Source: Candidatus Omnitrophota bacterium
Lineage (GTDB): Bacteria; Omnitrophota; Gorgyraeia; Gorgyraeales; Gorgyraeaceae
DNA length: 50,954 nt
Assembly: GCA_030691625.1 (NCBI GenBank)
Contig: JAUYDX010000034.1
Span: 1-50,954, forward strand
Direction of reading: 5' to 3'
The position numbers were made by a program, and so were the translations under genes. The stretch's first letter is position 1, and every line of letters starts with the position of its first letter. The notes under the pieces are model-generated. The model ran no database searches. It worked only from the letters and a program-made list of their open reading frames with translations, and had not been told where the DNA came from. Below are positions 1-50,954 of the stretch, in pieces.

Positions 1-371
1 TTTTCTTTGAACCCGAATAAAAAATTCTCGCCTGTTACCAGGACTTTAAGATTTAATCTGTCCACCAGGAGGCCCCTGATAAATTCTTCCGGGCTAAGCT
101 TTGAAAATCTCTTTGTGAATTTTTTCACAATGCAATAATCCACGCCCATTTTTTTAATCAACCTGACCCTGTGATCCAGGGACATTAAAAGCGGGATCCG
201 CGCGCCGGGCGAAAGGACCCTGACGGGATGCGGGTCAAATGTAACGACTACGCTTTTGAGGCTATTTTTCCGGGCTTCACCAAGGACTCTTTTTAAAATC
301 TTCTGATGGCCTTTATGGACGCCGTCAAATATGCCTATCGTAACTACTGTAGGATATGATATCTTTTTCAT
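1..371 (-). CDS. ribF: Riboflavin kinase / FAD synthetase, N-terminal part (runs off window start)
   Basis: Not in ORF track (no stop inside window). Minus-strand ATG at 371 reads MKKISYPTVVTIGIFDGVHKGHQKILKRVLGEARK...VVTFDPHPVRVL..., the FAD-synthetase HxGH-type nucleotidyltransferase; lies directly after truB as in many bacteria. Confidence 0.9.
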   Translation of the reverse strand, partial: MKKISYPTVVTIGIFDGVHKGHQKILKRVLGEARKNSLKSVVVTFDPHPVRVLSPGARIPLLMSLDHRVRLIKKMGVDYCIVKKFTKRFSKLSPEEFIRGLLVDRLNLKVLVTGENFLFGFKE

Positions 372-1020
372 CCGCATCTTCCATGTTCTTCGAGTTTTCC
401 AGCAAGAAATCCCCTGACGCGCTTCTTACCAGTCCTGACATGTGGCTCGGCACGCCGAGCGACCTGCCTATATCCTCGCACAGGGTCCTTACATAAGTGC
501 CCTTGGAGCATTTGACTTTAAAGGTAAGCTCCGGGAATTTAAAATCCAGTATCTCGATACTGGATATATTTATTTTACGCGGCTCTCTGTCTACAGTCTT
601 ACCCAGTCTCGCGAGCTGATAAAGTTTTTTGCCTTTATGTTTTATCGCGGATACCATCGGAGGGATCTGGTATATCTCTCCCCTGAAATCACTAAGCGCT
701 TTTTTTATATCCTCCATATCAATGCCCTGAATATCTTTTTCTTCAATAACCCTGCCTGAGGAATCCTGCGTATCTGTGGTTTTTCCGAAATATAACTTCG
801 CGATATACTCCTTGTCATCCTGGAGAAATGTATTTGAGAGTTTTGTGGCCTTGCCAAGAAGCATTACGAGGACCCCTGTTGCCATCGGATCCAGGGTACC
901 TGCGTGGCCAACGCGCTTTAGATTGAACCTTCTCCTGATAAAATTCACAACGTCGTGGGAGGTGATGCCTGCGGGCTTATTGACTATTAAAATTCCATCC
1001 AGATGCATTGCTGTTTCCAT
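325..1020 (-). CDS. truB: tRNA pseudouridine(55) synthase
   Basis: MHLDGILIVNKPAGITSHDVV...VGHAGTLDPMATGVL catalytic motif. Confidence 0.95.
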   Translation of the reverse strand: METAMHLDGILIVNKPAGITSHDVVNFIRRRFNLKRVGHAGTLDPMATGVLVMLLGKATKLSNTFLQDDKEYIAKLYFGKTTDTQDSSGRVIEEKDIQGIDMEDIKKALSDFRGEIYQIPPMVSAIKHKGKKLYQLARLGKTVDREPRKINISSIEILDFKFPELTFKVKCSKGTYVRTLCEDIGRSLGVPSHMSGLVRSASGDFLLENSKNMEDADEKDIISYSSYDRHI

Positions 1021-1030
1021 GCTTTCCCAA

Positions 1031-1114
1031 AAACTTTACATCGAGACAATGACGCAATGTAAAGAAGTTCCCAAACAACTTGACGCGGAGACATTGTCTC
1101 TATGTAAAGTAGTT
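1031..1114. repeat. Family-A long palindromic repeat
   Basis: aaactttacatcgagacaatgacgcaatgtaaagaagttcccaaacaacttgacgcggagacattgtctctatgtaaagtagtt; copies at 3094-3180 and 20661-20744. Confidence 0.85.
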
Positions 1115-1115
1115 T

Positions 1116-2093
1116 TCATTGAAGGGCGCGCTTTGCCTGTTCTAATACCTTTTTTTCCACATCTTCCGGCTTACCGAATACGCTGCAGCCGCTCGCAGTG
1201 GGATGACCGCCGCCGCCGAATACGCCGGCGAGTTTATTCACATCCACTTTGCCTTTGGACCTGAAACTCACCTTCACTCTGTCCTCGGTGCCTGTTTCCC
1301 TGAAAAGGATCGCTATCTCCACCCCGTCTATTGACCTGGCAAAATTTATTATCCCTTCTGTGCCTTCAAGAGACGCCTTTGTCTTTTTAAGCATCTCTTT
1401 TGTGACCCAGAGCCAGCCGATCTTTCCGTCATCAGTGAGCTTCATCGTCTGTAGCGCCTCTCCCAGAAGATTTGTATCCTGGACACTGCTTGTCTCGTAA
1501 ATCTTAGTGTGTATTTCATGCGGCCTGATGCCGGATTCTATTAATTCCGCGATTATGCGATGGGTCTTTGAAGACGTATTGGAGTACCTGAAAGAGCCCG
1601 TGTCTGTCATTATGGCAGTGTATAAGGCGGCCGCCTCTTCAATATTTACTTTCACCTTAAACGCCTTAAAAAGGTCATAAACCATCTCTCCCGCGCTTGA
1701 TGTCTCAGGGTCCACCCAGTTAAATTTCCCGAAATTTACATTTGATATGTGATGATCTATATTTATTATCGCTGTTTCCTTTTTAATATATCCGCTCACC
1801 CTTCCTGTCCTGGCCATATCCGGGCAATCCAGTATAATAGCTGCCTGAAAATTAAAATTATTCGGCATCTCCTTGAAAATCTCTTCGCTTCCGGAGAGAA
1901 ATCTCATAACCTGGGGCACAGGGCTGTCATCAAGCATAATAGCCTCTTTCCCCATCCTCTTCAATAAAGAGGCCATCGCTATCTGGCTCCCTATAGAATC
2001 CCCTTCTGGATTTATATGGCTCGTTATCAGAAATTTATTAAATTTCTTTATCGCCTGCTTTACTGTTCTCACGCTCATACCGTATCCTTTCAA
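1116..2093 (-). CDS. nrnA: DHH/DHHA1 phosphoesterase, NrnA-like oligoribonuclease
   Basis: NPEGDSIGSQIA, DHHISNVNFG and C-terminal GGGGHPTASG motifs; likely start is the internal MSVRTVK at about 2078. Confidence 0.9.
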   Translation of the reverse strand: MKGYGMSVRTVKQAIKKFNKFLITSHINPEGDSIGSQIAMASLLKRMGKEAIMLDDSPVPQVMRFLSGSEEIFKEMPNNFNFQAAIILDCPDMARTGRVSGYIKKETAIINIDHHISNVNFGKFNWVDPETSSAGEMVYDLFKAFKVKVNIEEAAALYTAIMTDTGSFRYSNTSSKTHRIIAELIESGIRPHEIHTKIYETSSVQDTNLLGEALQTMKLTDDGKIGWLWVTKEMLKKTKASLEGTEGIINFARSIDGVEIAILFRETGTEDRVKVSFRSKGKVDVNKLAGVFGGGGHPTASGCSVFGKPEDVEKKVLEQAKRALQ

Positions 2094-2412
2094 ATGTCTT
2101 TTCCAGGTTTATGCTGTACTCTATAGAATTGTCCAGCTTGAAATAAAGTTCAGGCACATACCTCAGGTCCATCCTTTCCGCAATAAGTTTTCTTATAAAG
2201 CCCACGGAACTTTTAATGCCTTTCAGGCTTTCTTCTTTCGCCTTATCGTCGCCCATGATACTGAAATATATCCTGGCGTATCTCAGGTCTCCTGTGAGAT
2301 CGATCCTGGTAATAGTGGTAAAACCTATGCGCGGATCCTTAATGTCTTCCTGCAATATCTTTGAGATCTCTTTCTTTAACTGCTCCTCGACTCTCTCCGA
2401 TCGTATTCCCAT
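2038..2412 (-). CDS. rbfA: Ribosome-binding factor A
   Basis: MGIRSERVEEQLKKEISKILQEDIKDPRIGFTTITRIDLTGDLRYARIYFS; start trimmed from ORF-track 2454 to the internal ATG. Confidence 0.9.
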   Translation of the reverse strand: MGIRSERVEEQLKKEISKILQEDIKDPRIGFTTITRIDLTGDLRYARIYFSIMGDDKAKEESLKGIKSSVGFIRKLIAERMDLRYVPELYFKLDNSIEYSINLEKTFERIRYERENSKAGDKEI

Positions 2413-2423
2413 CTCATCTCCTT

Positions 2424-3083
2424 TTATATTAATTTTCCAAACGCCTTTAAGCACTTCCCCGGATCTTTTTCTTTCAAAAACAATTCTATCTCTTTCTTGA
2501 TCCTGCCTTTATTCACCTCTCCTAAAAATCCTCCCAATAGCGCCTCCTTAATAAGCTTTTTTGTATGCGGCTCTATCTTGAATCCGAACCTCACCGAGAA
2601 TCTCACTGCCCTGAAAATCCTGGTAGGGTCATCCATAAAACTTTTATCGTGAAGCGCCCTGATTACTCTCCTTTTCAGATCCTTCTCGCCGCCGTAGAAA
2701 TCCACCAGTTTTCCAAAATTTTTCTTATTTAAGGCCATGGCCATCGCGTTTATTGTAAAATCCCTTCTGAAAAGATCGTCTTTTATAGTGCCGGTTGTCA
2801 CATCAGGATACGCCGCAGGATGTTTATATGATTCTTTCCTGGCAGTTACGATATCTACCCTTTTTCCTTTAAGCTGGATAGTGGCTGTGCCAAATGCCCT
2901 GTACGCGGTTAATCTGCCTTTTAATTTTTTGTTCAATATTTCCGCGAAACTAATGCCGCTGCCCTCTATCACAAAATCCAGGTCGCAGTTAGCTCTGCCG
3001 AGCAGTTTATCCCTTACGGGCCCGCCCACTAAATACGCGCCTACACCCATTTCATCCGCTATCTTCCCAACCGTCTTTATCAT
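2424..3083 (-). CDS. tRNA nucleotidyltransferase / poly(A) polymerase head-domain protein (short)
   Basis: YLVGGPVRDKLLGRANCDLDFVIEG, RRDFTINAMA, DPTRIFRAVRFSVRFGF; only 219 aa, lacking the usual C-terminal body. Confidence 0.85.
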   Translation of the reverse strand: MIKTVGKIADEMGVGAYLVGGPVRDKLLGRANCDLDFVIEGSGISFAEILNKKLKGRLTAYRAFGTATIQLKGKRVDIVTARKESYKHPAAYPDVTTGTIKDDLFRRDFTINAMAMALNKKNFGKLVDFYGGEKDLKRRVIRALHDKSFMDDPTRIFRAVRFSVRFGFKIEPHTKKLIKEALLGGFLGEVNKGRIKKEIELFLKEKDPGKCLKAFGKLI

Positions 3084-3093
3084 CCCTATCCCC

Positions 3094-3180
3094 CAACTTC
3101 TTTACAGTGAGACAATGACGCAATGTAAAGAAGCTCCCAAACAACTTGACATGGAGACATTGTCTCAATGTAAAGTTGTT
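3094..3180. repeat. Family-A long palindromic repeat
   Basis: caacttctttacagtgagacaatgacgcaatgtaaagaagctcccaaacaacttgacatggagacattgtctcaatgtaaagttgtt; contains stop of the 3165 CDS. Confidence 0.85.
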
Positions 3181-4325
3181 ATGAATTCTGCTATGTTCCT
3201 GGCTGCGTCAGGATACGCCAGAAGTTTTATCCTGGCCTTTATACCGAATATCTTTTCAGGGCAGGTTATGAATTCCTCTATGAAGCCGCAGACCTCTTTC
3301 GCGCTGTTCGCCTTTACTGCGGTGCCATAACCTGTCAGGATCTCGCAATTCCTTGTTTCCTGGCCCAGTATAGGCTGGACTATGATCATGGGCAATGTCT
3401 TTGAAAGCGCCTCTGTTATGGTAAGCCCGCCCGGCTTTGTGACTATTACGTCGCTCGCCTCCATAAATTCATCGACATTGTTCATGTAACCAAAGACCTT
3501 TAACCTCACCCCCTCACCCTTCCCTCTCCCCTTCGGGGAGAGGGTTAGGGTGAGGGAATTTCTCTTTAATTCATTAGCCAGTTTTTCGTTTTTGCCGCAT
3601 ATCGCGACCATCTGGATCCTGTCTTTTATTGCCAGAGGCATCTGGTTGATCCCGGTGATTATCTCTTTCATAGGCCCTGTGCCGAATCCGCCGCTCATTA
3701 CCAGGACATTGAAAAATCCCGGCTCGATGCCGAGCTTCTGTATCATCGCGTCCCTGCCTTTAGAAACGCTGAATACAGGATCACATGGGATTCCCAGTAT
3801 CCTTATCTTATCTTCTGGTATGCCGCGTTTTAAAAGATCTTTTTTTGTCCTCTGTATCGCGCCTGTAAAATAATCTGACGAGCGGGCCAGCCAGAAAGAA
3901 TGGCTTATAAAATCAGTCACCACTGTAACCAGCTTTCCTTTAAAATCCCCTCTGTCCTTCATCCAGGAAATAATCTCGCTCGGCACAAAATGCGTGGAAA
4001 CCACCACGTCTGGTTTTTCAGCCTTTATAAAATCTATAAATTTTCCGCAATTCCACCTGTGCAATGCCCTTCTCACAGGCGCCATAAAAAAATCAATGAC
4101 CCTGGCGTCAAGCATGTAATAAAAAATGCCCCAGAGCGTGGGAGTTCTATTTATAAGGAATAAATATACATTCGGGTACGAGGCCTTAAAAAATGGATTC
4201 GCGTAATCCAGGACATCCACACACTTCGCCTGGATGCCAGGAATGCCGGCCAGGGCCTTTTCTATTGCCATGGCAGCCTTCTTGTGCCCCACTCCCGCGT
4301 ACGCGTATGTAATAAGTATCTTCAT
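3165..4325 (-). CDS. MGDG synthase / GT28-like glycosyltransferase carrying an in-frame palindromic insert
   Basis: SYAGVGHKKAAMAIEKAL N-terminal motif; FGYMNNVDEFMEASDVIVTKPGGLTITEAL GT28-like C-terminal half; internal SLTLTLSPKGRGKGEGV is a repeat translation. Confidence 0.85.
   Translation of the reverse strand: MKILITYAYAGVGHKKAAMAIEKALAGIPGIQAKCVDVLDYANPFFKASYPNVYLFLINRTPTLWGIFYYMLDARVIDFFMAPVRRALHRWNCGKFIDFIKAEKPDVVVSTHFVPSEIISWMKDRGDFKGKLVTVVTDFISHSFWLARSSDYFTGAIQRTKKDLLKRGIPEDKIRILGIPCDPVFSVSKGRDAMIQKLGIEPGFFNVLVMSGGFGTGPMKEIITGINQMPLAIKDRIQMVAICGKNEKLANELKRNSLTLTLSPKGRGKGEGVRLKVFGYMNNVDEFMEASDVIVTKPGGLTITEALSKTLPMIIVQPILGQETRNCEILTGYGTAVKANSAKEVCGFIEEFITCPEKIFGIKARIKLLAYPDAARNIAEFITTLH
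3504..3556. repeat. Family-E palindrome ('SLTLTLSPKGRGxGEGV' type) in glycosyltransferase CDS
   Basis: cctcaccccctcacccttccctctccccttcggggagagggttagggtgaggg. Confidence 0.9.
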
Positions 4326-4332
4326 ATCTTTA

Positions 4333-4430
4333 ACTTCTCGACTCTGCTACCGTAACCTGCTCTCGTGACCGCTCGAAGAATATTGTTCGAGCGGTCACTG
4401 GAACGCTCCGCGAGAACAAAGTCGAGAACA
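4333..4430. repeat. Family-B repeat, back-to-back arms (AATATT centre)
   Basis: acttctcgactctgctaccgtaacctgctctcgtgaccgctcgaagaatattgttcgagcggtcactgg...aaagtcgagaac. Confidence 0.85.
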
Positions 4431-4598
4431 TTAAAATAGGGTGTAAATGAACGGCGCTACGGCTGACGACTGGGTAAAAAATATCAATAAGCCGAAAAGT
4501 AAAAGCACCGCCACTATAGGAATCATCCACCAGAGTTTTCTTGCCCATAAAAATCTGAAAAGTTCGCCTATTATCTTGAATCTTCCTTTAATACCCAT
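4431..4598 (-). CDS. Small membrane protein, DUF5989-like (55 aa)
   Basis: Not in ORF track. Minus-strand ATG at 4598 reads MGIKGRFKIIGELFRFLWARKLWWMIPIVAVLLLFGLLIFFTQSSAVAPFIYTLF then TAA at 4431; matches the remembered DUF5989 pattern (KLWW..P.....L.FG.L....QSSA.APFIYTLF). Confidence 0.85.
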   Translation of the reverse strand: MGIKGRFKIIGELFRFLWARKLWWMIPIVAVLLLFGLLIFFTQSSAVAPFIYTLF

Positions 4599-5146
4599 TC
4601 CACAGCCTCCGTCAGGTCTTTTTTTATAAAATCAGGTTTATGCTGCCATTTTTTCGCGTCCTTAGGGTCTTCTTTACCGGTAAGAAGCAGGATAGTTTTA
4701 CATCCCATATTTTTCCCAGCCCCCACATCCAGCCTGGAGTCCCCTATAAAATATGCCTTTTTAAAATCTATATCCATGCCCTTAGTGACCTTTTTTATCT
4801 GGCCTGTATTGGGTTTCCTGCAATCGCATCCTGCGTCGCTCGCGTGAGTGCAATAAGAAACTGACCTGATCTTCCCGCCTTTTGCCTCTATTTCTTTAAG
4901 CATGTTTACGGTAATCTCATCCAGCGACCCCTGCGAGTAAAGCCCCTTAGCCACGCCTGCCTGGTTTGATATCACGAATATCTCGTAGCCGTTTTTATTA
5001 AGGAGTTTTATAGCGTCTATCGCGCCAGGCATAAACTCAAACTCTGCCCAGGATTTTATATAATCCCCAAACCCCGGATCCCTATTGATCACGCCGTCTC
5101 TATCCAAAAATATCGCTTTCATCCCGTGTTTCCCCATTTCGCCCAA
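4571..5146 (-). CDS. gmhB: HAD-family histidinol-/heptose-bisphosphate phosphatase
   Basis: MKAIFLDRDGVINRDPGFGDYIKSW...VISNQAGVAKG...CDCRKPNTGQ...FIGDSRLDVGAG; likely start about 5122. Confidence 0.85.
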   Translation of the reverse strand: MGEMGKHGMKAIFLDRDGVINRDPGFGDYIKSWAEFEFMPGAIDAIKLLNKNGYEIFVISNQAGVAKGLYSQGSLDEITVNMLKEIEAKGGKIRSVSYCTHASDAGCDCRKPNTGQIKKVTKGMDIDFKKAYFIGDSRLDVGAGKNMGCKTILLLTGKEDPKDAKKWQHKPDFIKKDLTEAVEWVLKEDSR

Positions 5147-5150
5147 AAAA

Positions 5151-5181
5151 CCCTACAAAGTGACATTGTCAGTTTGTAGGG
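5151..5181. terminator. Bidirectional intrinsic-terminator-like hairpin containing the upstream gene's stop codon
   Basis: ccctacaaa gtgacattgtcag tttgtaggg flanked by aaaaaa and tttttt; stop TGA of 5169-5930 lies in the loop. Confidence 0.7.
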
Positions 5182-5930
5182 TTTTTTTGTTTTTTTAGCT
5201 CCCAGTATTTTGCGTAGCTGAAAATCTGATACAACGCGCCGTTCAGGGCCACCACAAACCCCACCATGCCGTCTTTATAGCCTTTTTTTCTGACATACGC
5301 CCTGAAAAACCTGTCAATTGTCTTCCAGGATATTGTCCAGAAACCTATCTTCCTTTTTTCGTCAAACCATTTCTGTGCCTCAAGGGTAGTCTGGCCATTG
5401 AGCCCCCTGAAAAGCTCCGCGAAATCATCATAGCCCTTATGAATAATATCGCTATTCAGCCTGCCGCACCTTCCCTTGTAAAAAACCCTTGGGTGCACGC
5501 CGACTTCCTCATACTTAAATTCTGATTTTTTGAACAATCTATCCTTGCGGCCAGGATACCACCCGCCGTATTTCACCCAGTAATTGCCTATATATGTCCT
5601 GAGGGGGATATTATAAACCACAAATTCATCTGATTCTATTGCGGCGCTTATCTCATTTTTTAATTCAGGCGTCACCTCTTCATCAGCGTCCAGGCTCAAC
5701 ACCCATTCATTTCTCGCCCTCTGGTACGCCCAGTTCCTGTGCGCGCCTTCTATATCCATGTGGCGCTGAAAAACCGCGGCGCCATTGGACTTAGCTATCT
5801 CCACAGTCCTGTCAGAGCTGAAATCATCCACCACTATGTGCTCATCTGCCCAGCCCTTGGCGCTAGCAATGCACGCGGCTATATTCTGCTCCTCATTTCT
5901 CGCTATGGTAACCACTGAAATCTTCTTCAT
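5169..5930 (-). CDS. GT2 glycosyltransferase (WaaE/KdtX-like)
   Basis: MKKISVVTIARNEEQNIAACIASAKGWADEHIVVDDFSSDRTVEIA...WVLSLDADEEVTPELKNEI. Confidence 0.85.
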   Translation of the reverse strand: MKKISVVTIARNEEQNIAACIASAKGWADEHIVVDDFSSDRTVEIAKSNGAAVFQRHMDIEGAHRNWAYQRARNEWVLSLDADEEVTPELKNEISAAIESDEFVVYNIPLRTYIGNYWVKYGGWYPGRKDRLFKKSEFKYEEVGVHPRVFYKGRCGRLNSDIIHKGYDDFAELFRGLNGQTTLEAQKWFDEKRKIGFWTISWKTIDRFFRAYVRKKGYKDGMVGFVVALNGALYQIFSYAKYWELKKQKNPTN

Positions 5931-5945
5931 CACGCCCTTCTCTCC

Positions 5946-5990
5946 AAACAACTTGACACTACTAACATTGTCATAAGTGTAAAGTTGTTT
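5946..5990. repeat. Family-A short hairpin
   Basis: aaacaacttgacactactaacattgtcataagtgtaaagttgttt; encodes last residues and stop of the 5971 CDS. Confidence 0.8.
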
Positions 5991-7791
5991 GTTTTTTCAG
6001 AATGTAGTATTCGCCGAACATAGCGCTTATTTTAAAGTTATCGCGCATGTACCTGAGGATTTTAAATGTCAATGGGTTCGCCTTATCATCAGTGTATTTA
6101 TCTAAACTATCCCAAAGGCCTTTCCCTGTTATTGCCAGTTTAATATTATACCTTACAATATCCTTTATTACATCATCTTGTTTATCAGGCCTGAAAAGGT
6201 CTGTGTGGAGTATATAATAAAAAGAGGCGTGCGCCCTGTCGGATAAAAAATAAAAAAGAGAGCTTTTATACGTGTCGAATATCTTTTCTCCCGGAGACGT
6301 ATTGGATTCTATGTACCTGACAATGCCTTCTATGGTTTCCTTGTCTTTTTCTGTCACCAATATGCCGCTGGCCCGCGGAAGCTTAAGCTCCGAACGCATG
6401 TTTACAATAGGCGGGAATATTGACCTGAAGCCCTCATTTTTAAACGCGGTAAAAAATCCGAAATAACTGACAAATACCAGCGGAAATACGCAGACCGTAA
6501 GGCTGGCGTACCTGGCGGCAGATAGCGCGTCCTTATTTTTCCTGACAAGCCTCTGCTTTAACCTCTGGACAGCTTCGTAACACACAAATGATAGAAGCAT
6601 ATACGCTGGCGGCATGCCCAGTACCAGATGAAGATGGTCCCTGGATATGCACAGAGACGCCCAGATATAAAAAATAGAGAAAAGCGTGATAAAAATAAAG
6701 CCCTTGTCCTCTTTAGCGATATATCTTTCCTGAAACAGCTTTCTCGCAATAACGAATATGCTGAAGACTACAGCCAGCATTGCCAGGTTAAAAAATCCAT
6801 TCACAGCTCCCATCTTTACGCGATCCAATAGGTAAATATTGTCCACATTATTTACCTGGATCACAAAAATAGCCATTAAGGCAATAATAGCGCTGATAAT
6901 ACTCAGCGATAAAAATAGAAACACCTTCTTCCTTCTGGCATTGCCCCAGTAATAATTATAAAAAAGCCAGGCGAGCAGGAAAAACACAGCTAAAATAACA
7001 ACGCTCGCGGATTTAACATGCGGAAAAGGATTAAATATCATGCGGCCTTTGGCAGAAAGCGCGGCAAACCCGAATACGTAATATAAAAATTCTGTTAGCG
7101 CTCCTTTCGCGGCGAAATAAGCGGTACATGACCCCATTACAGCCAGTATCCCTGTAATAAATACAGACTGTTTCCTTAAGATCTCCGCGGGCTTTTCTCT
7201 TTTCTCCTTACCGGAAAATACAAGACTGACAAATAAAAACGCCAGGTACGATCCCAGGCACGCCATGCCTAAATTTTGCTTTATTAAAAAAGCCGCGCCG
7301 CAGAATAGGCCTGTAAAAAATAAATGCGCGTAATTCCCTGAGCCAAGATATTTAAGATAAAAATATAAAAACGCCAAACCCATTGCCAGGCCATACCAGC
7401 CGTACCACGGGTGCCTTATCTGCGGAACGCCCCAGAAAATGAATAAAACTCCTGATATGGCCGCGAAATAATCCGAACGCGTTATGTTCCTGGAGATCCT
7501 GTAGAGAAGCCATGTAATCAAGAGGCCTAAAAATACTACTGTCATCCTTCCCGCCATTACAGTAGGCGCGAAGGCCTTGAATACAAGCGCCTGCAGATAA
7601 AAAGACCCCGGCGTGACATGTAATATAAAATCCTTATAAGGCGTAAACCCTTTCAGGATTAAATTTGACACATAAAGATGAAAACCCTCGTCATCAATAT
7701 CTATCCCATACCGCGAGAAAAATAAAAAATACGCGGCGGCGAACACTAGCAATAAAACCTCAATCTTATGTCTTAGGATAAATCTAATCAT
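5971..7791 (-). CDS. GT39/ArnT-like polytopic membrane glycosyltransferase
   Basis: Multiple TM segments and an early RYGIDIDDEGFHLYVSNLILKGFTPYKDF motif; true start probably MIRFILRHK at 7791, since the upstream ORF extension is repeat sequence. Confidence 0.75.
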   Translation of the reverse strand: MIRFILRHKIEVLLLVFAAAYFLFFSRYGIDIDDEGFHLYVSNLILKGFTPYKDFILHVTPGSFYLQALVFKAFAPTVMAGRMTVVFLGLLITWLLYRISRNITRSDYFAAISGVLFIFWGVPQIRHPWYGWYGLAMGLAFLYFYLKYLGSGNYAHLFFTGLFCGAAFLIKQNLGMACLGSYLAFLFVSLVFSGKEKREKPAEILRKQSVFITGILAVMGSCTAYFAAKGALTEFLYYVFGFAALSAKGRMIFNPFPHVKSASVVILAVFFLLAWLFYNYYWGNARRKKVFLFLSLSIISAIIALMAIFVIQVNNVDNIYLLDRVKMGAVNGFFNLAMLAVVFSIFVIARKLFQERYIAKEDKGFIFITLFSIFYIWASLCISRDHLHLVLGMPPAYMLLSFVCYEAVQRLKQRLVRKNKDALSAARYASLTVCVFPLVFVSYFGFFTAFKNEGFRSIFPPIVNMRSELKLPRASGILVTEKDKETIEGIVRYIESNTSPGEKIFDTYKSSLFYFLSDRAHASFYYILHTDLFRPDKQDDVIKDIVRYNIKLAITGKGLWDSLDKYTDDKANPLTFKILRYMRDNFKISAMFGEYYILKKQTTLHL

Positions 7792-7800
7792 AGGCCTCGT

Positions 7801-8434
7801 AATACTGTTCGAGCGGACGCAGTGACCATCTGCAGGCACCCTTGTATTGTTCGAGCGGACATAGTGACAATGCATGCAAGCCCAGTCGAGAACTTCTCGA
7901 CTCCGCTCCCGTGATAAGCTCTCCTGACCGCTCGAAGAATATTAGTTGATCATGTTTCAGGCTCTGCTAATACTGTTCGAGCGGACGCAGTGACCATCTG
8001 CAGGCACCCTTGTATTGTTCGAGCGGACATAGTGACAATGCATGCAAGCCCAGTCGAGAACTACCATTCACTTTTCCACTCTCCGCTTATCAGTTTTTCT
8101 TTCTTCTCCTTATTCCAATCTTTAACCTGCTTTTCCCTTCTTCTCGCAACCTCTAAGTCAGTATGCTCCTCTATATAAGCGATTCTTTTTACGCCGTGTT
8201 TTGCTGTATATCTGCCGCCAAGTCCTGAAACATGCTGGTCATATCTAAGCTCTGGCTTCCAGGTCATACCAGTGTAATAAGTACCGTCTTTGCATTCTAT
8301 TATGTATACATACCATTTCCAGTTGTCTTTCATAACATTCTAACTTCTCGACTCTGCTCCCGTAACATGCTCCCGTGACCGCTCGAAGGATATTATTTCC
8401 CGTAACATGCTCCCGTGACCGCTCGAAGGATATT
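7801..8434. mobile_element. Compound family-B repeat locus enclosing the GIY-YIG gene
   Basis: Arm at 7801-7893, inverted arm about 7894-7943, identical arm again 7969-8061, GIY-YIG gene, inverted arm(s) 8343-8434; 93-bp direct repeat 7801-7893 = 7969-8061. Confidence 0.7.
8061..8333 (-). CDS. GIY-YIG domain endonuclease-like protein (UPF0213-like)
   Basis: MKDNWKWYVYIIECKDGTYYTGMTWKPELRYDQHVSGLGGRYTAKHGVKRIAYIEEHTDLEVARRREKQVKDW; bracketed by family-B repeats on both sides. Confidence 0.9.
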   Translation of the reverse strand: MKDNWKWYVYIIECKDGTYYTGMTWKPELRYDQHVSGLGGRYTAKHGVKRIAYIEEHTDLEVARRREKQVKDWNKEKKEKLISGEWKSEW

Positions 8435-8452
8435 GGCAGGGCCGCGGGCATA

Positions 8453-9862
8453 CTAAGAAGCCTTTATCATGCTCACGCCTATGCGCAGCCAGTAAAAAAA
8501 CTCGCCCAGGCTTTTAATTTTCCCGAGTTCTTTAAATATATACCCCGGCCTCAGGTAAAACCTTCTCGTAAAATCCTTCTGGATTTTTTTTAACTCATCT
8601 ATCTTTAAAGATCCAAATCTCCAGGAAGGCGTGCCTCCGTACAGCACGAATTCATCCCATTTTTCCTCGCCCAGGTAACCGCCCTCTTTCATGATCCTGT
8701 TAAGCTCTGTGCCGGGAAAAGGCGCTGTCAGGGAAAACGCCATCAGGTCCGGATCCAGCTCTATAATCAGATCCATAGTGGCCTTTATATCGTCCATCGT
8801 TTCCAATGGGTGATTACCAAGCATAAAAGTGGCCTCAATGTAGCGAAGCCGGGATTTTCTGCAGATACTGAACGCCTTTTTTATCTGATCTATGGTGATC
8901 CCCTTCTTTATAAGGTTAAGCATCTTCTGACTGCCTGATTCCAGGCCGAAAGAAACCTTCTCGCACCCGCTTTCAACCATTTTAGCCACCATCTCCTCAT
9001 CCACCCTGTCCACCCTGGTAAAGCAGTCCCACGTAATCTTCTTTGACTTAAGGTAATCGCAAACAGGGTAAAATACATCTTTTTTAAAGGTAAACGTGTC
9101 GTCAAGTATCGTAAAATGGTTTGTTTTATATTTAGCCGCGCATTCTTCCATCTCCGCGATTATATTTTTTACGCTTCTATATCTTACCTTTGAGCCGAAA
9201 GTCACCTTGCTCGCGCAAAAGATGCAGCTATATGGACAGCCCCTCGCCGTCATTATCTCAGATATATTTTTAGTAGCCCTGGAAAATGCCCTGCTGGTAT
9301 GCGTCCTTTTATAGAGATCCGCGTTTAAGAATTCCCTGTCAGGAAACGGCAGGATATCAAGGTCTTCAATAAGCGGCCTTAAACCAGTATCTATAAAATT
9401 ATTATCCTGAGCCCTGTAAACCAGCCCCCTTACCTTTGAGAGGTCACTGCCTGAAACTATTGTATTATAAAGTTCCAGAAACGTGATCTCCCCTTCTCCT
9501 CTCATTACTATGTCAAAACACGGAAACTCTTTGAGCGTCCTATGAGGTATAGCGGTGGAATGGACCCCGCCCACCACCACTTTTAAATCCGGGAAATTTT
9601 CCTTTACCAGCTTCGCAATATCATGGCCCGCTGTTATGGTAGAGGTCATACAGCTCAAGCCCACTATAAGAGGATTAGATTTTTTTATAATCTCCAATAT
9701 AGCCGGCCTGCCCAGGTTCTCCACCTCCAGGTCCAGCAATTCCGTCCTTACATTATTCTTCTTGAGCCAGGAGGCAAGATACCCGAGATTTATAGGGTGC
9801 TGGGTTGACACGACCCCTTCGGGCACGGATTCATTCTTTGGCCTTACCAGTATTACGCTCAT
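8453..9862 (-). CDS. B12-binding-domain radical SAM protein
   Basis: N-terminal cobalamin-type domain (LIVGLSCMTSTITAGHDIAKLVK..VVVGGVHSTAIP) and CPYSCIFC radical SAM motif. Confidence 0.9.
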   Translation of the reverse strand: MSVILVRPKNESVPEGVVSTQHPINLGYLASWLKKNNVRTELLDLEVENLGRPAILEIIKKSNPLIVGLSCMTSTITAGHDIAKLVKENFPDLKVVVGGVHSTAIPHRTLKEFPCFDIVMRGEGEITFLELYNTIVSGSDLSKVRGLVYRAQDNNFIDTGLRPLIEDLDILPFPDREFLNADLYKRTHTSRAFSRATKNISEIMTARGCPYSCIFCASKVTFGSKVRYRSVKNIIAEMEECAAKYKTNHFTILDDTFTFKKDVFYPVCDYLKSKKITWDCFTRVDRVDEEMVAKMVESGCEKVSFGLESGSQKMLNLIKKGITIDQIKKAFSICRKSRLRYIEATFMLGNHPLETMDDIKATMDLIIELDPDLMAFSLTAPFPGTELNRIMKEGGYLGEEKWDEFVLYGGTPSWRFGSLKIDELKKIQKDFTRRFYLRPGYIFKELGKIKSLGEFFYWLRIGVSMIKAS

Positions 9863-11166
9863 ATTTTTGAACCAAGGAAATCTTTGAAGGCCTTGATAAT
9901 GTAACTAATTTGCGCAGGGCCTATGCCGGGATAAAGCCCTATAAAGAAACCATTTTTCATAACCTTATCCGCGTTTTTAAGAGAGCCTGGGACCCTGCAT
10001 TCTATATTCTTATAACCCGGCTGGTTAAGGATGTTGCCCGCGAATATAAAACGCGTCTCTATATTTTTTGATTCCAGAAATTTCACTATATCCTGCCTTG
10101 TAAACCCGGCGTCCTCTTTCACGCATAAAGGAAACGCGAACCAGGACACATCCGCTCTTTTATCCCAGCCAGGCAGAGAGAAATATTCCTTAAACTCTGA
10201 GAACGCGGAGTAAAGCAGGCTGAAATTTTTCTTTCTCTTTTCAATAAACCCATCCAGCTTCTCCAGCTGTCTCACGCCTATGGCGGACTGAATATCCGTA
10301 GGCTTAAGATTATATCCTATATCGCTGTAAATATACCTGTGGTCATAAGTGGAATCTATCTCTTTAATAAAATAATCGAATCTTTTATCGCACGCGCCCC
10401 TGGGCCCGGAATCATCCCCGCAGAAGCAATCCCTTCCCCAGTCCCTTATAGAGCGTAGTATCCTGGCCAGGTTCTGGTCCTGCGAAGTGACTGCCCCGCC
10501 CTCGCCCATCGCTATGTGATGTGCCGCGTAAAAACTGAATGTGGCTATGTCGCCGAAAGACCCGGTTATCCTGCCGTCAAATTTTGAACCAAGAGCGTCG
10601 CACGCGTCCTCGATCACGTATAAATCATGCCTATCGCTGAATTCCATTATCTTTTCCATGTCGCAGGGGTTTCCCAGGGTGTGCGTAACCTGAATAGCCC
10701 TTACGCGGCCGGAAACAGCTTTTTCCAGCAGACCCTCGTCTATATTAAAGGTGTCCATCCTGGCGTCCACAAAAACAGGGACCAGCCTATTCTGGATTAT
10801 AGGAGCGACCGTAGTAGGAAACGCGAGTCCGCAGGTAATAATCTCGTCTCCGGGTTTCAGCCTGTCTTTTAACCTGTTGGACATAAGGCCGGCGATCGCG
10901 ACAAGATTCGCTGAAGACCCTGAACTCACTAAGATAGTATTCTTAACGCCTAAAATCTCAGAAAATTTCCGCTCAAACTCCTTAGTGTATTTTCCGGCTG
11001 TGAGCCAAAAATCCAGCACAGCGTCCACAGCGGAGATCATTTCCTTTTCATTATAGACCCTGCCGGCGTAGTGAATCTTATCCTTGCCCGGAGAAAAAGC
11101 GCTTTTTTTATGGTATGCCTTGTAATACTCTTTTACTAATTTGAATATATCCTTTTTTTCCACCAC
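9859..11166 (-). CDS. rfbH: DegT-family CDP-6-deoxy-4-keto-glucose 3-dehydrase
   Basis: LIN-type start, RVYNEKEMISAVDAVLDFWLTAGKYTKEFERKFSEILGVKNTILVSSGSSANLVA, YAAHHIAMGEGGAV (His in place of the PLP lysine, as in E1 dehydrases); next to rfbF/rfbG-like genes. Confidence 0.9.
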   Translation of the reverse strand: MVEKKDIFKLVKEYYKAYHKKSAFSPGKDKIHYAGRVYNEKEMISAVDAVLDFWLTAGKYTKEFERKFSEILGVKNTILVSSGSSANLVAIAGLMSNRLKDRLKPGDEIITCGLAFPTTVAPIIQNRLVPVFVDARMDTFNIDEGLLEKAVSGRVRAIQVTHTLGNPCDMEKIMEFSDRHDLYVIEDACDALGSKFDGRITGSFGDIATFSFYAAHHIAMGEGGAVTSQDQNLARILRSIRDWGRDCFCGDDSGPRGACDKRFDYFIKEIDSTYDHRYIYSDIGYNLKPTDIQSAIGVRQLEKLDGFIEKRKKNFSLLYSAFSEFKEYFSLPGWDKRADVSWFAFPLCVKEDAGFTRQDIVKFLESKNIETRFIFAGNILNQPGYKNIECRVPGSLKNADKVMKNGFFIGLYPGIGPAQISYIIKAFKDFLGSKI

Positions 11167-12086
11167 TCTATTGTCCTCCTTAATCCCTCGTCCAGGCTGA
11201 CCCTGGGTTTCCAGCCTAAAAGTTTCCTGGCCAGGGTATTGTCGCAGTAAAACCTGGATACCTCGCCCGGCCTGTAAGAAAGTTTTCCTGTCTTAAGCCT
11301 GATGCCTGAACCTGCCATGGAAACAATCTTCTCCGCCAAATCTATTATCCTGTAATCTTTTCCGCACCCTATATTGATTATCCTGCCTATTGCCCTGCTG
11401 TTAGAGCCCAGCCTGATAAAACCATCCACGATATCGCTCACGTAATTAAACTCCCTTGTCTGGTCTCCTTTTGTCATCTCGAAATCATGGCCTCTTAAAG
11501 CGGATTCTATCAGGGACGGTATAAACATATTATTCACCTGGCCGGGGCCGTAAGTCAGAAACGGCCTCGCTGTGACAATGGGCATTTTAAATGAGCGGTA
11601 GAGCATCCCGCAGTAAAATGTGGCAGCCGCCTTTGACGCGGAATAAGGAGAAACCGGGCTTGGCAGATCCTTTTCCCTGAAAGGCGCCTTATTATCCCCG
11701 TATTCCTCGCAGGTCCCGGTATTGACTATCGCTTCGCAATCGGTATCTTTAAGAGCCAGCATAAAATTCATGGCGCCTGAGACATTTACCCTGAGCATAT
11801 CGTCCAGTAAAGACATATCCCGCGAGGCGTTTACCAATGAAGCCAGGTGAAAGGCCTTGTCAGGATTGATTTTTTTTATCTCTGTCCTAAGGCCAGGGCC
11901 GCAGATATCGCATTCGATAATATTGATCTTATCTTCAATCTCTTTTACCCTCCATAAATCCATTCCCGGCTCTATGACGCAGTAAAGCTCAGCGCCTAAA
12001 TCAATAAGCGTTTTTACAAGATGCGAACCTATAAATCCGTCCCCGCCGCTCACCACTACCTTAAGATTTTTATAGTTTTTCTTCAT
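11136..12086 (-). CDS. NAD-dependent epimerase/dehydratase (candidate CDP-dideoxyhexose synthase/reductase)
   Basis: VVVSGGDGFIGSHLVKTL Rossmann motif, YSASKAAATFYC; position between rfbG- and rfbH-like genes. Confidence 0.8.
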   Translation of the reverse strand: MKKNYKNLKVVVSGGDGFIGSHLVKTLIDLGAELYCVIEPGMDLWRVKEIEDKINIIECDICGPGLRTEIKKINPDKAFHLASLVNASRDMSLLDDMLRVNVSGAMNFMLALKDTDCEAIVNTGTCEEYGDNKAPFREKDLPSPVSPYSASKAAATFYCGMLYRSFKMPIVTARPFLTYGPGQVNNMFIPSLIESALRGHDFEMTKGDQTREFNYVSDIVDGFIRLGSNSRAIGRIINIGCGKDYRIIDLAEKIVSMAGSGIRLKTGKLSYRPGEVSRFYCDNTLARKLLGWKPRVSLDEGLRRTIEWWKKRIYSN

Positions 12087-13035
12087 ACCACGCTATTGTT
12101 TTTTTAAGGCCCTGGTTTAAGGTATATTCCGGCTTCCAGTTTAAAACCCTTCTCGCCTTCATAGAGCATAAAAACTGGTTTTTTATCTCGTATTTCGCCT
12201 TATTCAGGATCTTATAATCAGGTTTTTTACCTGCCAGCTTATATATCCTCTTTACCATCTCTATCACTGTGATCGGGTTTTCACAGCTGAAATTGAACGC
12301 CTCGCCGTATAACCTCAGTTTTTTCATATTTTCAGCCAGCGCCATATAGCCGTTCACTATGTCCTCCACATAGACATAGTCGCGTATAAATTTTCCGTCG
12401 CTGCGTATAAGAAGCGTCCCTCCTTTTACAGCGCGCCTTATCGCGTCAGGCGCGATCCTTGATAAATGGAAATCCCCTGGGCCGTAGATATTGCCGCACC
12501 TCGTAACGCAAACAGGCACCCTGTACGTATTCCAGTAAGCGCGGCATATAAGGTCTGCGCAGCTTTTAGAAACATCATAGGGGTGGCTTCCTTTTAACGC
12601 TGCGTCTTCTTTATACGGGAGGATTTTATGGCTTCCGTACGCCTTGTCGCTTGATGCCACGACAATGGCCTCTATAAATTTCTTATCCCTTGACGCCTCA
12701 AGTATATTCCACGTGCCCTCTATATTAGACTTAAAAGCCGCCACAGGATCTTTATTCGCCTCGCCCACTATGGCCTCTGCAGCGATATGGAAAATAACCT
12801 GCGGTTTATATTTATTCACTATTTTCTTTACTGATCTTAAATCGCTGATATCCTCTTTGATAGAGATAATATTCTTTCTCAGGCCTTCCAGCATGTTATC
12901 GGGCCTATTTTTAACCTTATCCACGCCTATTATCCTGGCTCCGCTGCCTGATAAAACCCTGGCCATGTTAGAGCCCAAAAACCCCTCATGGCCTGTGATT
13001 AAAACAGTCTTGTTTTTCCAGAAATCAGCCATCAA
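12070..13035 (-). CDS. rfbG: CDP-glucose 4,6-dehydratase-like SDR
   Basis: FWKNKTVLITGHEGFLGSNMARVL, SSDKAYGSHKILPYKEDAALKGSHPYDVSKSCADLI. Confidence 0.8.
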   Translation of the reverse strand: MMADFWKNKTVLITGHEGFLGSNMARVLSGSGARIIGVDKVKNRPDNMLEGLRKNIISIKEDISDLRSVKKIVNKYKPQVIFHIAAEAIVGEANKDPVAAFKSNIEGTWNILEASRDKKFIEAIVVASSDKAYGSHKILPYKEDAALKGSHPYDVSKSCADLICRAYWNTYRVPVCVTRCGNIYGPGDFHLSRIAPDAIRRAVKGGTLLIRSDGKFIRDYVYVEDIVNGYMALAENMKKLRLYGEAFNFSCENPITVIEMVKRIYKLAGKKPDYKILNKAKYEIKNQFLCSMKARRVLNWKPEYTLNQGLKKTIAWYEEKL

Positions 13036-13053
13036 TACCTCCTACCGTAACAA

Positions 13054-13155
13054 CAATACTGTTCGAGCGGACGGACTGACAATACATGCGAGCTCAGTCG
13101 AGAACTTCTCGACTCTGCTACCGTAATACGCTCTCGGGACCGCTCGAAGAATATT
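13054..13155. repeat. Family-B repeat, head-to-head arms (GTCGAGAAC centre)
   Basis: aatactgttcgagcggacggactgac...ctcagtcgagaacttctcgactctgctacc...gggaccgctcgaagaatatt. Confidence 0.85.
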
Positions 13156-13173
13156 AGGTTTTTACAAGAGCTC

Positions 13174-13965
13174 CTACCATACTTTCCAGGCAGCTTTATT
13201 ATTGCGCCAGACATCGTTAAGAAGCTCCATATCCCTTTGGGTGTCCATGCACTGCCAGAACCCGTCGTGTTTATAAATAGACATCTGGTTATTTTTCGCT
13301 ATTTTCTCCAGCGGCTCCCTTTCCAGTATGCATTTATCGTCCTTTTTCAGGTAGTCAAATATACTCTTATTGAAGACAAAAAAACCTCCGTTTATGTAAG
13401 CTTCTTTTACCTGCGGCTTTTCGCTGAATTCCTTTACCGTTTTGCCATCGCTTATAAGCTCCCCGAACCTGGACTGAGGATGCACGCCCAAAACAGTGGC
13501 GATCTTTTTACTATCCTTATGAAATTTCACCAGCTTCCCGATATCAGCGTCTGTCACGCCGTCCCCGTATGTAACCATAAATTCGTCTGAATCTATGTAC
13601 TGCTCTATCTTCTTAAGCCTGGAGCCGGTCATGGATTCAAGTCCTGTGTCCGCGATAGTGATGTTCCACTCTTCCTGAGCGCCCTTGTCATGAAACTTCA
13701 TTTCTGATTTTTTTCCCAGATGTATGGTGAAATCATCGTTCATTGCCCTGTAGTTTAAAAAATATTCCTTTATCATGTCGCCTTTGTAACCCGCGCACAG
13801 GATAAAATCCCTGTACCCGTAATGGTCATATATCTTCATTATGTGCCAGAGTATGGGCCTCGAGCCTATCTCCACAAGCGGCTTAGGCCTGAACTCCGTC
13901 TCCTGCATTAACCTCATTCCTCTTCCCCCGCATAGGATCACAACCTTCATATTTTCCATAACCAT
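13174..13965 (-). CDS. rfbF: Glucose-1-phosphate cytidylyltransferase
   Basis: MKVVILCGGRGMRLMQETEFRPKPLVEIGSRPILWHIMKIYDHYGYRDFILCAGYKGDMIKEYF. Confidence 0.93.
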   Translation of the reverse strand: MVMENMKVVILCGGRGMRLMQETEFRPKPLVEIGSRPILWHIMKIYDHYGYRDFILCAGYKGDMIKEYFLNYRAMNDDFTIHLGKKSEMKFHDKGAQEEWNITIADTGLESMTGSRLKKIEQYIDSDEFMVTYGDGVTDADIGKLVKFHKDSKKIATVLGVHPQSRFGELISDGKTVKEFSEKPQVKEAYINGGFFVFNKSIFDYLKKDDKCILEREPLEKIAKNNQMSIYKHDGFWQCMDTQRDMELLNDVWRNNKAAWKVW

Positions 13966-13976
13966 ACCTCCTGAAT

Positions 13977-14077
13977 AATACTGTTCGAGCGGACGTTGTG
14001 ACCATACATTAAAACCCAGTCGAGAACTTCTCGACTCCGCTCCCGTGATAATCTCTCGTGACCGCTCGAAGAATATT
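13977..14077. repeat. Family-B repeat, head-to-head arms
   Basis: atactgttcgagcggacgttgtgacc...cccagtcgagaacttctcgactccgctcccgtgataatctctcgtgaccgctcgaagaatatt. Confidence 0.85.
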
Positions 14078-14759
14078 AGTGTTTTATTTTATAGGCGAGC
14101 ATCTCGCCTATAAAACCGAACACCGCCTTTATGTTTACCTTTGAAGCGCCTTTTTCCCTTTTTTTAAACACCACGGACACGTCGCCGATCTTTGAACCGA
14201 GATTGGAAAATCTTATCATTATCTCCGCGTCTATGAACCAGCCCTTGGACACAAGGCTTATGCCCTGAAAAATCGACCGCTTGAAAATCTTAGGCGTGCC
14301 ATTCAGGTCGTGATCATTGACAGAAAATAAAAGCGGACATATGATATTGTAAAAAAAACTTATAAATTTCCTGGAAAACCCGTCGTGCCTTTCCACGCGC
14401 TTAACCTTGCATAAATCCAGGCCCTCTTTTTTAAGCTTATCGTAAACGCGGATTATCTCTGAGGCATCCACCTGGTTATCCCCGCACATAAATCCGAGAT
14501 AGTCTCCCCGGGATTTCTCCAGGCCCTGCCTGATGCCCCAGCCGTATCCTTCGTTCACGTTAACTTTTACTACCTTAAGCGCGTTTATTTTTTTCTTCAG
14601 CTCTTCCAGTATCTTGCCTGTCTTATCGATAGACCCGTTATCCACAGCCACTATCTCGTAGCTGATATTACTGCCGGAAAGCACGGCGTCTATCCCGTTT
14701 AAAACGCCGGCCGCATTATCCTCCTCATTGTAAAAAGGTATGACTACAGAAAGCTCCAT
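14076..14759 (-). CDS. GT2 glycosyltransferase (DPM1-like)
   Basis: MELSVVIPFYNEEDNAAGVLNGIDAVL...IVAVDNGSIDKTGKIL. Confidence 0.85.
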   Translation of the reverse strand: MELSVVIPFYNEEDNAAGVLNGIDAVLSGSNISYEIVAVDNGSIDKTGKILEELKKKINALKVVKVNVNEGYGWGIRQGLEKSRGDYLGFMCGDNQVDASEIIRVYDKLKKEGLDLCKVKRVERHDGFSRKFISFFYNIICPLLFSVNDHDLNGTPKIFKRSIFQGISLVSKGWFIDAEIMIRFSNLGSKIGDVSVVFKKREKGASKVNIKAVFGFIGEMLAYKIKH

Positions 14760-14760
14760 T

Positions 14761-16416
14761 TTATCTCCGTTTTAAAATATTAACCGCTGAATAAGCAGCC
14801 GCGACCCTATAATTCTCATTTAAATAACCATTGACCTCGTCCAGATATTTTCCAAGAGTCGGCCTGTACGGTTCGAGCCTCGAAAAATCCCTGGCGCAGA
14901 TGACAAAATCCGGTTTTTTATCCTTAAGGTCAGCCATCATCTCATTAAACCATTCGGGAATTATAAAAGAAAACTCCGCAGAGTAAAACCTGCCCAGAGG
15001 CTGAGTATCAGTAAGAAAATTATACGCCCCAAGTTCCGGAAAAGTAAAAACTATATCCCGGGCTTTTACGCGCGAAGATATATATCTTATGACATTATCC
15101 ATCTCTTCTGCCTGGGGCCCGGGAACCACTATGCCTTTCGCGCGCTCAGATTTGATTGCCTCGGGAAAAGGGTCTGCGTACGGAATAGCGGCATGGGATT
15201 TTTTTAAAACAAGGCTTTTTACCTCTTTAAAAATAAAAAATCTTTTATCATACTTGGCGAACGAAAAGGCGACAGAATACAGCGGAATCAATACCATCAA
15301 AAAAATCGCCAGCGCCTTCTTATACCCGGTTAAAATCCCTGCCTTTTTCTTTATGAACAGGTACGCCTCTTCAATGTATAAAAACATTACCAGGAGTAAC
15401 GGCTGGAGCGCCATCCTGTATTGAGGCCCCTCTATGTCCCTGAAAGCCCCTCTGTATAAAAACGCGCCGTAAATAACTATGGAAATCACTATTATGTCCG
15501 AAACAGCTATTTTTCTCTTTATAATTTTTTTCAATATAAGCGCGCCTATTAAGATATAAAAGAAAAAAGGCAGGGTGTACTTAAAATTATGATTGAAAGG
15601 CATGACGGCTGACATCAGAAATTCCTTAAAATTTTTTGGGGTGTCGAAATCCAGGCTTACGTTAAACACATCCGTCATCCTAGTAAGCACTATTTTTACA
15701 GTATCGACATAGGATACAAAGGCATTGTTTAAAAATAGATAAACTATAAAAGGGGCTGATGCTATAAAAAACCCTGATATATAAACAGGCGCGTATCTTA
15801 AAATTGATCTCATATCTTTAGATTCAAAATAACTATATAGGCAGATCATGGATATTACAGAAATAAAGCTAAAAGCGCCTATCTCAAAGCTTGTCCAAAA
15901 CGCGAGACCGGACATGGCTCCTGCGAGAAATAACCAGAGCCCTTTCTTTTTATTTAAAAAGTTCGCGGCTAACATTATTGCAGATATCCCCAGCCCAAAC
16001 CTTATACCGCCCCATACGTTGTAGCAGGACCAGGGAAATGTCCTGGCTGTCAAAACCAGGGCGAACAGGTAAACAAAGCCCCTTGTCCTGAATATCTTTA
16101 AAGCGAAAATAGCGCATATTATAAGCGTCAGGACTGTCCCGAAGTAAAAATACGCGTTTAATACGCCTATGTGTTTCCCAAATATGGCCATCATTGACAT
16201 AGGCATAAGCATTTCCAGCGGCCCTCTTAAAATAAACATGTCCCTGTAGAGCGCCTTGCCATGGAACAGTTCATTTATCTGGGGCAGGTATAGCCCTGTT
16301 TCGTAAAAATTTATACTGCCATGCATAAAATAAGGCTGTAACGTAACAATGGCTATTATGGCTCCTAAAAATATATAATCCGATATTAGTGTCCTGTGTT
16401 TTATCATATTTTGCAT
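14761..16416 (-). CDS. GT39-like polytopic membrane glycosyltransferase
   Basis: About 10 hydrophobic segments; early YFMHGSINFYETGLYLPQINELFHGKALYRDMFILRGPLEML motif; similar layout to 5971-7791. Confidence 0.65.
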   Translation of the reverse strand: MQNMIKHRTLISDYIFLGAIIAIVTLQPYFMHGSINFYETGLYLPQINELFHGKALYRDMFILRGPLEMLMPMSMMAIFGKHIGVLNAYFYFGTVLTLIICAIFALKIFRTRGFVYLFALVLTARTFPWSCYNVWGGIRFGLGISAIMLAANFLNKKKGLWLFLAGAMSGLAFWTSFEIGAFSFISVISMICLYSYFESKDMRSILRYAPVYISGFFIASAPFIVYLFLNNAFVSYVDTVKIVLTRMTDVFNVSLDFDTPKNFKEFLMSAVMPFNHNFKYTLPFFFYILIGALILKKIIKRKIAVSDIIVISIVIYGAFLYRGAFRDIEGPQYRMALQPLLLVMFLYIEEAYLFIKKKAGILTGYKKALAIFLMVLIPLYSVAFSFAKYDKRFFIFKEVKSLVLKKSHAAIPYADPFPEAIKSERAKGIVVPGPQAEEMDNVIRYISSRVKARDIVFTFPELGAYNFLTDTQPLGRFYSAEFSFIIPEWFNEMMADLKDKKPDFVICARDFSRLEPYRPTLGKYLDEVNGYLNENYRVAAAYSAVNILKRR

Positions 16417-17276
16417 GCCTGCTGTCGATTTTCCGGCGGCCCTTTCCGCGCGATCAAAATCATTTCATTTGTAGGGGTTTTAACATAAATATCGGGCATC
16501 TTTTTCCTGACGATCTCAGATACAGAATGCAGAAACTTGAAAGATAACAGATTTGCCAGGCGGTAAAAAACCTCATGTAAATAATAATAGAATCCGAAAT
16601 GGGTCTTGTTTAAAATGACTTTGAGGCCCGCCTCTTTAAGCAATAAGGACAGATTGGTATCGTTGAAATAAAAAAGGTGCTCGGGCAATTTATAAGAATA
16701 CAATGGAAAAAAACAAGATGTGTCTATCGTGGTTATTACCACTAATCCCGAAGGTTTTAGGATTCTACTGACAGCGTTAAGGATGTCTTTAGGGCGCATC
16801 AGATGCTCTATCGTGCCTATTAAAAAAATGACGTCAAAAAATTCCGATTCGAAATTAAGCGATTGAAAATCATTGTTAAAGACATCCAGTTTCAGGGTAT
16901 TCTTCGCGTATTCATACGCATACCTGCTTAACTCGACTCCATACGGATGGCATTTTTTGAACTTCCCTGCCTCGTCAAGCAGAAATCCAAAGGCGCAGCC
17001 CACATCTAAAACCCTTGCCCCGCTCAAACATTTTATTCTGTCAACAATTCCCAGGATCCTCTTCGCGTTTTTTCTGTGGATCTTTTCGGCAGCCAGATAA
17101 TCCCTGTAACCCAATTCCGTATCGCTGTCAAAATACTTCTTCGTGTAAAAAGCGTCCAGATCGTCTTCTGTGACTCCGGTAACCCATTCCAGGCCGCATT
17201 TTTCACAGGTATGCACATTGAATCCATTTACAACCTTATGATTTTCAGTTACGAAATCGCAAATATAACAATTCAT
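16404..17276 (-). CDS. SAM-dependent methyltransferase with N-terminal Cys motif
   Basis: CYICDF...CEKCGLEWV zinc-like motif, then VLDVGCAFGFLLDEA and IGTIEHLMRPKDIL. Confidence 0.85.
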   Translation of the reverse strand: MNCYICDFVTENHKVVNGFNVHTCEKCGLEWVTGVTEDDLDAFYTKKYFDSDTELGYRDYLAAEKIHRKNAKRILGIVDRIKCLSGARVLDVGCAFGFLLDEAGKFKKCHPYGVELSRYAYEYAKNTLKLDVFNNDFQSLNFESEFFDVIFLIGTIEHLMRPKDILNAVSRILKPSGLVVITTIDTSCFFPLYSYKLPEHLFYFNDTNLSLLLKEAGLKVILNKTHFGFYYYLHEVFYRLANLLSFKFLHSVSEIVRKKMPDIYVKTPTNEMILIARKGPPENRQQACKI

Positions 17277-17311
17277 TGTTAGCGCCTTTTCAATCTATCT
17301 TGGAAAATTGG

Positions 17312-17413
17312 GAACTTCTCGACTTCGCTTCCGTAACTGGCTCTCGTGATCGCTCGAAGAATATTGTTGTTCGAGCGGAAATTATGGCTCTACATACGCG
17401 CCCAGTCGAGAAC
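17312..17413. repeat. Family-B repeat, back-to-back arms
   Basis: gaacttctcgacttcgcttccgtaactggctctcgtgatcgctcgaagaatattgttgttcgagcgg...cccagtcgagaac. Confidence 0.85.
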
Positions 17414-17420
17414 CTTTGCT

Positions 17421-17458
17421 CAAGTTGACAAATCTGTCATTGACAGAAGTGTCAACTT
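17421..17458. repeat. Nested hairpin related to family A, abutting a stop codon
   Basis: aagttgaca-aat-ctgtcattgacag-aag-tgtcaactt. Confidence 0.7.
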
Positions 17459-18569
17459 AGATGAAGTTGGCATGCATGGGTTTCTGGCCGGGGTTTTGTT
17501 TAAGCTTAGCGTCTCCGCGCTTAAGGTCCCAGAGGAATTCATTCACCCTGTCCTGAAGGCACAGGGTGCCGCACATGGTCTTGGTGTCAAACTCCGGAGA
17601 CGCTATCAGGTTCATGACCTCCCAGTAGCGCTCGCTTTTCCACAGCTCTTTAAAAGGCGTGTCAGCGATATTGCCGATATGATATTTTTTGTATTTCCTA
17701 TTAAACAGCATACCGCACGGGGCCACAAGGCCCGAGCCTGAAAGCTGTATGATAAAAGGCGGGCCAAAACACTGATGATATTTACGGATGCCCTTAGAGA
17801 GTATCTTGGACCACTTGACCTTTATGAGGGTCTTATCGTCAGAATAACTCTCGGCCTCTTTCAGTAAATCAGAAAGCTCATCATATTTGGAGTAATCCAC
17901 TCCCAGGGCGCCTGTCTCGTCATCACTGCAATGCTTGATCACTACATAATCAACGCCTAATTCCCTGCCCAGCTTTGCCATGGGGATGATCTGGTCCTTG
18001 AAATCAGGCATGAGCACCATCTGGAGGCCCAGGGTAACTCCCAGGCCTTTATCTTTCTTTATCTGCGCGCATTTTTTTATTATCCCGAGAACCTTATAAA
18101 AAGCATCTTCCTTACATCCCATTATCTCGGCGTATCTTTTAGGTTCAGCCGCTGAGATATTGAACCTCAGATAAGACAGGCAGGACAGCATTTCTTCCAG
18201 TTTCTCTTCTTTCAATAGATATCCGTTTGTGCCAAGGGCCATGTCCAGGCCATTGGCCTTTCCCCTGGCTATGGCGTCGTATATATGAGGAGAGCACGTG
18301 CTTTCGCCGTCGCTCACAAAACTTATTGCCTTTACCCCTATTTCCGCGGCGTCATCCAGAAACCTGAAGATCACATCCTTTGTCATGCGCTTTTCATCAT
18401 TTGCCTGGAGCTGGCCGTAACAATAGACGCATCTGTATGTGCACCTTCTTGTAAGGGCGCAGTCCATGGTGATAGGCGCTATCCTTTCGCCCCTAAGCCA
18501 GGCCTCTACCCTGTCCCTGTGCCAGTTTAATTTATGTCCGTCCAATATCAGATTATCCATGATGAGCAT
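17457..18569 (-). CDS. Radical SAM / SPASM-like protein
   Basis: CTYRCVYC; C-terminal Cys cluster CFGPP..APCGMLF..MCGTLCLQDRVNEFLWDLK. Confidence 0.9.
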   Translation of the reverse strand: MLIMDNLILDGHKLNWHRDRVEAWLRGERIAPITMDCALTRRCTYRCVYCYGQLQANDEKRMTKDVIFRFLDDAAEIGVKAISFVSDGESTCSPHIYDAIARGKANGLDMALGTNGYLLKEEKLEEMLSCLSYLRFNISAAEPKRYAEIMGCKEDAFYKVLGIIKKCAQIKKDKGLGVTLGLQMVLMPDFKDQIIPMAKLGRELGVDYVVIKHCSDDETGALGVDYSKYDELSDLLKEAESYSDDKTLIKVKWSKILSKGIRKYHQCFGPPFIIQLSGSGLVAPCGMLFNRKYKKYHIGNIADTPFKELWKSERYWEVMNLIASPEFDTKTMCGTLCLQDRVNEFLWDLKRGDAKLKQNPGQKPMHANFI

Positions 18570-19326
18570 ACCGTTTTATCGATACTGAGTCTTTATTGAA
18601 CTTATACTTGTTAAGATAAAATTCTCTTTTTAGATACATGTCTATTGCGAGCTTCAGATACCCTTTAGCCACTTTTAAAAACGAGGAGAATGAAACGGCC
18701 TTTGATTTTCCAGCCTCTCTCACCCCCAGGCTGTACGGCACCTCCGCGAAAAGATAACCCTTCCTGGCCAGCCTTATCAGGATATCTGTCTGAAAAAAGA
18801 AACCGCGGTCGCGGTAAGTAAAATCTGTCAGTACGCATTTTCTATATAAGACAGTGCCGTTGGTATAATTAAAGGATGTATTGAAAGTGAGGTTAATGAT
18901 AAGCTTATAAATATAAGATAATATGTTCCTGAATCCGGAGCGGGCCTTTTTATTAAAAACAAAAGGCACCACCATGTCCACGTCTTCCATGAGTTTCAGA
19001 TAGCGCATTGTCTCGTATGGATTATTTTCATTGTCCCCGGGAAGCATAAATACTATTTCTCCAGCGGCTTTATCCACCCCGTCCCAAAACGAAGCGCCTA
19101 CGCCCTGAGGCGCGGGGTGATTGAGAAGCCTGACTCTCCCGCCCCCTTTTGATATCAATCCTTCCACCAGTTCCTTTGTCTTATCGATAGAGCCGTCATT
19201 AATAACAATGACCTCTCCGGAAATCCCGAGATCGTCAAACGCCTTTAAAGTGACATCAATAGCTGTCAGGATATTTTTTTCCTCATTCAATGCCGGCATT
19301 ATTACGCTCGAAAGAATCTTGTCCAT
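18553..19326 (-). CDS. GT2 glycosyltransferase (DPM1-like)
   Basis: SSVIMPALNEEKNILTAIDVTLKAF...VIVINDGSIDKTKELVE. Confidence 0.85.
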   Translation of the reverse strand: MDKILSSVIMPALNEEKNILTAIDVTLKAFDDLGISGEVIVINDGSIDKTKELVEGLISKGGGRVRLLNHPAPQGVGASFWDGVDKAAGEIVFMLPGDNENNPYETMRYLKLMEDVDMVVPFVFNKKARSGFRNILSYIYKLIINLTFNTSFNYTNGTVLYRKCVLTDFTYRDRGFFFQTDILIRLARKGYLFAEVPYSLGVREAGKSKAVSFSSFLKVAKGYLKLAIDMYLKREFYLNKYKFNKDSVSIKRYAHHG

Positions 19327-19346
19327 CTTAGAATGGCTCCTATCTC

Positions 19347-19865
19347 TTAAACCCGCATGTAACCGGCGCTATTACCAGTTATCCACTCGTCTACCAGCTT
19401 ATCAAACGGTTTTTCCGCAATGTACGGGTCAAATACCTTTATGTTGATCAGCTTCATCAGCGTTACATCGTCTGAAGACGAGCAATGCGAAGGCCCGAGA
19501 AATTTGAAATAGTCGTTAACGCCCGTTGCTATGAATTTGACATTGAGGCCCTGGAGCGCGACGTCGTTTCTCATCTGTTCAAGCGCCCTGTAAACCAGGA
19601 AATTCACTATTGAATATACTATCGGGATGGAACCGCTCAGGCTCATGCCAGCGGCGATGCCCACTATCCCCTGCTCCATGATGCCGCAATTAATCACCCT
19701 GTCGGGAAATTCCTTCCTGAGCTCGTCAATAACTCCGAATCCCATGTCGCATACAAGGAGGCAATACCGTTTATCTTTGCGGAAATACGGCATAAGGCAA
19801 TTGACTATATCCCTTCTGAAATTCTTCGCGTCACTCATAACTCTTCCCCATTGATAATTCCTCAT
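19347..19865 (-). CDS. Transketolase pyrimidine-binding-domain subunit, C-terminal domain absent
   Basis: RVINCGIMEQGIVGIAAGMSLSGSIPIVYSI motif; 172 aa ending SAGYMRV, where the Pyr domain normally ends. Confidence 0.85.
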   Translation of the reverse strand: MRNYQWGRVMSDAKNFRRDIVNCLMPYFRKDKRYCLLVCDMGFGVIDELRKEFPDRVINCGIMEQGIVGIAAGMSLSGSIPIVYSIVNFLVYRALEQMRNDVALQGLNVKFIATGVNDYFKFLGPSHCSSSDDVTLMKLINIKVFDPYIAEKPFDKLVDEWITGNSAGYMRV

Positions 19866-20649
19866 CTGTAGGAATACGGAAATGGAACTTTGGCACGTTC
19901 TCCATGCATTTTAAGCCGCAGCCTTTTACGGTTTCGGCAATGATAACATTGGGCCTCGTTTCTTTTGACTGCCTGGCCTTTCTTAAAACTTTTGCCAATT
20001 TTTCTGTATCGTGGCCCTGGCACACTACAGGGTCTAGGTCAAAACCTTTGAGTTTCCTGATTTTGTCGTTTGATTTTTTATCAAGGACATTCACGATAAA
20101 ATCCATTGCCCGGAGCTTATTCGAATCAATGATAACAGTGAGATTTCCCACATTATGCTTAACCGCGAACTGCAGCGCCTCCCACGTGGTGCCTTCCTGC
20201 AGTTCTCCGTCTCCCATAACGCAGAAGGTGTGATAAGATTTGCCAAGCAGTTTCGCGCCGAACGCGATGCCGACCGAGATAGGCAGGCCGTGGCCCAGTG
20301 AACCGCAGCTTGCCTCTAGTCCGTATTCAGGCCTCCGCTCTATACATCCGGATAGAGCGCTGGAAGCTGTGTAAAACTCCTTCCATTCTTCTTTAGGCAT
20401 AATGCCTTTATCAGCGAGGATCGCGTAAAGCGCGTAACAGCCGTGGCCCTTGGAAAAAACCAGCCTGTCTCTTTCTTCCCATAGAGGATCCTCGGGCTTA
20501 TACGACATCACGTCGTAATATAGCGCGACTAGAATATCCACGCAGGATAAAGACGGAGCGATGTGCCCTGCTTTATTCTTCACAGAGATTTCTATCACCT
20601 GGTCCCTTATCTCATTCGCCTTTTTCTTCAGAAAGTTTTTTTCATTCAT
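19831..20649 (-). CDS. Transketolase N-terminal (TPP-binding) subunit
   Basis: KNKAGHIAPSLSCVDILVALY, SKGHGCYALYAILA, GDGELQEGTTWEALQFA; start trimmed because residues before MNEKNF are repeat-encoded. Confidence 0.9.
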   Translation of the reverse strand: MNEKNFLKKKANEIRDQVIEISVKNKAGHIAPSLSCVDILVALYYDVMSYKPEDPLWEERDRLVFSKGHGCYALYAILADKGIMPKEEWKEFYTASSALSGCIERRPEYGLEASCGSLGHGLPISVGIAFGAKLLGKSYHTFCVMGDGELQEGTTWEALQFAVKHNVGNLTVIIDSNKLRAMDFIVNVLDKKSNDKIRKLKGFDLDPVVCQGHDTEKLAKVLRKARQSKETRPNVIIAETVKGCGLKCMENVPKFHFRIPTDEELSMGKSYE

Positions 20650-20660
20650 ATACAAACAGC

Positions 20661-20744
20661 CTGCTTTACATTGAGACAATGACGCAACGTAAAGAAGTTC
20701 TCAAACAACTTGACACAGAGACATTGTCTCAATGTAAAGTTGTT
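20661..20744. repeat. Family-A long palindromic repeat
   Basis: ctgctttacattgagacaatgacgcaacgtaaagaagttctcaaacaacttgacacagagacattgtctcaatgtaaagttgtt. Confidence 0.85.
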
Positions 20745-21807
20745 AGATGAAGTTTACGTGAGGGCCGGGATTTTTAAGCTCCCAGAGATACCTATTGATC
20801 TCATCCAGCCTGCAGACCTCGCGGCATTTACTGGTGTCGAGTTCCGTGGCAGCCATTTTTAATATAGCCTGGCGCCTCTTACCCTTCATGATATCCAGGA
20901 ATTTATTTTTATACACATTCCCGTACATGAATTTTTTATTGCCCAGATACGCGCTGCAGGCGTAGACATCGCCCTCCGCTGATATATACGCCCAGAAAGG
21001 AAGCCCCAGGCAATGCCTGTAAAACCTTCCCTCCTTAAGCTTTTCCATTGTATGAGACCTGAATATTATCCTGAAATCCTTTGCGGCCAATTTCCCAAGG
21101 CTCTTTTCAAGCCCTGCAAATTTCCCGTAATCAAAACCTTTCTTTATATTGCAATAACTCATAGGGTGCTTGGAAAACGGCTTTACTGTAAAATAATCCA
21201 CGCCTATTTTTTTCAATATCCTGGCCAGCTTAATAACCTCTCCTGTATTTTCAGGTATTAAAAGCATCTGCGCGCCTATAACGCAGCTCAATTTGTTTTT
21301 CTTTTTAAAACTTACCGCCTGTTCCAAATTTGAAATGACCTTTTCAAAATCCCCTTTACGGCCGCGGTGTATCTTTTGATAGGCTTCAGGGCTCCCGGCG
21401 TTAAAACTCACCCGCACCCAGGAAAGGTCTTTAAGGCAATTTTTTATTACCATGCCATTCAGGAACACGCCGTTTGTAGTGATGGATACGTCAAGGCCCG
21501 AATGCTTTGTGAACCCTATTATATCCACTATGTCTTTATGAAGGAGCGGCTCGCCTTCACCAGCGTACATCACGCTTTTTACCCCATATTTGGCAGAGTC
21601 TTTAATAACAGTTTTCAGCACCCCTGTGTCCAGAAATCTCGGCTTATACCCTATGTAATCCAGGGCGCAGAAAATACAGCGGTGGTTACAGCCGCCTGAA
21701 GGCGCTATCTCCATGTAAATAGGCGCTATCAAATCGCCATTTTTCCACTTGGCTACCCTCTCCACATGATATATCAATTTATGGCTGTCTATCCTGAGAT
21801 TATCCAT
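20743..21807 (-). CDS. Radical SAM / SPASM-like protein
   Basis: CNHRCIFC; CLGLPFWAYISAEGDVYACSAYLGNKKFMYGNV and CREVCRLDEINRYLWELK; paralogue of 17457-18569. Confidence 0.9.
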   Translation of the reverse strand: MDNLRIDSHKLIYHVERVAKWKNGDLIAPIYMEIAPSGGCNHRCIFCALDYIGYKPRFLDTGVLKTVIKDSAKYGVKSVMYAGEGEPLLHKDIVDIIGFTKHSGLDVSITTNGVFLNGMVIKNCLKDLSWVRVSFNAGSPEAYQKIHRGRKGDFEKVISNLEQAVSFKKKNKLSCVIGAQMLLIPENTGEVIKLARILKKIGVDYFTVKPFSKHPMSYCNIKKGFDYGKFAGLEKSLGKLAAKDFRIIFRSHTMEKLKEGRFYRHCLGLPFWAYISAEGDVYACSAYLGNKKFMYGNVYKNKFLDIMKGKRRQAILKMAATELDTSKCREVCRLDEINRYLWELKNPGPHVNFI

Positions 21808-22837
21808 TTTTATAGCAGATGAGCCTCCAGCTCTTAGGTCTGAAAAATATCCTCAAAGGCGCAAGAAAAAAAAGCAGGAAATTTTCCAGGCGCCTGTGCC
21901 TCGCGATAAAATGCGCGGTCTTTATTTTAAAATTTATTTTTGAGTCCCTGTTCTTGTGCCTTGTTATGTAGTCGTCTGCCAGGGACAGGAATTCTACTCT
22001 CGGCTTTTTAAAACCGCCCGCTGCCGCGCCTCTCTTCCAATCGTCTATAGTGTAAGAGGTGTCGCTAAAGCCTCTTTTACTCATCTCTTCAAAAACAGGG
22101 TGGACCTTTTCGAATACGCCCCTGGCTGACTCATTGATCAAAACGAGCCGGCCTCCGGGCTTTAAGACACGCCGCGCCTCCCTGAACAGCCTGGCTAAAT
22201 CAGCGGTGTGATGAAATACAGCTGAGCCGAACACGATATCAAACGCATTGTCAGTGAAAGGCATATCGTGCATATCAGAAAACACCCTGTCAAAGTATGA
22301 AGACTTTATAAAAAGCTCTGAGACCTTCAGGTAATTACTGATATCCACTGCCACGACACTACAGCCTTTTTTGGCGAATTTAGATGACGCGTAAGAAAAA
22401 CACGCGCCTATCTCCAGTATCCTTTCTTTTCCTGTGAGGCGCAGGTAATCCAGGGTGGCGTAAAATCTGTCTGACGCCTCTTTTATAGTCTGGAAACTCC
22501 CGCCTCTTTTAAAAAAACCGGAATCGTCTCCTTCAGGGAATGAAAGAAATTTATCCTTAAAGGTTTCTATCGTATCAGGCGTTATCCTGTAACGCTTTCC
22601 GCGCTCGTCAGCGATATATTCATCCTCATCCATTGCCTTTCTTTCGCGGACGGCGCTAAGAGGCGCGTTAGTAAAAAAATCCAGTATGCCTTTTTCTATA
22701 TTGTAAGATGCCTGGCAATGGCCGCACAAAACCCTGCCGCTCCTTATCTCCAGGCTATTTTCTTCCTGTCCTTCCAATGAAAAAGAGCTGTGGCCGCATC
22801 CTGTGCACCTCAATATCTCCAGCAGGCCTTTTTTCAT
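21800..22837 (-). CDS. SAM-dependent methyltransferase with N-terminal Trm112-like Cys region
   Basis: CTGCGHSSF...CGHCQASYNIEKGILDF; ILEIGACFSYASSKFAKKGCSVVAVDIS; FGSAVFHHTADLARLFREARRVLKPGGRLVLINE. Confidence 0.88.
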   Translation of the reverse strand: MKKGLLEILRCTGCGHSSFSLEGQEENSLEIRSGRVLCGHCQASYNIEKGILDFFTNAPLSAVRERKAMDEDEYIADERGKRYRITPDTIETFKDKFLSFPEGDDSGFFKRGGSFQTIKEASDRFYATLDYLRLTGKERILEIGACFSYASSKFAKKGCSVVAVDISNYLKVSELFIKSSYFDRVFSDMHDMPFTDNAFDIVFGSAVFHHTADLARLFREARRVLKPGGRLVLINESARGVFEKVHPVFEEMSKRGFSDTSYTIDDWKRGAAAGGFKKPRVEFLSLADDYITRHKNRDSKINFKIKTAHFIARHRRLENFLLFFLAPLRIFFRPKSWRLICYKNG

Positions 22838-23565
22838 ATCTTTTTACATATTACCATAAAATCGACGCATTTAGGCAGATTTTTTCTCTGCCATATAAAA
22901 TCATTCACCGTGATATTTTTATAGTATTTATCCACTATGTTCAGGGGGCCGGGCAGATATCTGAATATCCCGATTTTTTTAAGCCTCTCGAAAATCCTTA
23001 GTTTTTTAGTGTAAAAAAGCCCGGCTATCTCATAGTTATTGAACACCGTTTTTATAGCCGCGCTTAGATCGCTGAACGTAAATTCCTTCACGTGAAAAGG
23101 GTTTTTCGTGTACGGCCTGTTTGTCTTTTTATTCTTATCCAGGTTCAACGTGGATATAAAGACGATCCCGCCTTTTTTTAAAACCCTTTTTATGGACGCG
23201 AGGTACGCCTGGATCTCATTTTCAGGCACATGCTCTATAACCTGGAAGCTTACCACTACGTCAAACATGTCGCCGGAAAAATCCAGGTAGGAGCCGAACG
23301 ACTTCCTGAATTCCAGATTATGCCTTTTATATTTTTTTGAAGCCAACTCCACGTTCCTGTCCAGGACATCCACTGCCTTTACGCTTCTAGCGCGGCCTGC
23401 CAGGAAGTTTGCGCCGTAGCCGTCGCCGAAACCTATCTCCAGGACGTCCTTGCCTTCAACGTAAGGAAACGCGAAGTGGTACGCGCTCAGATGCCTTGCG
23501 AAAAATTTCGGCGGCGTCTCTTCAGGCAGAATCCCTGACCCGCCAGGCCTTAAATCATCTAACAT
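22834..23565 (-). CDS. SAM-dependent methyltransferase
   Basis: VLEIGFGDGYGANFLAGRARSVKAVDVLDRNVELA; VVSFQVIEHVPENEIQAYLASIKRVLKKGGIVFISTLN. Confidence 0.9.
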   Translation of the reverse strand: MLDDLRPGGSGILPEETPPKFFARHLSAYHFAFPYVEGKDVLEIGFGDGYGANFLAGRARSVKAVDVLDRNVELASKKYKRHNLEFRKSFGSYLDFSGDMFDVVVSFQVIEHVPENEIQAYLASIKRVLKKGGIVFISTLNLDKNKKTNRPYTKNPFHVKEFTFSDLSAAIKTVFNNYEIAGLFYTKKLRIFERLKKIGIFRYLPGPLNIVDKYYKNITVNDFIWQRKNLPKCVDFMVICKKI

Positions 23566-23580
23566 ATAATCACCTTAACC

Positions 23581-23645
23581 ACCACCTCAACCTCGCAGGT
23601 TACCTACGAGGTTACCTGCGAGGTAACCTGCGAGGTTGAGGTGGT
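23581..23645. repeat. Family-C related long palindrome (tandem CCTCGCAGGTTACC units)
   Basis: accacctcaacctcgcaggttacctacgaggttacctgcgaggtaacctgcgaggttgaggtggt. Confidence 0.85.
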
Positions 23646-23651
23646 CTATTA

Positions 23652-26147
23652 TCAGAGGAAGCCGTAGAATTTATCGGTCCTGCCTTCCATTATATCCAGG
23701 ACATTCTTTACCCTGATATCGTATGTGTGTTTTTCAATGCCCAGTCTTTCAGCCGCCTCTCTTATCTTACTACGCTCCGCATCGTGAGAAATATAATAAT
23801 CCAGTATGTCGAAAAGCTCTTCTTTGGTCTCAAACCATAATACATGCTTTTTATTCTCAGCGAGAAGCTCTATACCCTTGAATTTTTTAGTAACGTAACA
23901 CGCGCCGCACCCAAGCGCCACGAAGAACCTGTTGGACGTATAAAGCTCGTGATCAAAATCGCTCACCCCGAAAACCATCTTAGACTGGCTGTAAAACTCG
24001 GCTATGTTATTCCTGATGTTATTGCTTATCTTAAGCTGGTATCTGGATTTCATCGCCTCTATAAGCTCTCTTCTTGTCTTATGCAGGGGCTCATTGCTTA
24101 TGGCTCCGGAAAAACCTATGTCGTAAATCTCTTTCATACCCAGGCGGTGCTGGGCGTACGGGCCATAACCCTGAGGCATGTAATAAACCCTTTTAAGATT
24201 ATAAGCGGCCTTGTATTCGTCCAGCTGGCCCCTATTGGTCAGGAACATTGCGTCAATGACATTTGACAGATCCTCTTTTTTAGGATGTTCAGGGTCGCAG
24301 AACCAGTAAATCACTTTTACGCCGATCGCCTTTAAATCCAGGCTGATGTCCTTTATAAAATTAAGATTGTCTTTTAATATCACAAGCAGGTAATCAGGCT
24401 TAAATGAAAGGATCGCGTCCCTCATCTTTTTAGGGTCCTGGTTCCTCATGCCCTCTAAAAGCAGATAATCCATGCCGAGTTTTTCAAAAGACCTGGGCCA
24501 CTCGTCCCAGTCAAAACCAAGCTGACAGTATCTTAAAAGCATATACTGGCCTATAGCGCATATCCTCTTTGACCCGGGGCCCGGCTGTATTATTTTTCTG
24601 GCTCTTATCTCCGTGAAACTGTCTTTCGGCTCCAGACGATCAATGAAATACCCATTTTCATTGACTGCCTGGGCCAGGCTGCCTTTATCCATATACGGAA
24701 CCTTAATGCTTATTTCTCCTCCTTTAAAATTATCTATAAAAGGCGCTTTATAAATGAAGCTTTTTACTGAAAAAAGTTTTTTATAGCTGGCTGACAAAGG
24801 CCTGAAATCATGCCTCGTGATTGTATCGTTCAATTTATCTGAAAAATTATCTATGCTAAGGATGCACCCGGGTATGGACACCCTTCCGAGTTCCGCGAAA
24901 ATCGCGTCCAGCTCAGCCTCTGGTTTCCCTGAAACAGCGTTATGATCCAGGAGTATCCTTTTAACCGAGGCGTCTTCCAGGGGCAGATCCCTGTAAGCGT
25001 ACTTAAAAACCTTTTTATTTGATATCTTCTCGTCAATATTCACATAGCTGTAACAGGCCCGTCCGGCGCAGCCGAGATTCAGGTTTAAGAAGTTAGAGTC
25101 GTCGAGACGCGCGTATTTTTGTATTTTTATCAACTTGCCCCTGTGAAATCTTTTTAAAACCGCAAGGATTTTGAACAACGCCTCATCGTCAGTAATGATC
25201 CTGTCGAATTTCTTCTTTTTTAAAATTATCCTCAAGGCGCATCTTAGCCTGAAACCTAAAGGAAGATACCTGAACCTGGATATATTGGTGTGGACATTGG
25301 CAGGGATCTTTCCTATCGCGAATTTAGAAATGATCCAGACCCAGTTGCATTTCTGGGCCATCAGATACGTCTCTTTCTGGAGCTTCCTGAAATATTCCTC
25401 GTCCTTTTTTGTAAGTATGTACAGGGCTCTTTGAGGTTTTCCAAACATCTCGTAAAACATCTCCCTGTTTTTCTCGAACATCTCCTCGTATTCCGCCACG
25501 AGGTCAAAGGACGCGTTTTCAGCGTGCCACACGTAAGAGCCCCTGGAAAAAACAGACTTATAGCCGTTATGGAATGCCCTTATGCAGTATTCAGTATCCT
25601 CAAAATTCCCAAGGCCATACCCGACCTTTAGTATGCCGATTTTATTTATGACTTCTCTTTTAATTAAATAGCAAAATCCTATGGCTGTGGCCATTTCTAT
25701 ATACTGGCCTTTATGCCTCTTCATTAAATTTTCCGCAAATTTATCCAGGCTCATCCACCAGGGCTTTCTGGTGCCAAGGTTGTTGCTGTTCGGATTCACT
25801 ATGCCTATTTCTTTTGAGGATTCAGCCACGTTTATCATTTCTCTGAGCCAGCCTTTGCAGACAATAGTATCGTTATTGTGAAGGCATACGTAAGGCGCGT
25901 CTGAGATCTCCATACCCTGATTTGTCGCGATAGTGTAACCCTGATTTTCTTCATTTCGTATCAGAATATATCCTGGCAGGCGTTTATCATTTTTAAGTCC
26001 TTCGAGATACTCCTTGGTTTCTTTTTCACTACCGTTATCTATGATAATCAGGCGATACGGACAGTCAGTATTTTTGATAATGCTCTCCACAGCCTGCTCA
26101 GTGTAATGCTTAAGGTTCCAGACAGGAATTATAATATCGCATCTCAT
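23652..26147 (-). CDS. Multidomain protein: GT2 + degenerate methyltransferase-like segment + CgeB-like glycosyltransferase
   Basis: N-term IIIPVWNLKHYTEQAVESIIKNTDCPYRLIIIDNGS; middle LNLNLGCAGRACYSYVNIDEK; C-term GISNEPLHKTRRELIEAM...FGVSDFDHELYTSNRFFVALGCGACYVTKKF. Confidence 0.8.
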   Translation of the reverse strand: MRCDIIIPVWNLKHYTEQAVESIIKNTDCPYRLIIIDNGSEKETKEYLEGLKNDKRLPGYILIRNEENQGYTIATNQGMEISDAPYVCLHNNDTIVCKGWLREMINVAESSKEIGIVNPNSNNLGTRKPWWMSLDKFAENLMKRHKGQYIEMATAIGFCYLIKREVINKIGILKVGYGLGNFEDTEYCIRAFHNGYKSVFSRGSYVWHAENASFDLVAEYEEMFEKNREMFYEMFGKPQRALYILTKKDEEYFRKLQKETYLMAQKCNWVWIISKFAIGKIPANVHTNISRFRYLPLGFRLRCALRIILKKKKFDRIITDDEALFKILAVLKRFHRGKLIKIQKYARLDDSNFLNLNLGCAGRACYSYVNIDEKISNKKVFKYAYRDLPLEDASVKRILLDHNAVSGKPEAELDAIFAELGRVSIPGCILSIDNFSDKLNDTITRHDFRPLSASYKKLFSVKSFIYKAPFIDNFKGGEISIKVPYMDKGSLAQAVNENGYFIDRLEPKDSFTEIRARKIIQPGPGSKRICAIGQYMLLRYCQLGFDWDEWPRSFEKLGMDYLLLEGMRNQDPKKMRDAILSFKPDYLLVILKDNLNFIKDISLDLKAIGVKVIYWFCDPEHPKKEDLSNVIDAMFLTNRGQLDEYKAAYNLKRVYYMPQGYGPYAQHRLGMKEIYDIGFSGAISNEPLHKTRRELIEAMKSRYQLKISNNIRNNIAEFYSQSKMVFGVSDFDHELYTSNRFFVALGCGACYVTKKFKGIELLAENKKHVLWFETKEELFDILDYYISHDAERSKIREAAERLGIEKHTYDIRVKNVLDIMEGRTDKFYGFL

Positions 26148-27268
26148 TTTAAAAAGTCCTTTATGTGTTTCACTATCATATCCTGCTCTTTTGGGGTCAG
26201 ATCAGGATAAAGCGGCAGGGTGAGTAGCTTTTTCCACACGCTTTCCACCACAGGGCAGTCTGCCTTACAGTTTTTGTACATCCTGTAATGATGGTTCGGG
26301 ATATAGTGGACGCCGGTGGAGATGCCTCTTTCCTGGAGATACGCGTTTAGGCCGTCTCTTTTTTCAGTTTTAATAGCATAGTTATGGTGGGCGCTTTTCG
26401 CGTAAGATTTTACAACCGGAGTTTCTATATCGCCTACGCCTTTTAAAAGTTCATTATACCTGAAGCTCAAGTTTCGCCTTTTATCATTCATCTTATCCAG
26501 TTTTTTGAGCTGTACCAGGCCTATTGCCGCGGGGATGTCATTAAGGTGGCATTTAAACCCTACTTCTTCCACGTCGTAATACCAGGAATATTTTTTTACA
26601 TTAATATCGTCTTCTGAGATCTCCCTGTCCCACGTGCCTTTATTTATGCCGAGCCACCTGAGTTTTTTAAGCCGTTCGTATATCTTCTGGTCATTGGTAG
26701 TGATCATCCCGCCTTCGCCTGTGGCAAGATTTTTAACGGCGTGGAACGAAAAACACGCTATGTCTCCCAGTGTGCCTATTTTCCTTCCCTTATATTCTCC
26801 TCCGCACCCGTGAGCGGCGTCTTCTATCACTTTTACGCCGCGCGACTTTGCGAGTTTTGTAATAGGGTCCATATCGCACGCGTGGCCGCCATAATGGACA
26901 GTGACTATTGCCTTTGTATTTTTGGTAATATTTTTTTCTATTTCTTTAAAGCTTATATTCAGCGTATCAGGCTCCGAGTCGCAAAAAATAGGCATAGCGT
27001 TATTATAAAGAATCGCGTGGTTCGTGGAGACAAATGTCATGGGCGTGGTCAAAACATCTCCGCTCTTTATATCCATTACGAGCATTGCCAGATGAAGAGC
27101 CGCGGTGCAGGAATTAAGTGCCACTGCGTATTTCGCGCCTATATATTTCGCAAATGCCTCCTCAAATTCCTGAGTTTTAGGCCCCAGACCCACCCATCCT
27201 GAATTCATAACCTTTTTAACCGCTTCGAATTCCTCTTTCCCGTACGAAGGCTTAAATACCGGTATCAT
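26144..27268 (-). CDS. DegT/DnrJ/EryC1 aminotransferase
   Basis: MIPVFKPSYGKEEFEAVKKVMNSGWVGLGPKTQEFEEAFAKYIGAKYAVALNSCTAALHLA; FHAVKNLATGEGGM (PLP lysine). Confidence 0.92.
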   Translation of the reverse strand: MIPVFKPSYGKEEFEAVKKVMNSGWVGLGPKTQEFEEAFAKYIGAKYAVALNSCTAALHLAMLVMDIKSGDVLTTPMTFVSTNHAILYNNAMPIFCDSEPDTLNISFKEIEKNITKNTKAIVTVHYGGHACDMDPITKLAKSRGVKVIEDAAHGCGGEYKGRKIGTLGDIACFSFHAVKNLATGEGGMITTNDQKIYERLKKLRWLGINKGTWDREISEDDINVKKYSWYYDVEEVGFKCHLNDIPAAIGLVQLKKLDKMNDKRRNLSFRYNELLKGVGDIETPVVKSYAKSAHHNYAIKTEKRDGLNAYLQERGISTGVHYIPNHHYRMYKNCKADCPVVESVWKKLLTLPLYPDLTPKEQDMIVKHIKDFLK

Positions 27269-27287
27269 AACAACTCTCCTCCAGCCC

Positions 27288-27330
27288 AACAACTTGACAC
27301 TTGTGACAATGTTACAAGTGTCAAGTTGTT
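27288..27330. repeat. Family-A short hairpin
   Basis: aacaacttgacacttgtgacaatgttacaagtgtcaagttgtt; contains stop of the 27321 CDS. Confidence 0.85.
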
Positions 27331-28421
27331 TTGAATTGCTCCACTACGTATCTGATCTCTTGCTCTGTCAGCTCGGGATACATAGGCAAGCTCATGATTT
27401 CTTCGCAGCACTTTTCCGCAACAGGGAAATCTCTCTTTTTATAGCCAAGTTCTTTGTAACATTCCTGCAGATGTATTGGTATCGGATAATGAATAAGGGT
27501 ACGCACGCCTTTATCAGCTAATTTTTCCATGAGGACTGCCCTATTTTTCACCCTGACTGTATATTGGTGATATATGTGCTTCGCGTAACTCTCTTCATAA
27601 GGAAGAATCATATCGAGCTTTGCCTCTTTAAATAGTTTCGTATATAAATCCGCGTTTTTTCTGCGCTTTTCATTCCATTCGTTTAGATGTTTAAGTTTCA
27701 CGCGGAGTATGGCTGCCTGCAATGTATCAAGCCTGGAATTATACCCTTTTATTATGTGCTCGTATCTGCCTTTCCTGCCATAATCATGAAGAAGCGACAT
27801 CCTGTCTTTTATTTCTTCTGAACTCGTGATCACCATTCCGCCATCCCCGAATGCGCCTAAATTCTTGGTTGGATAAAACGAGAAACACGCCGCGTCACCG
27901 AAACTTCCTACCTTTTTATTTTTATAAAGCGCTCCGTGCGCCTGGGCGCAGTCCTCAATAACCTTAAGCTTATGTTTTTTCGCGATCTGCATAATAGGGT
28001 CCATATCAGCCGGATGGCCATAGAGATGGACTAATAGAATCGCCCTGGTCTTTTTGGTAATGGCCTTTTCCAGTTTCGTGACATCAATACAATAGGTCTT
28101 TTCTTCTGTATCCACGAAAACCGGCCTTGCGCCAGCCATGGAGATCCCAAGGCTTGTGGCTATGTAAGTATACGACGGGGTTATCACCTCATCGCCTTGT
28201 CCTATGCCGCAGGCAAGGCACGCTAAAAACAAGGCGTCTGTGCCTGAATTTACGCCTATGCCGTATTTAACCCCGCAGTATTCCGCGAATTCCTTTTCAA
28301 AGAGCCCCACGTCCTCTCCCAGGATAAACCCGCCTGAAAGCATCACATTTTCAATCGGGCCTTTCAGCTCATCCTTTATCTCTTCGTATTGTCTTTTAAG
28401 CGTAAAAATATCGACTTTCAT
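27321..28421 (-). CDS. DegT/DnrJ/EryC1 aminotransferase
   Basis: [53 protein letters not shown]. Confidence 0.92.
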
Positions 28422-28436
28422 GGTTTCTCCTGTTTT

Positions 28437-28520
28437 ACTTCTCGACTCTACTCCCGTAACCGGCTCTCGTGATCGCTCGAAAAATATTAGTGTTCGAGCG
28501 AGCGAAGCGAGTCGAGAACC
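28437..28520. repeat. Family-B repeat, back-to-back arms, overlapping the GT9 3' end
   Basis: acttctcgactctactcccgtaaccggctctcgtgatcgctcgaaaaatattagtgttcgagcgagcgaagcgagtcgagaac. Confidence 0.85.
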
Positions 28521-29563
28521 TTATCTACTGAAATATCTTCCAGGCATTTTTTATTCGCGCATTCAGGCAGTTTAAATTTCCTATAGCACGGCCTGCATTC
28601 CGCATCCGAAGTTATCACTATGTTCTTTTCGCTTTTCGGATACGGGCCATATACTTTTTCGTCAACAGGGCCAAATATGGATATGGTATTTACTCCCTGA
28701 CTTACCGCGATATGAAGCGGCCCGCCTTCGCTAGTGATCACAAGCTTGCACCTTTTACATAGTTCCGCCATTTCCCTTATCTTAGTAGCCGGGGCTGTGA
28801 GCGGCTTTTTCTTCATTAGAGATGCTATTTCCCTGGCTAAATTTTCTTCGCCAGGGCCCCAGATTAAAACCACTTTCGCGTTGATCTTATCAGCTAATTC
28901 TGTAAATTTTTTAGCGCCCCACCTGCGCCTATCCTGATTCTTCTGGCCAAAGCTCATGCCGCCGCCAGGGGCAATGCCTACCAGGACATCGCTATCTTTA
29001 ACGCCTGACTGCCTTAGAAAATTGTCTATATAGGCCTTGTCTTCGCTAGTGGTTACTAAAACTGTTTTAACCGCCCCAACCTCGTAGGTTGCCTCCGGCA
29101 ACCTACGAGGTTTATCAAGAAGGTCTAAGTAATATTCGGCTACGGGCTTATTATTAAACCCGTCAAATGGAATTTTATGATTTAGAAATCTTCCGCGGCC
29201 TTTGTAATTAAACCCTCTTCTATCTTTTATGCCGATCCACCAGCATAAAAACGCGTATTCCTTGCCGAGCGATAGGTCAAAAACCGTATCGAATTTCCTC
29301 TTCCTTATCTGGCTCCAGAAAGCGAAAAACTTCTTAGCGCCAGAGATCTTTGATCTCTTCCATTCATTTCTGTACTCATCGCGCTCAAATACAAAGACCT
29401 CGCTAATGTCAGGATTTGTAACCAGGATATCTTTTACCTTTAGGTTACATATATATGCTATATAACTATTAGGATTGGCCTTTCTCAGCTCCCTTACCAG
29501 GACAGTTGAAAACAGCGCATCCCCTATGCCGAAAGGGTTTATAATCAGGATATTCTTTGTCAT
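28487..29563 (-). CDS. GT9 (heptosyltransferase-like) with in-frame palindromic insert
   Basis: [55 protein letters not shown]; residues [13 protein letters not shown] are repeat-encoded; C-terminus [10 protein letters not shown] overlaps a family-B repeat. Confidence 0.88.
29078..29112. repeat. Family-C palindrome in GT9 CDS
   Basis: aacctcgtaggttgcctccggcaacctacgaggtt. Confidence 0.9.
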
Positions 29564-29610
29564 TATCTTGGTGCCTGGCACCATTTAAAAAGGTGCAAGG
29601 CACCAAGATA
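29564..29610. repeat. GGTGCCTGGCACC-type inverted repeat in divergent intergenic region
   Basis: tatcttggtgcctggcaccatttaaaaaggtgcaaggcaccaagata. Confidence 0.8.
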
Positions 29611-29636
29611 ATATATCATAAATTCCAAAAATATGG

Positions 29637-29642
29637 TATAAT
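29637..29642 (+). promoter_or_regulatory. Candidate -10 box for the plus-strand DUF4254 gene
   Basis: atggTATAATattttcactATG; the ATG begins 10 nt after the box. Confidence 0.45.
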
Positions 29643-29651
29643 ATTTTCACT

Positions 29652-30230
29652 ATGGAAAAGTGGTTTAAGTCTATAAATAACCTGGTTGAAGAGCTATATA
29701 GCAATAGTTTTAAAAATACAGGCGCTACAGCTATTGAAAAGACCATTATAGACCTGCTGGCGGCAAACTTCACGCTGTGGGGATACGAGGACGAGGCAAG
29801 GCGTAAAGACGTGCCTGATAAACAAATAGCGGACATTAAGAGAAAGATCGACAAAGAAAACCAGAGAAGAAATGATATCATAGATACCCTGGACGCTCTT
29901 ATCAGGGAAGATGTGGAGAAAAAACTGGGAGCAATAGACCAGGCCCTGCCTATGAACTCTGAGAACCCAGGAAGCCTGTACGACCGCCTGACAATACTGG
30001 CCCTCAGAAGCTATAACCTGAAAAAAGAAATAAACCGCAAAGACGCTGGTATAGCGCACATAGAAAGATGCTCTAAAATGCTCGAGCAGGTTGAAGAGCG
30101 CTCGAAAGACCTGCTCAAATGCCTTAAAGAATTAATGGAAGATATATATTCCGGAAGGAAAAAAATTAAATCCTACAAGCAGCACAAGATGTATAACGAC
30201 CCTGCGTTAAATCCAGCCTTACGTAAATAA
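29652..30230 (+). CDS. DUF4254-like protein
   Basis: TAIEKTIIDLLAANFTLWGYEDEARRKDVPDKQIADIKRKIDKENQRRNDIIDTLD; only convincing plus-strand gene. Confidence 0.8.
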   Translation: MEKWFKSINNLVEELYSNSFKNTGATAIEKTIIDLLAANFTLWGYEDEARRKDVPDKQIADIKRKIDKENQRRNDIIDTLDALIREDVEKKLGAIDQALPMNSENPGSLYDRLTILALRSYNLKKEINRKDAGIAHIERCSKMLEQVEERSKDLLKCLKELMEDIYSGRKKIKSYKQHKMYNDPALNPALRK

Positions 30231-30242
30231 TCGAACCACCAC

Positions 30243-30280
30243 AACCTCGTAGGTTGCGGCTTGCCGCAACCTACGAGGTT
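30243..30280. repeat. Family-C palindrome followed by T-run, between convergent genes (possible terminator)
   Basis: aacctcgtaggttgcggcttgccgcaacctacgaggtt then tttttaa on plus strand. Confidence 0.85.
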
Positions 30281-30282
30281 TT

Positions 30283-31356
30283 TTAATATTGGGTAAAAAT
30301 TTTAAGAAACTTTCTTGCGGTGTTCTCCCATGTAAATTCTTTAGCCCTTTCAAGGCCTTTTGCGATCAATCCCTGCCTGAGCGTATCGCTATTTATGATC
30401 TTTAATATAGCCTCGCCTATTTCCCTGTAATTCTCCGGGTCGATCACTAGCGCCGCGCCCCCTGCTATCTCGCCGCAGGACGAAGTCCTGGACGTGACAA
30501 CCGGCGCCCCATAGCCAAATGCCTCCACTATCGGGAATCCAAAACCTTCGTAAAAAGACGGGTAGACAAAGACCGAGGCGTTTTTATAAAGCGCGGCGAG
30601 TTCTTCGTCAGGCGCGTATCCTTTAAATATTATATCGCCCTTAAAATCAGATCTTTCATACTCCTTAAAGATATCCTCGTACATCCAGCCTTTCATGCCT
30701 GCGATGTATAATTGTAGCGGGCGGTCACTGACCGCCCCTACAAGATTTTTTTTGACGTAATTAAATGCCTTTATAAGGCCCTGGATATTTTTGCGGGGCT
30801 CCAGCGTACCTACAAAGAGTATATACTCTTCAACCTCGTAGGATGCCTTCGGCAACCTACGAGGTTGAAGCGGCGAAAGAAGTGGATTCACCCCAGGATA
30901 GATGACATGAATCTTCGACTCAGGCGCAGAGTAAAACTTCATCAAATCAGACTTTGTATTAAACGAATCAGCTATTAATAGATCTGCCTCGCCTAAAACT
31001 CTCTTAATGAGCACATCTATCTCTTTTATTGTTTTTTCGCTGTGGCCGGCCGGATACGCCTTTATGATTACATCGTGGACTGTAACAATTAATTTTTTGG
31101 CTTTTTTTGGCTTTTCCAGGTCATAGCTTGAGGTATGGAATGCGTCTATTTCAGGTAAATTTCTTACATGCCTATAGTTTTTCGCGGGGAAATCCGGCAG
31201 GCGCCTTTTGAAATCAAAAAGCCTTTTTCTATTGTAAAAATAATAACTATTATCCCGGTCTATCTCCAAGAGCGATTTTACAAGATTAATAGTGTATCTG
31301 CCTATGCCGGTGTTTGTTTTTTTAAGGGTTGAACGGATGTCTATGCCTATTCGCAT
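30283..31356 (-). CDS. GT4 glycosyltransferase with in-frame palindromic insert
   Basis: MRIGIDIRSTLKKTNTGIGRYTINLVKSL; YILFVGTLEPRKNIQGLIKAF; SVFVYPSFYEGFGFPIVEAFGYGAPVVTS; QPRRLPKASYEVE is repeat-encoded. Confidence 0.9.
   Translation of the reverse strand: MRIGIDIRSTLKKTNTGIGRYTINLVKSLLEIDRDNSYYFYNRKRLFDFKRRLPDFPAKNYRHVRNLPEIDAFHTSSYDLEKPKKAKKLIVTVHDVIIKAYPAGHSEKTIKEIDVLIKRVLGEADLLIADSFNTKSDLMKFYSAPESKIHVIYPGVNPLLSPLQPRRLPKASYEVEEYILFVGTLEPRKNIQGLIKAFNYVKKNLVGAVSDRPLQLYIAGMKGWMYEDIFKEYERSDFKGDIIFKGYAPDEELAALYKNASVFVYPSFYEGFGFPIVEAFGYGAPVVTSRTSSCGEIAGGAALVIDPENYREIGEAILKIINSDTLRQGLIAKGLERAKEFTWENTARKFLKIFTQY
30832..30866. repeat. Family-C palindrome in GT4 CDS
   Basis: aacctcgtaggatgccttcggcaacctacgaggtt. 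Confidence 0.9.
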
Positions 31357-31904
31357 AGTATAGTATCGAGGACGCAGTGGCAGATGGCGCCGTGGATAAT
31401 TTCCACAAAACCATATGAATCAGACGGGACAAAAAAATTCAGGCTTCCCATTTTTCTCAAAAGATTATCCTTAGTGAAACCTGACATTGTTATAACCTGG
31501 ATCTTCTTTGCCAGGGCCGCTTTTACGCCTTTAATTATATTTTCAGATTTGCCGGAACTGGATATGGCTACCAGGACATCTCCCTCTTCCCCGAAAAATT
31601 CTATGGGCTTTTCAAAAACGTATTCATATCCGTAGTCATTGGCGAGGCAGGTCAGCTGGGCAGGATCATTGAAGCTGACTGCCTTCATCCGGCCGTTTTT
31701 CCAGAAGTCTATCGCCATGTGGCTCGCGATGCTCGCGCTGCCGCCGTTTCCTATAAATATAATCTTCTTCCCGCTTTTACTCGCCTTTTTCACCGCGGAT
31801 ATAGACAGGTTAAAGGCGGTTTTAATATCGATATTTTTCCCGTCCTGGCCTTGCGCCTGTATCCCGTCACAAAGCTTGCTTAAATCCTCGAAATATTTGA
31901 ACAC
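31347..31904 (-). CDS. gmhA: Sedoheptulose-7-phosphate isomerase (SIS domain)
   Basis: IIFIGNGGSASIASHMAIDFWKNGRMKAVSF; GTG start at 31904 preceded by GAGGAGG, so residues upstream in the ORF-track version are repeat translation. Confidence 0.85.
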   Translation of the reverse strand: MFKYFEDLSKLCDGIQAQGQDGKNIDIKTAFNLSISAVKKASKSGKKIIFIGNGGSASIASHMAIDFWKNGRMKAVSFNDPAQLTCLANDYGYEYVFEKPIEFFGEEGDVLVAISSSGKSENIIKGVKAALAKKIQVITMSGFTKDNLLRKMGSLNFFVPSDSYGFVEIIHGAICHCVLDTILCE

Positions 31905-31917
31905 GCGTAACCTCCTC

Positions 31918-31955
31918 AACCTCGTAGGTTGCGGCAAGCCGCAACCTACGAGGTT
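31918..31955. repeat. Family-C palindrome upstream of gmhA start
   Basis: aacctcgtaggttgcggcaagccgcaacctacgaggtt. Confidence 0.9.
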
Positions 31956-31963
31956 ATATATTA

Positions 31964-33481
31964 TTATTTTAACAAGGTAGTTATAAATTTATAAAGCGGC
32001 GCGGGTTCCACTGAGGAACGGTTGCCCACTATTAAAACCTTTAACGCGCCAACGGCATTGCCGATAAACCCTATGGCGTCCATAGGATAACCTCTGGCAG
32101 CGCACGGGGCTGTGATGGATAAAAACGCGTCTCCCGCGCCCATCCTGTCTATGATCTCTTTTGAAAAAACAGGGGTGGCTGAAAAACCCTCTTTGGGGCT
32201 GTAACCTATTGAGCCTTTATGGCCCAGGGTAACTATGACCTTTTTATACTTCACGCTTTTCGCTATTTTAGTTATCAGGCCTTCCACATTATCAAATTTA
32301 GCGCGCATCGCGAGGCGCAATTCAGGCTCGTCAATGCACATATAATCCGCTCGGGGGTATTTGGTTATCAGGTTAAAGCCGGCATTCGCGCTATTGGTCT
32401 GGGCGTTTACAACGAGGAAACCCGCCTTATCAGCCAGAAATTCCACTGTGTTTTTCTCAATAAAACCATGCCCGAAATCCCCGACCAGCACCATGTCATA
32501 TTTTTTTATCATGCCTTTCAAATACAGGTGCAGGCTCTTTTCCAATTTCTCAGGCAATGGCCTGTCATTCAAAAAGCAGACCTCGAAAAGTTTGGATAAA
32601 AACGCGTGCTCTATGAACCTGCGCTTTACAGTGGTCGGCGCGTCATCGCGGAAGATAAACTTTGTCTTTACATTAGGCTTGAGATGTTTTTTTATAAAAC
32701 CCTCGTAGCTATTCTGGCTGCCGAGGCATGTCACGAGATGCACCTCTTTACAGAAACCGGCTATGTGGTTGGCGGCCGCGAGCACGCCTCCGGCAAACGT
32801 CTCTTCGCGCAGATATCTCGTGGGTATTATATTTTCCTTGGAGGATTTGCCCATCGCGCTGCAATAATGGTATTCATCTATAATAGTGTCGCCTATAACC
32901 AGAACCTTCATCTTAGAAAGATCTTTCAGGTATTTAATAATCTGATCGGCTGTGTATTTCTCCCTGAAATCCTTCAAATACCCCTCTGTCTCTTCGGGGT
33001 AGACGCTAAAATGCATATTGAGGAGTTTTGTGGAGCTAAACGTGATGTCGTCAGTAAAATGTATCCTGCCGCCTATTGAGCGAACCGCGTCTTCCTCGTT
33101 TTTTATCTCGCCTGTCAGGTCCTTGTCAGGGTCGCTGTAATCGCTGCCTTTGACATATATATCAGGCCTTAATTTTTTTATGGTGTTGGTGGCTGTAGGC
33201 CATTCATTTATGGCGACAAAATCCACGCTCTCCAGCGCGGCAATGGATTCAGCCCTGAGGCGCTGGTTAAAAACAGGCCTGCCAGGGCCTTTATTGACGA
33301 ATTTATCCTTAGTCAATGTTACGATCAATATATCGCCTTCTTTTCTGGCAGCCTCGAAATGCCTGATGTGGCCGGGATGCAAAAGGTCGAATACGCCATG
33401 GCACTGCACTATTTTCTTGCCCCTCTTTTTCAGGTCCTGAATTATTACAGCTAATTCATCCAATGTTTTAATTTTATTCAT
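31964..33481 (-). CDS. hldE: Bifunctional heptose cytidylyltransferase/kinase with inverted domain order
   Basis: N-term VQCHGVFDLLHPGHIRHFEAARKEGDILIVTLTKD nucleotidyltransferase; C-term VLVIGDTIIDEYHYC...GAGDAFLSITAPCAARG PfkB-type kinase. Confidence 0.85.
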   Translation of the reverse strand: MNKIKTLDELAVIIQDLKKRGKKIVQCHGVFDLLHPGHIRHFEAARKEGDILIVTLTKDKFVNKGPGRPVFNQRLRAESIAALESVDFVAINEWPTATNTIKKLRPDIYVKGSDYSDPDKDLTGEIKNEEDAVRSIGGRIHFTDDITFSSTKLLNMHFSVYPEETEGYLKDFREKYTADQIIKYLKDLSKMKVLVIGDTIIDEYHYCSAMGKSSKENIIPTRYLREETFAGGVLAAANHIAGFCKEVHLVTCLGSQNSYEGFIKKHLKPNVKTKFIFRDDAPTTVKRRFIEHAFLSKLFEVCFLNDRPLPEKLEKSLHLYLKGMIKKYDMVLVGDFGHGFIEKNTVEFLADKAGFLVVNAQTNSANAGFNLITKYPRADYMCIDEPELRLAMRAKFDNVEGLITKIAKSVKYKKVIVTLGHKGSIGYSPKEGFSATPVFSKEIIDRMGAGDAFLSITAPCAARGYPMDAIGFIGNAVGALKVLIVGNRSSVEPAPLYKFITTLLK

Positions 33482-33501
33482 TTATCTTGCTCCTATTTTA
33501 T

Positions 33502-33623
33502 CTTCTCGACTCCGCTCCCGTGATAAGCTCTCATGACCGCTCGAAGAATATCCCTCGACAAGCTCGGGACATGTTAGTGTTCGAGCGGACTTATTGGCTA
33601 TACACGCAAGCCCAGTCGAGAAC
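33502..33623. repeat. Family-B repeat with a second small palindrome nested at its centre
   Basis: ttctcgactccgctcccgtgataagctctcatgaccgctcgaagaatat|ccctcgacaagctcgggac|atgttagtgttcgagcgg...cccagtcgagaac. Confidence 0.8.
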
Positions 33624-34618
33624 TACTTCGATAAATATTTGAACCATTCTTTTGTGGCGTCTTTGATTTTTTCAGGCGTCCACACAGGCGCCTCACGCCA
33701 GTAATCTATATTCTCCAGCAAAATCTTCACGCCTTTTTCCAGGCCCACCTCAGGTTTCCATCCCAAAAGCCTTTTAATCTTTGATATATCCGCGAATGTG
33801 GAATCAGGTTCCCCCGGCCTTTTAGGTATATAGACTTTTTCGCCGCCTAAAAGTTCCACCAATTTATTCACGCTATAGGTATTGCCGCTTCCCACGTTGA
33901 AAATCTCCCCGGTCAAATCAGATTCAGCGGCAGCTAAAAAAGCGCTTGCCACGTCAGTGACAAATGTAAAGTCCCTGGTCTGGTTGCCGTCGCCCACCAC
34001 TGTAAAAGGCTTTCCAGCTAATTTCTGCGCCAGGAATACTCCGAATACAGCGCCGTACGTGCCTGATGTCCTTGATCGCGGGCCATAGACATTGAAAAGC
34101 CTTAGCGATACAACAGGCAGTTTATAAATCTTTGCCCAGTTCATCGCGTAACATTCTCCCAGATATTTTGTAAGCGCGTAAGGATATTCCGGCTTAATAT
34201 CTGCGGATTCAGGCGTAGGCACAGTATCAGGCAAACCGTAACAGGACGAGGACGCGGTATAAATAAACCTTTTAACCCCTGCGAGTTTCGCAGCCTCAAG
34301 CGCGCTGAATGTCCCGTCCACATTTGAACGATGATATTCAGCCGGATTTGTAATTGACGGCACTATATCCGCCAGAGCTGCCAGGTGAAACACCCAGTCA
34401 ATGCCTTTAAAATATTCCTTTATGGCGTTAAAGTCGCTTACATCAGCCTCTTTTACTGAAAGATTTTTGTTGCCTTTTAAATGGCCGAGGTTCTGGGGCC
34501 TGCCTGTGGAAAAATTATCCAGGACAATAACCTTGTGGCCAGCCTCAAGAAGCTTATCTACAATATGACTTCCTATAAACCCTGCCCCGCCGGTAACTAA
34601 TGTATTAAGCTTTGCCAT
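33623..34618 (-). CDS. NAD-dependent epimerase (UDP-glucose 4-epimerase-like)
   Basis: TLVTGGAGFIGSHIVDKLLEAGHKVIVLDNFSTGRPQNL; YPYALTKYLGE. Confidence 0.88.
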   Translation of the reverse strand: MAKLNTLVTGGAGFIGSHIVDKLLEAGHKVIVLDNFSTGRPQNLGHLKGNKNLSVKEADVSDFNAIKEYFKGIDWVFHLAALADIVPSITNPAEYHRSNVDGTFSALEAAKLAGVKRFIYTASSSCYGLPDTVPTPESADIKPEYPYALTKYLGECYAMNWAKIYKLPVVSLRLFNVYGPRSRTSGTYGAVFGVFLAQKLAGKPFTVVGDGNQTRDFTFVTDVASAFLAAAESDLTGEIFNVGSGNTYSVNKLVELLGGEKVYIPKRPGEPDSTFADISKIKRLLGWKPEVGLEKGVKILLENIDYWREAPVWTPEKIKDATKEWFKYLSK

Positions 34619-34635
34619 ATTGTTTTAACCACCCC

Positions 34636-34670
34636 AACCTCGTAGGTTGCCAAAGGCAACCTACGAGGTT
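34636..34670. repeat. Family-C palindrome, intergenic
   Basis: aacctcgtaggttgccaaaggcaacctacgaggtt. Confidence 0.9.
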
Positions 34671-34680
34671 TTTCTGCGCC

Positions 34681-34725
34681 AAACAACTTGACACTACAAA
34701 CATTGTCACAAGTGTAAAGTTGTTT
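34681..34725. repeat. Family-A short hairpin
   Basis: aaacaacttgacactacaaacattgtcacaagtgtaaagttgttt. Confidence 0.85.
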
Positions 34726-34736
34726 GGGGGACGGCG

Positions 34737-36521
34737 CTATAATTCGCCGGATAAGATGTCCGAGATCTTTTTGTACTTTACGTCAAGGCTGTTGCAGACA
34801 GCTATGATATCCTCTATCACGTGCTTTGACGCCTTTGGCATCGCGATTATGACCTCGTTGATCTCTTTGGTCTTAACCAGCCTCTCTATGTCGCCTCGCG
34901 CGCCCATAACAGGCACCCCGTGTATGCGCTTGCCGAGCTTTTCCTCGTCGTCATCCAGAAACCCTATAGGCTCATAATGCAGGACCTTGTTATTTCTTAT
35001 CTCGCGCAGGGTAAACTCCCCCGCGTCTCCGGCCCCGTATATGAGCACCTTTTTGCCTGAAAGGCTTGCCTGGTCGAATATCTCTTTATACACCCTCTCA
35101 AGCACCCTGGACCCTGAAACAATAATAAATAATAAAAGCCAGTCAATGATAAAAACTGTCCTTGAAAAACCCTGGAACCGCCATATGAAAAGTATTATTG
35201 CCACTGAGGCGATTGAGGCCACGCTGACTGCCTTGAAGATATTGACAAGGTCCATCACGCTCACGTACCTCCACATGCCTCTGTAAATCCCGAACCTGAA
35301 GAACACAATGTATTTCACGATTAATATGATCGGCAGGGATTTTATTATCACATTCTGGCTGTCAATGGATAAAATCCCCTCGTATCTTAAAAGATTCGCA
35401 GATATATACGCCAGGCATATCAGGACAAAATCCACGCCTACCTCTAAGATCCTTCTTTTATGCAGATACACGTTATTCAGCACCACATTCCCGTTTTTCT
35501 TTTTAAGGCCGTTCAGGTCCTTTTCAGCATAGACCCTGACCTTGCCTAAAAATACGCCGAAATAAAGAAGCGTGATGGCTGCCAGTATTATGAGTATGGC
35601 TGTCACCATCGGCTTTACGAACATTGAGAGTATGCTGATGCCGCCGAAAAGGCCGCTTACCAGATAAAGCGCCAGAACAGCTTTTTTTTCAGAAAGGCCC
35701 AGTACCACCATCCTGTGAGAGATATGGTCTTTGCCGCCCTGAAAAATCTTCCTGGAATTAGCGCCTCTCATAAGGGCCACGAACACAGTGTCAAATATAG
35801 GCACTGCCAGGACCAGTATGGGTATAAAAAGCACCATTACTAGATGCGTAGGCTCTTTCCATGTGCCCTGCAGTGTTATAGCGCCAAGCATAAAACCTAT
35901 AAACATGCTTCCGGAGTCTCCCATAAAAATCTGGGCCGGGTTAAAATTATATTTTAGAAATCCAAGGAGGCTTCCAGCCAGGATCAATGCAGGCAGGCAC
36001 ACCTCGTAATTCCCGTTTAAAAATGAGAACGCGAATAGCGCCAGGCCCACTATGGCGCCTATGCCGCATGACAGGCCGTCCATATTGTCCAAGAGGTTAA
36101 AAGAGTTTACTATCGCCACTATCCAGAATATGGTTAAAGGCATGCTTATAAGCGGATAAGGTATCGCGTTTATCCTGACCCCGAAATTCAATAAAAGCGC
36201 TGCCACCACTATCTGACCGAGAAGTTTAGTGTACGGCTTTATGTGGATTATGTCATCGAATATGCCCACCCCGAATATGAAACACCCCGCTAGCAGGATG
36301 CCGAGGTTCGTCATGCTGAATTTGACAAATATGGCGTAGGGAATGATGAAACTTATGAAGATCGCTATACCGCCGAAAAGGGCTGTGGGATTTTTATTCC
36401 ACCTGTCCTCGCGCGGTATCGCTATGTAGCCGTTCATTACAGCTATCCTTTTTACGATAGGCGTGATAAGCATGGACAAGCTGAAAGATAATAAGAATGG
36501 GATAAGGTAGGACTTAAGCAT
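34737..36521 (-). CDS. WecA/MraY-like polyprenyl-P glycosyl-1-P transferase fused to a CapD-N-type NAD-binding domain
   Basis: N-term NLLDNMDGLSCGIG, FMGDSGSMFIGFMLG; C-term KKVLIYGAGDAGEFTLREIRNNKVLHYEPIGFLDDDEEKLGKRIHGVPVMG. Confidence 0.88.
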   Translation of the reverse strand: MLKSYLIPFLLSFSLSMLITPIVKRIAVMNGYIAIPREDRWNKNPTALFGGIAIFISFIIPYAIFVKFSMTNLGILLAGCFIFGVGIFDDIIHIKPYTKLLGQIVVAALLLNFGVRINAIPYPLISMPLTIFWIVAIVNSFNLLDNMDGLSCGIGAIVGLALFAFSFLNGNYEVCLPALILAGSLLGFLKYNFNPAQIFMGDSGSMFIGFMLGAITLQGTWKEPTHLVMVLFIPILVLAVPIFDTVFVALMRGANSRKIFQGGKDHISHRMVVLGLSEKKAVLALYLVSGLFGGISILSMFVKPMVTAILIILAAITLLYFGVFLGKVRVYAEKDLNGLKKKNGNVVLNNVYLHKRRILEVGVDFVLICLAYISANLLRYEGILSIDSQNVIIKSLPIILIVKYIVFFRFGIYRGMWRYVSVMDLVNIFKAVSVASIASVAIILFIWRFQGFSRTVFIIDWLLLFIIVSGSRVLERVYKEIFDQASLSGKKVLIYGAGDAGEFTLREIRNNKVLHYEPIGFLDDDEEKLGKRIHGVPVMGARGDIERLVKTKEINEVIIAMPKASKHVIEDIIAVCNSLDVKYKKISDILSGEL

Positions 36522-36523
36522 AA

Positions 36524-37483
36524 TTACTTTCTGTAATACTCTACCACGCTTTTTATGATGCCGTCTAAATCTATGGTGGGTTTAAAGCCGGTAAAATTTT
36601 TTACCTTTGTGGTGTCAGGCACGCGGCGCTGCATGTCCTCAAAACCCTCTTCGTATGCCTTTTCGTAAGGGATATAGACTATCTTGGACTTGCTCTTTGT
36701 AAAACTGATCACTTTCTTGGCCAGGTCTTCTATGGTGATTTCCTCCTGACTGCCGATATTGAAGACATTGCCCACAGCGTCTTTATTGGCCATTAATTTG
36801 ATCAAAGTCCCCACCACGTCCTTTACATGCAAAAAGCACCTGGACTGCTTGCCTGTGCCATATACGGTAATATCCTCATTTTTAATGGCTTGGTTCACAA
36901 ATCTGGGTATAACCATGCCGTAAGCGCCTGTCTGGCGGGGGCCGACTGTATTAAAGAGCCGGACTATAATGGTCGGCACCTTTTTTTCTTTCCAGTATAT
37001 ATAAGCCAGCATCTCGTCCACTGCCTTGGCAGTGGAATATCCCCATCTCACTTTTAGAGGCGAGCCAAGGATCCTGTCGTCGTCTTCTTTCAGCGGGCCG
37101 TTCTTATTTTTGCCATATATCTCGGATGTAGATGTGATAAGGATCTTTTTGCGGTAACGGTGCGCCATATCAAGCACGATCTCGCTTCCCTTGATATTGG
37201 TAACCAGGGATTCCAGCGGCTTTTTCACCACGAGCTCCACGCCCACCGCTGCTGCCAGGTGAAAAATCACGTCGCATCTTTCCACCAGTTTATCCACCAG
37301 CATCTCGTTCAGGATAGTGCCTTCAATAAACTGAAATGATTTATTTTTTTCCAGATGGGCAATATTCTCAAACCTGCCTGTGGAAAGATCATCCAGGACA
37401 GTTACCTCGTTCCCAGCCGCCAACAATTCATCGCTTAAATGCGACCCTATAAACCCTGCCCCGCCCGTAATGAGTACCTTCAT
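36524..37483 (-). CDS. NAD-dependent epimerase/dehydratase
   Basis: MKVLITGGAGFIGSHLSDELLAAGNEVTVLDDLSTGRFENI; RWGYSTAKAVDEMLAY. Confidence 0.88.
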   Translation of the reverse strand: MKVLITGGAGFIGSHLSDELLAAGNEVTVLDDLSTGRFENIAHLEKNKSFQFIEGTILNEMLVDKLVERCDVIFHLAAAVGVELVVKKPLESLVTNIKGSEIVLDMAHRYRKKILITSTSEIYGKNKNGPLKEDDDRILGSPLKVRWGYSTAKAVDEMLAYIYWKEKKVPTIIVRLFNTVGPRQTGAYGMVIPRFVNQAIKNEDITVYGTGKQSRCFLHVKDVVGTLIKLMANKDAVGNVFNIGSQEEITIEDLAKKVISFTKSKSKIVYIPYEKAYEEGFEDMQRRVPDTTKVKNFTGFKPTIDLDGIIKSVVEYYRK

Positions 37484-37794
37484 AATTCCAATCTCCTTAT
37501 CCTTGTTTCGTGATCATCCACCCTGTGGCTGGTATCAAACAAACCAGTCTTCATGGCGCTAAATTCCAGGTCAAGCCTGTCAAATCTCAAATCAACTTTA
37601 TCAAACCTTCTGTCAATTTCTTCAAACCTACCATCATGTTCCTCAAGCTTTCTGACTATACTTCCATACTGCTCAGCCACTATCCTGATTTCTGAACGTA
37701 AACCCTCCACCAAGACACCCACGTGTCTTCCTAGCTCTTCAAAGCTATCTTTCAATTCCGCTATTTCGCCTTTTTCTTTTCTGTTCATCGCCAT
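37480..37794 (-). CDS. Small predicted coiled-coil protein
   Basis: Heptad-like RFEEIDRRFDKVDLRFDRLDLEF repeats; probable start MAMNRKEKG at 37794; overlaps next gene start by 4 nt. Confidence 0.65.
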   Translation of the reverse strand: MAMNRKEKGEIAELKDSFEELGRHVGVLVEGLRSEIRIVAEQYGSIVRKLEEHDGRFEEIDRRFDKVDLRFDRLDLEFSAMKTGLFDTSHRVDDHETRIRRLEL

Positions 37795-37843
37795 AATTAG
37801 CCTCCTTTCTGTCATATATGACACATCCAGAGGCTAAATTCTT

Positions 37844-39022
37844 TCAATTTTTCTTATTTTTTTGCAGGATATTATTATACAACCTTTCTGTCTCCTTTAT
37901 CAACCTTTCTTTTGTAAATCGGCATTTTACGGCATTTCTGGCACTTTGGCCAAATTCCCTTCTTTTCACAGGATCTTTTATTAAATCCGTTAGTTTCCTG
38001 GTAAATCCTTCTATATCGCCTGATTCTACGAGATATCCCGTCTTTCCATCCTGCACAATATCAGGCACGCCGCCTACATTCGTAGCCACCACAGGCCTGG
38101 CTGCTGCCATTGCCTCTATAATAGACACAGGCGTGCCCTCATTCAGGGACGTCAGTGCCACAATATCCAGGCCCTCATAGATCGCCTTTAGATCCTTTAC
38201 CCAACCTCTGAACTCCACTAAATCTGTTAGACCTAATTCTCCCGCATATCTTTCTAATTCCTCCCTCATCTCCCCATCCCCGACTATCACAATGCGGATA
38301 CTGTTCGAGCGGACATGTTGTTTTAGATTGCGGACACAGTCGAGAACCATTTTATGATTCTTTATCGGGACAAGTCTTCCAATAATTCCAATATTAATAA
38401 TCTCAGAATTCTGCCTGGGCAGTAACTTAAAAAGCTCATCCAGCTCAAACCCAAGCTCTATCACTTCTATTTTTCTTTCAGGCGCTATCCTGTATGTTCC
38501 CACCAGTTCTTTTTTAAGGCTCGCGCTCACAGTAATGATCTTATCCGTAAAAAGCGCCAGAAACCTCTCTACCCATATAAAAAACAGCGTCTTAAATTTC
38601 CCAAAATACCCGCTAAACACATGGCCGTGAAAGGTGTGCACCAAAATAACCTTCCCAACCTCGTAGGTTGCCGAAGGCAACCTACGAGGTTTATTAAACA
38701 GGTTATACAAAATACCTGCTAATCTCCCCAATGCCCCTGCCTTAGCCGTATGCGTATGGATAATATCCGGTTTTTCCCTGCAAATAATTTTATATATCTT
38801 CCAGAACGCGGTCCAGTCATCCTTCCACGAAAGCTCCCTCGCCAGTTCAGGCACTATTACAGGCACTATGCCTTTTTCCCTGGCAATGTAAGCCATGTCT
38901 CCTTCGGCCTTTCCCACTTCCCCGCACACCAGCACAGTTTCAGGCAGCCCTTCGCTCAATAGCACCGCATTCCTCGCCGGCCCACCGATATTCAATCTAA
39001 CAATAATCCTTAAAATTTTCAT
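37844..39022 (-). CDS. GT4 glycosyltransferase with two in-frame repeat inserts
   Basis: IVGDGEMREELERYAGELGLTDLVEFRGWVKDL; NEGTPVSIIEAMAAARPVVATNVGGVPDIV; NKPRRLPSATYEVG and VLDCVRNLKQHVRSNS are repeat-encoded. Confidence 0.9.
   Translation of the reverse strand: MKILRIIVRLNIGGPARNAVLLSEGLPETVLVCGEVGKAEGDMAYIAREKGIVPVIVPELARELSWKDDWTAFWKIYKIICREKPDIIHTHTAKAGALGRLAGILYNLFNKPRRLPSATYEVGKVILVHTFHGHVFSGYFGKFKTLFFIWVERFLALFTDKIITVSASLKKELVGTYRIAPERKIEVIELGFELDELFKLLPRQNSEIINIGIIGRLVPIKNHKMVLDCVRNLKQHVRSNSIRIVIVGDGEMREELERYAGELGLTDLVEFRGWVKDLKAIYEGLDIVALTSLNEGTPVSIIEAMAAARPVVATNVGGVPDIVQDGKTGYLVESGDIEGFTRKLTDLIKDPVKRREFGQSARNAVKCRFTKERLIKETERLYNNILQKNKKN
38298..38348. repeat. Single family-B arm inside GT4 coding sequence
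   Basis: atactgttcgagcggacatgttgttttagattgcggacacagtcgagaac, read as VLDCVRNLKQHVRSNSI. Confidence 0.8.
38657..38691. repeat. Family-C palindrome in GT4 CDS
   Basis: aacctcgtaggttgccgaaggcaacctacgaggtt. Confidence 0.9.
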
Positions 39023-39801
39023 TTTCTTATCGTCCAGAAATCTGCGGAAAGGGTTTCGAGGTATTTGTACGGCATGGTGAAGTAGCCGTCCTTACCCCAT
39101 TCGCTCCCCCAGGAATTACGCACAAGGAACCTCTCATCCTTCTGGTTGTACCCCACTGCCAGGACAGCGTGGCCGCCGAGAGGCTTTTCCTTTTTCCCGG
39201 GCATATTTACTTTGCCTGTCCTTGCCACTCTCTGCGTTTGAAAACTTTCATACACCATAAAGCCAAAGACAAAAGGAAACCCGTCTGCCAGGCAGGTAAG
39301 CATCTCGCTTAAATTGCTTATGCGGTGATAGGATTCTATGCAATGTTTTTTAGCTTCTCTGTAGCATTTTTCAGGAGGCTTTCTGGTAAATCTCTCTATT
39401 AAATACGGCCACGTCTCTTCCCAGCACGCGCCTTCTTTCCTCAATGTCTTTATCCCATTCCTGAGCGACGCGCCTGAATCATAATCCACTGTGCCGTGCA
39501 AGACCCTCTCATTGTAATAAATGAAAAGCCTGCTTACATCCGTATAATCCGACTCCGTGAGTCGCCGGAGGCGACTCACGGAGTCGGATTGGTCAATACC
39601 TCTTTTGTCCAAAAACTCCAGATTCCCAGCCAGTGCATTTGCGGTACAGCTCCCAAGCGCCTCCTGATTTTCCACTTCCGAGCAAAATTCCCTAAGGTCC
39701 ACTTCTTTAGGAAGCCTCACCACGGGCCTTATCGCGCCGTAAAGATAATCCCTCTGGTCAGGCAGATCCGGCACCCAGCCAAAACCTCTCCTAACCTTCA
39801 T
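39019..39801 (-). CDS. Papain-like C1 peptidase with in-frame palindromic insert
   Basis: VENQEALGSCTANALAGNLEF (Cys), GGHAVLAVGY (His), VRNSWGSEWGKDGYF (Asn); DSVSRLRRLTESDY encoded by a perfect palindrome. Confidence 0.88.
   Translation of the reverse strand: MKVRRGFGWVPDLPDQRDYLYGAIRPVVRLPKEVDLREFCSEVENQEALGSCTANALAGNLEFLDKRGIDQSDSVSRLRRLTESDYTDVSRLFIYYNERVLHGTVDYDSGASLRNGIKTLRKEGACWEETWPYLIERFTRKPPEKCYREAKKHCIESYHRISNLSEMLTCLADGFPFVFGFMVYESFQTQRVARTGKVNMPGKKEKPLGGHAVLAVGYNQKDERFLVRNSWGSEWGKDGYFTMPYKYLETLSADFWTIRK
39547..39589. repeat. Family-D perfect palindrome (20-bp arms) in C1 peptidase CDS
   Basis: atccgactccgtgagtcgcc gga ggcgactcacggagtcggat. Confidence 0.9.
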
Positions 39802-39818
39802 TTTGCCTCCTCAACCTT

Positions 39819-39863
39819 AAACAACTTGACACTTCAAACATTGTTACAAGTGTAAAGTTGTTT
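39819..39863. repeat. Family-A short hairpin abutting asnB stop
   Basis: aaacaacttgacacttcaaacattgttacaagtgtaaagttgttt. Confidence 0.85.
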
Positions 39864-41784
39864 AGTCGATGAACTCGTTATGCCAGAGCTCCAGGAATAA
39901 CAGGCTCCAGATCCTGGCGCCGTTATTGATCCTGGCGGCTGCGTGGTCATCGAGAACCTTTTTTATCGCCTCTTTCTTGAAATAGCCTCTACTCACAGCC
40001 TTATCGCTCAAAAGAATCCCATATGAATAATCTTTAAGCTCTTTTCTGAACCACGCGTCAAGGGGCACGCCGAATCCCATTTTGCCGCGGGAGAGTATTT
40101 CTTTAGGCAATGCCTTTGAAAGCGCTTTTTTAATAATATATTTTAATTTTGTGCCTTTTATTTTCATTGCGCTTGGCATGGCGGCGCAGAATTCCATCAT
40201 TTTATGGTCGAGAAACGGCGAGCGGCCTTCTAAGGAATTAGCCATTGTGGCAATGTCCATTTTCACAAGCAGGTCGTCGAGGAGATTTGTCTTTATATCA
40301 GTAGACATTACCATGTCCACGATATCTTTAGAGCCGCATTCATTGAATGCCTTGTCTAAATAGGCAAATGAGCTCCTACCAGCCATTTCTTTATTAAATC
40401 CGTCGCTAAATAAATTTTCCTTTTCAGAATCCCTGAATATCGTTACCCAGTTATAATGCCTTTCCCTGTACGGCTTCTGGGACATTACTAAAAATCTCCT
40501 GAGCCTGGTTTTAAAATCCTTGAATTCCAGAGATTCCGGGATTTTTCCTATAATGAGTTTTATTATTTTTTCCTTAAAAGGAAACGGCGTATTTTTTATG
40601 AGTTCAGCGTATCTCGCAGCCATAAACCTTTCGTATCCGCCGAAACACTCGTCTCCGCCGTCGCCATTTAAGGCCACAGTCACTTCTTCGCGGGTCATCT
40701 TTGCCACGTAGTAACTCGGAAGAGCTGAAGAATCAGCGTATGGCTCGTTATAATGCCATACGAGTTTCGGGAGGAGCTCTATCGCGTTAGGCTTTACTAT
40801 ATATTCGCGGTGTTCTGTCTTAAACCGTTCAGCAATGATCCTCGCGTATTTAAGCTCACTATATTTCTCCTCGTCAAAACCTATTGAGAAGGTCTTCACA
40901 GGCTTGGAGCTGAGCCTCGCCATCATATACACGACAGCGCTTGAATCTATGCCTCCGCTTAAAAACGCTCCGAGCGGCACATCGCTTATGAGGCGGATTT
41001 TCGTACACTCTTCCAGTAAATCCAGCGATCTCTGGCAGTATTCGTTTTCCGATAATTTCAGTTTTCTGGAAAAATCCAGGGCCCAGTATTTCTCGAGCCT
41101 GATATTGCCCTTTTCATAAATCATAAAATGCGCCGGCGGGAGTTTCATAATACCCTTAAACATCGTCTCAGGGGTAGGTGTATAGCCATAGCTAAGGTAA
41201 TCTGTAATGGCAGGCCTATTAACTTCAGCGTTCACTTCTGGATCCTGTAAAATCGCCTTGATCTCTGAGGCAAATATCAGAATTTGATTTTTATAGGTAT
41301 AATAGAGGGGTTTTTTGCCAATCCTGTCCCTCGCGATAAATAGCATCTCTCTGCGGCTGTCCCAGATAGCAAAGCTAAACGGACCTCTTAAATACTTAAG
41401 GCACTCCACGCCTTTTTCCTCATAGAGATGTAAAATCACCTCTGTATCAGTGTGCGACTTAAAAACATGGCCTTTTTTTACAAGCCCGTCTTTTAATTCT
41501 ATAAAATTATAAATCTCGCCATTTAAAACTATCCAAAGCGAACCGTCTTCATTACTCATCGGCTGGTGCCCGGCAGGCGATAGATCAATAACAGCGAGCC
41601 TTCTGTGTCCAAAACCTATGCTAATACCGTTCGAGCGGTCCCGAGAGCCAGTCACGAGAGCAGAGTCGAGAACCCACACCCCCTCATCATCCGGCCCCCT
41701 GTGCGTAAGCACTCCGCACATCTTCCTAATGAGTGCCTCGTTCACATTCCCATTCAAACTAATCTTCCCGCATATCCCGCACAT
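39862..41784 (-). CDS. asnB: Asparagine synthase (glutamine-hydrolysing)-like amidotransferase
   Basis: MCGICGKISLNG (start placed so Cys2 is catalytic), [34 protein letters not shown] insert is repeat-encoded. Confidence 0.9.
   Translation of the reverse strand: MCGICGKISLNGNVNEALIRKMCGVLTHRGPDDEGVWVLDSALVTGSRDRSNGISIGFGHRRLAVIDLSPAGHQPMSNEDGSLWIVLNGEIYNFIELKDGLVKKGHVFKSHTDTEVILHLYEEKGVECLKYLRGPFSFAIWDSRREMLFIARDRIGKKPLYYTYKNQILIFASEIKAILQDPEVNAEVNRPAITDYLSYGYTPTPETMFKGIMKLPPAHFMIYEKGNIRLEKYWALDFSRKLKLSENEYCQRSLDLLEECTKIRLISDVPLGAFLSGGIDSSAVVYMMARLSSKPVKTFSIGFDEEKYSELKYARIIAERFKTEHREYIVKPNAIELLPKLVWHYNEPYADSSALPSYYVAKMTREEVTVALNGDGGDECFGGYERFMAARYAELIKNTPFPFKEKIIKLIIGKIPESLEFKDFKTRLRRFLVMSQKPYRERHYNWVTIFRDSEKENLFSDGFNKEMAGRSSFAYLDKAFNECGSKDIVDMVMSTDIKTNLLDDLLVKMDIATMANSLEGRSPFLDHKMMEFCAAMPSAMKIKGTKLKYIIKKALSKALPKEILSRGKMGFGVPLDAWFRKELKDYSYGILLSDKAVSRGYFKKEAIKKVLDDHAAARINNGARIWSLLFLELWHNEFID
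41623..41673. repeat. Single family-B arm inside asnB
   Basis: aataccgttcgagcggtcccgagagccagtcacgagagcagagtcgagaac, read as [17 protein letters not shown]. Confidence 0.85.
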
Positions 41785-41785
41785 A

Positions 41786-43156
41786 TTAAATATTATTCTC
41801 CCCAATTTGCCTGTTAAGCCGTATAGCTATAGCGCTAAAACCGAATAGCAACCAAAGAAAACGAAAATTCATTATATCTATGTCTAGTGCCTGGATAAAG
41901 AATCCTACGATTGCCGCGTAAAAAGCAACCTGAGCATAAAAGATAAAATCGTCACTATATTTCTTAACGCTTCTCCTTACCGTCACTAGTATCGTACCCC
42001 AGAGCAGCATAAGCGCGCAAAACCCCAGAATGCCATTCTCCGCAAGGCTTCCAAAAAACATTGAATGCGGATCGTACAATAAATATCCCTTAGGGACCAT
42101 ACCGTCCTCTTCATATATTTTAATCTGCTCTGTAAAAGCGCCATTACCAACGCCCAATAGAGGATGCTGAAAGAACATTTTAAGCGCGCATTTTTTTAAT
42201 AAAAGATAGTAGCTATAATTATACAGCGCAACGCACTCTGTCTGTTTAATGCCTATATCCGGCCTGTAATAAAACGGCTCATGCATTCCCTCGGGAAGTT
42301 TAAATAACGTGACTGTTTTAGAATGACCGCCGATAAAGTTTACATAAGAAAATACAATTGTGATAACCCATACAATAAGGATAAAAACTACCCCGCTGAT
42401 TTTTAAAATTTTTGTTATGCTATTTTTTTTGAACACAAAACCTTTATATGTCCTGAAAATCACAATATACACAGCGCTCAATATACCCACGAGGCTTCTG
42501 GAATAAGTAAAAAATACATTTACAAAAAATAATACCAACGCGGCAAAAAGCAGGAATTTAATTTTTCTATTTTTCTCATAGAAAGCCATTGATAACGTCA
42601 ACGGAATAGAAATAAGCAGATAGCTTGAGAAAAACTTCTCATTTTGAAAAAAAGTCGCGCGCACGCGGTATAAATTGTTTATGTATGGGTGCTTTGCAAA
42701 AAACGCGACAAAAGGATTATTCATTTGAAAACCATACGCAAGAATGATACCCGAGAGGCCGATCACGCTGATTATTATACTAATAGCTATCCAGCACCAT
42801 ACCGCATACATAAGCATTTCTTTTGTGTCCACAATATTTATCCACAAAAGAAATAAAAGCGCCAAATAAATTATTCCAACAAACTCAACTACTGTCGTTT
42901 TTAAACTTATTGTTATAAATATGCTGAGCGCCGCCAATGATACATATATTCCAATAGGCCTTATAAAAGGCGGCCAGTATACCTGTTTTTTATTTGCTAT
43001 GAATAGCGCTGCCACGGGTATGGAAACCATGAGAAATACCAAATCGGCAATCTGCGCCTTCTGTGTAAATATTCCATTAGTAAACATGACGGTTACAGAA
43101 GCCAGAATAAAGAAAATAGCAATTTTTATAAACTTCCTATCTTTTCCTTTGGTCAT
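41786..43156 (-). CDS. O-antigen ligase / polymerase-like membrane protein
   Basis: Polytopic; LLGVGNGAFTEQIKIYEEDG...DPHSMFFGSLAENGILGFCALMLLW Wzy_C/O-antigen-ligase motif. Confidence 0.85.
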   Translation of the reverse strand: MTKGKDRKFIKIAIFFILASVTVMFTNGIFTQKAQIADLVFLMVSIPVAALFIANKKQVYWPPFIRPIGIYVSLAALSIFITISLKTTVVEFVGIIYLALLFLLWINIVDTKEMLMYAVWCWIAISIIISVIGLSGIILAYGFQMNNPFVAFFAKHPYINNLYRVRATFFQNEKFFSSYLLISIPLTLSMAFYEKNRKIKFLLFAALVLFFVNVFFTYSRSLVGILSAVYIVIFRTYKGFVFKKNSITKILKISGVVFILIVWVITIVFSYVNFIGGHSKTVTLFKLPEGMHEPFYYRPDIGIKQTECVALYNYSYYLLLKKCALKMFFQHPLLGVGNGAFTEQIKIYEEDGMVPKGYLLYDPHSMFFGSLAENGILGFCALMLLWGTILVTVRRSVKKYSDDFIFYAQVAFYAAIVGFFIQALDIDIMNFRFLWLLFGFSAIAIRLNRQIGENNI

Positions 43157-43165
43157 TTGGCCTTT

Positions 43166-43867
43166 CTACGTTATATCTTCGCAATAAAATATATCATTAT
43201 CTATAATAACACAAGCGGCTGTTTTATTTTTCATCAATTTTTGCAGACTAAAGATATATGGGAAAAAAAATAAATGAAGGTCAAATGTATATTTATATTC
43301 TCTTTGCCGCGGGACCACAACAATCAACCTTTTCCTCGCCACTCTTCTGAGTTCAGATATAGTTTCCTCAGGATTCAGCAAATGTTCGATTGTATGGGCG
43401 CATATAACCGTATCGAAAGATTTGTCAAGGAAAGGCAATTTTTTTTCAATATTATCTTTAATAAACAGCGGGTTACGGGATTCTAAAAGTCCGCATTGTA
43501 AATTAATATCAATACCTGTAACTTTTATGTTATTTTCAGCGATTTTCTTCGCTAAATACCCCTTACCGCACCCCACATCCAAAACTGTATCGCCTTTAAT
43601 ATAGCCCAGTATCTTATCGATAGATTTGGCGTTTAAATCTGTATCTCTTTTAATATGCTTATCATATAAAACATGATAATATTCCTCTCGCTCGTTTCCA
43701 GTTAAAAATGGGGCCTTTTCTTTGAATTCCATAAAATATTTCATTTTTTTGCCAAATAAAATCCGAAACCAGACCCCCATAAATATTTTATTATCCCTTA
43801 AAATAGGGGGAAGGAAATTATCCAAAAACCAGTTAATCTTATTCGTTAAATCTCTATTAAGTTTCAT
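43166..43867 (-). CDS. SAM-dependent methyltransferase
   Basis: GDTVLDVGCGKGYLAKKIAENNIKVTGIDIN; VICAHTIEHLLNPEETISELRRVA. Confidence 0.88.
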   Translation of the reverse strand: MKLNRDLTNKINWFLDNFLPPILRDNKIFMGVWFRILFGKKMKYFMEFKEKAPFLTGNEREEYYHVLYDKHIKRDTDLNAKSIDKILGYIKGDTVLDVGCGKGYLAKKIAENNIKVTGIDINLQCGLLESRNPLFIKDNIEKKLPFLDKSFDTVICAHTIEHLLNPEETISELRRVARKRLIVVVPRQREYKYTFDLHLFFFPYIFSLQKLMKNKTAACVIIDNDIFYCEDIT

Positions 43868-44627
43868 TATCTCTTGGAGGATTGCTGAGCTCTATGTCAT
43901 AATATCGCAGTATATACATGCGATAAAAGATAGCTAATGTATCCAAAAAAGTTTTATACAGACATCTGAATCCAATGCGAATCCATTTCCTTTTATAATC
44001 CAATATTATAGGCTCCTCTATTATCTTGTATCCAAAATGATGCGAAAGGACTAAAATCTCTAAATCATAAGCATATTCTTTTACTAATATCCTTGGAAAA
44101 ACTCTTTCGAGAACCTCTCTCTTGAAAAGCTTAAGCCCTGTCTGTGTATCCCGCACAGGAAGGCCAAACATAATCTTTACAGCAAAATAATATATAGAAC
44201 TTAAAAATCTTCTATAAAGAGGGTATTTTAACTTTGAGTCAGGGTGATGTTTAGATCCTATCACCACATCAGCATTATCTTTTTTAATAGCGTCAAAAAA
44301 AGCGCCAAGCTGCCTCGGATGCAGTTCCAAATCCACATCCAAGAAAACTACCAGATCTCCGGTTGTATCGGCAAAACCCCTTTTCAGCGTTTCGCCTTTG
44401 CCAAGATTTATATTATTTTTTTTTACCCTTATACAAGAAAACTTCTTACTTAATTCCAACATCTTTTCATATGTAGCATCCGCGCTTCCGTCATCTATCA
44501 ATACTATTTCATATTTGCAGCCAAATTTATTGAACGTCCTGATAATTTCTTCTACATTCTCTATTATACAGTTTCCCTCATTATAAGCGGGAATCAGCAC
44601 TGAAATTTTTCCGATATCGGTATACAT
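43857..44627 (-). CDS. GT2 glycosyltransferase (dolichyl-P-mannose synthase-like)
   Basis: ISVLIPAYNEGNCIIENVEEIIRTF; VVFLDVDLELHPRQLG. Confidence 0.9.
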   Translation of the reverse strand: MYTDIGKISVLIPAYNEGNCIIENVEEIIRTFNKFGCKYEIVLIDDGSADATYEKMLELSKKFSCIRVKKNNINLGKGETLKRGFADTTGDLVVFLDVDLELHPRQLGAFFDAIKKDNADVVIGSKHHPDSKLKYPLYRRFLSSIYYFAVKIMFGLPVRDTQTGLKLFKREVLERVFPRILVKEYAYDLEILVLSHHFGYKIIEEPIILDYKRKWIRIGFRCLYKTFLDTLAIFYRMYILRYYDIELSNPPRDNET

Positions 44628-44641
44628 ATATTTAACCTTTA

Positions 44642-45558
44642 TTAGCCGGAAATGTATGTGTTATCCGGCAGATAGATGATTTCGAACCCTTTTTCAGTAA
44701 GCTTGCGGCGCAGTTCTTTGGATGGTTCTTTTTTGAAAATAATAGCCGCAAGAAGCCCATATTTATTAATGCCTATCCTGCAAAGAAAATCGGCGATGTT
44801 AATTAATATTTTTATTTTTTTCTGTAACGGCCCGTTCGCGGAAAGTTTCTCATACTCAACGCCAAAGATATACGCATCGTTAATTCCTTTGAAAGCTACC
44901 GTCCTATAATTCAGCCCCAACGCCACCTTCTCGATCTCCCTTTTGGAAATACTGAACATATAATTTCCGGATTCCTCAAAACCGTGGTTTTTATTGGCTG
45001 CTCTCCCAAGCAGGGTCTTTATCATGCTTTTAACATTTCTAAAAAAAACTTCAAAAAACCTGTCATTTACATAACCATCGTTTGGCTCGATTAGAAATAC
45101 GCCTTTCGCTGCCACCCGCAGCATTTCATAAAGCGCGAGCATCGGCCTCGGAAAATGATGGTAAGACTCTTTGCAGAAAACGTAATCAAACTCAGATTCT
45201 GCAAATGATAATGACTCGGCGTTTTCTTTTCTGTACTTAGGGATATATCCGATATCTACTGCCTCCTTTAGCAAAACATCTGATATATCGGATGCCAAGG
45301 CATCGCAGCCTTTTTCCATTATATATTTTGCGTCGTTACCATACCTGCCGTCCCCTACAGTAAGCCACTTTGCCTTTGGTTCCGCTGTTAAGATAGGATC
45401 GAGGGCCTGATACATGCGTTGATGACGCCACGCGTCAACTGTGTCTTTATCAAGCCACGTTTTAGCGTGCCTTTCTTTCCCGCCCCCGAACCATATTCGC
45501 GAAAGTGTTCGGCATGCTGCTCGTAGCTTTTTTCCTGGGAATTTCTCGTAGAACTCAT
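44642..45558 (-). pseudogene. SAM-dependent methyltransferase split by a probable single-nucleotide frameshift
   Basis: 5' part (frame of ORF 45388-45609) MSSTRNSQEKSYEQHAEHFREYGSGAGK; continuing in the other frame K-ERHAKTWLDKDTVDAWRHQRM-YQALDPILTAEPKAKWLTVGDGRYG. One missing A near 45475-45480 (GGAAAG) restores a single ORF. Confidence 0.75.
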
Positions 45559-45578
45559 TATATCCCGCATATAATATA

Positions 45579-47819
45579 TCACCGCCACAGGTTCGCGCAA
45601 TCGCGGCAAACCCCCAAATCCTTATATTCTTTATTCAAAAGTTTCTTTCTGAATAGAACCGTCTTTTCCCCATTCCACACATCCATTATGCCTTCATGGT
45701 TTAAATCCCCCAGTATGGATTCTCCGGAAAAATCATCGCAGCAGCCCAATACCTTGCCATCCCAACCCACTACCATGCTCTGCCAATGAAACGCGCAAGG
45801 CGTATAATTAGAACCCTTGGGAGGAAAAAATTCCTGAACAGGCCCGCATGAAAAATTATTATTATTAAATTTCCCTGCCGGATTAGAATAGTATTTTACA
45901 AAAAAATTCACATCCATACCCTTAAACACATCCATATAACCCTTCTCTATTTTAAGAGGATGCGCAGCCTTTCCAAAGATCTGCAGATTCTGCATCATTA
46001 CCATAGGCCTTTTAGCTTTTAACTTCTTCTTTATTTTTATAAATAGAAGTATCTTATTCAGCGCGTCTTTAAATTTCGCGGGGCTCCTTAGCTTTTCGTA
46101 TAGCGATTCGTCTACTGTATCAAAACTAAAAAAGATCTCATCGAGCCCGCTTTTAATCAGCCGTTCGGATATGCCTTCATTAAGAAGAAGCGCATTTGTA
46201 TGCATATTAGTGCGTATAGAATAGCCATCGACCAGCTTTATCATATCTATTATATTCTTATGCAATAACGGCTCGCCGCTTACTACAAACTGGAATAAAA
46301 AAACCTTGCCTTTGGCATCTTTCGCGATCTTTGATAAGAGTTCCATGCTCATAAAGCCTTTTTTCCTGACGCTGTCAGGGATACTCTGCCTGCAGATAAG
46401 GCATTTCAGGTTACAATAATTAGTCGGTTCTACCTGTATATTATCCGGAGGATAAGGCAATTTACAGATTCCCTTTTTATAATAGTAATTTATCTCGCGC
46501 TTTCTGATTATTTTTTTAAGGATGTTTCTATTTATATTCCTATGAATGGCTAATAATTTATTTTTATTAAAACACGCGTTAGCCCAATCTACAGTCAGGC
46601 CGGAAGCAAAAATTATAAGAAAGGGGTCTATGATAGGCATGCGGTACCGCAGGGCAGCTACATTTATTAAAACCTGAAAACTGCCTGCGATAAAAATAAA
46701 TAAAATTAATAATAAACTCGAAATTTCAACTTTTTTGAGCCAAAACTGCCTGAAAAACCCAAATAACCCTAAAAACATTATTGGGAATAGGTAGGCGAAG
46801 CTTAACACGACTTCCTTTTTAGGATAAACAAATGGATTTAAATACGGGTGCCAAAAAAATAAAAAATTCTTCCACTTAAGTTCCATCCACTCTTTAGGAT
46901 GGCTATAGATAAACCCAAACGCTAAACTGGAAAGCCTGGCCTGCATATCCTTATTAGGAAGATCCTTCATCCCGCTAAGGAGCACTTCGGAATAGTCCCA
47001 ATACTCTTTATTGTATTTCTGATATTCCGCGGAGGTCTTAGCGTTAAACATTTTATATACAATCTCATTATTGCCGCCCCAGAACACTACGCCCTGCGCA
47101 TTATTAATAAAGATAAATTCATGATACACCTTATAATTCCTGATGGTCCAGGGCAGGATTACGCAAAAAAAGGCCGCTATAAATATAACAGTATGCCGTA
47201 AAGCGATATTAAATCCATTTTTTCTTTTTAAAAATAAAAATAGGCATAAGAAAGGGAAAATAATCAGGCCTACAGGTTTAGTCAAAGTAGCTAAGGCAAG
47301 GAATATCGAGCTAAAAAATAGATCACGCCTTAAATTTGTCTTATCATACCGTATTAAAAGGCAAATCGACGCTAAAAATAAGAATAAGAAAAGCGCTTCT
47401 GTCTGCAGAGACCCTGTCCATTGAATAAAGAATGGGTTAATCGCGGCTAAAATAAAAGACACAAAAGCCACTCTTTTATTAAATAAACTCTTTGCTATTA
47501 AAAATATCAGGTAACAGGCAGCCCCGCCCAATAAAGCCTGCGCGATCTTGACTAATAAAATATTCTGAAATGATATCTTATACAGCGCGGCTAAAAAAAG
47601 CGGATAAAACGGCGGCCGGAAGAATACCTGTATTCCCTTAAGAGGATAAGAATGTTCCTCTAGTATCTGAATGGCAGCCTTATTATAATCCGCGGAATCT
47701 GGAAATTCGAAAGCATCAATAGCCAATGAACCATATATGCGGAGTAAAACAGCGGCAAAGATTAATATCCAAATATAATAGGTTTTAATTTTCAATATAG
47801 TGTCTTTAAATAACTTCAT
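45579..47819 (-). CDS. Fusion: GT39-like membrane glycosyltransferase + radical SAM/SPASM domain
   Basis: N-term DAFEFPDSADYNKAAIQILEEHSYPLKGIQVFFRPPFYPLFLA plus TM helices; C-term PTNYCNLKCLICRQSIP (CxxxCxxC) and Cys-rich tail, one uninterrupted ORF. Confidence 0.85.
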   Translation of the reverse strand: MKLFKDTILKIKTYYIWILIFAAVLLRIYGSLAIDAFEFPDSADYNKAAIQILEEHSYPLKGIQVFFRPPFYPLFLAALYKISFQNILLVKIAQALLGGAACYLIFLIAKSLFNKRVAFVSFILAAINPFFIQWTGSLQTEALFLFLFLASICLLIRYDKTNLRRDLFFSSIFLALATLTKPVGLIIFPFLCLFLFLKRKNGFNIALRHTVIFIAAFFCVILPWTIRNYKVYHEFIFINNAQGVVFWGGNNEIVYKMFNAKTSAEYQKYNKEYWDYSEVLLSGMKDLPNKDMQARLSSLAFGFIYSHPKEWMELKWKNFLFFWHPYLNPFVYPKKEVVLSFAYLFPIMFLGLFGFFRQFWLKKVEISSLLLILFIFIAGSFQVLINVAALRYRMPIIDPFLIIFASGLTVDWANACFNKNKLLAIHRNINRNILKKIIRKREINYYYKKGICKLPYPPDNIQVEPTNYCNLKCLICRQSIPDSVRKKGFMSMELLSKIAKDAKGKVFLFQFVVSGEPLLHKNIIDMIKLVDGYSIRTNMHTNALLLNEGISERLIKSGLDEIFFSFDTVDESLYEKLRSPAKFKDALNKILLFIKIKKKLKAKRPMVMMQNLQIFGKAAHPLKIEKGYMDVFKGMDVNFFVKYYSNPAGKFNNNNFSCGPVQEFFPPKGSNYTPCAFHWQSMVVGWDGKVLGCCDDFSGESILGDLNHEGIMDVWNGEKTVLFRKKLLNKEYKDLGVCRDCANLWR

Positions 47820-49297
47820 TATGCCTGCTTGTGCCTGATTAGCCTTTTAGCGCCGCAAACTGCCAGACAAAAATAAAGCGCGCATATTAACATAAAGGGA
47901 TACCCAATAGCAAAATACCTGTATTCGCAATATCTGAAAACAAAAGGAAATATTGTAATAAAATATAAGCTAAGCACAGGAATTAATAATTTTTTATTAA
48001 TTACATAATTTCTGAAAAATAATATTAAAATCCCTATCGAACCACCGATGACAACAAAGATATAAATCAAACTCATCAACACCTTAAACATCAACTCAAT
48101 AACATTAAGCTTTGCATACGTCCTGTTAAATAAATTATATGTGCCTGAATGAAAAAGAAATTTAACAAAAAGTCTTAATGGCGCATACACATAATAGACG
48201 TACGGTTTTTCTTTTTTTATTGAATGCGTATACTCATTTACACTATTCGCAACTATCTGCGCATACTCGTCGCGTTTATCCTTTGGCAAAGATTTGTCTT
48301 TTAACAGGGCAATATATTCTTTTATTGCCAATAAATCCTTATTATCAAATTTTGATGTGTAAATATACTTTGGGAAATCGACGTTTTTTATCTGCCGCTT
48401 AAGGTCTTCCCTGTTATCTATATATTCAAACCAATTAATCTCTGCCTTTGGATCCCACCATGAAAAATCCCCTCCCCATGACTGCACAAATAAAAATAAA
48501 CTCATAAACACCTTGTCATTAATCTGATCAGGATACATAAGGTGCGTTTGCATGGGTATGATTGCGCGATGCACTTTGTAATTTCTGGCTATCCAAACAC
48601 TCTCAATCAAGAGAAAAGGCAGTAAAAATATAAAAACTCCTTTTGCTATCTTGTAGTAATTATACTTATGTTCCCTCTTCCATATAACTGTTAGAAGAAA
48701 TATAAAAAAACCGAACAAGGGTAAGCATACAGGCCTTAGGAACACACACCACGCCAGAAAAATACCTGATAAAAATAATGCCGTGTAATTAAGCTTATTA
48801 ATGGCTTTTACCAGATAAAATACTGAGAAAATCAAGCTTGATATTATAAAACTTTCTGTCAAAATAAAAATATCAAATATAGAGACGTAGGTGCTTACAA
48901 GATATGCGTAAAATGATATATAAAACCATTTTGTAGAATTGAATATCTCCTTGACTATTAAAGCTAAAATATATACTGATAAAGCAGACAGGAATAATTG
49001 CGCAAAAACCAGAAGATTTAAAGATATTTCCTTAGAGAATATAACCCTGAATAAAAAATATATAGCGCCATAACCAGGCATTCTAAAATCCGGATCATAG
49101 ATACCCGCTTTAAGAAGATTTTCTATGGGGTTTATGTAGTAGCCTGTGTCCCCGGCTATCGCATAAAATAAACCCCTGCCTACAGAAGTAGCCCGTTCTG
49201 AAATAAGAAATAAAAAAAATAACCCCTTTACAATAACAGCAAAGGTTATCCAGTATCCACATCTAAGAGGGCTTTGTAAAAAAATCTTTTTAAACAT
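47819..49297 (-). CDS. GT39-like polytopic membrane glycosyltransferase
   Basis: GDTGYYINPIENLLKAGIYDPDFRMPGYGAIYFLFRVIF; many TM segments. Confidence 0.75.
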   Translation of the reverse strand: MFKKIFLQSPLRCGYWITFAVIVKGLFFLFLISERATSVGRGLFYAIAGDTGYYINPIENLLKAGIYDPDFRMPGYGAIYFLFRVIFSKEISLNLLVFAQLFLSALSVYILALIVKEIFNSTKWFYISFYAYLVSTYVSIFDIFILTESFIISSLIFSVFYLVKAINKLNYTALFLSGIFLAWCVFLRPVCLPLFGFFIFLLTVIWKREHKYNYYKIAKGVFIFLLPFLLIESVWIARNYKVHRAIIPMQTHLMYPDQINDKVFMSLFLFVQSWGGDFSWWDPKAEINWFEYIDNREDLKRQIKNVDFPKYIYTSKFDNKDLLAIKEYIALLKDKSLPKDKRDEYAQIVANSVNEYTHSIKKEKPYVYYVYAPLRLFVKFLFHSGTYNLFNRTYAKLNVIELMFKVLMSLIYIFVVIGGSIGILILFFRNYVINKKLLIPVLSLYFITIFPFVFRYCEYRYFAIGYPFMLICALYFCLAVCGAKRLIRHKQA

Positions 49298-49299
49298 AC

Positions 49300-50427
49300 C
49301 TACCTATAAAATCCAGATATTCTTTTTACCACTTTTTCAACATCCTTTTCTTTCAACCCATAATAAAATGGCAATCTTAAAATCCGCTCGCTCTCTTTTG
49401 TTGTAAACCTGTCCTTTCCGTGAAATCTGCCAAATTTTAATCCTGCTGTTGAACTATGCAAAGGAAGAAAATGAAATGTTGTCATTATGCCATGTTTTTT
49501 AAGATACTTGATCAAGCGCGTCCTCTCTCCCAGGTCTTTAGTCTTTATATAAAACATATGGCCATTATGTTCGCAATCTTCAGGTATTGACATCAATTCT
49601 ACGCATCCAATATTCTCCAGCGGCTTTAATCTCTGGTAATAGCTATTCCAGACGCTCAATCTGTCTTTATTTATTTTATCCGCCATTTCCAGCTGGCCGT
49701 AAAGATACGCCGCATTTAATTCACTGGGAAGATAGCTAGAACCTATGTCTGACCATGTATATTTATCCACCTCTCCCCTGAAGTATTTTGCGCGGTTTGT
49801 CCCTTTTTCTCTTATAATCTCGGCTCTTTCAAAAAACCTTTTACTATTTAATACTATAGCACCGCCTTCACCGCATGTAAAATTCTTGGTTTCATGAAAA
49901 CTATAACATCCGATATCTCCTATCGTGCCAAGAAATCTGCCTTTATATTTTGACATAACTGCCTGAGCAGCATCCTCTATGACTAAAAGCCCATGCCTCC
50001 TGGCTATGTCCATAATCGCATCCATTTCGCAGGATATCCCGGCATAATGGACAATAACTATTGCCCTGGTCTTACCTGTTATCGCTCCTTCTATTTTCTT
50101 CTCGTCTATATTCATAGTATCAGGGCGTATATCCAAGAAGACAATCTTTGCCCCTCTTAAGACAAAGGCGCTTGCCGTAGATGGAAACGCATATGAAGGT
50201 ATTATCGCCTCATCGCCTTCTTTTATTTCCGCTAAAATCGCGGACATATCCAGGGCATGCGTGCAAGACGTGGTAAGCAGGGCTTTTGGGCACTGAAGAT
50301 TTTTCTCAAACCATCCCTGGCATTTTTTTGTAAACAAGCCATCTCCGGAAAGCTTCCTGTTTTTCATGGCCTGTTTTAAGTATTTTTCTTCATTACCCGC
50401 ATGTGTTGGAATATTAAACGGTATCAT
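49300..50427 (-). CDS. DegT aminotransferase, WecE/RffA-like
   Basis: MIPFNIPTHAGNEEKYLKQAMKNRKLSGDGLFTKKCQGWFEKNLQCPKALLTTSCTHALDMSAIL; FHETKNFTCGEGGA. Confidence 0.9.
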   Translation of the reverse strand: MIPFNIPTHAGNEEKYLKQAMKNRKLSGDGLFTKKCQGWFEKNLQCPKALLTTSCTHALDMSAILAEIKEGDEAIIPSYAFPSTASAFVLRGAKIVFLDIRPDTMNIDEKKIEGAITGKTRAIVIVHYAGISCEMDAIMDIARRHGLLVIEDAAQAVMSKYKGRFLGTIGDIGCYSFHETKNFTCGEGGAIVLNSKRFFERAEIIREKGTNRAKYFRGEVDKYTWSDIGSSYLPSELNAAYLYGQLEMADKINKDRLSVWNSYYQRLKPLENIGCVELMSIPEDCEHNGHMFYIKTKDLGERTRLIKYLKKHGIMTTFHFLPLHSSTAGLKFGRFHGKDRFTTKESERILRLPFYYGLKEKDVEKVVKRISGFYR

Positions 50428-50954
50428 TGCCTTTTGCCTTTTTTACCAAATAGGTTTAACTGCCGCAGAACTAATAATGAATGTTTAAAAATTGCCTTTA
50501 TAACCCCTAATATCCATGTGGTATTTCTTAACAGCAAGAAAGGCATCAGTTTAAAAGAAAACAAATACCCCTCACTCTTTGCAGCAAATCTTATAAATTG
50601 TATATTTATTATGGCATAAACAGCCGCTACTATGCAAAAAAACATAAGCGCCGCAGGTGGCTTAAAAATAATGCCAAACAAGCATAAATAAAGCAGGCTG
50701 GTAAGGAACAAATGAATAAAAATCTCGGATTTGGCATATGTATTCTTTTTCCCCACTGTTCCGGGATCTGAAAGGTACAATTTCACCACGCTCTCAGCCC
50801 ATAAAATCTGTTCAAAGAAATAGTGCCGCATGCTATTATCAAAATAATGGCTCACGCCATTATCCTTATTCCACATAATCCTGCACCTTTTACTTAAGGC
50901 CATGCCAAATTCCATATCTTCATTTATACGAAGAGAAGGAAAACCTCCTGTCTC
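50424..50954 (-). CDS. GT2 glycosyltransferase, C-terminal part (runs off window end)
   Basis: ORF continues without stop past 50915: ETGGFPSLRINEDMEFGMALSKRCRIMW... with C-terminal TM helices. Confidence 0.7.
   Translation of the reverse strand, partial: ETGGFPSLRINEDMEFGMALSKRCRIMWNKDNGVSHYFDNSMRHYFFEQILWAESVVKLYLSDPGTVGKKNTYAKSEIFIHLFLTSLLYLCLFGIIFKPPAALMFFCIVAAVYAIINIQFIRFAAKSEGYLFSFKLMPFLLLRNTTWILGVIKAIFKHSLLVLRQLNLFGKKGKRQ

Follow-up and report, generated by a model that had tools for sequence, protein, structure and literature searches.

A small GIY-YIG nuclease gene bracketed by tandem-G.A hairpins in Omnitrophota and Patescibacteria, a candidate REPIN/RAYT-like unit

Bacterial genomes commonly contain short interspersed hairpins, and those outside the RAYT-linked REPs are, to our knowledge, mostly without a known enzyme. 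The stretch of 50,954 nucleotides analysed here (the window) is one contig of a 1.44-Mb, 101-contig Omnitrophota assembly and carries a gene for a small GIY-YIG nuclease between the two arms of a palindromic repeat. This raises the question of whether gene and repeat belong together and, if so, whether the nuclease could move the repeat. Among the literature hits listed, no open paper joined GIY-YIG proteins with REP or RAYT elements or reported these hairpin sequences as repeats.

The gene and its two hairpins

The gene (8061..8333, minus strand) encodes a protein of 90 amino acids with a UPF0213-like single domain. The GIY-YIG domain (PF01541, E 1.6e-15) was the only one detected, and a Y1 (HUH) tyrosine transposase domain is absent. 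The GIY-YIG motif residues are present, with Y10, Y20, G22, R30, H34 and E67 being invariant. The nearest solved folds to the AlphaFold (AF2) model of the protein (pLDDT 90.7) were those of UPF0213 (PDB 1zg2, 1ywl) and then, weakly, that of Slx1, a nuclease for branched DNA. While the single-domain UPF0213 proteins are thus similar in sequence and fold, 1zg2 and 1ywl have no recorded function or repeat association in the data seen. Searches of NCBIfam, PADLOC and PHROGs gave zero matches, and no homologue above 40% identity was found in plasmids and phages. The subfamily gene occurs as a single copy per genome; the rest of the host genome holds one other GIY-YIG domain, inside a gene named uvrC-like from its sequence. 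Strong purifying selection acts on the gene: relative to the homologue in the genus-mate G017, dN is 0.10 and dS, near saturation, is 3.4.

In the direction of transcription, the locus consists of a C-type hairpin (8388-8344), 10 bp, the ATG, the gene, its TAG and an inverted G-type hairpin (8061-8017). The 5' unit (8344..8388, minus strand; CTTC-GA-...-GA-GAAG) runs in the gene's own direction, and its foot starts at 8344. The 3' unit (8017..8061, plus strand; GTTC-GA-...-GA-GAAC) runs against the gene, and C8061, the end of its foot, is at the same time the last base of the stop codon. The sequence-only reading had placed a 90-aa ORF between two arms of a palindromic element, with the stop codon touching one arm and the start 10 bp from the other. 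Sequence, coordinates and ORF were all correct. Both arms of the gene-bearing copy also carry a partial tandem duplication, read from the sequence as an extra truncated G-type unit before the 3' hairpin (7969..8016, plus strand) and a duplicated tip of the C-type unit (about 8389..8434, minus strand).

A gene-less facing pair (7801..7943) adjoins the gene-bearing copy. The left arms of the two are identical over 92 bp (7801-7892 and 7969-8060), while their right arms differ. Further facing G/C pairs without a gene lie at 13055..13155 (G unit 13061-13105, C unit 13105-13149) and 13977..14077 (units 13983-14027 and 14027-14071), where the sequence-only reading had listed gene-less copies.

A strand-specific hairpin dispersed through the host genome

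The repeat family extends well beyond these copies. CAGTCGAGAA was found 19 times with at most one mismatch (1.6 expected) and the hairpin tip motif 15 times (0.16 expected). Genome-wide, the exact unit TTCGAGCGG-N-GTCGAGAA occurs 89 times versus once for the reversed-pattern control, and a wider unit pattern 148 times versus 0. A very loose pattern, TTCGANN{4,34}GAGAA, was uninformative, with the control exceeding the signal in most genomes. The elements have diverged to a median identity of 68%, and Rfam 15 covariance models gave no match up to E 1 in window positions 4000-18000.

Many copies read CTTC-GA-GC-GA-stem-GNA loop-stem'-GA-GTC-GA-GAAG. Across 39 distinct inner segments, the inner stem averaged 3.74 bp; with halves swapped among copies, the average was 0.76 bp and did not exceed 1.41 in 1000 shuffles. 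The feet vary with pairing kept, as in CCCC/GGGG and GCCC/GGGC at a locus in Komeilibacteria (L055), and clades differ in having G-C, C-G (as at L187) or A-T (as at L120) as the inner closing pair. Each unit is a strand-specific hairpin that carries tandem G.A mismatches and has a covarying inner stem. On one strand, the mismatches place GA against GA, an arrangement that would be sensible mainly if that strand acted as single-stranded DNA. In a DNA energy model, the single-unit hairpin was not favoured in all cases, and the G-type unit of the window folded poorly.

The arrangement of the units was assessed in 283 kb of the host genome, which contained 111 of them. Most (94/111) are in pairs, and 40 of the 47 pairs combine one C-type with one G-type unit. 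Facing arms had been taken as the form of the element; this holds for the gene-bearing copy and the gene-less copies named at the time, but not in general, as 38/47 pairs are permuted to a back-to-back order and only nine face each other, seven of these with a one-base overlap. Within the window, back-to-back pairs lie at 4334..4429 (C unit on the minus strand, AATATT, G unit on the plus strand), 17315..17413, 28438..28519 (with a short G unit) and 33502..33623 (with an enlarged spacer), and lone plus-strand units at 38303..38347 and 41629..41673. The back-to-back spacer measures 6 nt in 16 cases and 9 nt in 13, and is mostly AATATT or AATATTNNN; AATATT precedes 64/111 units. Although ORFs make up 84% of the sequence, 87/111 units are intergenic, none of the 111 lying between divergently transcribed genes.

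Evidence bearing on mobility came from the pair at 4334-4429, which is absent from the orthologous site, with conserved synteny, in two genomes of the same genus: the flanks join directly in G013 and are separated by an 8-bp gap in G011. Five other relatives have unrelated sequence at this site. The flanks of the pair are AT-rich and TTAA-like, which is only suggestive of a short target duplication. Of the empty sites that the sequence-only reading had called for, we thus found one for a gene-less pair, but no clean empty site for the gene-bearing copy within the genus. Considering that the gene is single-copy and the elements are diverged, recent activity is not evident.

Several other observations concern the same regions. 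At the intergenic site orthologous to window position 4430, two different unrelated gene inserts are found in relatives (G012:C30, G017:C54, G014:C162, G016:C1 and G018:C8), marking an insertion hot spot. A second dispersed repeat at window positions 5940-6008 has copies of 83-98% identity in many contigs and relatives, and positions 5145-5187 form a palindromic repeat that matches itself in inverted orientation at 93%. Elsewhere in the host genome (G000:C96:3743-3787, L235), a hairpin unit has apparently been inserted within a protein-coding gene, since the G017 orthologue aligns on both sides; this is similar in spirit to the Rickettsia palindromic elements.

Pairing of gene and hairpin across bacteria

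Close homologues of the protein, defined by an identity of 51% or more, are rare (5/384 Omnitrophota genomes) and occur also in Levy-, Davies-, Komeili- and Berkelbacteria. They form one protein clade (support 97/94) that includes both Omnitrophota and Patescibacteria. Hairpins were present at every usable locus of this close subfamily, usually on both sides, as expected if homologues are repeatedly flanked by such arms. Within 150-bp flanks, an upstream hairpin on the same strand was found at 9/13 subfamily loci versus 7/95 other genes of those loci, a downstream hairpin on the opposite strand at 10/13 versus 7/95, and hairpins on both sides at 7/13 versus 0/95. Requiring 5-bp stems proved too stringent for the subfamily, with its 4-bp feet. 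The held-out sample came from the class to which Daviesbacteria belong. All 13 new subfamily members in it had hairpins, some of them identified by eye since the C-G type fell outside the fixed motif; nearly all had them on both sides, the exceptions being L191 (5' side only) and L199 (cut off by the contig end). A motif-free test for inverted repeats (score of at least 14) gave 5/23 subfamily loci and 5/93 distant loci compared to 5/917 control genes.

The 5' hairpin usually lies 4-18 nt from the ATG of the subfamily gene, and in 10/24 loci, across Omnitrophota and Patescibacteria, the G of the TAG stop is also part of the 3' foot. With inner-pair types assigned by eye, the protein tree required 3 changes of hairpin type versus 11.1 for shuffled labels, the lowest of 300 shuffles being 7. 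Hairpin subtype follows the protein tree.

We also compared copy number with gene presence. All five gene-bearing Omnitrophota genomes have 9-148 units each. Three of them (G172, G227 and G331) belong to three other families, in which other sampled members have 0-3 units, with no other member sampled for the family of G227. The expectation of the sequence-only reading that element-rich genomes always encode the gene was partly contradicted. In the genus of the window, G008 has 129 units and no detected close homologue, its assembly being 79% complete, and G009, G011, G012 and G016, likewise without a detected homologue, have 12-18 units each (5-18 when G018 is included). A further exception is G169, with 11 units and no close homologue. 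Element copy number follows the gene, though not perfectly. The extreme density was found in a gene-bearing genome of only 0.6 Mb, Berkelbacteria UBA1384 (L059), with 270 units versus 0 for the control; at its locus, both units are of the GTTC...GAAC type. In two other gene-bearing genomes (G389/L051 and G393/L056), nearly all real hairpin matches surround the gene.

Homologues without arms would have counted against a link between protein and repeat. None were seen among usable close-subfamily loci; they occur only in distant GIY-YIG subfamilies, some of which have hairpins of their own. Among 78 distant loci from many phyla (31-47% identity), on which the hairpin motif was itself partly defined, 11/78 had a hairpin upstream on the gene's strand, with tandem G.A and different feet, versus 8/793 other genes, and 4/78 had hairpins on both sides versus 0/793. 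Held-out distant loci gave 6/15 versus 2/23 other genes of the same loci. This is suggestive of an extension of the pairing to distant subfamilies, with moderate rather than firm support. Examples are a TM6 locus (L107) with CCGTTCGCCCTGAGTTTATCGAAGGG on both sides, and loci in Chitinophagaceae (L104) and Aquimarina (L109). A distant Omnitrophota homologue (L044, 1380-1915 of G002:C8) is bracketed by TGTCATTYCCGCGAAAGCGGGAATC hairpins following the same orientation rule; these hairpins resemble a Neisseria repeat of the dRS3 type. In 10 genomes with distant GIY-YIG genes only, units were near the control level.

Two further observations were made at subfamily loci. In Komeilibacteria S5_K13 (L067), the gene is flanked on either side by a long copy of a complete facing hairpin pair, the two copies being in direct orientation (direct-repeat score 124.5). 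At L053/L132, L195 and L198, the subfamily genes have one internal stop codon each and are likely decaying copies.

A possible mobile unit and its alternatives

The known system that the locus brings to mind is RAYT/REPIN, in which a single-copy gene lies beside its own REP-like units, and the REPINs are mostly inverted pairs of units, intergenic and with many non-autonomous copies (Bertels and Rainey 2011, PMC3116915). Here too, a single-copy gene is flanked by REP-like units, and the units are mainly inverted, intergenic doublets of which many are gene-less; in both systems, the hairpin is strand-specific and imperfect with a conserved 5' flank, in our case AATATT. The enzymes differ, however, a GIY-YIG nuclease standing in place of the Y1 HUH transposase of RAYT, as do the hairpins, which carry tandem G.A mismatches and are paired as two unlike types (C and G). 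A gene-bearing copy with gene-less copies sharing its ends is also reminiscent of MITEs and their parent IS elements, but neither a DDE nor any other known transposase is present, a target duplication is not clear, and most copies are permuted.

We consider it fairly probable (about 0.6) that gene and hairpins form a compact selfish or semi-domesticated unit, whose product acts as a structure- and sequence-specific nuclease in REPIN/RAYT-like copying. The observed basis comprises the association of gene and hairpin, the covarying strand-specific hairpin, the match of subtype and clade, purifying selection and one empty site of a gene-less pair. Most of the tests called for by the sequence-only reading gave positive outcomes, and its proposal of a nuclease-linked element with gene-less derivatives, analogous to RAYT/REP, is well supported and fits the anatomy; it fits less well with the elements in same-genus genomes in which the gene was not detected. 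The hairpins are likely cognate sites of the GIY-YIG protein, and mobilization of the hairpins by the protein is a plausible hypothesis. A facing C-type/G-type pair flanks the gene, and C/G pairs without it are dispersed through the genome. The 90-aa protein would recognize the tandem-G.A hairpin when its strand is single, e.g., at replication forks, and would nick at or near the hairpin foot. Subsequent repair or strand transfer could then place copies of the paired hairpins at AT-rich sites between genes, as in the REPIN/RAYT scheme but with a GIY-YIG enzyme taking the role of the Y1 transposase. Both the cleavage site and the single-strand preference are suppositions of this model.

The closest known system is probably Ssn, which we give as a lead. 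Ssn proteins have been described in Neisseria as small GIY-YIG site-specific single-strand nucleases with hundreds of genomic copies of a cognate sequence, the dispersed NTS repeats, and homologues have other specificities. The likeness lies in a small GIY-YIG protein with a dispersed genomic sequence, which in our case can be called cognate through association and clade tracking only. The window-type hairpins differ in sequence, flank the gene under a constant orientation rule and also exist as gene-less paired derivatives. The protein could be an Ssn-like nuclease whose role is not transposition but, for example, control of ssDNA uptake or recombination, the repeats having spread otherwise. 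The anatomy shared with Ssn, the TGTCATTYCCGCGAAAGCGGGAATC repeats around L044 and the selection on the gene would all suit such a role. Features suggestive of a mobile unit are the fusion of stop codon and foot, the patchy distribution over phyla and the joint occurrence of gene and element in separate Omnitrophota families, and we regard the non-transposition role as possible but unlikely.

GIY-YIG enzymes are classical homing nucleases, and the exact position of the gene is the junction between two facing units, a pair that exists without it in the same genome; a homing-type nuclease may have invaded the centre of pre-existing palindromes, making the repeats its target rather than its product. 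This is improbable given that hairpin type tracks the protein clade, that the hairpins detected in G389 and G393 are essentially confined to the surroundings of the gene, and that elements in three other Omnitrophota families occur essentially only where the gene is present. A chance neighbourhood of the gene and ordinary intergenic palindromes or transcription terminators would suit the mostly intergenic placement of the units and their absence between divergently transcribed genes, but is largely refuted by the enrichment and orientation rule at GIY-YIG genes relative to other genes, the held-out loci and the co-variation with the protein tree, and we give it hardly any weight.

Enzyme and hairpin here change together as a pair, which offers an uncharacterised protein family a substrate that can be tested directly, and tiny nucleases may have a second route to shape genomes; new sequence-specific single-strand cutters are possible if the biochemistry holds. 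Should the parallel with Ssn hold, the recognition half would be a variant of the Ssn kind, and the new parts would be the gene-bracketing architecture, the paired non-autonomous derivatives, and the covarying hairpins with tandem G.A, which co-evolve with the protein. A broader and tentative idea, which we hold at less than even odds, is that small GIY-YIG nucleases are general mobilising (or dependent) partners of widespread tandem-G.A interspersed hairpins, the CCTGAGCTTGTCGAAGG type included, the two making up a second, RAYT-independent REP/REPIN world.

Finally, other small GIY-YIG genes were observed just behind tRNA genes in G003 (L047) and G017 (L048), the inserts being flanked by repeats of the tRNA 3' end. 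The hairpins at L048 read GATTGC-GA-...-GA-GCAATC, and these loci look like a different, tRNA-targeting GIY-YIG element.
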